From: an archaeon
GTDB lineage: Archaea > Thermoproteota > Thermoprotei > Thermofilales > JAPDKD01
Reading direction: 5' to 3'
NCBI GenBank assembly: GCA_029258735.1
Contig: JAPDKD010000029.1
Coordinates: 1 to 42,125 of the forward strand
DNA length: 42,125 bases
The number at the start of each line of letters is the position of its first letter. Within the stretch, counting starts at the first letter, position 1. The notes beneath the pieces were generated by a model that was given only the letters and a program-made list of their open reading frames with translations, did no database searches and was not told where the DNA came from. The translations under genes were made by a program, and so were the position numbers. Positions 1 to 42,125 of the stretch are shown one piece after another.

Positions 1-21
1 TAGTCCAGCAAAAAAATACCT

Positions 22-885
22 ATGTATTTGGTGGCTGTTCAGCTTAAGCTTCATGAGACGGACCTCGAAAGCATAATAAACTATAGGAGAAAAATCGAAG
101 CGACTTTCGAGGAAATATGCTCAGAAATAGGAAGCGGCAATGCGTTGGTTGCTTTCCCTGAACATATAGGCACGTTCATCTATCATATATTATTAAAGAA
201 AAAGAAGATATTGACAGCGTCGCTACTTAAGGCTTCACTACTATTCCTATATAATCTGCCTAGCCGCCCGCATCCTCTGTCAGCTTTGATAACCGCACTT
301 AGCAGTAAAGCATTATCAATTTACCGGGAAATATTTTGTTCTAACGCAGAGAAATACAGCTACAACGTTGCAGCTGGAAGCACGCTTCTTCCAATGCACG
401 GTAAAGTGTACAATGCAGCATATCTTTTTGACAAGACGGGAAGAGTGGTTCTGATTCAGAAAAAGGTTCACTTGGTAGATTTTGAGGCGAAAAGCCTTCA
501 CCTCTCCTGCGGCTCGATCAGAGAGTTAAAGGTAGCTGAAATATGCGGCAAAAGGGTTGGCGTAGCCGTATGCTACGACGCCTTCTTCAACGACGTAATG
601 GCGAGGCTCGACGAATTGAGGGCTGAAGTACTTGTCCAGCCCTCCGCAAACCCCGAAGTGTGGGACGAAAGGCTAGAGAAGGAATGGCCTAGAGGCTGCT
701 TAGAGCATCTTTGCAAGAGTAAATATGGCCGAGCATGTGTTAATCCGATGCTTGTGGGAGATGCCGCTAAAATGCATTTTGAAGGGAAAAGCTCGATTGC
801 CGTTAAAGACGAGGATGGATGCAGGTACGTTGAAAGAATTGAGGATCCGCGGGCGGAAGGCTTCATCGTTGTTGAACTGCCTTAA
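22..885 (+). CDS. Carbon-nitrogen hydrolase (nitrilase superfamily) protein
   Basis: ORF with nitrilase-fold motifs: 'FPEH' (Glu), 'IQKKVHL' (Lys), 'GVAVCYDAFF' (Cys). Confidence 0.8.
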   Translation: MYLVAVQLKLHETDLESIINYRRKIEATFEEICSEIGSGNALVAFPEHIGTFIYHILLKKKKILTASLLKASLLFLYNLPSRPHPLSALITALSSKALSIYREIFCSNAEKYSYNVAAGSTLLPMHGKVYNAAYLFDKTGRVVLIQKKVHLVDFEAKSLHLSCGSIRELKVAEICGKRVGVAVCYDAFFNDVMARLDELRAEVLVQPSANPEVWDERLEKEWPRGCLEHLCKSKYGRACVNPMLVGDAAKMHFEGKSSIAVKDEDGCRYVERIEDPRAEGFIVVELP

Positions 886-956
886 CTGTCAGGTTTATCT
901 CGGAGGCGCGTGCTGCTTTTAAGCTTCGTGTAGAAAGAGTATGTGGAGGGTGGGCG

Positions 957-2255
957 ATGGTTCTTGAATTTCGCAGGTATAGGGACGGCGATGAAGTTGG
1001 AATTGTTGAGACGATGAATTCTGCTTTTGAGACGTTTAGGCAGTGGGGTTTAACCAGCGATATTTGGTTAGAGCTTACTCGGAGAGATTACGGGTTTAGG
1101 CGGGACCTGGCTTTAGTAGCTGAGGAAAACGGGAAGATAGTCGGGCATGTGCAGCTGGTTTTAAGGAAGCTTAGATATGGCTGTGCCGTATTTACTACTG
1201 GAGGCATAGCAAATGTCTCGACTAGGCCGGAGCATAGGGGTAGGGGAATTGCGACTAGGCTTATGAGCCTGGCTGTGGAGACGTGCCGCGAAGAAGGCAT
1301 CCCTATATCATCGCTTTGGACGGGGTTTCTGAGCCCTGCCCACCACATATACAGGAAGCTGGGCTATGTTGACACTTTTTCGCCTTACAGCTTTGGCGCT
1401 CATCTTCTAGAGGTTAAGGAAGCCTTGAAACTATTAGGAGGAAACGGCGTGGAAGTGCGTGAGCTTCAAAGCGCCGACCTAGATGAGATACGGAAAATAT
1501 ACGCGTTGTTTACTGAGGGGTGGATCGGGCCTGGAGTAAGAGACGTGGAATACGTGAGGAACAAGTTCACTGACAAGCAGTTTTATCATACCTTCTTCTA
1601 CGATGAACCCGAAAACTTTGTCAGGCTGGTCAGCGTTGACGGCGGAAAAGTGACCGGTTATGTGATTGCAGCATTCGGAGGCAAGCTGTCTCGCCGCTAT
1701 GGAGACCCGTATGCTGGCTCTGTGCTGGAAGCCATAGCCTTAGATGAGAAGTCCCTACGCTGTTTGATGCAATCCGCACTTCAGGAGCTGTTAGAGGCTG
1801 GAGCAAAAAAGGTTTGGGTAAACGCTCCGGATATTCCGCTGTATCGGCGCCTCCTTCCCGAGTTTAGGAAAGTTGGAGGGCAGGGTACCTATATGGATAA
1901 GATAATAGACCTGCCAGCTCTGCTGGAGCAGGTTAAGAACGAGTTAGAGCGACGTCTAATAGAGAGGGGGGTTAGTGTGTCAACAAGTATAAAGTTGGCT
2001 GTCGACTCGGGCAGCGCCGCGCTTAAGATCGAAGACGATAGCATCACCGTCAGTAGGGAAGACTCGTCTCCCAGTTGTATTTCTCTCAGCGATAGGAATT
2101 TCCTCAAAATGTTCTACGGAGTTGAGTCTTTCGAGGAGCTTCTGCAGAGGCGGGCTGTGCGCTCGCTAAAACTGGCCAGCGGTATGGAGCTGGAAATACT
2201 GTCCACGCTCTTCCCGAAGAACTTATTCTACGTATGGCCTCTAGACCACTGGTAG
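957..2255 (+). CDS. GNAT family N-acetyltransferase, Eis-like two-domain
   Basis: N-terminal GNAT motif A 'VSTRPEHRGRGIATRLMSLAVE'; 432 aa with a C-terminal extension resembling the Eis/SCP2 arrangement. Confidence 0.75.
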   Translation: MVLEFRRYRDGDEVGIVETMNSAFETFRQWGLTSDIWLELTRRDYGFRRDLALVAEENGKIVGHVQLVLRKLRYGCAVFTTGGIANVSTRPEHRGRGIATRLMSLAVETCREEGIPISSLWTGFLSPAHHIYRKLGYVDTFSPYSFGAHLLEVKEALKLLGGNGVEVRELQSADLDEIRKIYALFTEGWIGPGVRDVEYVRNKFTDKQFYHTFFYDEPENFVRLVSVDGGKVTGYVIAAFGGKLSRRYGDPYAGSVLEAIALDEKSLRCLMQSALQELLEAGAKKVWVNAPDIPLYRRLLPEFRKVGGQGTYMDKIIDLPALLEQVKNELERRLIERGVSVSTSIKLAVDSGSAALKIEDDSITVSREDSSPSCISLSDRNFLKMFYGVESFEELLQRRAVRSLKLASGMELEILSTLFPKNLFYVWPLDHW

Positions 2256-2263
2256 CGAATGTA

Positions 2264-3730
2264 TTACCTGCGGAAATATCCTTTCTTTTTTTGTATCCTC
2301 CTTATGCCGCCTCTCAGGCTGTATGCCTTAAACCCCTTCTCCCTCATTAGGCGTGCTGCTTCGAGACTGAGCGCGCCCTCGTCACATACTAGCACATAGG
2401 TCTTATTTTTATCCAGCTTATTGAGGAGCATCGGTAGCTCCATGAAGTCTATATTCAGCGAATTTTTCAGGTGCCATCTGCCATATTTTGAGGACGGCCT
2501 TAGGTCTAAGATAACCGCGTTTTGGGGTATTTCATCGACCTCGTACTTTTCAGTCAGCTTGGGCATCGCAGCGCTTCTAAGGTCTATGACTTTAGCGCTT
2601 TGAACGGCTTTTCTCAAGATTTCTCCGCTTATCTTCTCTTCTTCTCTTTCAACCTCGTCAAGCGAGGCATGAGTCTTCGGGTGCTCCGCGAACGCGCCGC
2701 AGTATTCCTTCACTAGAAGCGAGAATCGGTAAGTGCCTATCCTCTCCGCCTCTGCTACTATTTCGTCTTTATCTAGCCCTATGAGAGGTCTGTATATTGG
2801 CGCGCGTACAGCTAGTGAGGAAACGTAGAGGTTTCTAAGGGTTTGAGAAGCCACTTGGCCGAGAACTTCCCCAGTCACTATTCCCTCTGCTCCAGTTTTT
2901 TCAGCGATCATTTCAGCTGCCCTATACATGTACCTCTTCAGCAGGACGTTCAGAAGCGACAGCTCAGTTTTCGTCCTAAGCTCGTAGAGAAACTCTCTGA
3001 AGTCCACAACGTAGAGCTTCGGCCTGTATCCGTAGCTCCACTTGTCCGCTAAAACCTTAAGGACAGACAGCACCGCTGCTTCAGCGGCCTCGCCGGCCAA
3101 GTTGCAAAAGACGTAGTCTACCCTTGCGCCCCGCCTCATCATGTACCACGCTGCTACAGGTGAGTCTATTCCCCCGGAAACAAGTGCAACGACTCTTCCC
3201 TCGGATCCTAGAGGAAGGCCGCCGCAGCATTTCTTAACTTCAGTAAAGAGGTAGGCGCGTTTCTCCCTTATCTCCACGAACACTTCTGCCTCAGGTTTTT
3301 TCAAATCTACTCCCCGCGAAAGGGGGTACAGCGCGTCTCCGAGCTTTTTCGCCACGTCCATTGAAGTGAAGCTGTGGCTGCCCCTCCTCCTAACGCGTAC
3401 GGCGAACTTCTTGCCTTTTACGTGCTCCGCGAAAATGTCGCGTGCCTTTTTCACCAGCTCGTCCAGAGTGTCGAACTCGACCTCGAGAGCTGCGGATAGC
3501 GACTTTATGCCGAAAACCCTGCAAACCTGTTCTGCGGCTTTTTCTGCATCGTCCGTGTAAATGTATATTCTCCCCGGCTCAGCCTTAATCTCAAATGAGA
3601 TTTTTGCCGAACCTAGAGAATCCTTAATGTTACTTAGGAGAAGTTTCTCGAATAGGCGGCGAGTTTTCCTTCCCTTTATTGTAAGCTCTCCGGGCCTAAC
3701 TAAAACAATTCTCCTTATCTGCTCGTCCAT
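2264..3730 (-). CDS. thiI: tRNA 4-thiouridine synthase ThiI with C-terminal rhodanese domain
   Basis: N-terminal THUMP region, PP-loop 'ALVSGGIDSPVAAWYMMRRG', 'EYCGAFAEHPKTHA', and a rhodanese-like C-terminus with 'VLVCDEGALS'. Confidence 0.9.
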   Translation of the reverse strand: MDEQIRRIVLVRPGELTIKGRKTRRLFEKLLLSNIKDSLGSAKISFEIKAEPGRIYIYTDDAEKAAEQVCRVFGIKSLSAALEVEFDTLDELVKKARDIFAEHVKGKKFAVRVRRRGSHSFTSMDVAKKLGDALYPLSRGVDLKKPEAEVFVEIREKRAYLFTEVKKCCGGLPLGSEGRVVALVSGGIDSPVAAWYMMRRGARVDYVFCNLAGEAAEAAVLSVLKVLADKWSYGYRPKLYVVDFREFLYELRTKTELSLLNVLLKRYMYRAAEMIAEKTGAEGIVTGEVLGQVASQTLRNLYVSSLAVRAPIYRPLIGLDKDEIVAEAERIGTYRFSLLVKEYCGAFAEHPKTHASLDEVEREEEKISGEILRKAVQSAKVIDLRSAAMPKLTEKYEVDEIPQNAVILDLRPSSKYGRWHLKNSLNIDFMELPMLLNKLDKNKTYVLVCDEGALSLEAARLMREKGFKAYSLRGGIRRIQKKKGYFRR

Positions 3731-3769
3731 TACTAGATAGACACCTAGACGTAAACGCTTCGACGAATA

Positions 3770-4654
3770 TTAAATGGCTTCTCTGATCTGTTGCAGTCCT
3801 CTGAGTATCGCTTCTGCCACGGAGACTTTAGATATAGGGGAAGGCACGGAATCGGTTGCAGCGGCCTCCTTTACACCTTCATGATATATTCTGTCCAGAG
3901 CGCCCTTAACCAACAGCGCGTGAGTGCAGGCAACGTAAACGTTTGCGGCCCCCATTTTAAGCATGCTTCTAGCTGCCAGGGCTATCGTGCCTCCAGTGCT
4001 TATAATATCGTCTATTATCAGGACGTTCTTTCCGCTTACATCAATCTCCTTGGGAGAAATCGCAACCTCACCCGTCACTCTGTCTCTGGTCTTCTCCAAG
4101 TAGTCGTAGCTTAAGCCTAGAACCTTGGCCGCCTCCTCTGCGCGGTGAAGAGCCCCCTTATCCGGAGCTAAAACTACTCCCTGACCGAGCTTAACGCGGA
4201 AGTAGTCTGCGAGCTCTTTCACTGGCAGTACGTTTACGTGAGGTATGCTGAGCCACTCGTCTAGGCTGCGTGGTTGATGAATATCGACGGTCACCAGAGC
4301 GTCAGCTCCAGCTGTTTCAAGCCCCCGAAGAACTATCGAAACTGTTATGGGCTCACCTTCCAGGAAGCGTTTATCCTGGCGAGCATAGGCGACGTAAGGT
4401 ATTGCAACTACGACTCTATCTGCCCCCGCGCCTTTAGCTGCGTCTATAGCCATTAGTAGCTTCATGTAGGCAACGTCTTGGGGGGCGTAGAGAGAGTGCA
4501 CTATTAACGTAGTGCCTCCAAGTTTTTCGGGTATTCGCAGGTAAGATTCACCGTCCGGAAAAGTTTTTTCCTCAGCCCTAACCAAGCGCGCGCCAAGCTT
4601 TTCAGCCAACTTAGCCGCTATGCCATTCGAAAAGGAAGTTGCCACGACAAACAT
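3770..4654 (-). CDS. prs: Ribose-phosphate pyrophosphokinase
   Basis: 'FPDGESYLRI', 'PYVAYARQDKRF', 'VDIHQP' and PRPP loop 'VLIIDDIISTGGTI'. Confidence 0.92.
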   Translation of the reverse strand: MFVVATSFSNGIAAKLAEKLGARLVRAEEKTFPDGESYLRIPEKLGGTTLIVHSLYAPQDVAYMKLLMAIDAAKGAGADRVVVAIPYVAYARQDKRFLEGEPITVSIVLRGLETAGADALVTVDIHQPRSLDEWLSIPHVNVLPVKELADYFRVKLGQGVVLAPDKGALHRAEEAAKVLGLSYDYLEKTRDRVTGEVAISPKEIDVSGKNVLIIDDIISTGGTIALAARSMLKMGAANVYVACTHALLVKGALDRIYHEGVKEAAATDSVPSPISKVSVAEAILRGLQQIREAI

Positions 4655-4745
4655 AGCTTCACCACATCAATACATTAAAGCCAGCAGTAATAAAGCTCCC
4701 CTTAGCCTAAAGACTTAAAAACAGTGACTCGCATTTGTCTCTGTC

Positions 4746-5462
4746 ATGTCAAGACACCTAAAAAGCCGTGACCTAGCCTTAGCCTCTATCTTCGCTGCAC
4801 TTTACGTCGTCACCTCGACCATTCCAGGAATAAGGCTACCCATGCTGCCGAAAATTAGCATCCAAGTTGAGGCGCTACTGGCTACGCTCTTCGGCGTTAT
4901 TCTAGGCCCTTACCTCGGCTCTCTCTCAACGTTGCTCGGCGTCTTCTTGGCGTGGCTGCTACCTCCCGGCACTCCAAAAATAACCGGACTCGTTTTCATG
5001 CTAGCGCCCCCATCAAACGCCTTGGTCTCAGGACTTCTCTATAAGGGTAGAAATAAAGAGGCAGCTGCTATCCTTCTCGCTGGGCTTGTAGTCATGTCGC
5101 TCTCACCGATCTTTTCCCCACTGACCTCGCACTGGCTTGTCTATATTCTAGCAGTATATGACAAGGTCGTTGCGGTCGCAGCCGCTATTACTTACGGCTA
5201 CATTAAGAAAAAGCTTAGGCGCGGCCTGGCTTCTTACGTGGTGCTCGGCTTTGTAGGCATAGAAGCCGACAATATCACGGGCAATGCGGTGTTTTCTCTA
5301 CCCTTTATATATGGCGGCGTCTTCGGGCTTCCAGAGAGCATAATAAGGGGCATATATGTGGCCGAAGCTGTCACAGTTCCTCTTCTAAGGGTCGTGCAGA
5401 GCCTCTTGGCCGGAATCCTAGTCTACTCCGTCCTAAAGGTGGTAAAAATTGTTAGGAAATGA
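4746..5462 (+). CDS. Integral membrane protein, ECF transporter S-component-like
   Basis: ~6 hydrophobic segments; N-terminal 'LALASIFAALYVV' and 'ALLATLFGVILGPYLG' resemble ECF S-components. Confidence 0.55.
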   Translation: MSRHLKSRDLALASIFAALYVVTSTIPGIRLPMLPKISIQVEALLATLFGVILGPYLGSLSTLLGVFLAWLLPPGTPKITGLVFMLAPPSNALVSGLLYKGRNKEAAAILLAGLVVMSLSPIFSPLTSHWLVYILAVYDKVVAVAAAITYGYIKKKLRRGLASYVVLGFVGIEADNITGNAVFSLPFIYGGVFGLPESIIRGIYVAEAVTVPLLRVVQSLLAGILVYSVLKVVKIVRK

Positions 5463-6324
5463 CTTGCAAGACTGTTAAAAGCACGGGCAGCACTACAATA
5501 GATACGAAGATAGTAAGCCCCATAACTATCCTGGCCACTTCCTTCGCGTCCATTCCTAGCTCGTTTGCTAGGGCAACGTTTGAAATAGCTGGCGAAGAAA
5601 GGGCCTCCAGCAGCAGTACGTAGAGAGGCACTGACGATATTCTGTATACCGTTGCGACTATGGCTGTTAACGTTAACGATATGGCTACGCGCGAAAAATA
5701 TATCGACAAGTCCTTGGGGTTAAACTTCATTTCGCGGGAGAAATCTATTCCGAGTAGAAGTATAGCTAAGATAGGCGCGGCCTCCCCCACCTCGGAAGCC
5801 AGCCTCACAGCGTCCTCCGGTATTTGTAGGCTAAACGCGGTTGCGAGAAGAGCTGCGAGAATAGCGTAAAGCGGAGGGAACTTCATAAGCCTTCTCAGGG
5901 ACTTTTTCAGCGGCTCACGGATTAACAAAGGGGCCAACACGTTAGAGGTTGTTACGCTTCCAAGCATGTAGAAAGCAACATAGGTTACGCCCTCAGCTCC
6001 CCACACCGAGTAGGCTATCGGGATAGGTAGATAGCCCGCATTTGGCTTCATAGCCACAAGAGTATATTCCGGTTTTTTAGTAGCCAAGTAGAAAACAAAC
6101 GCCGTCACCACAACCGAGGCAACCGCCGTGAGAGTTAGCAGGCTTCCCTGCCCCAGGGCCTGTCCATAAATGGAGGCAAAAAGAAGAAAGGGAAAGAGAA
6201 TATTGATTACAATGCTGGAAATCACCTTAGACTCGCGCTCGTCGGGCTTCACCGTCAAGCCGTATATTAGCCCAAGGCTCAGCGGTACGTAGAGCTTGAG
6301 CAAGGCATAGATTACGGAGTACAA
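5452..6324 (-). CDS. AEC (auxin efflux carrier) family permease-like protein
   Basis: ~290 aa, multiple TM segments, 'LSSPAISNVALANELGMDAKEVARIVMGLTIFVSIVVLPV' typical of AEC permease C-termini. Confidence 0.65.
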   Translation of the reverse strand: MYSVIYALLKLYVPLSLGLIYGLTVKPDERESKVISSIVINILFPFLLFASIYGQALGQGSLLTLTAVASVVVTAFVFYLATKKPEYTLVAMKPNAGYLPIPIAYSVWGAEGVTYVAFYMLGSVTTSNVLAPLLIREPLKKSLRRLMKFPPLYAILAALLATAFSLQIPEDAVRLASEVGEAAPILAILLLGIDFSREMKFNPKDLSIYFSRVAISLTLTAIVATVYRISSVPLYVLLLEALSSPAISNVALANELGMDAKEVARIVMGLTIFVSIVVLPVLLTVLQVIS

Positions 6325-6340
6325 AAAATCTACCTCCTAG

Positions 6341-7867
6341 TCAGAGAGGAGGGATTTTTCTTCCATATTTACGGGCGAAGCGCACCGAGGGAATATACGT
6401 GTCCATGCGATTTGCCTTCACCATATCGAGCCGACCAACAGACGTGTTAACTGGACGTTTTTTAACGTTCTCCGGCTGCTCACGCGCCTCTCTACTTATC
6501 TCAGCTAGAACACGAGCATAATAATCTATAGCCTCCTTAGGCTCCGACTCAGTAAACTCTATCATGAGAGCCTCCTCAACTATAGGCGGAAAATATATGG
6601 TTGGCGCATGCACCCCATAGTCGAGCAAAGCTTTAGCTACATCTTCCGCCGTAACCACATAGTCTCTAGCCAAGGGCTTAGCCGAGAGCACTACCTCGTG
6701 CTTCCTAGGCACGCCAGCAGCATAGGGTATATCGTAACCCTCTACCTCCTTCATCCTACTGATGAAATAGTTTGTGGCAAGCACAGCCTGCTCCGTAGCC
6801 TTCTTAAGCCCCTCACCGCCCATGCTCAGAATATAGATGTAAGCCTTGATTAGGGGCACTATATTGCCATAGTAGGCCCTCACCATGCCTATCGAGTGCT
6901 TCACGCTATAGTCCCAGTAGTACTTCTCCCCGTCGTAAGCTATCAGCGGCACCGGGAGATAATTCACGAGCTCGCCTTTGGCCAAAACCACGCCCGCACC
7001 CGGACCCCCGCCGCCGTGAGGCGACGCGAAAGTCTTGTGCAGATTCAGGTGTACAATGTCGAAGCCCATGTCCCCCGGCCTCGCGTAGCCCATTATCCCG
7101 TTAAGGTTTGCTCCATCATAGTAAAGCAGGCCTCCAGCATCATGGACAATGCGGGAAATCTCCAGGATATCCTTCTCGAAAAGCCCTAGCGTGTTCGGAT
7201 TGGTCAACATGATACCTGCGGTCCTCTCTGACACCGCAGCTTCAAGCGCTTCCAAGTCAACGTAACCGTCCCGGCTCGGTATAGTTATCACTTTGAAACC
7301 AGCCATAGCAGCGCTAGCAAAGTTCGTCCCGTGAGCCGAGTCCGGTATAAGCATTTCGTCCCTCTTCTCGCCCCTATTCTCATGATAAGCCCTTATCATT
7401 AAAACTCCGGTGAGTTCTCCGTGCGCTCCCGCTGAGGGTTGCAGCGAGCCGCGGTCCATACCTGTGATCTCGGCCAGCCACCTCTCAAGCCAGTATAGAA
7501 CCTCCAGCAAGCCCTGAACGGTCTCCTCCGGCTGCTCCGGGTGCACATACAAAAGCTTGCTCAGAAGCGGGTTGTGCTCACTGATTTTAGGGTTATACTT
7601 CATGGTGCAAGAACCCAGGGGGTACGTTCCCGAATCAACGCCCCAGTTCATCTGAGAAAGACGGGTAAAATGCCTGACCACTTCCACCTCGCTGACCTCG
7701 GGAAGCTCTATCCGACGCCTAGCCATGCCCGGAGGAACAAGCTCGCCCACATCCACGATTCCCGCGTCATCTTCCTCAAAGCTGGGCGCCGCGAACCCTC
7801 TTCTCCCCTCCCTCGAAAGCTCATATATCAGGAGCTCCCTCCACTTAGCCTGCCTAAACGTCGCCAA
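6341..7867 (-). CDS. gcvPB: Glycine dehydrogenase (decarboxylating) subunit 2
   Basis: PLP-binding 'HLNLHKTFASPHGGGGPGAG', 'QPSAGAHGELTG', 'DSAHGTNFASA'. Start trimmed from the ORF track (7951) to an in-frame TTG at 7867, because the extended N-terminus is non-homologous-looking and lies inside gcvPA. Confidence 0.9.
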   Translation of the reverse strand: MATFRQAKWRELLIYELSREGRRGFAAPSFEEDDAGIVDVGELVPPGMARRRIELPEVSEVEVVRHFTRLSQMNWGVDSGTYPLGSCTMKYNPKISEHNPLLSKLLYVHPEQPEETVQGLLEVLYWLERWLAEITGMDRGSLQPSAGAHGELTGVLMIRAYHENRGEKRDEMLIPDSAHGTNFASAAMAGFKVITIPSRDGYVDLEALEAAVSERTAGIMLTNPNTLGLFEKDILEISRIVHDAGGLLYYDGANLNGIMGYARPGDMGFDIVHLNLHKTFASPHGGGGPGAGVVLAKGELVNYLPVPLIAYDGEKYYWDYSVKHSIGMVRAYYGNIVPLIKAYIYILSMGGEGLKKATEQAVLATNYFISRMKEVEGYDIPYAAGVPRKHEVVLSAKPLARDYVVTAEDVAKALLDYGVHAPTIYFPPIVEEALMIEFTESEPKEAIDYYARVLAEISREAREQPENVKKRPVNTSVGRLDMVKANRMDTYIPSVRFARKYGRKIPPL

Positions 7868-9281
7868 CCACCTCCTCCAGAGCCTCGACAAGCCTATCAA
7901 TGTCCGCCCTACTATGTATCTCGGTAACCGCAACCATGAAAGACTCCCCAAGCTTAGGCAAGCGAGTCACCACGGGGCCCACCAGTATATCCTTCGCGAG
8001 AAGTTTCCTCCGAACCTCCTCCGCGGACAAGAGTTCGGAGCGAACCGCAAAGCTCTTAAAGAAATATCTCCCCACGGCTGGCGCCCTAAAGCCTTCTATC
8101 CTGTTTATCTGCGAAGCAGCGTAGCGAGCACGAACCGCAATCGTTCGAGACAGCTCCCTAAGGCCAGAAGAACCGAGAAGGGAAAGGTAAACAGCCGCCG
8201 CTAGCGCGCAAAGCGCCTGATTAGTGCAAATATTAGATGTAGCCCGCTCCCTCCTAATATGCTGCTCCCTAGTCTGCAAAATCATCGCGAAACCCCTCTC
8301 GCCCCGCATGGAGGTAGTCATCCCTATAAGGCGTCCCGGCAGCTGCCTCACAAGCCTCCTCTCCCCCCTCACCCCAAAGAAGCCTAGAAGCGGGCCTCCA
8401 TAGTTAAGCCCGAGCCCCAAAGGCTGCCCCTCCCCAACCGCGATGTCGGCGCCATAGTCTCCGGGAGGACGTATAAGCCCCAGAGACAGGGGATCCACGC
8501 CAGCAACCAAGAGAGCCCCATGAGAGTGGCATAAGCTGCTTATCTCGTCCACCTGCTCCTCAATCGGCCCGTAGAAGTAGGGAACCTCGACGTAGACGGC
8601 CGCTGCGTCGTCGTCCAGCTTCCTTTTCAGATCGCCTATGTCGAGCAGGCCGCTGTCAGCCCCGTTCTCCACGGTTACCAGCTCCAGCCCCTGAGCCTTC
8701 ACAATGGTCTCCGCGACCTTCAAGTAGCAGGGGTTAGCGAACTCTGGCACCAAGATCTTCCGCCTGCGAGTGACGCGGGCAGCCATAAGGAAAGCCTCGG
8801 CGAGAGCGGTGCTACCATCATACATGCTCGCATTAACCACGTCCATCTCCAACAGGTCGGCCATAAGGCTCTGATACTCGAACAAGGCCTGAAGCATGCC
8901 CTGCGAAACCTCCGCCTGATAAGGCGTATAACTCGTGTAGAACTCGCTGCGCCCCACAATCTCGAGCACCACGGCCGGAACGTAATGCGGCGCCAAGCCA
9001 GCAGCGAAGCACAGCATCTCCAAGCAACTACTCACGCGGTCAGCCTTATCCGTCAGCAGCCTATACACTTCAGCCTCCGACAAGGGGCGGCCAGCGCCCA
9101 CCCTTAGAGGCCGCTTTAGCCGAACCTCATCTGGAATATCGCCGAAAAGCTCGGAGACGTCGCTTACGCCTACGGCTTCAAGCATCTCCCGCGTAACCCT
9201 ACCGTCAGAATTAGGAAGCCAAGGAAGTCCCAAAAAACCACCAAGAACAAAAACACTAAGACAAAAATAAACATGCGCCAT
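7854..9281 (-). CDS. gcvPA: Glycine dehydrogenase (decarboxylating) subunit 1
   Basis: 'PWLPNSDGRVTREMLEAVGVSDVSELF', 'YTPYQAEVSQGMLQALFEYQS', 'DVVNASMYDGSTALAEA'. The start codon is uncertain; the first ~20 residues look hydrophobic and unusual. Confidence 0.9.
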   Translation of the reverse strand: MAHVYFCLSVFVLGGFLGLPWLPNSDGRVTREMLEAVGVSDVSELFGDIPDEVRLKRPLRVGAGRPLSEAEVYRLLTDKADRVSSCLEMLCFAAGLAPHYVPAVVLEIVGRSEFYTSYTPYQAEVSQGMLQALFEYQSLMADLLEMDVVNASMYDGSTALAEAFLMAARVTRRRKILVPEFANPCYLKVAETIVKAQGLELVTVENGADSGLLDIGDLKRKLDDDAAAVYVEVPYFYGPIEEQVDEISSLCHSHGALLVAGVDPLSLGLIRPPGDYGADIAVGEGQPLGLGLNYGGPLLGFFGVRGERRLVRQLPGRLIGMTTSMRGERGFAMILQTREQHIRRERATSNICTNQALCALAAAVYLSLLGSSGLRELSRTIAVRARYAASQINRIEGFRAPAVGRYFFKSFAVRSELLSAEEVRRKLLAKDILVGPVVTRLPKLGESFMVAVTEIHSRADIDRLVEALEEVVGDV

Positions 9282-9313
9282 AAATCTTCCAACCAGCTAC
9301 TTCATGCATCGCC

Positions 9314-10027
9314 TTAGACTAATTCTACAGATACCTTCCACACTTCTATTCCAATTTTTTCCGCAGCTCTGGCTGCGTCTTTCTCTATTTTTAGTGCTAT
9401 GAGGACTATGCGGGCTACTTTTTCGCCTATGGTTTTCTCGTATGCTTGCGCCAGGCTTAGGGCTTGGCTTACTGCTTCGCGTCCAGCTTTTTCCTCTACC
9501 TCGACTATTACTGCGCCGTTTTCGTCCTCCATGATGAGGTCTATTTCTGCCTCGCCTTCTCCCGTGTCGACGCGTTTTTTAACGGCTTTTATGCGCCTGC
9601 ACCTTAGGAGCTCGGGGTGGTTAGCAAGGAGCACTAGTAGAGGTTCCTCGTAGAGGTGAGTGTATTCGCCTCCACGCGATATGAGCTCGGCGCCTTCCCT
9701 GGCGGATATGTAGCGTGTTCCCATCTGCTTGGGGTAGACGTCTACGAGCTTGCCCGCTCTGCATATTAGGAGTATGCAGGTGTTCTGGACATTGAGGCGG
9801 CCGCTCCTAGTAAGCGGCAAGGGTTTTCCGCGTCCGTACCTCACCTTGCCCCTGATCTGCGGTGGCAGGAGCCTTATCTGCGATATGACTTTCTCCTCGT
9901 CTATTTCGTCCCGCGAGGCTACTCTATATGGTATGCAGCTGTTTTCGAGCACACGAACAACGTCTTCCCAGCCTGGACCTCTGACAAGTATTACCTTTAC
10001 CCCGTCTTGTGATGAATGTGTCTTCAT
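9314..10027 (-). CDS. NucS/DUF91-like (PD-(D/E)XK fold) nuclease-family protein
   Basis: C-terminal half 'EAEIDLIMEDENGAVIVEVEEKAGREAVSQALSLAQAYEK' and 'VARIVLIALKIEKDAARAAEKIGIEVWKV' resemble the NucS C-terminal nuclease domain. Confidence 0.6.
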   Translation of the reverse strand: MKTHSSQDGVKVILVRGPGWEDVVRVLENSCIPYRVASRDEIDEEKVISQIRLLPPQIRGKVRYGRGKPLPLTRSGRLNVQNTCILLICRAGKLVDVYPKQMGTRYISAREGAELISRGGEYTHLYEEPLLVLLANHPELLRCRRIKAVKKRVDTGEGEAEIDLIMEDENGAVIVEVEEKAGREAVSQALSLAQAYEKTIGEKVARIVLIALKIEKDAARAAEKIGIEVWKVSVELV

Positions 10028-10139
10028 TACTACTCCTCTTTTTCACTTTTAGGATAGCTGTAGCTATTTATTCTGTTGGCTTTCCCTGTACAAGCCTTAT
10101 AGTTATCTGGCAAAGAAAAGTAAACTAAAAATTTCGAGG

Positions 10140-12599
10140 TTACGGAGTTATTTTGACTTTTATTTCTAGGTATTTTTCTGCTGGATGTGCGTCTTTGGGT
10201 GCCTGGTTTAGCGGCTTGATGGTCACTTTTTTGGCTCGTAGGGTTCCTTTTATGTCTTCTATTGATGTTTCGATTATTTTCCTGTGCTGGTCGCCGCAGT
10301 ACACCGTTATCTCGGATATCTCCTTGCCTAGGGCTATGCCCGCATCATGCTTAGCCCGCCTTCCGGCCGCTATAGTCTCTATCACTACAGCGCCTTCTTC
10401 TATTACTTTCTCGTCGTATTCGGCGGCTCGGGGCCACGGAGCGGTTGTGATGCTCTTGTATCCGGCTTTTTCCTTGAACATTCTGTGGTATATTTCCTCG
10501 GCTACGTGAGGCGCGAACACTGAGATCATATGCACTATCCTGTAGAGGACCTTGTTGAGGGTATAGAGCGCAGCCTTCTTGTCAACGCCGCTGCGGGTCC
10601 TGTACTTGGTTGCCTCTATATAGTGGTCGGCGAACTTATGCCAAGCGAAGTCTATTATGCTTGAAGCCGCCGTTTTGAAGTCGAACTTCTCCATAGCGGC
10701 CGTCACCGTCGCGGTGAGCTTTTCCAGCTCGTTGAGTATCCACTTATCCACCAGCCTAAGCTCGCTCTCCTCCACCTCTTCGGGGACCTCTTCGCCTTCC
10801 AATATCATGTTGACGTATCTCGCCATGTTCCAGAGCTTTGTTAGGAAGCGCTTGGTGTATTGTAGTGTTTCCCATGTGAATAGTATGTCGGAGCCTGTTG
10901 CCGCCGCGGTTGCTGCCCATAGTCTGAAGGCGTCTGCGCCGTATTTTTCTAGTACTTCTAGGAGGGGGACGTAGTTGCCTAGGGATTTGTGCATCATTTT
11001 TATTTCTCCGTCTGGGGTTTTGCCTAGGACCATTCCATTTATTAGGGCTGTTTTGTACTGAGTTTTTCCGAAGAGGGCTATTCCTCTGACTAGTAGGTAG
11101 TAGTCCCATGTTCGGATTATGTCGTATCCGTTGGGCTGTAGGTCTGCTGGGAAGAGTCGTGGGTCCATGTTGTCTGGCCAGCCCGCGTGTACTGCGGCGG
11201 TTATGCTGGAGTCCATCCAAGTGTCCATTACTGCTGTTTCTCCTTTGAGGCTTGTGGAGCTGCATTTAGGGCATCTACCTATTTTGGGCGGGTCTTTTCT
11301 TGGGTCTATCGGTAGCCAGTCCGGCTCGGCGACTATGACGTGTCCGCAGTCCTGGCAGTACCATACTGGTATGGGTGTTGCGAAGAGTCTTTGCCTGGAT
11401 ATGGGCCAGTCCCAGTCTAGGCTTTTGACCCATGCTTCCAGCCTGTTGTATGCGTGGGGCGGTACCCACTGTATCTTCTTGGCTTCTTCTAGGACTTTGT
11501 CGGCTAGCGCCTTTGTTTTTACGAACCATTGTTCGCGTGGGATTATTTCTATTGGTGTGTGGCATCTCCAGCATGTGCCTATGTTGCTCTTGATGCTTTC
11601 TACCTTTACTAGGAGTCCTTTCTCCTTTAGCAGTTCCGCCGCTTTTTTCCTGGCTTCTTCTACTTTTAGGCCTGCGAGGGGGCCTGCGACTTCCTTCATT
11701 CGTCCCCTCTCGTCTATTGCTTCTATGACTGGCAGGACGTGTCTTGCCTGCCATCTGACGTCGGTTTTGTCTCCGTAGGTGCATATCATTACGGCTCCTG
11801 TGCCGAATTCGGGGTCTACTTCCTCGTCTGCGATTATTGGGACCCACCTATCGTATAGAGCAACTTTGGCCCGCTTACCTATGAGATGCTTGTATCGGTG
11901 ATCTTCCGGGTTTACGGCTACTGCGACACAGGCCGCCAGCAGCTCTGGCCTCGTTGAGGCTATTGTGAGGGGGGAGCCATCTTCCAGCTGGAAGTTGAAG
12001 TAGTATAGTGGCCTGTTCTTCTCGACGTATTCGACTTCTGCTTCGGCTATTGCGGTTTCGCAGCGGGGGCACCAGTTGACCGGGTGTTTTGACTTGTAGA
12101 TTAGGCCTTTCTTGTACATTAGGACGAAGCTTAGCTGTGTTCGCCGCCAGTAGTCGGGTTCCATTGTACGGTATTCGGTGGTCCAGTCTATGCTGCAGCC
12201 AAGCGCCTTTATCGCCTTTTTCATGGGCTCTATCCATTTGAGCGTGTACTCGCGGGTTAGCCTTAAGAACTCTTCTGGCGGGACTTCGCTCTTGGATTTC
12301 CCTATGGTTTTTTCGACCCTGACTTCTGTGGGTAGTCCATGGCAGTCCCAGCCTTGGGGGAAGAGCACGTTGTATCCGCGCATCCGTTTGTATCTGGCTA
12401 CGAAGTCTATGTAGGTGTGGTTGAGGGCGTTGCCTACGTGGAATTCGCCGCTGGGGTAGGGTGGGGGAGTGTTTATGCTGTAGGTGGGCTTGGACTTGTC
12501 TTCCCGGTTGAAGCGGTAGATTCCGCTTGCTTCCCATTTTTGCTGCCACTTGGGCTCTATTGTTTTATAGTCGTATCTCTTGGGGAAAGACTCAGACAT
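10140..12599 (-). CDS. valS: Valine--tRNA ligase
   Basis: 'NTPPPYPSGEFHVGNALNHT' (HIGH-like), 'MMHKSLGN' (KMSKS-like), valyl-type 'DVRWQARH'. Start moved from 12641 to the ATG at 12599, preceded by GGAGGTGC. Confidence 0.92.
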   Translation of the reverse strand: MSESFPKRYDYKTIEPKWQQKWEASGIYRFNREDKSKPTYSINTPPPYPSGEFHVGNALNHTYIDFVARYKRMRGYNVLFPQGWDCHGLPTEVRVEKTIGKSKSEVPPEEFLRLTREYTLKWIEPMKKAIKALGCSIDWTTEYRTMEPDYWRRTQLSFVLMYKKGLIYKSKHPVNWCPRCETAIAEAEVEYVEKNRPLYYFNFQLEDGSPLTIASTRPELLAACVAVAVNPEDHRYKHLIGKRAKVALYDRWVPIIADEEVDPEFGTGAVMICTYGDKTDVRWQARHVLPVIEAIDERGRMKEVAGPLAGLKVEEARKKAAELLKEKGLLVKVESIKSNIGTCWRCHTPIEIIPREQWFVKTKALADKVLEEAKKIQWVPPHAYNRLEAWVKSLDWDWPISRQRLFATPIPVWYCQDCGHVIVAEPDWLPIDPRKDPPKIGRCPKCSSTSLKGETAVMDTWMDSSITAAVHAGWPDNMDPRLFPADLQPNGYDIIRTWDYYLLVRGIALFGKTQYKTALINGMVLGKTPDGEIKMMHKSLGNYVPLLEVLEKYGADAFRLWAATAAATGSDILFTWETLQYTKRFLTKLWNMARYVNMILEGEEVPEEVEESELRLVDKWILNELEKLTATVTAAMEKFDFKTAASSIIDFAWHKFADHYIEATKYRTRSGVDKKAALYTLNKVLYRIVHMISVFAPHVAEEIYHRMFKEKAGYKSITTAPWPRAAEYDEKVIEEGAVVIETIAAGRRAKHDAGIALGKEISEITVYCGDQHRKIIETSIEDIKGTLRAKKVTIKPLNQAPKDAHPAEKYLEIKVKITP

Positions 12600-12697
12600 C
12601 TGAGCACCTCCAATATTTACAGTAACAACTAGAGAGAACACGGGAAAAATTAAACCCTTCTATAGCTACTCTACGCCCGGCCTCATGATCACCAGCC

Positions 12698-13588
12698 GTG
12701 CACTATATTCTTATCCTTCGAGGCTTTAATATGTGTCGGTGCTTCGCTACGTGGCGCATCAATGAAGAAAGAGCTCGCGGGATAGCCGAGGGGTTCGCCG
12801 AAGCCGAAGACTTCGTCTACGAGTGTGAGCTTTTGGATCCGCAGATGAAGGCTGTCGGGGATATAGTTAGGCGGCTGGGGGCGAAGAATGGGGCGGCTTA
12901 CGTGGTGGGGGTTGCGCTTGCTAGCTACATGTTGTCTGTTCGCGGGGAGAGGCACTGGTTTCTTGCGGCGGAGTTCGCTGGGGAGGACGTTGGCGAGAGC
13001 CTTTTAAGGTTTGTTAGGGAGAGCCCTAGCTTGGCTAGGTTTAAGGTTGTTAGAGAGAGAAGAGTTAGGAGATATTTAACCTTTTTTGTGCCGAGGTTTT
13101 TGGAGAAATTTGAAGCTTACGCTAGCGATTTGAGAAGTTTTTGGGCGGATCTTGCGCGGGCTGTAGGCGCTAAGCCTCGGGCTAAAACTGTAGTTTTTGC
13201 TGTTAAGATGCTTTATTATTCTCTTAGGGCTGCTGGTTTCAAGGTTCGAGGCTTGCCGTACGAGATTCCTATTCCCGTGGATTTCCGTGTTTCTTTGATG
13301 ACGTTGACCAGCGGCCTCATAGCTGACGGGGCAGCTGATTTTAGGTCTGAAGCCAGGCTCCTCAGAGAGAGGGGGGCAGAGCTCGTCCGGCGTGGTTGGG
13401 GCTTGGTTTCGGAGCTTTCAAGCGTGCCGGCGTTAAATATGGACGTGGTTTTGTGGCTTGTTGGAGGAGCTGTCGATAGGTCTAATTTTTCAAGGAAGAA
13501 GGTGTATCTCGAGCTCGAGAAGGTTGTTGGCCGCACTCTGGAGGAGCGCGAGAAGAGGCTTGTTGAGAAGCTTATATGGCGACTTTGA
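12698..13588 (+). CDS. N-glycosylase/DNA lyase, archaeal 8-oxoguanine glycosylase (AGOG)-like
   Basis: 'KTVVFAVKMLYYSLRAAG' and 'IPIPVDFRVSLMTLTSG' match the AGOG-type catalytic Lys/Asp surroundings. A downstream Met (MCRCF) could be the true start. Confidence 0.75.
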   Translation: MHYILILRGFNMCRCFATWRINEERARGIAEGFAEAEDFVYECELLDPQMKAVGDIVRRLGAKNGAAYVVGVALASYMLSVRGERHWFLAAEFAGEDVGESLLRFVRESPSLARFKVVRERRVRRYLTFFVPRFLEKFEAYASDLRSFWADLARAVGAKPRAKTVVFAVKMLYYSLRAAGFKVRGLPYEIPIPVDFRVSLMTLTSGLIADGAADFRSEARLLRERGAELVRRGWGLVSELSSVPALNMDVVLWLVGGAVDRSNFSRKKVYLELEKVVGRTLEEREKRLVEKLIWRL

Positions 13589-13591
13589 TCG

Positions 13592-14383
13592 CTAGGTTAG
13601 TCCGTAGTCTTCGGGGGTAAAGTAGACGACTAGTTTTCCTTTCTGCCAGTCACGTATTAGGATGCGGGCGGCTTCTTCGACGTTGGGTTCTCCGCCCTTG
13701 AGGAGGAGGCCGCGTCTCCGCGCTAGTTCTTCGAGTATTTTTAGAGGTTCGCGGCTTTTTATTCCGTAGGTTCGCTGAAATACTTCGGGATCTTTTGAGG
13801 CGAGCTTTTCTATCAGCTTTATTGCCGGGATGAGGGGGTCTTCGAGGCTTTCGGGTCGTAGCGCGCTTCTGAAAACTAGTTCTTCGCTAGAGAGACGCGG
13901 CACTATTCCCGGGGTATCTATTACCTTTAGCCATGTTGCTGCTCTTACAGTCTGTGCCTCGGTTGTGAAGCCCGGTATTGGGGACGTGCCGGCGCTGCTT
14001 CTACCCTTTAGCACGTTTATGATCATTGATTTGCCCACGTTTGGTAGGCCGACGATCGCTACTGTTACGGGTTTTTTGCCCCGCGCTGCCATTTTTACTG
14101 CTTTCCATAGTTGCCTCGTTCCTAGCCTGTCGCGCGCTCCTATGTAGATTGTGGGGTATTCTCGGCTAAGAACCTTTTTCCATTTCTCCGCAACTGATCT
14201 CGGTATCAAGTCTGACTTGTTTATGACCAGTATTAAGGGCTTTCCGAGCTTCTTGACGTAGGCTTCAACCTTCTTTGTGCGTGTCGCCATAGGGTCCCGC
14301 GCGTCCAATACCTCGAAGACAACATCCGCTCTCCTAATCACTTGCTTAACAAGTCTCCACTGCTGGCTCATTGAGTCCATCAC
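13592..14383 (-). CDS. Circularly permuted GTPase, YlqF/RbgA/MJ1464-like
   Basis: G4 motif 'LVINKSDLIP' precedes G1 'VGLPNVGKSMIIN' and G3 'DTPGI'; 'DARDP' near the N-terminus. Confidence 0.88.
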   Translation of the reverse strand: MMDSMSQQWRLVKQVIRRADVVFEVLDARDPMATRTKKVEAYVKKLGKPLILVINKSDLIPRSVAEKWKKVLSREYPTIYIGARDRLGTRQLWKAVKMAARGKKPVTVAIVGLPNVGKSMIINVLKGRSSAGTSPIPGFTTEAQTVRAATWLKVIDTPGIVPRLSSEELVFRSALRPESLEDPLIPAIKLIEKLASKDPEVFQRTYGIKSREPLKILEELARRRGLLLKGGEPNVEEAARILIRDWQKGKLVVYFTPEDYGLT

Positions 14384-14458
14384 TTGAATTTCTATAATCT
14401 CTGGTATTATGGTTTAAAAGAGATAGAAATATTTGTAGCAAATACCTGCCTTTAAGGA

Positions 14459-15907
14459 TTAATAGGCTTTTGCTACGTAAACTATTTGTGTTGCTGGGTG
14501 CCCGCACCAAGCGCAGCGTTTTCCTTCGGGAATTTCTTCCTCACCTAGAGCTGTTCCGCGCACTTTGCCGCCTTTTGTTTCTTCCTGCATCTGCATCGCG
14601 CATTCTTCTCTTCCACAGAAAGGCATCTTGACTATTTTCCCCTCTTTTAGTCCTTCTTCTACTTCCTCTCGCGTCGTAGCGCTCACTATTCTATTTTTGA
14701 AAAACTCCTCAGCCCTTTTCTTGAGGTTTTCAAGTATTTCTCCAGCGAGTTCGTATATCCTCTTTAGCAGCTCATCTTCGGGCACTTTCTCTCGCTTCCT
14801 CAGGTCTCTCCTGAATACAGTTACGTATTTTTGTTCAACCTCTCTTTTTCCTATTTCTATCCGCATTGGCACTCCACGCAGCTCCCAATCATTAAACTTC
14901 CAGCCTGGAGTTCTCTCTCTCAGATCCACTTTTACCCTTAAGCCTGCTTCCCGGAGCTTTTTCTCGATTTCGAAGCATTTGCCAAGCACCTTTTCCGCGT
15001 CCGCCTCCTCATAGTATATTGGTATTATGACTGACTGCAGCGGCGCTACCTCAAATGGAAGCACTAAGCCTTTATCGTCCCCGTGAACTGAAATTAGCGC
15101 AGCAACTATGCGCCATATTCCAGGGCCGTAGCAGGTTTGCCAGGCATATTTCTTTTCTCCATCTTTGTCTGTGAAGATTATTTCAAAGGCACGCGCGAAT
15201 CTTTGTCCAAGGTCGTGAGTTGATGATATTTGAAGTACTCGGCCGTCAGGCATTATAGTGTCGGCTGCGTAGGTGTCTTCTGCTCCCGCAAACTTGTCCC
15301 ATGGAGGGCGGCGAAGGAATAGGAAGGGTATGCCCAGTTTTTCCCATACTACTTTCCGCGTGTTTTCCATGTCCTCTCTTATCTGCTTTAGTGCATCCTC
15401 GTGCGTTGGGAAGACGTTGTGAGCCTCTATCCAAAGGAACTCGCGGCCACGTATGAATGGGCGGGTGTTCTTCTCGTACCTGTACACGGATACACTTTGG
15501 TACAGCTTCAGCGGCAGGTCTCGCCAACTTTCAACCCATAGAGAATACATTTGATAGAAGGCGGTTTCAGAGGTTGGACGAAGCGCTAGCCTTCTTTCCA
15601 GCTTTTCGTCACCTGCCTCAGTTACCCAGAAGACTTCAGGTTTGAAGCCTTCTACGTGCTCTTTTTCCCGCTCGAAGTTTTCTTCGGGAATAACGAGCGG
15701 GAATAGCACTGGCTGGTGCCCTGTCTTCTCTAGCTCTTCCTCGAAGAGCTTATATATTTCCTTTATGATGCGCATTGCCCATGGCTTGTGCACTATGAAG
15801 CCTTGGACGTTGTATCTTAGGTCTATCATGTCCGCTTTTTGGAGTACCTGCGTGTACCACTCTGAGAAGTTTTCTCTCTTTTTTACGGTGATGCCTAGCT
15901 CGGACAT
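14459..15907 (-). CDS. proS: Proline--tRNA ligase
   Basis: Class II motifs: 'LALRPTSETAFYQMYSLWV', 'TRPFIRGREFLWIEAHNVF', C-terminal 'CGREECAMQMQEETKGGKVRG'. Confidence 0.93.
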   Translation of the reverse strand: MSELGITVKKRENFSEWYTQVLQKADMIDLRYNVQGFIVHKPWAMRIIKEIYKLFEEELEKTGHQPVLFPLVIPEENFEREKEHVEGFKPEVFWVTEAGDEKLERRLALRPTSETAFYQMYSLWVESWRDLPLKLYQSVSVYRYEKNTRPFIRGREFLWIEAHNVFPTHEDALKQIREDMENTRKVVWEKLGIPFLFLRRPPWDKFAGAEDTYAADTIMPDGRVLQISSTHDLGQRFARAFEIIFTDKDGEKKYAWQTCYGPGIWRIVAALISVHGDDKGLVLPFEVAPLQSVIIPIYYEEADAEKVLGKCFEIEKKLREAGLRVKVDLRERTPGWKFNDWELRGVPMRIEIGKREVEQKYVTVFRRDLRKREKVPEDELLKRIYELAGEILENLKKRAEEFFKNRIVSATTREEVEEGLKEGKIVKMPFCGREECAMQMQEETKGGKVRGTALGEEEIPEGKRCAWCGHPATQIVYVAKAY

Positions 15908-15984
15908 AGTTAATCCTCTTATTTAAGCTGTAATTCCTTTTTATCTTTATTACCGGAGAACGAGAATTAAAAAACAAGAAAATT

Positions 15985-16716
15985 TTACTTTATTCCGAGT
16001 AGGTAGCATGCCAGGAGGATGGCTGCTGGTATTAGGAGGTTGTCTACGTCTGCTGGGCTTACGGCTTCTACTATGGTTGCTATAACTCCCATTATCAGCG
16101 CGGCTGTGAGAAGGTTAATGTTTGGCAGGCTCCAGAATACTAGCACGTATAGTATTATGAAGCCTATGAAGCCCGCTATGAACACTGTTAGGGAGCCTTC
16201 GAGGCTTTTCTCTCTGCCCAGCAGCTTATACTTGTGCTTGCCGTATATTTTGCCTATGTAGGGTGCTAGTCCATCTCCCCAGCCTAGGTAAGCCATCGTT
16301 AGTACTCCGGCCGTAGTCATATAGTAGAATATGCCGACGAACTCCATGGCTAATGTGAAGAAAAGCGGCCCTCTGAGGAGTTCCTTTGGGTCTCCGGTTC
16401 TGGTCATTGTTTGTACTGCGACGTCGCCCGGCTTTGCGGTGAAGCCTTTCTGCAGGAAAAGTAGGGTCCATAGGACTGCGACGCTTATGTTGAATATGTA
16501 GGACCAGCCGTCGCTTGGATCCATTAGTGGCCAGACCCATATCCAGCTGCCTGCGGCTATGTGTATTACTTTGCGGGAGAGGTCGGGCGGGAATCCCTTT
16601 GCAACTAGCTTGCCCATTAGCTGTATTATTGTGTTTATGTAGATTAGGGGTAAGGCGACTCCAACGATGAGGTTGTATAGGTATATTGGTTGAAATAGGG
16701 CCTGCATCAGGGTCAC
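15985..16716 (-). CDS. Membrane protein of the phytol/dolichol kinase - CDP-diglyceride synthetase-like family
   Basis: 'FPPDLSRKVIHIAAGSWIW', 'GWGDGLAPYIGKIYGKHKY...KSLEGSLTVFIAGF' characteristic of the SEC59/VTE5/DGK family. Confidence 0.75.
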   Translation of the reverse strand: MTLMQALFQPIYLYNLIVGVALPLIYINTIIQLMGKLVAKGFPPDLSRKVIHIAAGSWIWVWPLMDPSDGWSYIFNISVAVLWTLLFLQKGFTAKPGDVAVQTMTRTGDPKELLRGPLFFTLAMEFVGIFYYMTTAGVLTMAYLGWGDGLAPYIGKIYGKHKYKLLGREKSLEGSLTVFIAGFIGFIILYVLVFWSLPNINLLTAALIMGVIATIVEAVSPADVDNLLIPAAILLACYLLGIK

Positions 16717-17549
16717 CTCGTTATTCTTGTGAATTCGCCGCTACCATCGGTTACGGCGCGATAAAGGTTTCCCTTCTTGAGCATGTTGATTATCCAGACT
16801 TCTCCTCCCTTTTCAAAGTAGTCGCGGTGTTTTAGCGCTTCGGAAAGTTTTCCTTTCATTCCACCCGTAACGTCGACGGGAGAGCCAGCGCCAACGCCTG
16901 CTATTATTTTCTCGAGGTCTTCCAGCGTCAGCTTTTGCACTACGTTTCCTTCTCTGTCCAATACGCCGTCAACATCTACTCCGAATATTATTAGCCTCGA
17001 GTTGAAGGCTTGGGCTAGCTGGAAGGCTAGCTGGTCTCCTGAGCATACGGAGAGTTTTAGGTTGTCATTCATGTCCGCGACCATGTCTCCAGATACTACG
17101 GGAGTGAAGCCAGTATCGTAGAAGCGCTTCATGCCCTTTAGGAAGAACTCGGTTATGCGGCCATTGTTCTGCACTACCATAGATGAGGGATAGAATTTTA
17201 CGGCTGGGACGCCGTGTTTCTCCAGTTTTTCGAGCAACATCTGCCTTAGCCTATTCACTTGGTTCTGAGCGTAGGTTAGGTAGATTAGCTGCTGCTTTTC
17301 TTTTATGCCGAGGTAAAGCTTGTATTTCCTGACTGGTAAGTGTCCGACTATTCCCACGCCGTGGACGAGTATTACTCGGTATCCAGCGTCAAGTAGTGCG
17401 GCCACTTCCCTGGCGATATAGTCTACTTCGGTTTCTCTTATGATTATTTTATCTGTTCTTTTCTTGTCTGTTAGGACAGAGCCGCCTATCTTTATTATTA
17501 TGGGGGGCTTGTTGTTCATTTTGACCAATAAAATATATCCTCTCATCAC
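16713..17549 (-). CDS. Isopentenyl phosphate kinase-like amino acid kinase family protein
   Basis: 'IIIKIGGSVLTDKKRTDKI', 'VHGVGIVGHLPVRKYKL' (His typical of IPK), 'FGVDVDGVLD', 'DVTGGMKGKLSEAL'. Overlaps the next gene by 4 nt (GTGA). Confidence 0.8.
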   Translation of the reverse strand: MMRGYILLVKMNNKPPIIIKIGGSVLTDKKRTDKIIIRETEVDYIAREVAALLDAGYRVILVHGVGIVGHLPVRKYKLYLGIKEKQQLIYLTYAQNQVNRLRQMLLEKLEKHGVPAVKFYPSSMVVQNNGRITEFFLKGMKRFYDTGFTPVVSGDMVADMNDNLKLSVCSGDQLAFQLAQAFNSRLIIFGVDVDGVLDREGNVVQKLTLEDLEKIIAGVGAGSPVDVTGGMKGKLSEALKHRDYFEKGGEVWIINMLKKGNLYRAVTDGSGEFTRITR

Positions 17550-17577
17550 TTTTTATTTTGCCGCTTAGGGGTTAACC

Positions 17578-18516
17578 ATGGTTCCCAAGCTTCTGGTTCA
17601 CGGAGGCGCAGGCAGATATAGGAAAGTTTCCGAAGAACGACGACAGAGAGTTTTATGCGAGATTGAAAACGCCTTGTATAGCGGCATTTCAGCACTGCGT
17701 TCAGGCTCCGCTATTGAAGGAGTGGTTGAAGCGGTATCGTACATGGAGCAGTGCGGGGCCTTTAATGCTGGCCGCGGAAGCGTGCTAAATCTTCGCGGCG
17801 AAGCTGAGCTTGATGCTGGAGTCATGTTTGGTCTTGATTTATCGGTGGGCGCCGTTGCAGCGTTGAATGATTATTGGAACGCTGTACGTCTAGCCGACTT
17901 TATACGTCAAAATACGGACCATATATTCTTGGCTGGAGAAGGGGCACGACTTCTGGCCGAGAAGCTCGGAATGGAGAAATTCAAGCCGTTGCCGGAGCGC
18001 GTTAAAAAGTATAGGGAGCTGATGAGAAAGTTTAAGGAAAACGAGATCTATTGGAGAAAGAACCGCCAGCTTGTTAGTAGGTACGGTTTAGGCACGGTTG
18101 GTGCTGTTGCTATTGACAGTGATGGGAATTTAGCCGCAGCTTCATCTACAGGTGGAATATGGCTTAAGCTTCCGGGCAGGGTTGGTGACACGCCAGTTGT
18201 GGGAGGCGGTTTTTACGCTGAGAATGGAGCTGCGGCTGCTTCGGCTACAGGGCGCGGAGAACTCATTGCTAGATTCATGCTTTCAGCAAGGATAGCTGCC
18301 GAGGTTCGAAGGGGGCTGAACGCCTCAGATGCAGCTAAAAAAGTTGTGCGAGAACTAACCGACATGTTTGGCGCAAATACGGCCGGCGTAATAGTTATAG
18401 ATCGTAACGGGAATTACGGTTACGCGTATAATACCGAGGTCTTCATTATAGGGATTTACGACGGAGAAAGGATGGAGACAAAGTATATATTAGAGCAGAA
18501 AAATAGCTCAACATAG
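17578..18516 (+). CDS. Plant-type L-asparaginase / isoaspartyl peptidase (Ntn hydrolase)
   Basis: 'VHGGAG', 'FNAGRGSVLN', 'ELDAGVM', nucleophile context 'LGTVGAVAID', 'SSTGGIWLKLPGRVGDTPVVGGGFYA'. Confidence 0.92.
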   Translation: MVPKLLVHGGAGRYRKVSEERRQRVLCEIENALYSGISALRSGSAIEGVVEAVSYMEQCGAFNAGRGSVLNLRGEAELDAGVMFGLDLSVGAVAALNDYWNAVRLADFIRQNTDHIFLAGEGARLLAEKLGMEKFKPLPERVKKYRELMRKFKENEIYWRKNRQLVSRYGLGTVGAVAIDSDGNLAAASSTGGIWLKLPGRVGDTPVVGGGFYAENGAAAASATGRGELIARFMLSARIAAEVRRGLNASDAAKKVVRELTDMFGANTAGVIVIDRNGNYGYAYNTEVFIIGIYDGERMETKYILEQKNSST

Positions 18517-18616
18517 GGCCGGTAGCTCAGCGGGAGAGCGCCCGGTTCGCAACCGCGGTTATTACCGCCGGAGAAAAACCGGGAGGTCGCGGGTTCGAGT
18601 CCCGCCCGGTCCACCA
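18516..18616 (+). tRNA. tRNA-Ala(CGC) with 26-nt intron (predicted intron 18552-18577) and genomically encoded CCA
   Basis: Folds by hand: acceptor GGGCCGG/CCGGTCC with G3:U70; D-stem GCTC/GAGC; anticodon stem CCCGG/CCGGG with loop TTCGCA-[intron]-A; T-arm GCGGG-TTCGAGT-CCCGC; discriminator A then CCA. The intron folds as a bulge-helix-bulge-like element. Confidence 0.93.
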
Positions 18617-18632
18617 CTTTTTTCTATTTTTC
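18617..18632 (+). terminator. Poly-T archaeal-type terminator after tRNA-Ala
   Basis: CTTTTTTCTATTTTTC immediately downstream of the tRNA CCA. Confidence 0.45.
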
Positions 18633-19012
18633 GAACTAAAATAGCGAAATAGTTGTTTAATATTTTGTAGTAAATTTTGTGTCTTTTGGTGAATATTTTA
18701 TAGCTTAAGGAGTATCACTGCCACTTTTCTTTCCTTATATTTTAAATGTATTTTTATTGTTACTATTTATTTTGATTATTAATGAGAAGTTGAAGATATT
18801 ACTTTTTTTCTTGGAAGGTTATATTTTGAATGTTGTCGAACATTCTATGCTTTTTTTAATTATTACTAGTGGTAAGCATTATTCTATTATATTCTTTAGT
18901 ATAACATATTTGAATAAATTAACCCTAGTGAAAAAATCTATAGAAACTATATATGAAGATAAAATTGGAAAGATTTATAAGCAGAAGGAAAGTCTATTTA
19001 GCGGTAGAAAGT

Positions 19013-19516
19013 ATGCCTTGTTATATTGAGGAAATCGTAGCTAATTGGGATAAGGCTGTACTACAGCCGCAAGACGATAGGCTGCTAGTATACATCGGCG
19101 ACAAGGTCCACGAATGCGACGCATCAGAACTGGCTCGCGCGCTTTCACGCGAAGCCGTACTAGAGAAGCTTCTTGAGTCCAAGACATTTCTGAGCAAGCG
19201 TGAGGTGGCTAAACTTTTCCACGTTACACCGCAACTTATTCCCAAGTATGCTCCGTGGTCTAAGCAGTACGTGTTAAGGCCTGTTTTTAAGAAGAGGACA
19301 AGAAGAGTTATTTTGACAAAGAATCCGGAGGAGACCAAGAGGATTATAGAAGTAGCGCACAAGTACGGTGTGAATAGCATTTACCTCAGAGACATGTATG
19401 AGGAAGCAAAGAAAAAGAGCATAGAGGAAATCAGGGAAGAATGGGAAAACAGGTTGGCAATCACGATGGTTGACAGGTATTTTGAGGCTTTAGAGGAGCT
19501 GCTGAGAACACAGTAA
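19013..19516 (+). CDS. Hypothetical protein with possible HTH segment
   Basis: ORF with coding-like composition from the in-frame ATG at 19013 (MPCYIEEIV...); 'LSKREVAKLFHVTPQLIPKYAPWSK' resembles an HTH. No family recognised. Confidence 0.6.
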   Translation: MPCYIEEIVANWDKAVLQPQDDRLLVYIGDKVHECDASELARALSREAVLEKLLESKTFLSKREVAKLFHVTPQLIPKYAPWSKQYVLRPVFKKRTRRVILTKNPEETKRIIEVAHKYGVNSIYLRDMYEEAKKKSIEEIREEWENRLAITMVDRYFEALEELLRTQ

Positions 19517-19571
19517 GGGAAATATAGCTCAAAGATTTTTTATTTTCGTTCGTTAACCTTAAGCTATACCA

Positions 19572-20543
19572 ATGCAAATAGTTGTAGTGGATTGTATGTT
19601 GGATTCGCTGTATAGAATTGCAGGAATTTTATGTGGAATCGCGTTTAACAGGGAACTAGGGCTATCAGATATAGGGGATTTTGATGGAATGGCGTGCGCC
19701 GCGTTATTTAAAATGAAGTACCCACGCGGGATTGTGGTTTTCGCATCTCCTAGAGATGTTAAAAATAGTGTGCTTATAAGATGGACTGCGTGGGAATTTG
19801 TCGGTGACCTACCTTGTCCCGGTAAAGTGAAAATTAGGGCTGATCATCATGAAACGAATACTCCTTGCGCTGAAAGGGAATTCTATGATCCAAGCGCGCC
19901 TGCCGCCGCTGTGATGGCTATTAAGGCTCTAGGTTTAACGGGGAACTTGAAAGCCGGAAAAATCGTTAGCTGCGCCGTAGAAACTGACACAGCTAATATT
20001 ATAAGCGAGGAGGCGAGGATCCTTAATGCGGCAACTAAAGGAGCAAGATATCCAGAAAAGGTTAAGCTTGCAGAGTTGCTGGCGGAAAAAGGTACTGAAG
20101 CCGTTAAAGACGAGTTTGTGATGAAACTTGCGTCGAGGTACTTCGACGTTGAGCGTAGGACAGAGCAGCTTGCAGAAAGAATCCCCATCTCCGAGCAAGT
20201 TATCGTGGTTTTTGAGAAGAATGTTGGAATCTCATATCGCTATCTAAGTATCTTGCTAAATAGGCGGGGCGCCAACTTCACTCTTATACTGGTTCCGAGG
20301 GGTCTTTTCGGGGTCAGAGCCTATTTTGGAGCCAGACCGAACTCGCCTTATAACTCTGCTTTTCTTGCTAGAGCTCTAGGTGGTGGAGGCCACCAGTACG
20401 CGGCAGGGGCATATGTTAGGGCATTCCCTCGGAGACAGGCTTTGCTTAAAATTTTAGGTCTAGTTAAGTCCGAGCTTCGGCTTAAAAAGCTGAACTATTT
20501 ATTTGTTAATAAAGATGGGGAACTTGAAGACAGAAGTTTATAA
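19572..20543 (+). CDS. DHH/DHHA1 family phosphoesterase
   Basis: 'GDFDGMACAALF', 'DHHETN', and C-terminal DHHA1 'ALGGGGHQYAAGA'. Confidence 0.85.
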   Translation: MQIVVVDCMLDSLYRIAGILCGIAFNRELGLSDIGDFDGMACAALFKMKYPRGIVVFASPRDVKNSVLIRWTAWEFVGDLPCPGKVKIRADHHETNTPCAEREFYDPSAPAAAVMAIKALGLTGNLKAGKIVSCAVETDTANIISEEARILNAATKGARYPEKVKLAELLAEKGTEAVKDEFVMKLASRYFDVERRTEQLAERIPISEQVIVVFEKNVGISYRYLSILLNRRGANFTLILVPRGLFGVRAYFGARPNSPYNSAFLARALGGGGHQYAAGAYVRAFPRRQALLKILGLVKSELRLKKLNYLFVNKDGELEDRSL

Positions 20544-20569
20544 CCTGCACTAAGTTCCTATATGTGGAT

Positions 20570-21469
20570 ATGAGCGGGGCGCTTGTAGCAAATATTTTTG
20601 TTTTAGGTTTGTCTCGGAAATGCGGGAAAACTATAGTTGCTTCAGCGCTTGTTAAAGGGCTGTTGGATAACAACGTAAAGGTGGGGTTTATTAAGCCGCT
20701 TAGCTTGGTGGACACTTACCTGGATTTAGCCGCCATTAGTAGAAGTGCAGATTTAGGTTTTCCCGTAAGCACGGAGGCCGTCCAGTTAAGCGAGGTTGAC
20801 CCTAGCTTGGACTACGACGTTGTTAATCCGCTAGTACTGGTTTCCGCCCCGCCCAGGCTAGAAACGTTTTTGGAGGCGAGAACTCCATCAACCTATTTTG
20901 CCTACCTCGATGACCCGTTTAAGAGGATATTTTTTGTTAAAGCGAGCTTTCCTCAGTCTATTAAGATGCGCTTAGGTTACCTGTACGAATGGTTGCTTTC
21001 TAGAAGACTTGTACACGTGGACGACGAAATTTTACGTAAGATTTCTCGAAATGTAGATAAAGTCATTAAGATAGGCACCCACATCGATGTGGAAAGTTTT
21101 CTTAGGGAGATCATTTTGAAAGCGGTTTGGGAGGCTTATGAAAGATTATCGGAGAGGCGGAGGGTGTTAATAGTTGAGGGAGTTTTCGACAGGGCGTGGC
21201 CTCTGCCTTTCTATTTGCGTCCCGATATTGTTTTTATCGTTGCTCGGGGTTCTGTACTAATGTTTAGCGGTGATAGGTACGCTGCGGCTGTGAAGGTTAA
21301 AGGCGACTACAGTGACATGAGTGTTTTAAGGACAAGAGACGTAATAGCATTGCTGAATCCGAGTACGATTTTTCACGTGCCTCCACTAAGTACGTTTGAG
21401 CTTATAGAGAGTAGAGTGGAAAAATTAAGTGAAGTTATTGGAGCCGTCCTCGATTTTATAGAGTCGTAA
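20570..21469 (+). CDS. P-loop ATPase, dethiobiotin-synthetase/CobQ-like fold
   Basis: 'IFVLGLSRKCGKTIVASALVKGLLDNNVKVGFIKPLS' matches the BioD-type GxxxxxGKT loop plus 'VGxxKP'; later 'RRVLIVEGVFD'. Start taken as the second Met. Confidence 0.6.
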   Translation: MSGALVANIFVLGLSRKCGKTIVASALVKGLLDNNVKVGFIKPLSLVDTYLDLAAISRSADLGFPVSTEAVQLSEVDPSLDYDVVNPLVLVSAPPRLETFLEARTPSTYFAYLDDPFKRIFFVKASFPQSIKMRLGYLYEWLLSRRLVHVDDEILRKISRNVDKVIKIGTHIDVESFLREIILKAVWEAYERLSERRRVLIVEGVFDRAWPLPFYLRPDIVFIVARGSVLMFSGDRYAAAVKVKGDYSDMSVLRTRDVIALLNPSTIFHVPPLSTFELIESRVEKLSEVIGAVLDFIES

Positions 21470-22105
21470 AATATTTTTCGTTGTTTTCCAGCTTTTCCTA
21501 GCAAAGGGAGGGGGCTCTCCTTTTAATCTTACCCAGTTCTCAAGGAAGGCTCTTGTTTTAGGGTCGCTTGGGTATCCTGAGCCGATATCGCCGTAGATTT
21601 TCTTAAGCTGGCTAATGTACGCGTCGCGCCTGACTTTCGCTATTATAGAGGCGGCTGCTACTGCCGTATATTTTCTGTCTGCGTGATTTTCCGCTGTTAT
21701 TTTGACTCTTTTTCGCAGATATTTTACAAGGCGGGTTAAGAATTTCTCCGGGTTAGGATCGGGCGAGTCTACATATACGTGCTCTACGTTATTAGGAAGT
21801 TCGTTGATTATTTCGGCTATTATCTTGGCTTCTAGCTCGTTTAAATTATTTATCGACATTCTATTCACGGCGGCGTCTATTTGGTCGGGCTCAACTTTGC
21901 GTTCTATTATTTTTTCCGCGCTATTCTCAATAATCCCGGCCAGCCTCTTTCTTCGCAGGGGAGTAAGTTTCTTGGAGTCTTTAACGCCGAGACTTTTAAG
22001 GAAGGGTATTCGAGATTCCTGTAAAATAACCGCGCAAATAATCATGGGTCCTAAGACCGGGCCCCTGCCAGCTTCATCTATTCCTGCTACAACTCTCTGA
22101 CACAT
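21425..22105 (-). CDS. rnhB: Ribonuclease HII
   Basis: 'VAGIDEAGRGPVLGPMIICAV', 'VKDSKKLTPLRR', 'YVDSPDPNPEKF', 'AENHADRKYTAVAAASIIAKVRRD'. Confidence 0.93.
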   Translation of the reverse strand: MCQRVVAGIDEAGRGPVLGPMIICAVILQESRIPFLKSLGVKDSKKLTPLRRKRLAGIIENSAEKIIERKVEPDQIDAAVNRMSINNLNELEAKIIAEIINELPNNVEHVYVDSPDPNPEKFLTRLVKYLRKRVKITAENHADRKYTAVAAASIIAKVRRDAYISQLKKIYGDIGSGYPSDPKTRAFLENWVRLKGEPPPFARKSWKTTKNILRLYKIEDGSNNFT

Positions 22106-22183
22106 AATGCTACCTTCTGAAACATTTATTCGTTTATATAATTTTTAAAATGAGGGTTCTTTAAAAATGAGTGAGGGGATGCG

Positions 22184-22354
22184 ATGAGCGAAGAGGCATT
22201 AAAAGAGGCGCTGGATTATATCGACTCCGCGATAGACGTGCTACGCCGCTACATATCTGATAGAAAAGCGGAAGACGAGATACTTGAAGACGTACTTTAC
22301 CACTTGGAGGAGGCTGGGGAGCTTTTAGACACCTATATTTCGAGGCGGTCGTAG
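22184..22354 (+). CDS. Small acidic helical protein (56 aa), hypothetical
   Basis: Read manually (below the ORF-track size cutoff): MSEEALKEALDYIDSAIDVLRRYISDRKAEDEILEDVLYHLEEAGELLDTYISRRS; GAGGGG-type RBS just upstream; fits the rnhB-FMN reductase gap. Confidence 0.6.
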   Translation: MSEEALKEALDYIDSAIDVLRRYISDRKAEDEILEDVLYHLEEAGELLDTYISRRS

Positions 22355-22366
22355 TGGGGTGCTTCA

Positions 22367-22987
22367 ATGAAAAAGATTATAGGAATAAACTCTTCGCCTC
22401 GCTTGAAAGGGCAGGCTTCTAAGCTGCTAGATATATCTTTGAAGGCGGCCTCGCTTCAAGGCGTAAAGACTGAAAAGATAGACTTGTACCTTTATCGGAT
22501 TGAGCCATGTATAGGATGTGTTAGTCGTGACCAGCGATTATGCCGCTTTCCCTGCGTAATTAAGGACGAAGCAAACAAGATTATGGATAAAATTCTCGAA
22601 AGCGATGGCATGATAATTTCGACGCCTGTGTACTGGTACTCTCCACCAGGCCACCTCAAGAACCTTATTGATCGGATGACGGCACTTGAGAACATGATAG
22701 AGATTGAGGGTAGAAGCCTTCTTGAGGGGAAAGTTGTGGGCGTTATAGCGGTGGGAAATGATAGTGGTGCATACAGCGCGGCATCGCAAATTGCCTCAAT
22801 ACTAGTTACGATGGGCGCAGCGGTTCCGCCTTGGGGCATAGCGTTTTATGCTAGGCCAGAGCCAGCAGATTCAAACAAAAGTATATTAGAGGATGCCGCA
22901 AACGTTGGGCGGGTAGTTGCGAAAATGGTTAATATGCTTCAAAAAATAGAATGGTATGACCCCGACATATTAAATAGTATTTTTTAA
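22367..22987 (+). CDS. NADPH-dependent FMN reductase / iron-sulfur flavoprotein-like
   Basis: 'GINSSPRLKGQASKLL', 'CIGCVSRDQRLCRFPC', 'DGMIISTPVYWYSPPGHLKNLIDRM'. Confidence 0.82.
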   Translation: MKKIIGINSSPRLKGQASKLLDISLKAASLQGVKTEKIDLYLYRIEPCIGCVSRDQRLCRFPCVIKDEANKIMDKILESDGMIISTPVYWYSPPGHLKNLIDRMTALENMIEIEGRSLLEGKVVGVIAVGNDSGAYSAASQIASILVTMGAAVPPWGIAFYARPEPADSNKSILEDAANVGRVVAKMVNMLQKIEWYDPDILNSIF

Positions 22988-23045
22988 ACATAATTTCCGA
23001 ATTACTAATTTATTCCGTAAATTACGTTTAAAAAATATATAAAAA

Positions 23046-23073
23046 TTTATACATTTTAATTTTTATACATTTT
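23046..23073. repeat. Tandem direct repeat TTTATACATTTT (two copies, 16-nt period) upstream of OsmC gene
   Basis: TTTATACATTTT at 23046-23057 and 23062-23073, ~30 nt before the OsmC start codon. Confidence 0.6.
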
Positions 23074-23102
23074 TATCCCATATAAATTCTTGTGAAAAAG
23101 CC

Positions 23103-23510
23103 ATGAAGTCCAGGGCTGTTCTGGTCGACGGCTTCTGGATCGTCGTTGATAACGGACGCAAGCACAGCGTGGCTATAGACCTGCCAGAGTCGCTTGGAGG
23201 CACTGATAAGGGCCCTACCGCCTTAGAGCTTGCTGTTATGGGATTGGCTGGATGCGTTGCAACAATATTTAAGCTAGTTTGCAATAAGATGCGCATACCT
23301 GTTGAAAGCTTGGAAGTCGTTGTAGAGGCTGAGAAGCCTGAAGGCGCGTCTACAGTTGAAAAAGCGAAAATAGTGGCGAAAGTGAAGACTTCCGCGAATG
23401 AGGCCGCCGTAAAGCGCGCCTGGAATACTACCATGGAGACCTGCCCTGTTGGCGTACTTTTTAAACGTGCAAACGTGGAATTAAAGGAGGAACTGGAAAT
23501 AGTCAAGTAA
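23103..23510 (+). CDS. OsmC family protein
   Basis: 'DKGPTALELAVMGLAGCVATIFKLVCNKM' and 'TCPVGVLFKRA' contain the two conserved Cys contexts. Confidence 0.85.
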   Translation: MKSRAVLVDGFWIVVDNGRKHSVAIDLPESLGGTDKGPTALELAVMGLAGCVATIFKLVCNKMRIPVESLEVVVEAEKPEGASTVEKAKIVAKVKTSANEAAVKRAWNTTMETCPVGVLFKRANVELKEELEIVK

Positions 23511-23553
23511 AAGTAGGTGTTTTTCTTCTTTATTTTCGATTAAGGCGATATAG

Positions 23554-24903
23554 ATGAAAATAGTTGTTGTGGGTTACGGCGCCGCGGGAATGACTGCTGC
23601 CAGCTACGCTGCGCTCACTAATAGAAAGGCTGAAATCGTAGCCTTTGAAAAAAGAAGCTATGCTGTCTATCATCCATGCTCGCTTCCCGACCTAATCAGC
23701 GGGATTGTGAAGTCGCCTGAGCACCTTAAAGAGCCGCCTCCCCGACTTCCAAGGTTGAAGGTTTATACATCCACTGTTGTTAAGGAGATTAAAAGAGGAG
23801 AGAAGAAAGTAGTTGTGCAGGACTTAAAGAGTGGAAAAGAGTGGGAGGAAGACTATGACAGGCTTATTCTTGCAACAGGCTCGTTCCCCTATGTTCCCCG
23901 CGTTATAAAAATCTTAAATAGCGATGGCGTCCACGTGCTGAAGAAGGTGGAAGATGCTGAAGCTATTTTGGAACTCGCGAACAAGTATAGGCGGGCTGTT
24001 GTCGTTGGAGGCTCCTTCATAGGCATTGAGACTGCCCATGCGTTGAGGAAAAAGGGGCTGGAAGTAACTTTAATTGAGTATTTTCCCCAGGTGATGCCCG
24101 GCAAGCTATACGAGCAGCTTGCAAGGGTCGTTGAAAAGGCCCTAGAGGAGGAAGGCATTGTTCTAAAGCTTGGCGTGGGTGTGAAGGAAATTTCGGGTGA
24201 AGTGGGCAATAAGAAAATTATTGCAGGAGATGAAGAGGTAAGCGGAGACTTTGTTGTAATGGCTACTGGCACGAGACCTGATGTAGAGTTAGCTAAGAAG
24301 GCTGGCCTCGAGATAGGCGAAAGCGGAGGAATAAAAGTAAATGTAAAAATGCAGACTTCAGACCCCTCGATATACGCCGCGGGGGACAACGCGGAAGTGA
24401 TCAATATTGTTACGGGGCAACCCATGCTTAGCCTCTTGGGAAGCACAGCCGTGAAGATGGGAAGGGTTGCAGGCATTAATGCTGCTGGCGGCGAAGCTAA
24501 GTTCCGGGGAGTTGTTAACGTCTGGATAGTTAACATTGAAAGCTTAAGGTTTGGTGGTGCTGGGATAACTTTTGATCAGGCTAAGAAACTGGGGTTAAAT
24601 GCTGTCGCTGTTACAGTGCAGGTTCCAGAGAAGCTGGAAATATATCCTGACGCGCACGAGATGACTGTGAGGCTGATTGCTGATAAAGACTCTGGAAGAA
24701 TACTTGGCGGCCAAATTCTTGGTAAAGAGGGTGTACTATGCCGCCTAGACGTGCTAGCTACGGTGCTTTCTCGCGGAATGACGGCAGAAGAGCTGGCTGA
24801 GCTTGAGCTAGCATATACTCCTAGCGTGTGTGAGATTATCGATCCGCTTCACGTAGCGGCCGATGCCCTCCTGAAACGTCTTCGCAGATATAAAACTATC
24901 TAA
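23554..24903 (+). CDS. FAD-dependent pyridine nucleotide-disulfide oxidoreductase, CoA-disulfide reductase/NADH oxidase-like
   Basis: 'VVVGYGAAGMTAASYAA', active-site Cys context 'YHPCSLPDLISG', 'AVVVGGSFIGIETAHALRKKG', 'PSIYAAGDNAEV'. Confidence 0.85.
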   Translation: MKIVVVGYGAAGMTAASYAALTNRKAEIVAFEKRSYAVYHPCSLPDLISGIVKSPEHLKEPPPRLPRLKVYTSTVVKEIKRGEKKVVVQDLKSGKEWEEDYDRLILATGSFPYVPRVIKILNSDGVHVLKKVEDAEAILELANKYRRAVVVGGSFIGIETAHALRKKGLEVTLIEYFPQVMPGKLYEQLARVVEKALEEEGIVLKLGVGVKEISGEVGNKKIIAGDEEVSGDFVVMATGTRPDVELAKKAGLEIGESGGIKVNVKMQTSDPSIYAAGDNAEVINIVTGQPMLSLLGSTAVKMGRVAGINAAGGEAKFRGVVNVWIVNIESLRFGGAGITFDQAKKLGLNAVAVTVQVPEKLEIYPDAHEMTVRLIADKDSGRILGGQILGKEGVLCRLDVLATVLSRGMTAEELAELELAYTPSVCEIIDPLHVAADALLKRLRRYKTI

Positions 24904-27900
24904 TTTTTTCTTTTACCGTTTTGTCTATAAAGCGCTTGCCAAGTTAGCATAGTTTTCCTTATTTCATCCACAACGGAGTAAATGAGGTTCATGTAATGTT
25001 CTCCGGTTACCGACTTAGGCGTTATAACTAATTCTACGGAATAATACTTTTGGCTTTCCCTGCGATACCGCAACAGAATCACTGCGGACGCTCTTCCCTC
25101 AGATACGAGGTCAGCGTCTATTTCCAGAATCTTTTCGGAACCTAGGTCTTTTATATGTATAAGTGTGCGAAGAAGAACCGAATGCTGCGGATACGTGGAC
25201 TCGATTCTTCTCTTTACGAATTCCAAGTGTTGCCCGATAAGGTTAGCGTCTATTCTGAATGGAAGGAACTCTTTAACTTCTCCGCCTGTCATTCGCTTGA
25301 AGCTCCATCGCCTGATCAGGCCCGGAACAGCTTGTAAAGACGCTTTTTCAGCAGGTTTCAGCCCAGCTACCACGCCAGTTATGACTGAAAGCAGGAGAGC
25401 GGTTAAAAGCCATTCCGGAGTAAATGATGGCGTAACTCCAAGTATTTTGCTTGCTTTATCTGCCGCTACAAGTGCCGCGAGCATTGAGTAGCCAGCTACG
25501 GATGCACCCAATAATACTGCTTCAAAGATGAAAATGAGGCTTACGTGAGAGGGATTCATGCCTAACGCCGTGTATATTGATAATTCTTTTCTTCTCTCAT
25601 ATACTGACGCTATCATGGCGTTCGCTACCGTGAAGCCGCTTAGGAGCATGACCATTATCGCCTCCAACCTAGACGCTTTTACTCCAATCGTTCTGTAGAA
25701 GGTGTATGCTATCCCATCTTTGCCGTAGGTTACTGGCACTCCTAGCTGCTCGACTAGCTTCTTGGCAGCTTCTTCTGCTACTTTTTCGTCAGGTATATAG
25801 AACGCATAGCCTATAAATCGCGCTCCGAGTTTAGACGCCTCTTTGGGCGGAACCACAGCTATTTCTGAGGAACGTATATACTGTTTTCCGCTTCCGCGTT
25901 CACCGTGAATTATTATCCAGGGACGTAGGGGCGCTCCGTTTATATCGCTGATTCCCGCTAGGCGGTATTCAGAGAAGATACCGGCGACTCTGAGTCTAGT
26001 TATTTCGTATAGGCCGTTGCTGCTGTATATTTCGACGATGTCGCCTACTTTTAATCCTGTCTTTTTCGCCGCATAGGAGCTTATCACTATCCACTTTTCG
26101 TCGGAAAAGTTTCCTCTAGCAATTAGCGTTGAGCCTATGCCTGATACTTTATCTTCCGCTTCGAAGTCCACGCCTATAACTCCGTTAATAATAGTTGTTC
26201 CTTTAGGCCCTTTTAGTCGAAGACCGAGTTTATAACTTGGCGACAAGTATCTTGGAGCTGGCACTGCATTGGGTGCCAGCTCCTTTACTAAAGACACTTC
26301 ATCGAGGTACAGCTTTACGCCGATTTTAATGGCCGGACCTTTCACAGATGTATGTATCGGGAAGGGGGTTTTCGTTATTGAAACCCCATAACCTACAGAT
26401 GAAAAAGCCACAAACGCAAAGACTGCTGCGGCCATAGTTATAAACGTTAAGATGCTTCTAAGAGGCCTTCTTCTTAGGTTTCTAGCTGCGAGACTTATGG
26501 CGGCGCTAAGAGTTGCTATAACGCCTGTAGACTCTCTTGATTGTCCTTCGAAGCTTTGTGGTATTTCACTGTAGATGAAATACGCTATTATGAATAGAAA
26601 TGAACCTATCATAAGCAATTTTCTAACGAAGAGCGGGTCATCCAGCGAGATTATACCGCTTCCCTCCGGGAAAAATTGGAATAGCAAAGCCCAAGACGCT
26701 AAGGTTAAAACTATAAACGTATAGATCCTTTTTTCTCCGTCAAATAATATCTGTGCGAACGCCAGTGAAGATAAGGCTAGCGCGGCTAAAATTATTGCAA
26801 ATATAGCGGAACCCGCCATACTCGACGACTTAGAATATTCGATGGATTTCTTCGCTATCGAAAAGGCCGATTCAGCAGCTAGTTTAGCGGAAATGTACCT
26901 TGAAGCGTTTAAATCCTTTTGGGCGCGTAGTAGAAGCTCTTTCGCTTCTTCTAGAAGGTTTTTAGCGGCTTGAGAGTAAGCAGTATATTTTGACGCTTGC
27001 TCATACGCTTTTTCGGCCTCTTCCACCGCAATGTATGCCTCGTTTATCGATTCTTCAGCAGCTTTTCTCCAGGCCTTATTTTGAAGGTCTTCTATGTATA
27101 GGAGCCTGCCAGGCTCATTCAGTTTTACGCTTGTTTCTACGTGATACCCTGAAAAGTATAGAAATACTCTAATGTATTCTTGCGATGTTCGTACTATTAG
27201 TATTCTTCTTCCGCTGGTCGTGGTATAAAGATAGTAGGGCACGTATTCCCAGGAAGCTTTAGATGAAACGTAGACGTATGTGCTGCTTGGGATTGTCGCA
27301 ATCATGTATCTTTTAGGCTTTAGAGCTGTTAAGCTATTTCCCTCGTATGTCAATAGGCTTGATTTTCCGTAGCATATTATTCTGGCATATTCTATAGATG
27401 CTTTTTGTAAATCTGCGGGTAGGTAGGCAATCCCGTCTTTCGATGTTCTCCACGCCCATATTCTTCTCGTCTTGTCGACTTTATATATTAGAAATATGTG
27501 CGCGTTCGGCAGCGGAGAGCCTAGCGAGTCTTTTATTGTCCTAGGTTCTAATCTTTTAGGAGCATAAAACGTGAAAACGTTAATGTCACCACTGTATACG
27601 CTTATGGGGATAGATTCTCCATTCAAAGTAATGTTAGCATGTATTATTGGCGTATACTTGTAGATAAGGTCATAAACGATTATAGTTGCGTTAGAGTTTT
27701 CCTGTTTTTCCACGCGGTATATTCGAATATTTTTCTTCTGGGATATGCCCACACGGGAGGAGTTAGATACTACGATAATTACTTTGGAGAATGATAATAG
27801 ATTTAGATGTATGATCGCATCGCTCCATATGCTTATTGGGTAAAAGTCTATGTTTAGTTCTTCAAGAACGTTTTTTAGCCTTATATAGTATACGCCTGGG

Positions 27901-28478
27901 TAAATGTTTATTTCGAATTTTTCTCTATCGACAACTCTTTCAATATATGTTGGTCCCTTCAATGTGAAAAGAGATAGGGGCGGGTTTAGAGGCCCAGAAT
28001 ATTTTACAGCTAATTTTATAGTCCCTTTATGGAGTTTTTTAGTTGTTTTGCTAAGCGCACTTACAGCAGCATTGATCGGATCTTTACTCGTTTTTATAAT
28101 TAATCCATTGCCTTTTTCTATTGTTTCTTCACGCGAGTAATTACCGCTTAATATTACCACTCCTCCACTTTCCGCGTACTCTAGCAAAGTTTTAGATAGC
28201 TTTCTCGCCACTACGGCGTCGGCGAGTAGAGTGGAGCAGTTTTCCAAGTCTAGAAATGGGGGTGGCGATGAAACATGCACCATTGTCCCGTTCACTTCGT
28301 ATGTTTCAGGCGTTAGATTTCTGTCTAGAAACCATATTACCACGTTTCTTGGGTTTGATTTAACAATTGCGATGAAATTTATTGTTGAGAAGAAGATTAG
28401 TAGTACTATAAAGAGTGATAATGGGTGATTCGACCTTATGAACCGCCGAAAAGTGTGGTTCGGAGGCATACTGCTCAT
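24900..28478 (-). CDS. Large FtsX/MacB-type permease-family membrane protein with extracellular N-terminal domains and distinct C-terminal domain
   Basis: N-terminal TM/signal; extracellular region; helical 'AEEAEKAYEQASK' segment; 'AARNLRRRPLRSILTFITMAAAVFAFVAF' (MacB PCD entry); 'VYERRKELSIYTALGMNPSHVSLIFIFEAVLLGA' (FtsX). Confidence 0.8.
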   Translation of the reverse strand: MSSMPPNHTFRRFIRSNHPLSLFIVLLIFFSTINFIAIVKSNPRNVVIWFLDRNLTPETYEVNGTMVHVSSPPPFLDLENCSTLLADAVVARKLSKTLLEYAESGGVVILSGNYSREETIEKGNGLIIKTSKDPINAAVSALSKTTKKLHKGTIKLAVKYSGPLNPPLSLFTLKGPTYIERVVDREKFEINIYPGVYYIRLKNVLEELNIDFYPISIWSDAIIHLNLLSFSKVIIVVSNSSRVGISQKKNIRIYRVEKQENSNATIIVYDLIYKYTPIIHANITLNGESIPISVYSGDINVFTFYAPKRLEPRTIKDSLGSPLPNAHIFLIYKVDKTRRIWAWRTSKDGIAYLPADLQKASIEYARIICYGKSSLLTYEGNSLTALKPKRYMIATIPSSTYVYVSSKASWEYVPYYLYTTTSGRRILIVRTSQEYIRVFLYFSGYHVETSVKLNEPGRLLYIEDLQNKAWRKAAEESINEAYIAVEEAEKAYEQASKYTAYSQAAKNLLEEAKELLLRAQKDLNASRYISAKLAAESAFSIAKKSIEYSKSSSMAGSAIFAIILAALALSSLAFAQILFDGEKRIYTFIVLTLASWALLFQFFPEGSGIISLDDPLFVRKLLMIGSFLFIIAYFIYSEIPQSFEGQSRESTGVIATLSAAISLAARNLRRRPLRSILTFITMAAAVFAFVAFSSVGYGVSITKTPFPIHTSVKGPAIKIGVKLYLDEVSLVKELAPNAVPAPRYLSPSYKLGLRLKGPKGTTIINGVIGVDFEAEDKVSGIGSTLIARGNFSDEKWIVISSYAAKKTGLKVGDIVEIYSSNGLYEITRLRVAGIFSEYRLAGISDINGAPLRPWIIIHGERGSGKQYIRSSEIAVVPPKEASKLGARFIGYAFYIPDEKVAEEAAKKLVEQLGVPVTYGKDGIAYTFYRTIGVKASRLEAIMVMLLSGFTVANAMIASVYERRKELSIYTALGMNPSHVSLIFIFEAVLLGASVAGYSMLAALVAADKASKILGVTPSFTPEWLLTALLLSVITGVVAGLKPAEKASLQAVPGLIRRWSFKRMTGGEVKEFLPFRIDANLIGQHLEFVKRRIESTYPQHSVLLRTLIHIKDLGSEKILEIDADLVSEGRASAVILLRYRRESQKYYSVELVITPKSVTGEHYMNLIYSVVDEIRKTMLTWQALYRQNGKRKN

Positions 28479-28950
28479 CCATGCAATATTATCAATGTTA
28501 TCCGTCTATCAACTCCCTCTATTTTCCGAGTTTTTAAATACTTTGCTGTATTCGGCAGTTGTGGGGTCGGCGGTAGCATTGGGGTTAATTAGCGTTAAAG
28601 CAGGGTTGTTAGCTGCCTTAATTACATACATGGCGTCTGTTCTTTTTTCTTTAAACAACGTGGGTTTTGCTCAAGCCTTTCTTTACTGGCTTAGCCTTCT
28701 CTTTGAGGTTGGTTTCACAGTTTTAGTGTCATGCGCATTCATAAATCAAATTAGGGTTGAAAAGATTGTTGCATGGACTTTTATTTCTAATTTCTTAGCT
28801 ATATTGACTTTAGCAGTACTAGAGTATGGTAGAAATCCTGACTATGTTTTTAGCGTTATTTTGCCTTGGTCGACTCCTCACCTGCTACTTTCTGCCCTTA
28901 TGACCCCTGTTTTCTATTTTCTTTATTCCAGCAAAATCCACCAGGGATAA
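28438..28950 (+). CDS. Hypothetical polytopic membrane protein
   Basis: 170 aa ORF with ~4-5 hydrophobic helices; overlaps both neighbours (41 nt at the 5' end, 66 nt at the 3' end). Confidence 0.55.
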   Translation: MNRRKVWFGGILLIHAILSMLSVYQLPLFSEFLNTLLYSAVVGSAVALGLISVKAGLLAALITYMASVLFSLNNVGFAQAFLYWLSLLFEVGFTVLVSCAFINQIRVEKIVAWTFISNFLAILTLAVLEYGRNPDYVFSVILPWSTPHLLLSALMTPVFYFLYSSKIHQG

Positions 28951-30708
28951 TAGTATTATTGTAATTAGTAATGCAACGTCGACATTAAGTGCTTTCATTA
29001 TGTTTAGTTTTACTGGTACGGGTTTGTTGTCGTCTTCTCCGGGCACTATATCGTTTGGGTCTACTTGAACTGTTAACGGTTCAAACGGCAGAGATATATC
29101 TTTCTCGCCTTGTGTGCCATTCACCCATAAAGTTACTGTTATAGATGTTAGCCTCGTGTTTATTCTTACTGGGACCAGAGCTATAACAGGGTCTCCCGTA
29201 TTTTTTACCTTTAGGTGCAAAGTATAGGTTAGGCCTGTTTGTTTTGCGTAGGTTTCAACGCTATAGTGCGGCACGCCTGACCCGTATACCCAGGAATTAA
29301 AGAACCAGTCTAGGCTTGCCCCGTAAACTCGCTCGGCTTCTACTTTAAAGTCTCTTAGTTTGCATATTTTAAATCGGTATTTTTCCTGTAATCTGTGCAT
29401 GAGTTCAAAATATTTTGCATCACCCATCAACCAGTTTAGCATTCGCAGAACCATTGCTCCCTTGTTATATACTATAGTGAAGTATGCTTGCGAATCTGCG
29501 CCGAAATCGAACACTGACCACGCTATCGGATAATCCTTGTCCCTAATTTTTAGGAACCGATAGTAGGGGCGCCTGACTGTTAAGTCAAATATTTCTTCGA
29601 ACTTTTTTTCACCGTACACCCACTTAAAGTACAGAGTGTCAGAATACTCGGCAAAGGGCTCGTCCATTATGGGTTCAAGTCCTTCGTGGTTTCCAACCAT
29701 GCCGTACCACCAGTTGTGTGCTGTTTCGTGCGCTACGACAAGTTCTAGGATTGTTTTTCTTTGTGGCGAGTATAAGCTTGATGTTATCATTACGAACATC
29801 GGATACTCCATTCCTCCGAACCAGCCATATACTTCGACAACACGGAATTCTGAGTAAGCGTATTCACCGTAGTATTTACTGTAAAGCTCTATAGATTTTA
29901 TTGCTGTGTTAAGCGCTATTTCGCCTGCCACTTCGTGGCCTAAAAGATAATAGGAATAAACCTTTACTTTTCTTCTGCCGACACTAGCCTCGCCGCTTAC
30001 AACCTCATAGTTCTTACTGACAGCGGCGGCGAATTCCCTTACTGGAAGCGGCGTATACCATTTATATATCCATTCGCCAGCTTTCTTTTTTATTTCATCT
30101 AGCCTGCCAGTAGCAGCCATTACATAGCCTTCGGGCACGGAGAAAGTTATGTTGTAGTATGCGCATTCAAAATAGAAGCTTTCTCCAGCATCCCAATACG
30201 GGTCTAGATTCCATCCCCGCTCGTCGTACACTGCCATGATAGGGTACCAGTGGGCTAAAGCGAATACTCCTGCGTAGTAGCCGAAACGATCTTCTTTAAT
30301 CGGAATTTTTACTTTAAACGATATTTCTATTTTTATAGAACTTGAAGGTAAAAGGGGCGTGGGTAAGAAGATTTTCAGAATTGTTCTATCTTCTCCTGTT
30401 ACAATAAATTTTGCCTCCTTTCCGTCAATACTTATTTTCCTTATTTCAATGGAGCCCCCTAGGCTTTTAAATGAGGGAGCGTTTGGATATACATGTAGAT
30501 AAAGCTCGTTAAATCCTAGGTCGCGCCTGTTTGTGTAATAGATTGTTTCGTTAGCTTGAATTTCTAGTTTTTCAACGTTTAACTTTGCTGATATTATATA
30601 CTTGTCATAAGAGTTTACCGCAGCAACCGCAAGAGTGGGAGTTGAACAGGTGCAGAAAAATAGAAAGGTGATAATAGTAATTAGAATGAAAAATTTATTG
30701 TTGTGCAT
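28885..30708 (-). CDS. Membrane-anchored M1 family (gluzincin) metallopeptidase
   Basis: N-terminal signal-like helix; 'GGMEYP'; 'VVAHETAHNWWYGMVGNHEGLEPIMDEPFAEY' = HExxH-18-E; C-terminal TM 'VALLITIILLSLVDFAGI' followed by basic residues. Confidence 0.88.
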   Translation of the reverse strand: MHNNKFFILITIITFLFFCTCSTPTLAVAAVNSYDKYIISAKLNVEKLEIQANETIYYTNRRDLGFNELYLHVYPNAPSFKSLGGSIEIRKISIDGKEAKFIVTGEDRTILKIFLPTPLLPSSSIKIEISFKVKIPIKEDRFGYYAGVFALAHWYPIMAVYDERGWNLDPYWDAGESFYFECAYYNITFSVPEGYVMAATGRLDEIKKKAGEWIYKWYTPLPVREFAAAVSKNYEVVSGEASVGRRKVKVYSYYLLGHEVAGEIALNTAIKSIELYSKYYGEYAYSEFRVVEVYGWFGGMEYPMFVMITSSLYSPQRKTILELVVAHETAHNWWYGMVGNHEGLEPIMDEPFAEYSDTLYFKWVYGEKKFEEIFDLTVRRPYYRFLKIRDKDYPIAWSVFDFGADSQAYFTIVYNKGAMVLRMLNWLMGDAKYFELMHRLQEKYRFKICKLRDFKVEAERVYGASLDWFFNSWVYGSGVPHYSVETYAKQTGLTYTLHLKVKNTGDPVIALVPVRINTRLTSITVTLWVNGTQGEKDISLPFEPLTVQVDPNDIVPGEDDNKPVPVKLNIMKALNVDVALLITIILLSLVDFAGIKKIENRGHKGRK

Positions 30709-30717
30709 TTTTATCTT

Positions 30718-33700
30718 TCACTGTAAGCCTTCTTTTCTAGCTTTGTTTATGTATTCCTGTCGTTCTTCTGGCTTTAGTCCCCTCCATATTAGTAGCTGTT
30801 TTCTTATTACGTCTGTTATTTGCCGAACGCCTCTAATCCACACGTGTTCTGTACCGCTCAGCCTCTTGAATATGATGGTCCAAGTTGTAGTCTTACCGAC
30901 CGTGTCTACCTTTAGCTGAGTGGTTGTAGCCACTCCCCAGTCGAAAGGTTTGATTCTTACCCTCATGTCCAGCACTCTGCTGCGCCCTCTTTCCACTTTT
31001 TCCTCTCTGTATTTAATGCGTTCTACCATGAAGGGTCCTTCTGCCTGTTCTGACTGGAAAAGCTGTAGGTATTCTTTGAGATATAGTACGGCTCCGGCTA
31101 CTTCGGCTCGGGATATTACGAATGGTATTTTCACGATGTAGGTGTCTCCTCTCCTTACTGCGTGTGCTTCAAGCCTCCATTTTCTCTCGAAGCTCGGCGT
31201 TACTAGCCGTGACGCGTAGCGGACAGGGTAGGCTGTTGCGGCTAGCGTTATTCCGATGGAAGCGAGTATCGAGAATACTATCCACATTGACCCTGCGTTA
31301 ACTTTTAGCCCCGTGACAAGCGTTGGCATGGAGATTCCGGCCATGTATCCGAGGAATGAGCTTACTATAGCTACTATGGTGAACTCCATTAGGAATATTC
31401 CTGCTACGTGCAGTGGTGAGAGTCCTACTGCGCTGAGGATTCCTATCTCTTTGGTTCTTTCGTAGACTGCTCCGAGTATGGAGCTAAGTATGGTAAACAT
31501 CAGAAGAACTTCCGGTATTAGAGCTTCTTGCCCTGTTACTTGCTGAGATGTTAGGGTTGCCATGCGTGTTACTTCATATTTTCCGTCTTTGCTAAGAGCA
31601 TAATATACGTTGTATCTGAAGAGTTGTGTAATTTTTTCAGCGACTTGTGGAGCCTTCTTGGGGTTCTTCAGCGTTATATGTATTGCGAATACTTGTCCTC
31701 CCATCTGTTTTGCTACCTCAACAGGCACAATAACTACCTCGGATGGATCCATGGGCTGGGCAGAGCGGAAGGCAACTCTTCCTCCGGCTTCTACTTCTCT
31801 GGAAAATGGAATAATTACGATTCCGTCGAGGTCTTTTATTGTTGATAGATAGACTTTTGAGTTGTTAATGATTCCTACTATTTCGAATCTTTTACCTAGA
31901 ATTTCTATTTTTCCGCCTATTCTAGCGTCCACTCCAGCTGATTTAAGGAGGTCTGCTAGTTCTGCAGATATTATGCAGACTCTCTCATTGCTATTTATGA
32001 ATGGCCGGCTTCCCGGGGTGAAGATAGCGTCCCAGTTTTCTTCGAAGGCTTTGATTATTTTGAAGTCTGCCGGGTCTAAGCCTAGAATCGCTCCTATAGT
32101 TATGGGCTGTCCCGCTGATGTTCTGGCTATTTCTATTTGCTGTCCTATTGGGTAGTAGAAGATTACTTCTGTTATATGTTCAATGTCGTCTCCGAACGCT
32201 GACTGTATCTGCTTTGACAGCAGTGACGGCAGCGGTCTAAATGAGCTTTCGCGTATTAGTAGTCCTTGGTAGCCGTAGCTTACCTCGTATGTTGCTACAG
32301 GCGCTACGTATCTCGTCGAGAGCACCGAGATTATTGAGACAAACGCCATTGTTGCTATCATTATGGAGATTATTAATAGGGAAGTTCTAACCCACCTTCT
32401 CCTCAGATTTCTGAGACCTAGAGATGCCGCCATCAGCATTGCGCTGAATTTGTCTAATTCTGCGAAGTGTTTTCCTACGAACTTCGTCCTTAGCTCCTTT
32501 ATTGCTTCTGTCGCGTGGCTGAAGGAGATTACTAGCGGCACAATAGACAGGATGAGCATTAGGAATGCTATCGCTACGAGCGGTAGGCTGGCTATTAAGG
32601 TGAAGCCTGGGTGGTTAAATACCATGAACGCTATGGCTGCTAGGAATATTGCTATGAACGCTGCAGCGCGCTTCTTAAGGTCTTCAAATTCGAATATTAG
32701 CCTCTCTAGCAGGTACGCGAAGGGCAGGGCTAACAGTAGGAAGAATACCGAGGCGTATGATGCGTCGAAGAACATTGTTCTTATCGCTACGTAGGCTTTT
32801 CGCTCAAGCAGTAGGGCTAGTACCGCGCTGCCTCTTGCTTCATACCATTTTTTCTGGGCGTAATATTCTTGCGCTTTCTTCCAGTTTGCCGCTGACTCGT
32901 TCATGTTTCTTTCTATGGGGTCTACGAAGAGACCTGTTCTCTTGGCTTCTTGCAGGCGTTTTTCATCGACTTTTCTGAAGCCGATGTAGTTTTCGAAGAT
33001 TGTGAATGGCATTATTACCTGTGTGCCGGGCTTTATGTTGTATCCTCTGGTTTTGTTGTTGAATATGGCTGCATACCACCTGGTTCCACCTAAGTCTACC
33101 ACTGCGTCGAATCTGGGCGTTTGAGCTAGGGCGGGGTTTTCGAAGACGACTAGCGTGCCCGTTGACATTTCTGGTGTTGGTACGAAGCCTACGTTTTCCC
33201 ACACAAAGCCGAAGAATCTCGCGTAGTTCTGAGTATAGTGGTCTATTACTAGGACTGGCAGGAATTCGGATACTGGTGATGCAGTATCGGGGTCAAGCAC
33301 GTCAAAGAACACTAGTGTTCCTGCCCTAAATACGCTGGATTCTATTTTGTTGACTGCTTGGTGCATTCTGGCTCTGAATGCACCTCGCATATATGTGCCG
33401 AAGTCTATTGCGTATTTTACTGGTCCCTCCGGCGGTTCGTCGTTGAAGGGGAAGATGGCATATGTCGCGATGTCGCTGGGCGCGATTGTGTGAATTACAT
33501 ATGTGCCGTTGGAGTCTGTTTTTACTACAAAATAGTGTCTCACGAAGAAGGGTAGCTGTCTAGCTGTTGACATTCCAAAGACTATTACTATCGAGTTGGG
33601 GACGGGTTTGTATACGCCTTCTGATTCGTTGAAGAATACTACTTTTCCTTCAAGGGTTCTTACACGTCCTGGAGCGTAGAGTTTTAGTATATCGTCAGGA

Positions 33701-35103
33701 TAGTCGTCGAGTAGGTATAGTAGAAGGTTTAGATAGGTGCTGCCTAGTTTTTCCGCGACTTCGCCGGGCTTTAGGTCTTTTCGCGAGGTTAATGTTTCGT
33801 AGGTATCTTGAGGTGTTGCTGTTCCCTCCCATATTGCTGGCGACCCGAAAGCTATACCTGGAATCTTTACCATTTCGAATATTTCGAAGTCGAAGTATCT
33901 TAGCCTTAGAACTTCTGCCTGAGTGGGGCTGTAGTCCCATAGTATGAGTTTGAAGCCGTAGTGTTTAGAGTAGGTTTCATTTACCAGCTTTATGAAGTCC
34001 TGCCGTACTGCAAATGTTGCTTGATCGTAGTCTAGCGGATAGTAGCTTTGGAAGTTTCCTCTATTGAATATTCCTGCATTTGCCGAGGATGATGAGAGGG
34101 ATAGTTCGAAAACAAAGCGTATGTCGTTGAGTAGGTCGTCTTTATGCTTGTATACAAACTCTCTGGCGCCTTGTAGGGCTTGGCGATATCCTGAGAAGAA
34201 GCCAAATATTAGTGTGTATCTGTGTTTTTTAGCTGCGGCTATTCTCGCTATTTCTAGCAGAGTTGCGGCGCTTAATGCGTCATCCGCTCCTTGAGCTAGA
34301 GCTGGTATTGCAGACCATGTGTCGTAGTGGGTTATTGCCATTATTGCTTCTTTCCTTTCACCGGGCAGTGTAGCTATTACGTTGTATGAAGGCTTGATTA
34401 CGTACTCCATTTTTACTACTATTTTTCCCTGCATCCCCAGCTGGTATAGTTTGAAGAAGTCTTCCTCGTTTACAGCTATTCGTGGGAAGTCTATTGGTAC
34501 CCAGAATCTCTTCCAGTAGTTATCGTACTCTGTGAATCGTGTTTGATTATTTATTAGGAATATAATTCCCTTCGCCCCTAGGTAGGCTGCCCATCTCCAA
34601 GCTTTCTCACTATCCCATTTCAGCGCAACTATCTTGTCTTTAACATCTATGCCTTCGAAGTCTCTTAGATCTCCGTACTTTGTTTCTACGTATATTACCT
34701 CTCCTTCAAGCCCGTCAGTGTAGGATGTTTCGATCGTATTGGGAAGTAAAGCGTAGGCCTTTATAACCTGCGCGCCTATTTGCGTATATAATACTAGCTC
34801 TGAATGCTGCTCGTATGGTACAGTTACGTTGAACTCCTCCAGCGTAACGTTATATCCATAGCTTGAAAGCACATCCGCAATGTATTTCGCCGCTTCTTCA
34901 CATTGAGGATATCCGGAGATTCGGGGTGCAAAGCTGGAAAGTTTTCTTAGGTGCTCTAGGACGTTGTTAACGTTTACATTAAGTTTTGACGGCTCATAGT
35001 TAGGCGGCAGCGCATATGTACTTGTTGAATAGAGACTCGATAGTATAAACACTGACAGTAATAATATTATTACCAGCTTTTTTCTTATCCTCATATACCT
35101 CAC
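30718..35103 (-). CDS. Fusion protein: signal peptide + PA/M28 peptidase-like domain (apparently degenerate) + carboxypeptidase-regulatory-like domain + FtsX/MacB-type permease + C-terminal domain
   Basis: M28-like 'NVIATLPGERKEAIMAITHYDTW...GADDALSAATLLEIARI'; CarboxypepD_reg-like 'LEGKVVFFNES...VKTDSNGTYVIH'; 'GLRNLRRRWVRTSLLIISIMIATMAFVSII' and 'VYERTKEIGILSAVGLSPLHVAGIFLMEF' FtsX signatures. Confidence 0.82.
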   Translation of the reverse strand: MRYMRIRKKLVIILLLSVFILSSLYSTSTYALPPNYEPSKLNVNVNNVLEHLRKLSSFAPRISGYPQCEEAAKYIADVLSSYGYNVTLEEFNVTVPYEQHSELVLYTQIGAQVIKAYALLPNTIETSYTDGLEGEVIYVETKYGDLRDFEGIDVKDKIVALKWDSEKAWRWAAYLGAKGIIFLINNQTRFTEYDNYWKRFWVPIDFPRIAVNEEDFFKLYQLGMQGKIVVKMEYVIKPSYNVIATLPGERKEAIMAITHYDTWSAIPALAQGADDALSAATLLEIARIAAAKKHRYTLIFGFFSGYRQALQGAREFVYKHKDDLLNDIRFVFELSLSSSSANAGIFNRGNFQSYYPLDYDQATFAVRQDFIKLVNETYSKHYGFKLILWDYSPTQAEVLRLRYFDFEIFEMVKIPGIAFGSPAIWEGTATPQDTYETLTSRKDLKPGEVAEKLGSTYLNLLLYLLDDYPDDILKLYAPGRVRTLEGKVVFFNESEGVYKPVPNSIVIVFGMSTARQLPFFVRHYFVVKTDSNGTYVIHTIAPSDIATYAIFPFNDEPPEGPVKYAIDFGTYMRGAFRARMHQAVNKIESSVFRAGTLVFFDVLDPDTASPVSEFLPVLVIDHYTQNYARFFGFVWENVGFVPTPEMSTGTLVVFENPALAQTPRFDAVVDLGGTRWYAAIFNNKTRGYNIKPGTQVIMPFTIFENYIGFRKVDEKRLQEAKRTGLFVDPIERNMNESAANWKKAQEYYAQKKWYEARGSAVLALLLERKAYVAIRTMFFDASYASVFFLLLALPFAYLLERLIFEFEDLKKRAAAFIAIFLAAIAFMVFNHPGFTLIASLPLVAIAFLMLILSIVPLVISFSHATEAIKELRTKFVGKHFAELDKFSAMLMAASLGLRNLRRRWVRTSLLIISIMIATMAFVSIISVLSTRYVAPVATYEVSYGYQGLLIRESSFRPLPSLLSKQIQSAFGDDIEHITEVIFYYPIGQQIEIARTSAGQPITIGAILGLDPADFKIIKAFEENWDAIFTPGSRPFINSNERVCIISAELADLLKSAGVDARIGGKIEILGKRFEIVGIINNSKVYLSTIKDLDGIVIIPFSREVEAGGRVAFRSAQPMDPSEVVIVPVEVAKQMGGQVFAIHITLKNPKKAPQVAEKITQLFRYNVYYALSKDGKYEVTRMATLTSQQVTGQEALIPEVLLMFTILSSILGAVYERTKEIGILSAVGLSPLHVAGIFLMEFTIVAIVSSFLGYMAGISMPTLVTGLKVNAGSMWIVFSILASIGITLAATAYPVRYASRLVTPSFERKWRLEAHAVRRGDTYIVKIPFVISRAEVAGAVLYLKEYLQLFQSEQAEGPFMVERIKYREEKVERGRSRVLDMRVRIKPFDWGVATTTQLKVDTVGKTTTWTIIFKRLSGTEHVWIRGVRQITDVIRKQLLIWRGLKPEERQEYINKARKEGLQ

Positions 35104-35120
35104 CTTTTTTCTCTAGATGA

Positions 35121-37052
35121 CTAATATATTTCAAACGCCACCGCCTGCCTCACGAAGCTTAACGCCGTCGCTAAACTGATTACTACGCTGGAGCCTGCAA
35201 ATATGCCTGCTGCAACTGTCATAATATACTTGTCTGCCCATTCTTTGCCCAGCTTCTTCTCCATGAGCTTCTTTAGGAGCAGGCCTAACACGATACCTGT
35301 TGAGTTACTGGGCATGTCCAGTATGCCCGCTACGAATCCGAAGAGCGTTGGAAGGCCGAAAAACGGAGACAAATAGGGGAGGAAGCGCGGAATTACTCCT
35401 ATAATGCTTCCCACAATAAACGAGCTGATAATGTAGTCCGGCTTGAATATTGTCCCCAGCTGTCTTGTTATGAATAAAGCTCTTAGAAGAGCGTCGGCCG
35501 GATAGCTTGGAGCGGGCATGAATCTTGACGGCACATCATACACGTACCATAACATGCCAGCTATTATAAGCCCTATGGCCCAAGTCATGTATGTTCCGAG
35601 AATGTGAGCTTTTGCTATGCTGAAAGGTTTGGTGTTTGTTAGTTGGGCTGCTTTGTAGCCTATACATATTGTAGCTCCCCCTATTGGCTGTGCAAGGAAC
35701 GGATTAAACCATACCCAATAGGACATTGGATTTTGCGGTCCAGGTACTGGGGTGGTTAACCATATTGTTACCTCGTTAAGATAGGGTATCGTGAAAAGCC
35801 CGCCTATTATTCCGGCAGATCTCGCTCCAATTATTGTATTTAAGAAGCTGAAAACTGTAGTTATAAGTATCGTCCCTATTAGGAAAGGTATACCCATTGG
35901 AGTAAACATGTAAGACAGACTAGCGAGAGTTAGTGCTGAAGCCAAGAACATTATAATTGCCATTTTCCCCGGTATTACTCCGCTTTTACGCGCGACGTCT
36001 GCAGGCATTTGGAGGAATGTTTTAATAGCTCCCGCTATTTGCTTTGCGCTTAAAATAGTTGGAACTATTCCTATGGCTACGAGTAGGCCTACTGCGAAGC
36101 TTAGCCAAAAGAATAGCTGTGGCTCGTACCATGCCCCCGTTAGAGTCCCCGGTATGAACATCGGTCTGCCTGGAGTATATGGATATTCTTTTAATCCCAT
36201 GCTTATGAATATGGGGGGCAGTATGACATAAGCTACTATTGATGTTACAAACTGCCATATAATCACTATTTCTGGGATTATTAAACCGAGAGCTATGACT
36301 AGGAGATTTGTCGTTATTCCTGTCGTTGCTCCATGAATTATAGGGTCTATCATTTCGGTGAAATCGTAGTGTATTGGGCTGATTATCATGAGCCGCCTGC
36401 CTAGAATTATTTCAGTCAGAGAGGGGAAGAGGATACGTATGGATTCGTAGATTGCGGCCATCATGGTGGCTATTGCGAAAATCCTGTATCGTTCCTTTTC
36501 GCCTCCTGAGAGAGCGATTGCTATTTCTGCGGCTACAGCGCCTGTGGGGAATGGTAGCTTTTCTACTTCAATGAATAATGTTCTAGCTACGAATGATAAC
36601 GAAATATCTGCGGCCAATACAAGCGTCATTGATAAGAGCCCTATTCCAATAGGTAATAGCCAATCGGGATGCCATATCATTCTGTGTATCATTGCGGGGC
36701 TGTTCTCAGGCGGGCAGGACCACCATGGAATGTTCTGTGCTATGCCGAACTGCTTCGTAATAGGGCTTTTCTTTAAATAAACTGTAAAAAGGAAGCCACC
36801 AGTGTATCCTGCTGCTATTGAAGCTCCCCAGCGGATCGTTGCTAGCTCGCTGGCTGAGAGAGGCGACATCATTATGAGGCCGAGCTCTCCGAAGATTAGC
36901 ATCGTGGCGTATGCCGCCGCTATTGTTCCGACAAGCTGACCAGTTGCTAAGTAAACCCATAGTAGAGCTGGCATCATAACGAGTGAAGAGAATAGCATTG
37001 CTAGAAGGGTTCTGGAGGTCAGTCCTTCCTGGAGCTGAACTGTGCTGGACAT
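35121..37052 (-). CDS. OPT-family-like oligopeptide transporter
   Basis: 643 aa polytopic protein; 'VEKLPFPTGAVAAEIAIAL', 'IIGARSAGIIGGLFTIPYLNE', 'IPRFLPYLSPFFGLPTLFGFVAGILDMPSNSTGIVLGLLL'. Confidence 0.65.
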   Translation of the reverse strand: MSSTVQLQEGLTSRTLLAMLFSSLVMMPALLWVYLATGQLVGTIAAAYATMLIFGELGLIMMSPLSASELATIRWGASIAAGYTGGFLFTVYLKKSPITKQFGIAQNIPWWSCPPENSPAMIHRMIWHPDWLLPIGIGLLSMTLVLAADISLSFVARTLFIEVEKLPFPTGAVAAEIAIALSGGEKERYRIFAIATMMAAIYESIRILFPSLTEIILGRRLMIISPIHYDFTEMIDPIIHGATTGITTNLLVIALGLIIPEIVIIWQFVTSIVAYVILPPIFISMGLKEYPYTPGRPMFIPGTLTGAWYEPQLFFWLSFAVGLLVAIGIVPTILSAKQIAGAIKTFLQMPADVARKSGVIPGKMAIIMFLASALTLASLSYMFTPMGIPFLIGTILITTVFSFLNTIIGARSAGIIGGLFTIPYLNEVTIWLTTPVPGPQNPMSYWVWFNPFLAQPIGGATICIGYKAAQLTNTKPFSIAKAHILGTYMTWAIGLIIAGMLWYVYDVPSRFMPAPSYPADALLRALFITRQLGTIFKPDYIISSFIVGSIIGVIPRFLPYLSPFFGLPTLFGFVAGILDMPSNSTGIVLGLLLKKLMEKKLGKEWADKYIMTVAAGIFAGSSVVISLATALSFVRQAVAFEIY

Positions 37053-37235
37053 TTTTACACCTCTTCATTTTAAAGCTATTTTTTATCAATGGATACCCCT
37101 ATATTTAAATAATTCCAGCTAAAGAGTTCTTTAATTAAAAATTTTTATAAGAAGAGCATCATTAAGCGATGGATGATATTTAGAACGTATAAATTTCAGA
37201 AAAAATATCAATATATTTTAATATATGTTGCTTTT

Positions 37236-39203
37236 TTATCCGCCCATTGCTTTAATCGCTGCACCTATTCCGCTGACTACCGCTCCGAATAGTCCGCCTG
37301 CTGCTGCTCCAGCGAAGAATGGTCTGGCTACTTGTTCGTCTAGCTTGGTGCCGCCTATCTTTACCACTAGCCACTTAATTATTAGTATTGGAAGGAATGG
37401 CCAGCCCCAGTCGATGTTTGCAGAGCTGCTCATAAGTACTGTGAGGCCTGCGACTATTGGTATGAATGGTATGGTGAATGCTACTCTCGCTTGCAGTATT
37501 GGTATGGCTATTGCTAGTAACAGCAGTATTATGAATACTCCGAGTTCGTCAGGTGATGGGCCATACCAAGTGAAGCCTCCTCTCACGTAGTTTCTCGCTC
37601 TCGGTATTGCTAGGACCCAGAGGCCATCTATGAATGTGCCGAATACGCCGTGGTTTATTCCGTATGAGTAGGTGAGGTAAGCCTCGAACATTTGTCCTCC
37701 GAAGGAGCCGATGACCAGGCCGATTATTATGGCTATGATTATGGTCTTTATTGAGTTTACGCGTCCTAGGAAGGCGAACCTTGAGCTTTCGAAGAAGGCT
37801 GAGGCGCCTATGTCGCCTCGGGTGAATAGTCTGCCCTGCATTGTGAAGCCGACTAGTGCTGCGGAGGGCTGGCTCGTGTCGATTAAGCCAGCGGCGTAGC
37901 ACATTTCGCCTACTACTGAAGATGCGTGTGCGTCCCATGTGTATTGTAGGTTGATGTATCCTAGTCCCATTACGCCCCACATTTGTAGGACGTATATCAG
38001 GAATAGGGATAGGAGGAACGCTGGCACTGCTGGGGCGCCTAGTGCAATGCCTATGCCAGTCAAAATTATTACTGCCACAAATGATAGTATCCACTGCATT
38101 TGCGGAGATACGAAGTCGTATTCTGGGTTCTTATCCTTTAGGGTTTCTGCTATATACTTCCATGCCGCTATATATGCGCCTATTACGCCTCCAGCTAGCA
38201 GGGCTACGCCTAGCGGGTGCAGCTTGTATGGTGCAAAGTACCACGCGTCAAAGTATATGTCGTCAAAAGCTGCTGATGGATCAAATTCTATTATTCCCGC
38301 GCTAATGTAGAACGGTACAACGACGAAGTTCACTATGAGCATTGTTATCATTATTGTAATTAGGGCGTCCATTGGGGCGAAGTAGCCGAACCAGCTCCAT
38401 GGGAAGACGCTGGCCATGTCTAACCCTATCGCCGCTCCAGGAATCATGCTCCATAGAATGCCAGGCTGTCCCGGTGTGTCACCTACATGACCTGGAATTA
38501 CTGGCACTCCAGGCCACAGAGTTGAAACCAGATATCCTTCGGTGAAGATTACGGTTATAAAGCCTATGAATAGGCCAAAGAGTAGCCAGTTTCTTCTTGA
38601 TCCTAGCAAGGGGACTTTCTCATCTGGAGGCTTTTCGACCGCAAGTGATACAGCTGTGAATGCAGCCGTGGTGGCCGGATACGGGAGACGCTGGATTTCT
38701 ACTATTTGTCGCCTCATCGGCATTAGACCAAATATTGATATAAAGACCAACACTAAAATAAGAACAAAGCCGACGATGAATTGTCCAAATAATTCGCCGA
38801 ACGGCGTTGGCTGTCCCCCGGGCAGAGCAGCTTCATAAAGGTGCTTTGGCAGCGTCAGCCAGCTTGGTACGAACGCCTTAAAGTCTGCCAGCCATGCCGG
38901 AGCTTCTGCGTTGGGGAGTACTAGTGCGCCTACCCAGAAGAACCATCCTGGGTAGGTTGCCGCAGATCCATATACCATTGCGTAGATTACGACGTATTCT
39001 GCAAAGGTGAACTTAATGTTGGTGTAGAGCTGGATTAGTGCTAGTATTACTACGGTCATGACGCTGACTTCTGCGGTTGCTACGAAGCCGCTGGTTGGCC
39101 CCAGTATAGCGTCAGCGAATACTAAGGCCAAGGAGCCAATTATTCCGACGATTATGGCCTTAGGGGTGAAGGCTTTTTCGACGGGCTTCTCGGTTGCGGA
39201 CAT
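37236..39203 (-). CDS. OPT-family-like transporter (second, divergent copy)
   Basis: 655 aa polytopic protein; 'IVEIQRLPYPATTAAFTAVSLAVEKPPDEKVPLLGSRRNWLLFGLFIG' resembles OPT 'LPFP' region; adjacent and co-directional with 35121-37052. Confidence 0.6.
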   Translation of the reverse strand: MSATEKPVEKAFTPKAIIVGIIGSLALVFADAILGPTSGFVATAEVSVMTVVILALIQLYTNIKFTFAEYVVIYAMVYGSAATYPGWFFWVGALVLPNAEAPAWLADFKAFVPSWLTLPKHLYEAALPGGQPTPFGELFGQFIVGFVLILVLVFISIFGLMPMRRQIVEIQRLPYPATTAAFTAVSLAVEKPPDEKVPLLGSRRNWLLFGLFIGFITVIFTEGYLVSTLWPGVPVIPGHVGDTPGQPGILWSMIPGAAIGLDMASVFPWSWFGYFAPMDALITIMITMLIVNFVVVPFYISAGIIEFDPSAAFDDIYFDAWYFAPYKLHPLGVALLAGGVIGAYIAAWKYIAETLKDKNPEYDFVSPQMQWILSFVAVIILTGIGIALGAPAVPAFLLSLFLIYVLQMWGVMGLGYINLQYTWDAHASSVVGEMCYAAGLIDTSQPSAALVGFTMQGRLFTRGDIGASAFFESSRFAFLGRVNSIKTIIIAIIIGLVIGSFGGQMFEAYLTYSYGINHGVFGTFIDGLWVLAIPRARNYVRGGFTWYGPSPDELGVFIILLLLAIAIPILQARVAFTIPFIPIVAGLTVLMSSSANIDWGWPFLPILIIKWLVVKIGGTKLDEQVARPFFAGAAAGGLFGAVVSGIGAAIKAMGG

Positions 39204-39454
39204 TTTTTCACCCTTGTTCGTAAAGCAATTAATAATAAATACTTAATAAATATTAGGTCGGCTGTAGAGATAAATTTATATAATACCTTTTAAGGTGTTC
39301 TTTTCTAAAATTCTTTTGAACTTTGCTGATTTCATGGTAAAAAATTATTACGTTAATAGTCGAACTTTATTTTGCTCGCCGAAGTAATATACGACAAACA
39401 ACCTCACGCATTCGATAAAAATTTTATGTGCTGAAACTAATCCTAAAGGGAGAG
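39204..39454. promoter_or_regulatory. Divergent intergenic promoter region
   Basis: AT-rich spacer between divergent genes with a TATA-like 'AAATTTATATAATACC' (~39271-39286) on the + strand; TFB/TBP sites inferred by motif only. Confidence 0.35.
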
Positions 39455-41269
39455 ATGTCGTTTAGTACTAAATATCGAGAAAAATACATTAAAAGGATGA
39501 TCTTAAGTTTCATATTACTAATTAGCCTAAGTAGTTTATCACCACATAGAGTTTCGACGCATCCGCATTTCACGTTTACCATCTTGATCACAAATAACAA
39601 TGTAGAAGGGCTTTTACCCGTAATGAAGATAAGCAATTATTCAACCCTTGTTTTTTCTAATTATTGTGATATAGGCTTTTCTACGTTTGAGAAAAACGAG
39701 AAAAGCGTTTTAATAAACCTCTCTTCACCATTAAGTATTATATTACATTTAATAAATAATATGCATGTACATCCAGACCAGATATTTATTTCCAACTCTT
39801 CGTGTTCCCTCTCAGCATATTATTCAGCAGGCCTCTCAGGTTCGGTAATTGTAAATATTGGAAGAAATGTAAGTTATAAAGATTTTCTGAAAGAACTCAA
39901 GCAGCATGGAATCACGGGAATAAAGACGTGCGGTTCAATTAAAAATATTGAGATCCAAGGTTCGAACAGACTTGTCGTTACATTTAAGGATGATGCGCTT
40001 TCGCGTTTAACTGCGGTTTATGCCGGCATGTCTAATGCGCATTTTCTTGTAGCTGAAGACTTAAACAGCATACGAGATGCTATAAAGCGGTATAATATAA
40101 CGTCAGTTGTGTATGTGATTTCTTCGAAGAATTTAATTAAAATGGGCCTTGTAGAGCTGTATAAACCAGTTATAGAGGCATATTCTGATAGATTTTTCCA
40201 CGTAAATATTGGCATAATTTCCGGATACAGTGATTCATGTGCAGTAAACTTTGCGTCGAGATCTCTTTACTATCTTGCTAAAGGAGTAAATGTTCAATCC
40301 GCTCTCTTGGCATATATGGAGGACGTTGAATTGTTGGCGGAAAAAATTATTCGTGAATTGGATAGAAGCGGAGTAAGTATATATCAAAAACTAGTTTCCT
40401 TTAACGAGCATGGAAACCTTACTAGAGAGAGTTTAATTGATTCTTTGAAGCAAGCTTCTGGCATAGTGTTCATTAACCTTCACGGTAATCCCTACGGAAT
40501 GGCTAGGACAACTACAGGTCCCTACGTGGTTACTGCACACAGTCTCGAAGAAGTTAATTCTAGGAACATAATTGTTACGTTATCTTGTTCAACATGCAAT
40601 TTTAACGAAATACTCAATCCGAAGAACAGTATTGCTCTTGCATTTATTTCTAAGGGCGCTTTAGCGTATATTGGGGCTAGAAAGGTTGAATACGCTGGCG
40701 AGCTTGAAACAAGCACTGCTTTTCCAGAACTAATTACGTATATGCTGCTTCGAGGATACACTCTAGGTTCAGCTGTGCGATGGGTGAACAATATACATAT
40801 TCGAGCCGCAAGTGGCGTTGACCCGTGGATTGCAGCTTATACTTGCTTGCTCGGCGAGCCCGACTTACGTCTCTTAAATGCTACTGAGCAAGAAGACGCG
40901 GCTATAAAATTGAATGAGAATGAGATTAGCGTAAATATTCTTAGGGAGACGTGCTGTGTTACATCAAGGATCGAATTTCCTTATGCGGCTGAAGAAGTAA
41001 AATTTGAATTAAAAAATCCCGATGTTAGACGTGTTCTATTTATAACAAAGGAAAGGGGCAAGTATATTTTAAACATATTTTTGACAAAAAAGATAAGCAA
41101 AGAGGTTGGTGATTTTAAGCCAGGAGATGTAGTTATTATTAAATATTATAAGAAGTTATCGGTTATTGATTTACTACCATATGCTGCTGCTACTTTTATA
41201 GCCTTCTTAGCCGTTATTCTTTATGTAAAAAGGAGAAAAAGAAAAATTTTAAGGCCAGATTCCTCTTAG
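39455..41269 (+). CDS. Membrane-anchored clan CD cysteine peptidase-like protein (C25/CHAT-like)
   Basis: Signal-like N-terminus 'RMILSFILLISLSSLS'; 'GIVFINLHGNPYG' (His) and 'NIIVTLSCSTCNF' (Cys) dyad context; 'SIALAFISKGALAYIGARKVEYAGE...LLRGYTLGSAVRWVNN'; C-terminal TM + 'KRRKRK'. Start at ATG 39455 preceded by GGGAGAG. Confidence 0.65.
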   Translation: MSFSTKYREKYIKRMILSFILLISLSSLSPHRVSTHPHFTFTILITNNNVEGLLPVMKISNYSTLVFSNYCDIGFSTFEKNEKSVLINLSSPLSIILHLINNMHVHPDQIFISNSSCSLSAYYSAGLSGSVIVNIGRNVSYKDFLKELKQHGITGIKTCGSIKNIEIQGSNRLVVTFKDDALSRLTAVYAGMSNAHFLVAEDLNSIRDAIKRYNITSVVYVISSKNLIKMGLVELYKPVIEAYSDRFFHVNIGIISGYSDSCAVNFASRSLYYLAKGVNVQSALLAYMEDVELLAEKIIRELDRSGVSIYQKLVSFNEHGNLTRESLIDSLKQASGIVFINLHGNPYGMARTTTGPYVVTAHSLEEVNSRNIIVTLSCSTCNFNEILNPKNSIALAFISKGALAYIGARKVEYAGELETSTAFPELITYMLLRGYTLGSAVRWVNNIHIRAASGVDPWIAAYTCLLGEPDLRLLNATEQEDAAIKLNENEISVNILRETCCVTSRIEFPYAAEEVKFELKNPDVRRVLFITKERGKYILNIFLTKKISKEVGDFKPGDVVIIKYYKKLSVIDLLPYAAATFIAFLAVILYVKRRKRKILRPDSS

Positions 41270-42125
41270 CTGCATTGCGCGCGCTACTCTTGAGACAGCA
41301 ATGATGTAGGCTGCTGTTCGCATGTCAACATTTCTTTCTTTGTATATCTTGTAGACCTCTTCGAAGGCTTTTACCATCTTGTTTTCTAGCTTCTGGAAGA
41401 CTTCCTCTTTTGTCCACCATTCTCTTGTAAGCGCTTGCACCCACTCGAAGTATGAGCAAGTGACACCGCCCGCGTTGGCTAGGATGTCTGGAACTACGAC
41501 TATTCCTTTCTCGTGGAGTATCTTGTCTGCTTCTGGTGTGGTTGGGCCGTTTGCTCCCTCACTTATCACCTTGGCCTTTATCTTGTCGGCGTTTTTCTCG
41601 GTTATTACTCCCTCGATTGCAGCGGGGACTAGTATTGTGACGTCCAGCTCTAGCAGTTCTTCGTTGGATATATTCCTAGCTCCCGGGTAACCTACTACAC
41701 TTCCAGTTTTTCTCTTGTGCTCCATTACTGCTTCTGGGTTTAGACCGTCGGGGTTGTATATTCCTCCTTTGGAGTCGCTGACTGCTACGACTTTGCAGCC
41801 CCATTGGTGAGAGAAGTAAGCGGCGTAGTATCCGACGTTTCCGAATCCCTGAACTGCCACAGTTATGGGCTTACTTAGCCCGAGCTTCTTTACGGCTTCT
41901 CTAGCAGTTATCATTGTTCCCAGCCCTGTCGCTTCGGTTCTTCCCTGTGATCCACCTATTTCTATAGGCTTAGCCGTTACTACTCCCGGCTCCCATCTTC
42001 CCTGCAAGCCGCTGTATGTGTCGGCTATCCAAGCCATTGTTTGCGGGTTTGTGTAGACGTCCGGTGCGGGTATATCTACGTATGGTCCTATGAATTCTCT
42101 TATGGCGTAGGTGTATCTCCTGGTT
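41249..42125 (-). CDS. gdhA: Glutamate dehydrogenase (C-terminal part; gene runs off the window edge)
   Basis: 'IGGSQGRTEATGLG', 'VAVQGFGNVGYYAAYF', 'VPAAIEGVITEKNADKIKAKVISEGANGPTTPEAD', 'DILANAGGVTCSYFEWVQ'; frame stays open to 42125. Confidence 0.92.
   Translation of the reverse strand, partial: TRRYTYAIREFIGPYVDIPAPDVYTNPQTMAWIADTYSGLQGRWEPGVVTAKPIEIGGSQGRTEATGLGTMITAREAVKKLGLSKPITVAVQGFGNVGYYAAYFSHQWGCKVVAVSDSKGGIYNPDGLNPEAVMEHKRKTGSVVGYPGARNISNEELLELDVTILVPAAIEGVITEKNADKIKAKVISEGANGPTTPEADKILHEKGIVVVPDILANAGGVTCSYFEWVQALTREWWTKEEVFQKLENKMVKAFEEVYKIYKERNVDMRTAAYIIAVSRVARAMQLRGIWP

Follow-up and report, generated by a model that had tools for sequence, protein, structure and literature searches.

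Transporters of the OPT family take up peptides or metal chelates by coupling to protons. M28 peptidases act through a catalytic Glu and a di-zinc site with the ligands His, Asp, Glu, Asp and His, and M28 folds that have gone dead serve as binding or scaffold domains in transferrin receptor 1, nicalin and nicastrin. One of the OPT transporters, barley Yellow stripe 1 (YS1; PDB 7wsr/7wst), is a homodimer (PMC9691689). The locus considered here, in a 42,125-nucleotide contig from an archaeon of the Thermofilales (JAPDKD010000029.1, ‘the window’), joins OPT genes of two kinds to a gene for an M28-like domain fused to an FtsX/MacB-type membrane half. Open-licence papers, to which our literature search was limited, contained no description of the OPT/M28/FtsX combination or of DUF6785.

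Four genes on the minus strand encode OPT-B (37236–39203, 655 aa), OPT-A (35121–37052, 643 aa), M28-FtsX (30718–35103, 1461 aa) and a membrane-anchored M1 aminopeptidase (28885–30708, 607 aa), separated in this order by 183, 17 and 9 nt. The genes, coordinates and spacings given by the first-pass annotation agree with the ORF calls, and Pfam concurs for OPT-A, M28-FtsX, M1 and the C25-like protein. Its interval of 28885–39203 was right for these four genes but ended one gene early, overlooking FtsX2 (24900–28478, minus strand, 1192 aa; an ectodomain followed by MacB_PCD and FtsX by Pfam), which lies 406 nt downstream of the M1 gene and is its conserved neighbour. As also described there, a C25-like surface protease gene (39428–41269, plus strand, starting at GTG 39428 or ATG 39455) diverges from the OPT genes, and glutamate dehydrogenase adjoins it, here as a fragment at the window edge (41249–42124, minus strand; Pfam and NCBIfam) that provides context only.

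OPT-A matches the Pfam OPT family (E 3.8e-11) and belongs to clade A of an OPT tree that consists of two clades, A and B. A Pfam search with the OPT-B protein itself gave no match, and one might conclude that OPT-B is not an OPT; this is ruled out by its family profile and its fold. Members of its family match the DUF6785 profile in 38/44 cases and OPT in 5/44, the profile match between OPT-B and OPT-A has an E of 6e-44, and the AF2 model of OPT-B resembles the YS1 fold (E 3.7e-9), so we place it among the DUF6785/DUF6784-type members of the OPT superfamily. Profile searches of the PDB with either OPT-A or OPT-B as query returned no match; each has 10–11 hydrophobic stretches by a crude scan. 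The likeness to YS1 and other OPT secondary transporters is established by Pfam for OPT-A, and by fold and by profile homology to OPT-A for OPT-B. In contrast to those transporters, the unit pairs two diverged OPT clades, one to one, and adds the M28-FtsX partner.

The conservation of the neighbourhood, which the first-pass annotation had named as the check on its proposal, was borne out: two OPT genes beside M28-FtsX recur in dozens of loci and the order of the window genes is repeated in a relative (locus L046, below), which puts the gene cluster far beyond chance, and the conserved neighbourhood very probably marks a functional unit. For 74 of 83 M28-FtsX genes of full length, an OPT gene lies no more than two genes away, and 54 of the 83 modules contain exactly one OPT-A and one OPT-B, with none containing two of clade A alone or two of clade B alone. 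The 79 scanned loci are an incomplete sample, since the locus scan used a single peptide pattern. OPT-A is adjacent to M28-FtsX on the same strand at 61 loci, within 50 nt at 57 of these, and the two genes usually overlap or nearly so. Across 61 genomes, OPT-A is present in 18/18 of those with a strong M28-FtsX versus 1/43 of the others (Fisher 1.4e-14). The distance matrices of OPT-A, OPT-B and M28-FtsX correlate with r of 0.90, 0.94 and 0.91 (0/2000 permutations), paralogues match as sets across genomes (341/477 and 306/477, against 196 expected), and the window’s own genome carries the three core genes in 3:3:3 copies. Such comparative data lend strong genomic support to the notion that OPT-A, OPT-B and M28-FtsX constitute a real unit that is inherited together, although a physical complex of the three proteins does not follow from co-inheritance. 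Near six M28-FtsX genes of the Calditenuaceae type there is no OPT gene, so M28-FtsX can have another partner; the 339- and 296-aa genes beside them were considered as peptide ABC permeases, and their sequences, inspected by eye, look unlike that.

What might M28-FtsX contribute to this unit? Its M28 domain is recognised by Pfam (E 1.4e-15), and the AF2 model of residues 1–500 (pLDDT 90.7) matches M28 aminopeptidases in Foldseek with a best E of 2e-27. The columns of the family alignment, however, contain the catalytic Glu, the zinc Glu and the last zinc His in 0/57 members each; of the other zinc ligands, the first His is kept in 32/57, the bridging Asp in 18/57 and the other Asp in 41/57, this last position being Ser335 in the window protein. 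By alignment to 2ek8 and by the family columns, the site of the catalytic and zinc Glu-Glu pair is occupied in the window by S-G-Y-R-Q (residues 304–308, codons at 34180–34194, minus strand). Because the active-site residues are lost throughout the family, the cleaving M28 enzyme of the first-pass annotation has to be given up, and the domain, judged from these columns, is a pseudo-peptidase that kept its fold and lost its catalytic machinery. Most likely, in our view, M28-FtsX serves the OPT pair as receptor or scaffold. The profile matches of the domain include transferrin receptor and nicalin, the former also a fold match, and the domain shares with transferrin receptor 1, nicalin and nicastrin the M28 fold without catalytic residues, while differing from them in its fusion to an FtsX/MacB-like membrane half and its linkage to transporters. 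Specific common descent with these eukaryotic proteins is unsupported; a special kinship with nicalin was set aside, the nicalin match being weak, and since active aminopeptidases score better, the resemblance may reflect mere shared loss of the active site.

The membrane half raises the question of an ATPase. M28-FtsX shares the MacB_PCD and FtsX membrane core (Pfam) with MacB, LolCDE and ADOP-type permeases and matches the MacB, LolC and YtrF structures, and the coupling-helix region (ER..EI..S..G.SP) is still conserved. It might therefore be the membrane part of a MacB/LolCDE-like ABC machine with its ATPase encoded elsewhere, the OPT genes working in parallel rather than as partners. A search for an ABC exporter with its ATPase next to it, around the M28-FtsX loci and in the window’s genome, found none: no matching ABC ATPase gene lies nearby in the window, and an ABC gene occurs within four genes in just 3/83 loci. 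The two strong MacB/LolD-type ATPases of the window’s genome, which is 85% complete, each adjoin another FtsX gene. A trans-acting ATPase is possible, given the conserved coupling-helix region and that level of genome completeness, but M28-FtsX co-evolves with the OPT pair, and we regard the ABC machine as unlikely. Further differences from the MacB-type permeases are that M28-FtsX has additional hydrophobic segments, ends in a cytosolic C-terminal domain and carries a large ectodomain of pseudo-M28 type.

The nature of the substrate appears to depend on the locus. In the window, the M1 protein (Pfam M1, E 1.6e-17; terminal hydrophobic segments) has an intact HExxH-x18-E motif, as HETAH followed by E after 18 residues, and a GxMEN-like motif, as GGMEY; the C25-like protein, with a C-terminal membrane anchor, matches the C-terminal half of C25 (E 3.5e-7), with candidate residues, picked by eye only, in NLHG (His) and SCSTC (Cys). 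Both look like membrane-anchored surface peptidases, and for this reason surface digestion coupled to uptake is the best reading for the window, whose unit, flanked by these two surface-type peptidase genes, probably takes up peptides derived from protein. L046 repeats the series C25, OPT-B, OPT-A, M28-FtsX and M1 with gene order and orientation unchanged, the contig ending after M1, and is the only relative with a near-intact window cluster; in L050 the cluster is rearranged with a C25-like gene present, and M1 and FtsX2 are neighbours in L050, L191 and L192. The first-pass annotation went further, to a dedicated peptide capture, cleavage and uptake module, perhaps with M28-FtsX and M1 both cleaving at the surface and two peptide-specific OPTs importing the products. 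Gene content and spacing, the intact M1 motif, and the adjacent C25-like and glutamate dehydrogenase genes are all in its favour, but the M28 active site is lost in 57/57 members, and other loci have the core without the peptidases or place it among alpha-glucan genes, which makes such an operon quite improbable.

In two genomes (G098 and G187), genes for a GH57 enzyme, a starch synthase and a GH57 glucanotransferase adjoin the core unit. G187 matches Staphylothermus marinus, and by gene count from the published glycogen synthase Smar_1393 its OPT-A is Smar_1400, which has been named as an OPT-family peptide transporter (PMC2678158); that account names one OPT only and draws no link to the neighbouring OPT-B and pseudo-M28-FtsX or to the alpha-glucan context. 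Gfo/Idh/MocA, URO-D and glycoside hydrolase genes are found in proximal flanks of the unit elsewhere and are rare in distal flanks. With alpha-glucan and sugar-type genes in these positions, a peptide-dedicated reading of the core is unsupported and its general substrate, as gene context indicates, is not peptides; the peptidases of the window are locus-specific additions. Such loci also invite the reading that, in the window too, the core brings in oligosaccharides or some other substrate that is not a peptide, the peptidases serving glycoprotein breakdown or being unrelated. We find this rather unlikely, considering that relatives keep C25, M1 and FtsX2 linked to the window-type unit and that no sugar enzyme lies beside the unit in the window.

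We favour, with a probability of roughly 0.6, the view that the window locus is a peptide-type version of an archaeal uptake unit, consisting of an OPT heteromer and an M28-FtsX receptor/scaffold, with local hydrolases setting the substrate; mechanism and substrate are inferred, and the import direction is assumed from knowledge of the OPT family. OPT-A and OPT-B would form a heteromeric secondary transporter, by analogy with the YS1 homodimer, with M28-FtsX acting as both receptor and scaffold for it. Outside the cell, an oligomeric substrate might bind in the pocket of the dead peptidase, and the membrane part, which is FtsX-like, might hand it to the OPT pair, or gate the pair, without an ATPase of its own. 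In the window, the C25-like endopeptidase and the M1 aminopeptidase, the latter with FtsX2, would cut proteins to short peptides for import by the OPT pair; in Staphylothermus, alpha-glucans would be handled in the equivalent way by the GH57 enzyme whose gene adjoins the unit. This arrangement is reminiscent of polysaccharide utilisation loci in combining a fixed uptake core with interchangeable surface hydrolases, but the archaeal unit is OPT-based, neither SusCD nor ABC. More tentatively, the unit could represent a class of secondary transporter in archaea that has so far gone unrecognised: OPT-A and OPT-B would be an obligate heteromer, gated by an FtsX/MacB-type protein that works without an ATPase and has a dead M28 domain as its substrate receptor, and specificity for peptides or glycans would come from this receptor and the local hydrolases.

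The core is a widespread, largely uncharacterised putative uptake unit of archaea. It occurs in several thermophilic, mostly uncultured archaeal lineages, among them Thermofilales, Brockarchaeota and Bathyarchaeota, with many copies in some genomes, and so probably counts among the main routes by which nutrients enter such archaea. Its presence in a genome matching the cultured S. marinus makes it testable. Under current annotation the unit is hidden behind the labels ‘OPT peptide transporter’ and ‘M28 peptidase’, and protein-degrading capacity is overstated if such M28 genes are counted as secreted peptidases. If the model is true, the OPT family would gain a receptor-dependent heteromeric form and the FtsX/MacB fold an ATPase-free role.

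ORF calls bore out the genes, strands and gaps (183, 17 and 9 nt) of the first-pass annotation, in an archaeal MAG of 1.41 Mb that is 85% complete. Pfam matches were OPT for 35121-37052 (OPT-A), M28, MacB_PCD and FtsX for 30718-35103 (M28-FtsX), M1 for 28885-30708, and C25 for the C25-like gene (39428-41269), beyond which lies a glutamate dehydrogenase gene; 37236-39203 (OPT-B) gave no Pfam match from its single sequence. The FtsX/MacB-type gene at 24900-28478 (FtsX2), on the same strand as M1 and 406 nt after it, belongs with the cluster.

Relatives carry M28-FtsX in several copies, and on reading of the neighbourhoods nearly every copy is adjoined by an OPT gene. A single conserved M28-FtsX peptide pattern, run against 84,980 species genomes, picked up 79 loci; these belong to Thermofilaceae, unnamed Thermoprotei, Brockarchaeota, Bathyarchaeota, records titled Thaumarchaeota or Calditenuaceae, and one Alkanophagales. 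Conservation of the neighbourhood, expected if the proposed operon were real, was found: an OPT lies within two genes of 74 of 83 distinct M28-FtsX genes, and a relative (L046) repeats C25, OPT-B, OPT-A, M28-FtsX and M1 in order. A midpoint split of a tree of 130 OPTs separates clade A (with OPT-A) from clade B (with OPT-B); exactly one A and one B accompany M28-FtsX in 54/83 modules, ABB occurs in 1, A only in 17, B only in 2 and none in 9, contig ends accounting for some incomplete modules, and AA alone or BB alone in 0/83. OPT-A usually adjoins M28-FtsX directly, in the same orientation and with a median gap of -1 nt; OPT-B is placed more loosely and is often found upstream or divergent. 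The existence of this three-gene unit, of which we found no earlier account in the open-licence literature searched, is well supported by these sequence comparisons. The Candidatus Alkanophagales record (L140), titled as a lineage outside Thermoproteota, carries a full OPT-B/M28-FtsX/OPT-A set, possibly gained by transfer. In six loci of Thermoproteota and Calditenuaceae records (L114, L148, L149, L150, L152, L154), no OPT is found within several genes of the full-length M28-FtsX; two conserved genes (339 and ~296 aa) come after it instead, suggesting a variant with another partner.

Pairwise distances correlate at 0.90 (M28-FtsX/A), 0.94 (M28-FtsX/B) and 0.91 (A/B), matched in 0/2000 permutations, a test that still contains shared ancestry; among within-genome paralogues with near-duplicates removed (46 modules, 27 pairs) the values are 0.76, 0.87 and 0.74. 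Between genomes, the closest M28-FtsX paralogue is also the one with the closest OPT-A in 341/477 tests and with the closest OPT-B in 306/477, against 196 expected. Among 61 genomes, OPT-A occurs in 18/18 with strong M28-FtsX versus 1/43 others (Fisher 1.4e-14), and DUF6785 marks nearly the same set. The window genome has three copies of each gene; strong family matches occur in 46/299 sampled Thermoproteota genomes, some being only FtsX relatives without the M28 part, and the unit is absent from near-complete genomes of genus g4 of the same order.

The OPT-B family matches DUF6785 and DUF6784, with OPT matched in 5/44 members. Its profile alignment with OPT-A spans 592 columns (E 6e-44), and the predicted structure (pLDDT 80, pTM 0.89) retrieves barley YS1 (E 3.7e-9, TM 0.62-0.68) as the one convincing match in the structure search. 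Judged by profile and model, OPT-B is an OPT despite lacking a Pfam match of its own. Since barley YS1 is a homodimer (PMC9691689), an OPT-A/OPT-B heteromer is a natural guess.

The M28 domain had been taken for a cleaving peptidase, which the alignment contradicts. Against aminopeptidase 2ek8, the window protein has Tyr306-Arg307 where a Glu-Glu pair is expected, Ser335 at a zinc Asp site and Ala429 at the last His site; Glu at 306, Glu at 307 and His at 429 each occur in 0/57 members, and the remaining zinc ligands are variable. Active-site loss in this putative pseudo-peptidase is well supported at the sequence level, and the modelled ectodomain (pLDDT 90.7) keeps the M28 fold. The loop replacing the Glu-Glu pair shows conservation of its own, mostly as S-G-H-[WY]-Q, a pattern suggestive of a role in binding. 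In four genomes (G066, G069, G073, G108) M28-FtsX frames came out with a single TAG within the matched region, perhaps a sign of read-through, of a frame end or of decay of the copy.

In its membrane half the protein resembles MacB, LolC and YtrF, and the coupling-helix region is retained there; an ABC gene is found within four genes of M28-FtsX in only 3/83 loci, and the two strong MacB/LolD-type ATPases of the window genome both adjoin other FtsX genes. Further large FtsX proteins are encoded on contigs C20 and C21 of that genome (L041:10219-13197, L042:10595-13423), and relatives also encode 1,800-aa FtsX proteins; their ectodomains are apparently other than M28. They suggest a broader family in which ectodomains are joined to FtsX and no ATPase is encoded alongside.

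As to substrate, the peptide uptake claimed in the first-pass annotation is likely for the window locus, where the C25-like and M1 proteins each have a membrane anchor and the M1 motifs are intact. Locus L050 has the same families rearranged, and L191 and L192 have M1 then FtsX2; FtsX2, for whose ectodomain Pfam gave no match, is a conserved neighbour of M1 in all three as in the window, and the pair may form a second sub-module. A peptide substrate should not, however, be assumed for the whole family, given the alpha-glucan flanks in two genomes (G187, G098), where the unit has as near neighbours a GH57 gene whose N-terminus is signal-like, a starch synthase and a GH57 glucanotransferase (Pfam run on G098). 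Taking G187 to be Staphylothermus marinus, as we infer from gene order, counting from glycogen synthase Smar_1393 identifies its OPT-A as Smar_1400, a protein that has been called a peptide transporter (PMC2678158). In Staphylothermus-like genomes, M28-FtsX has as its neighbour a protein of ~610 aa (L197:11796-13622, L198:4709-6547) that matches a YidC-periplasmic-like domain and may be a surface protein that binds substrate. In other loci, genes for Gfo/Idh/MocA oxidoreductases, URO-D-like proteins and glycoside hydrolases are commoner in the proximal flanks than at distal positions of the same loci, an enrichment that we regard as no more than suggestive, since the proximal set was only partly de-duplicated.

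We propose, as the best explanation of these observations, that M28-FtsX would act as a receptor working with a heteromeric OPT-A/OPT-B transporter.

Follow-up and report, generated by a model that had tools for sequence, protein, structure and literature searches.

A family-wide pseudopeptidase-FtsX fusion protein linked to a pair of OPT-family carriers in Thermoproteota, a candidate composite uptake system

The DNA analysed here (the window) is a contig of 42,125 nucleotides from an archaeon of the Thermofilales (JAPDKD010000029.1), and it encodes a fusion protein in which an M28-fold ectodomain is joined to a MacB/LolC-type (type VII) permease. The fusion gene is obligately linked to, and co-occurs with, two OPT-type transporter genes, termed OptA and OptB. 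With moderate confidence, and from genomic comparison, we propose that the fusion protein captures substrate as a subunit of a heteromeric OPT importer, which a shared ABC motor may energise. An earlier note on this DNA had suggested a peptide-binding sensor coupled to a mechanotransmission permease; the MacB-like permease has held up, whereas the strongest evidence now favours a role within a transport module, as a subunit beside two OPT-family carriers.

The fusion gene is a single unbroken open reading frame of 1461 aa with a GTG start (30718-35103; this and all other features described below lie on the minus strand). An N-terminal signal peptide or membrane anchor (residues ~1-31, 35011-35103; hydrophobic segment 10-28) is followed by a PA and M28-like ectodomain (residues ~46-475, 33679-34968), in which Peptidase_M28 was matched by Pfam at residues 241-439 (E 1.4e-15, above the curated cut-off) and in which many relatives match a PA domain. 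A beta-rich extracellular region in the AlphaFold model, without a Pfam match (residues ~482-653, 33145-33660), and a helical stalk lead to extra transmembrane segments, probably three by hydropathy and predicted helices (residues ~777-860, 32524-32775). The MacB-like periplasmic core and the FtsX transmembrane core occupy residues 907-1299 (31207-32385), with MacB_PCD at 907-1161 and FtsX at 1200-1299, both above the curated Pfam cut-offs. The chain ends in a predicted cytoplasmic alpha/beta domain (residues ~1303-1461, 30721-31197) with weak helix-grip/DcrB-like matches. The M28, FtsX and C-terminal parts agree with the layout read previously from the sequence, but the carboxypeptidase-regulatory-like domain included in that layout had no Pfam match in the window protein or in 23 relatives.

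As the source is a fragmented MAG of 139 contigs, a misassembly or frameshift merging two genes was considered; the earlier note had named it as a condition that would refute its reading. The probability of such an artefact is negligible, because the same ~1500-aa architecture is found in one open frame in about 70 relatives across Thermoproteota, some of them from genomes that are complete or nearly so (G193, G099), which rules out chance, frameshift or misassembly and indicates that the gene is real. The closer alignment used for the scan of genome contigs reaches, by its pattern, only near relatives. The module is common in Thermofilales, Bathyarchaeota, Brockarchaeota, Calditenuaceae and other Thermoproteota. 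It has been amplified: genomes of roughly 1.2-2.3 Mb carry as many as 8 copies, or about one for each OPT pair.

The M28 alpha/beta fold of the ectodomain was recovered by Pfam, by profile matching, by AlphaFold (residues 30-790, pTM 0.83) and by Foldseek, in which the M28 aminopeptidase 2ek8 was the best match (E 5.6e-28). Among the six residues of the two-metal site (H/D/E/D/H) and the catalytic Glu, two are kept in the window protein, and at most three in any relative even when D/E swaps are included. The reference for the motifs was L006, a canonical M28 protein of the same genome; the Glu pair and the late His were also compared in alignments with 2ek8. The first-ligand His259 is kept within THYDTW (residues 258-263), a motif noticed before and here repositioned to 34315-34332 from ~34321-34335, and Asp261 is present in 67/67 relatives. 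Asp274, at the metal-bridging position (34282-34284), is likewise kept in the window protein and is D in only 17 of 67 relatives. Elsewhere, Y306 and R307 (34183-34188) replace the catalytic and the ligand Glu, with H-W in most relatives, S335 (34099-34101) replaces the ligand Asp, and A429 (33817-33819) replaces the late ligand His, directly before a retained T-P-x-D-T. The losses of the EE pair, the Asp ligand and the late His reported earlier were confirmed against L006, those of the EE pair and the late His also against 2ek8.

These losses extend beyond the window. None of the 67 aligned relatives has Glu at 306 or 307, or His at 429, and an SGHW-type motif, conserved in the family, usually stands where AEEx is expected. 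An M28 peptidase that stays active through a rewired metal site, built for example on a conserved His306 or on the D-x-E motif at 405-407, might be read from His306 in 52/67 relatives, Asp335 in 49/66 and Glu407 in 61/66; however, the catalytic Glu, the ligand Glu and the late His are missing from every aligned member and the window copy also lacks H306 and D335, so that we regard such an enzyme as highly improbable. Rescue of the site by neighbouring residues was ruled out on the same 67 relatives. The alignments support the view that the M28-like ectodomain is catalytically dead family-wide, in line with the pseudopeptidase originally proposed for the single protein.

The permease half has an FtsX-type transmembrane core with an extracytoplasmic core domain, as found by Pfam and Foldseek, and it comes closest in fold to a pneumococcal MacB-like ABC transporter, LolCDE and MacB, with BceAB also matched. 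By the definition in PMC5985334, the coupling helix of type VII ABC proteins lies between TM2 and TM3. The ATPase-coupling helix of the fusion protein, ERTKEIGILSAVGLSP (residues 1215-1230, 31414-31461), is of this kind, and its pattern ERxREI...GLSP is kept across the family, which bears out the MacB-like assignment.

No ATPase is fused to the permease or encoded in its operon, and no Walker A motif was found either in the window or around the other two modules. An LSGGEKER string at 36512 was rejected as an ATPase signature, as it lies inside OptB and lacks a Walker A motif; an ABC ATPase cluster near 12 of the 73 loci was also set aside, since its sequence looks ABC-2-like rather than MacB-like. 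A candidate motor is encoded elsewhere, namely a mini-FtsX of 220 aa with 4 TM segments and no external domain, which adjoins a LolD-like ATPase in most loci. This mini-FtsX is present in 21/22 fusion-gene genomes against 6/129 others (p 2e-19) and in 14 of 18 fusion-gene genomes among nearer relatives. In G099, the mini-FtsX, two ATPases, OptB, OptA and the fusion gene all lie within 14 kb, and in four Calditenuaceae-type genomes the mini-FtsX lies ~10 kb from OptA-OptB. It was not found in 5 of 39 fusion-gene genomes (G105, G010, G019, G025 and G036), all incomplete MAGs, and several genomes without the fusion gene do carry it. Because one gene on the mini-FtsX contig of the window genome is identical to that in G001, a genome of a different family, one of the two genomes may contain a misbinned contig.

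Evidence for the OPT partners comes from sequence, linkage and co-occurrence. OptB (643 aa, 35121-37052) lies 17 bp from the fusion gene and belongs to the OPT family by its PF03169 match (E 3.8e-11) and its profile match to barley HvYS1. OptA (655 aa, 37236-39203) is a divergent OPT homologue of the DUF6785/DUF6784 type; the window copy has no Pfam match, DUF6785 was matched in 23/25 members and OPT in 3/25, and hhalign relates OptA to OptB (E 3e-40). The survey covered 73 non-redundant fusion-gene loci with neighbours, chosen by the fusion gene and without regard to OPT. In 65 of them OPT genes lie within 9 kb, mostly at distances of 0-20 bp, and OPT-fusion-OPT and OPT-OPT-fusion are common gene orders. 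Two clades, separated with a split support of 100, account for the OPTs, and each of the 47 modules that have exactly two OPTs contains one OptA and one OptB. The reader of the sequence who described the pseudopeptidase had not considered this OPT pair.

Across 151 genomes, 22 carry both the fusion gene and OptB, none the fusion gene only and one OptB only (Fisher p 1.5e-25), and the last of these carries a fusion-gene fragment; copy numbers of the two genes correlate (rho 0.92). OptB likewise accompanies the fusion gene in 18/18 cases among 61 nearer relatives, and Calditenuaceae-type genomes keep a 1:1:1 ratio of fusion gene, OptA and OptB although the genes are unlinked. In addition, the M28 domain, OptA and OptB have correlated distance matrices (r 0.67-0.72), and this holds among paralogs within one genome as well. 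The association evidence is entirely genomic, and the co-occurrence statistics ignore shared ancestry.

Neighbouring genes give some hints of substrate. An M1 aminopeptidase, secreted and membrane-anchored with HExxH-x18-E intact, is encoded 9 bp downstream of the fusion gene (28885-30708) and recurs beside the ortholog in the nearest relative (G023), which makes a peptide substrate plausible for the window copy. Other copies are neighboured by MttB, glycoside hydrolases and Gfo/Idh oxidoreductases, which suggest other substrates there. A second large FtsX permease (24900-28478), with the same membrane half and C-terminal domain and a different ectodomain, is a candidate associate of the module.

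Taking these observations together, we infer a physical complex, an import direction, a substrate and ATP coupling. The fusion protein would act as the extracellular capture subunit, with OptA and OptB probably pairing as a heterodimer that forms the membrane path. The inactive ectodomain would bind substrate while seated on a permease half that retains the coupling helix; for the window copy, the most probable substrate would be a peptide or an amino-acid derivative set free by the M1 aminopeptidase encoded next to it. The likely motor would be the single mini-FtsX with its LolD-like ATPase, common to all copies, a sharing suggested by copy number and co-occurrence as its sole basis, and ATP-driven motion of the large subunit would open or load the OPT pair. 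A wider generalisation is offered tentatively and may well not hold: many such modules, each with its own pseudopeptidase receptor and heteromeric OPT pair, would use one central mini-FtsX/LolD-type ATPase and form a new hybrid transporter class, in which ABC mechanotransmission is coupled to import through a secondary-carrier fold, with a motor shared in the manner of ECF systems.

Two points of background count against this proposal: type VII ABC proteins are known for tasks beyond the membrane or for export and are not known to feed carriers, and OPT carriers are known to be ion-coupled and need no ATPase. The second point also favours a receptor or scaffold that captures substrate for OptA/OptB with an ion gradient as the only drive, the FtsX half being a structural relic or assembly platform, as do the lack of an ATPase gene both within the module and next to the large FtsX genes examined in the window genome and the tighter co-occurrence of OptB (22/22, 18/18) than of the mini-FtsX. 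However, a relic should lose the coupling helix that the whole family keeps, and the mini-FtsX and LolD-like ATPase do co-occur with the module and cluster with it in some genomes; we consider a motorless receptor rather unlikely.

A Bce-like arrangement, in which the pseudopeptidase senses outside peptides and regulates OptA/OptB from outside the transport path, appears less likely still. BceAB is an example of a type VII ABC protein with a role in sensing (PMC5985334), and nicastrin-type pseudoenzymes handle substrates, but no histidine kinase or constant regulator is prominent beside the modules, and the 1:1 copy number with OptB and the correlated distances fit a subunit better. The nearest permease folds would suit a MacB/Lol-like exporter or extractor for which the OPT genes are mere neighbours; the linkage of two OPT clades to most loci, and co-occurrence that persists where the genes are unlinked, leave little room for it.

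Searches of the open-licence literature found no relevant description of M28+FtsX in archaea, of OPT+FtsX or of DUF6785/6784. The parts are known, but we found no account of a system in which an external receptor, an ABC-type permease and a second, obligate OPT partner are tied to an OPT carrier. In many little-known archaea, groups in which nutrient uptake is poorly understood, the module appears to form a composite system for nutrient uptake that has not been described. If the capture-subunit model is right, uncultured archaea gain a large uptake family, the DUF6785/DUF6784 proteins are assigned a function, and type VII ABC mechanics serve a purpose beyond export and work on the envelope. 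The model also predicts a specific complex of five proteins.

Compared with known systems, the ectodomain shares its fold and inserted PA domain with M28 aminopeptidases (2ek8 from Aneurinibacillus, BSAP and L006), which give the best profile and structure matches, but the fusion family lacks the catalytic Glu, ligand Glu and late His and is fused to a permease. Transferrin receptor, nicalin and nicastrin also put an inactive M28 fold to use, in binding or as a scaffold (profile matches 1.5e-17, 2e-10 and 2e-5); they are eukaryotic, single-pass or partner-bound, without FtsX fusion or OPT link, and the family is not closer to them in sequence than to the aminopeptidases, 2ek8 being the best match and a nicastrin Pfam match occurring in only 6/32 proteins. 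The FtsX core, periplasmic core domain and conserved coupling helix are those of MacB, LolCDE, BceAB and YbbAP, whereas the fusion protein has no fused or operon ATPase and adds extra TM segments, a giant M28 ectodomain and a cytoplasmic C-terminal domain. ECF transporters have one central motor and several substrate modules encoded elsewhere, and the proposed shared motor resembles them by analogy only, without sequence relation. Finally, OptB is an OPT protein by Pfam and matches the barley OPT carrier HvYS1 (7wsr) by profile, and while HvYS1 is a single-gene homodimer (PMC9691689), the OPT pair here consists of two strictly paired clades accompanied by a receptor-like third gene.

Gene-neighbour clustering around 73 loci of the fusion gene, which joins an M28-type ectodomain to a MacB/LolC-type FtsX permease, revealed OPT-type transporters as the top neighbour cluster, with 120 genes at 65 loci, the runner-up cluster being found at 13. 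The distance from OPT to fusion gene is mostly 0–20 bp, and the usual orders are OPT-fusion-OPT and OPT-OPT-fusion. The window carries OptB (35121–37052, PF03169) and OptA (37236–39203). These represent two clades of the OPT tree (split support 100), and all 47 modules with exactly two OPTs contain one OptA and one OptB. In Pfam, OptA members are mostly DUF6785 plus DUF6784 and OptB members OPT, and profile comparison found the OptA and OptB profiles to be homologous to each other. Among 151 genomes, 22 contain the fusion gene (up to eight copies per genome by M28 profile count), and OptB was observed in all 22, in G105 only as a broken remnant; the sole additional OptB genome, G140, has a fusion-gene fragment, and the copy numbers of the two genes correlate (rho 0.92). 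In a nearer set of 61 relatives, OptB accompanies the fusion gene in 18/18, and in Calditenuaceae-type genomes the fusion gene and OptA-OptB lie on separate contigs, still with one of each. M28-domain distances correlate with OptA and OptB distances, including among paralogs within one genome. The window genome has two further fusion copies (full-length on contig C3; cut off at the contig end on C14), and each of its three M28-type fusions has a separate OptA-OptB pair; none was found near the large FtsX genes of C20 and C21, whose ectodomains differ. A conserved fusion-OptA-OptB module is thereby firmly established by genomics.

Five genomes (G068, G089, G096, G110 and G116) carry at least seven OptA (DUF6785) copies, most of which have neither an OptB nor a fusion gene to match, so that OptA also exists independently of the module. 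In the window, a secreted C25 (gingipain-like) peptidase homologue with a C-terminal TM segment (39428–41269, plus strand) is oriented divergently to the OPT genes.

The fusion ORF was re-derived exactly as the earlier note had described it, at 30718–35103 on the minus strand (GTG start, 1461 aa). The alternative raised in that note, a misassembly, is excluded by approximately 70 non-redundant members of like length, mostly about 1500 aa, found in searches of Thermoproteota genomes, with Thermofilaceae, Thermoproteales, Bathyarchaeota, Brockarchaeota and Calditenuaceae among the named relatives. Pfam assigned Peptidase_M28 (241–439), MacB_PCD (907–1161) and FtsX (1200–1299), all above curated cut-offs, and hydropathy indicated that an N-terminal signal or anchor is followed by a lengthy extracellular stretch, then by extra transmembrane segments (about 777–860), the FtsX core and a C-terminal domain. 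AlphaFold modelled residues 30–790 as an M28 fold (pTM 0.83; top Foldseek match 2ek8, E 5.6e-28), and the permease half (pTM 0.55) resembles a pneumococcal MacB-like transporter, LolCDE and MacB. A second large FtsX permease in the window (24900–28478, minus strand, 1192 aa) has the membrane half and C-terminal domain in common with the fusion protein and a different ectodomain.

M28 site positions were scored against the canonical stand-alone M28 of the window genome, and HMMER alignment to 2ek8 agreed on the Glu pair position. Glu at 306 or 307 is absent from every aligned relative, with Asp at 306 in a single one, and so is His at 429; by this family-wide absence the pseudopeptidase observation of the earlier note proves right and even understated. 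His occupies position 306 in 52/67 relatives, and 50 have Trp or Tyr at 307; Asp335 is retained in 49/66 (Ser in the window copy) and His259 in 35/67 and the window copy. At most three of the six site residues are left in any relative, Asp/Glu swaps included. The newly conserved Arg208, Arg314, His306 and Glu407 suggest a putative remodelled pocket under selection.

No ABC ATPase was found near the module, although the coupling helix is conserved in the fusion family; likewise, no ATPase lies beside the large FtsX permeases at 24900–28478, C20 and C21 of the window genome. A candidate motor is encoded on contig C71, namely a mini-FtsX of 220 aa that has four TM segments, lacks an external domain and is adjoined by a LolD-like ATPase. 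Its homologues were observed in 21/22 fusion-gene genomes versus 6/129 others (p 2e-19), and in 14/18 of the nearer set; overall, mini-FtsX is missing in five fusion-gene genomes and present without the fusion gene in several others. In the near-complete G099, mini-FtsX, two ATPases, OptB, OptA and the fusion gene all lie inside 14 kb, and about 10 kb separates mini-FtsX from OptA-OptB in four Calditenuaceae-type genomes. Contrasts inside families point the same way: G099 has all three parts, and five other genomes of its family (f16) have none of them; four g76 genomes have all three, and G146, from their family, has none. G105 retains the fusion gene without a close mini-FtsX homologue, and its OptB is a broken remnant with four in-frame stops (C53, 24772–25272), so that module parts may be decaying together. 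At the Calditenuaceae-type loci L179–L182, a different large FtsX (about 1055 aa) lies between mini-FtsX and the OptA-OptB pair. The mini-FtsX protein (L146, 749–1408) is 100% identical between C71 of the window genome and C99 of G001, genomes of different families, and therefore misbinning in one MAG is likely.

We propose that the catalytically dead M28 domain would catch substrate and hand it on to the OptA/OptB pair, while a shared ATPase would drive motion of the FtsX half. Mechanotransmission is documented for MacB-type proteins (PMC5985334); that it serves import here is what we infer. The earlier note had interpreted the protein as a sensor with an inactive M28 part; the predicted inactivity stands, and a stand-alone sensor is probably an incomplete description given the conserved OPT linkage. 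For the window copy, an adjoining M1 aminopeptidase with intact HExxH-x18-E, conserved at the G023 ortholog, argues for peptides as substrate. Other copies neighbour MttB, glycoside hydrolases and oxidoreductases, which argues that modules differ in substrate. MttB-type trimethylamine methyltransferase genes occur within operon-like runs of some modules (L102, L106 and related loci), and such neighbours suggest methylated-amine or other non-peptide substrates. Each component comes from a known superfamily.
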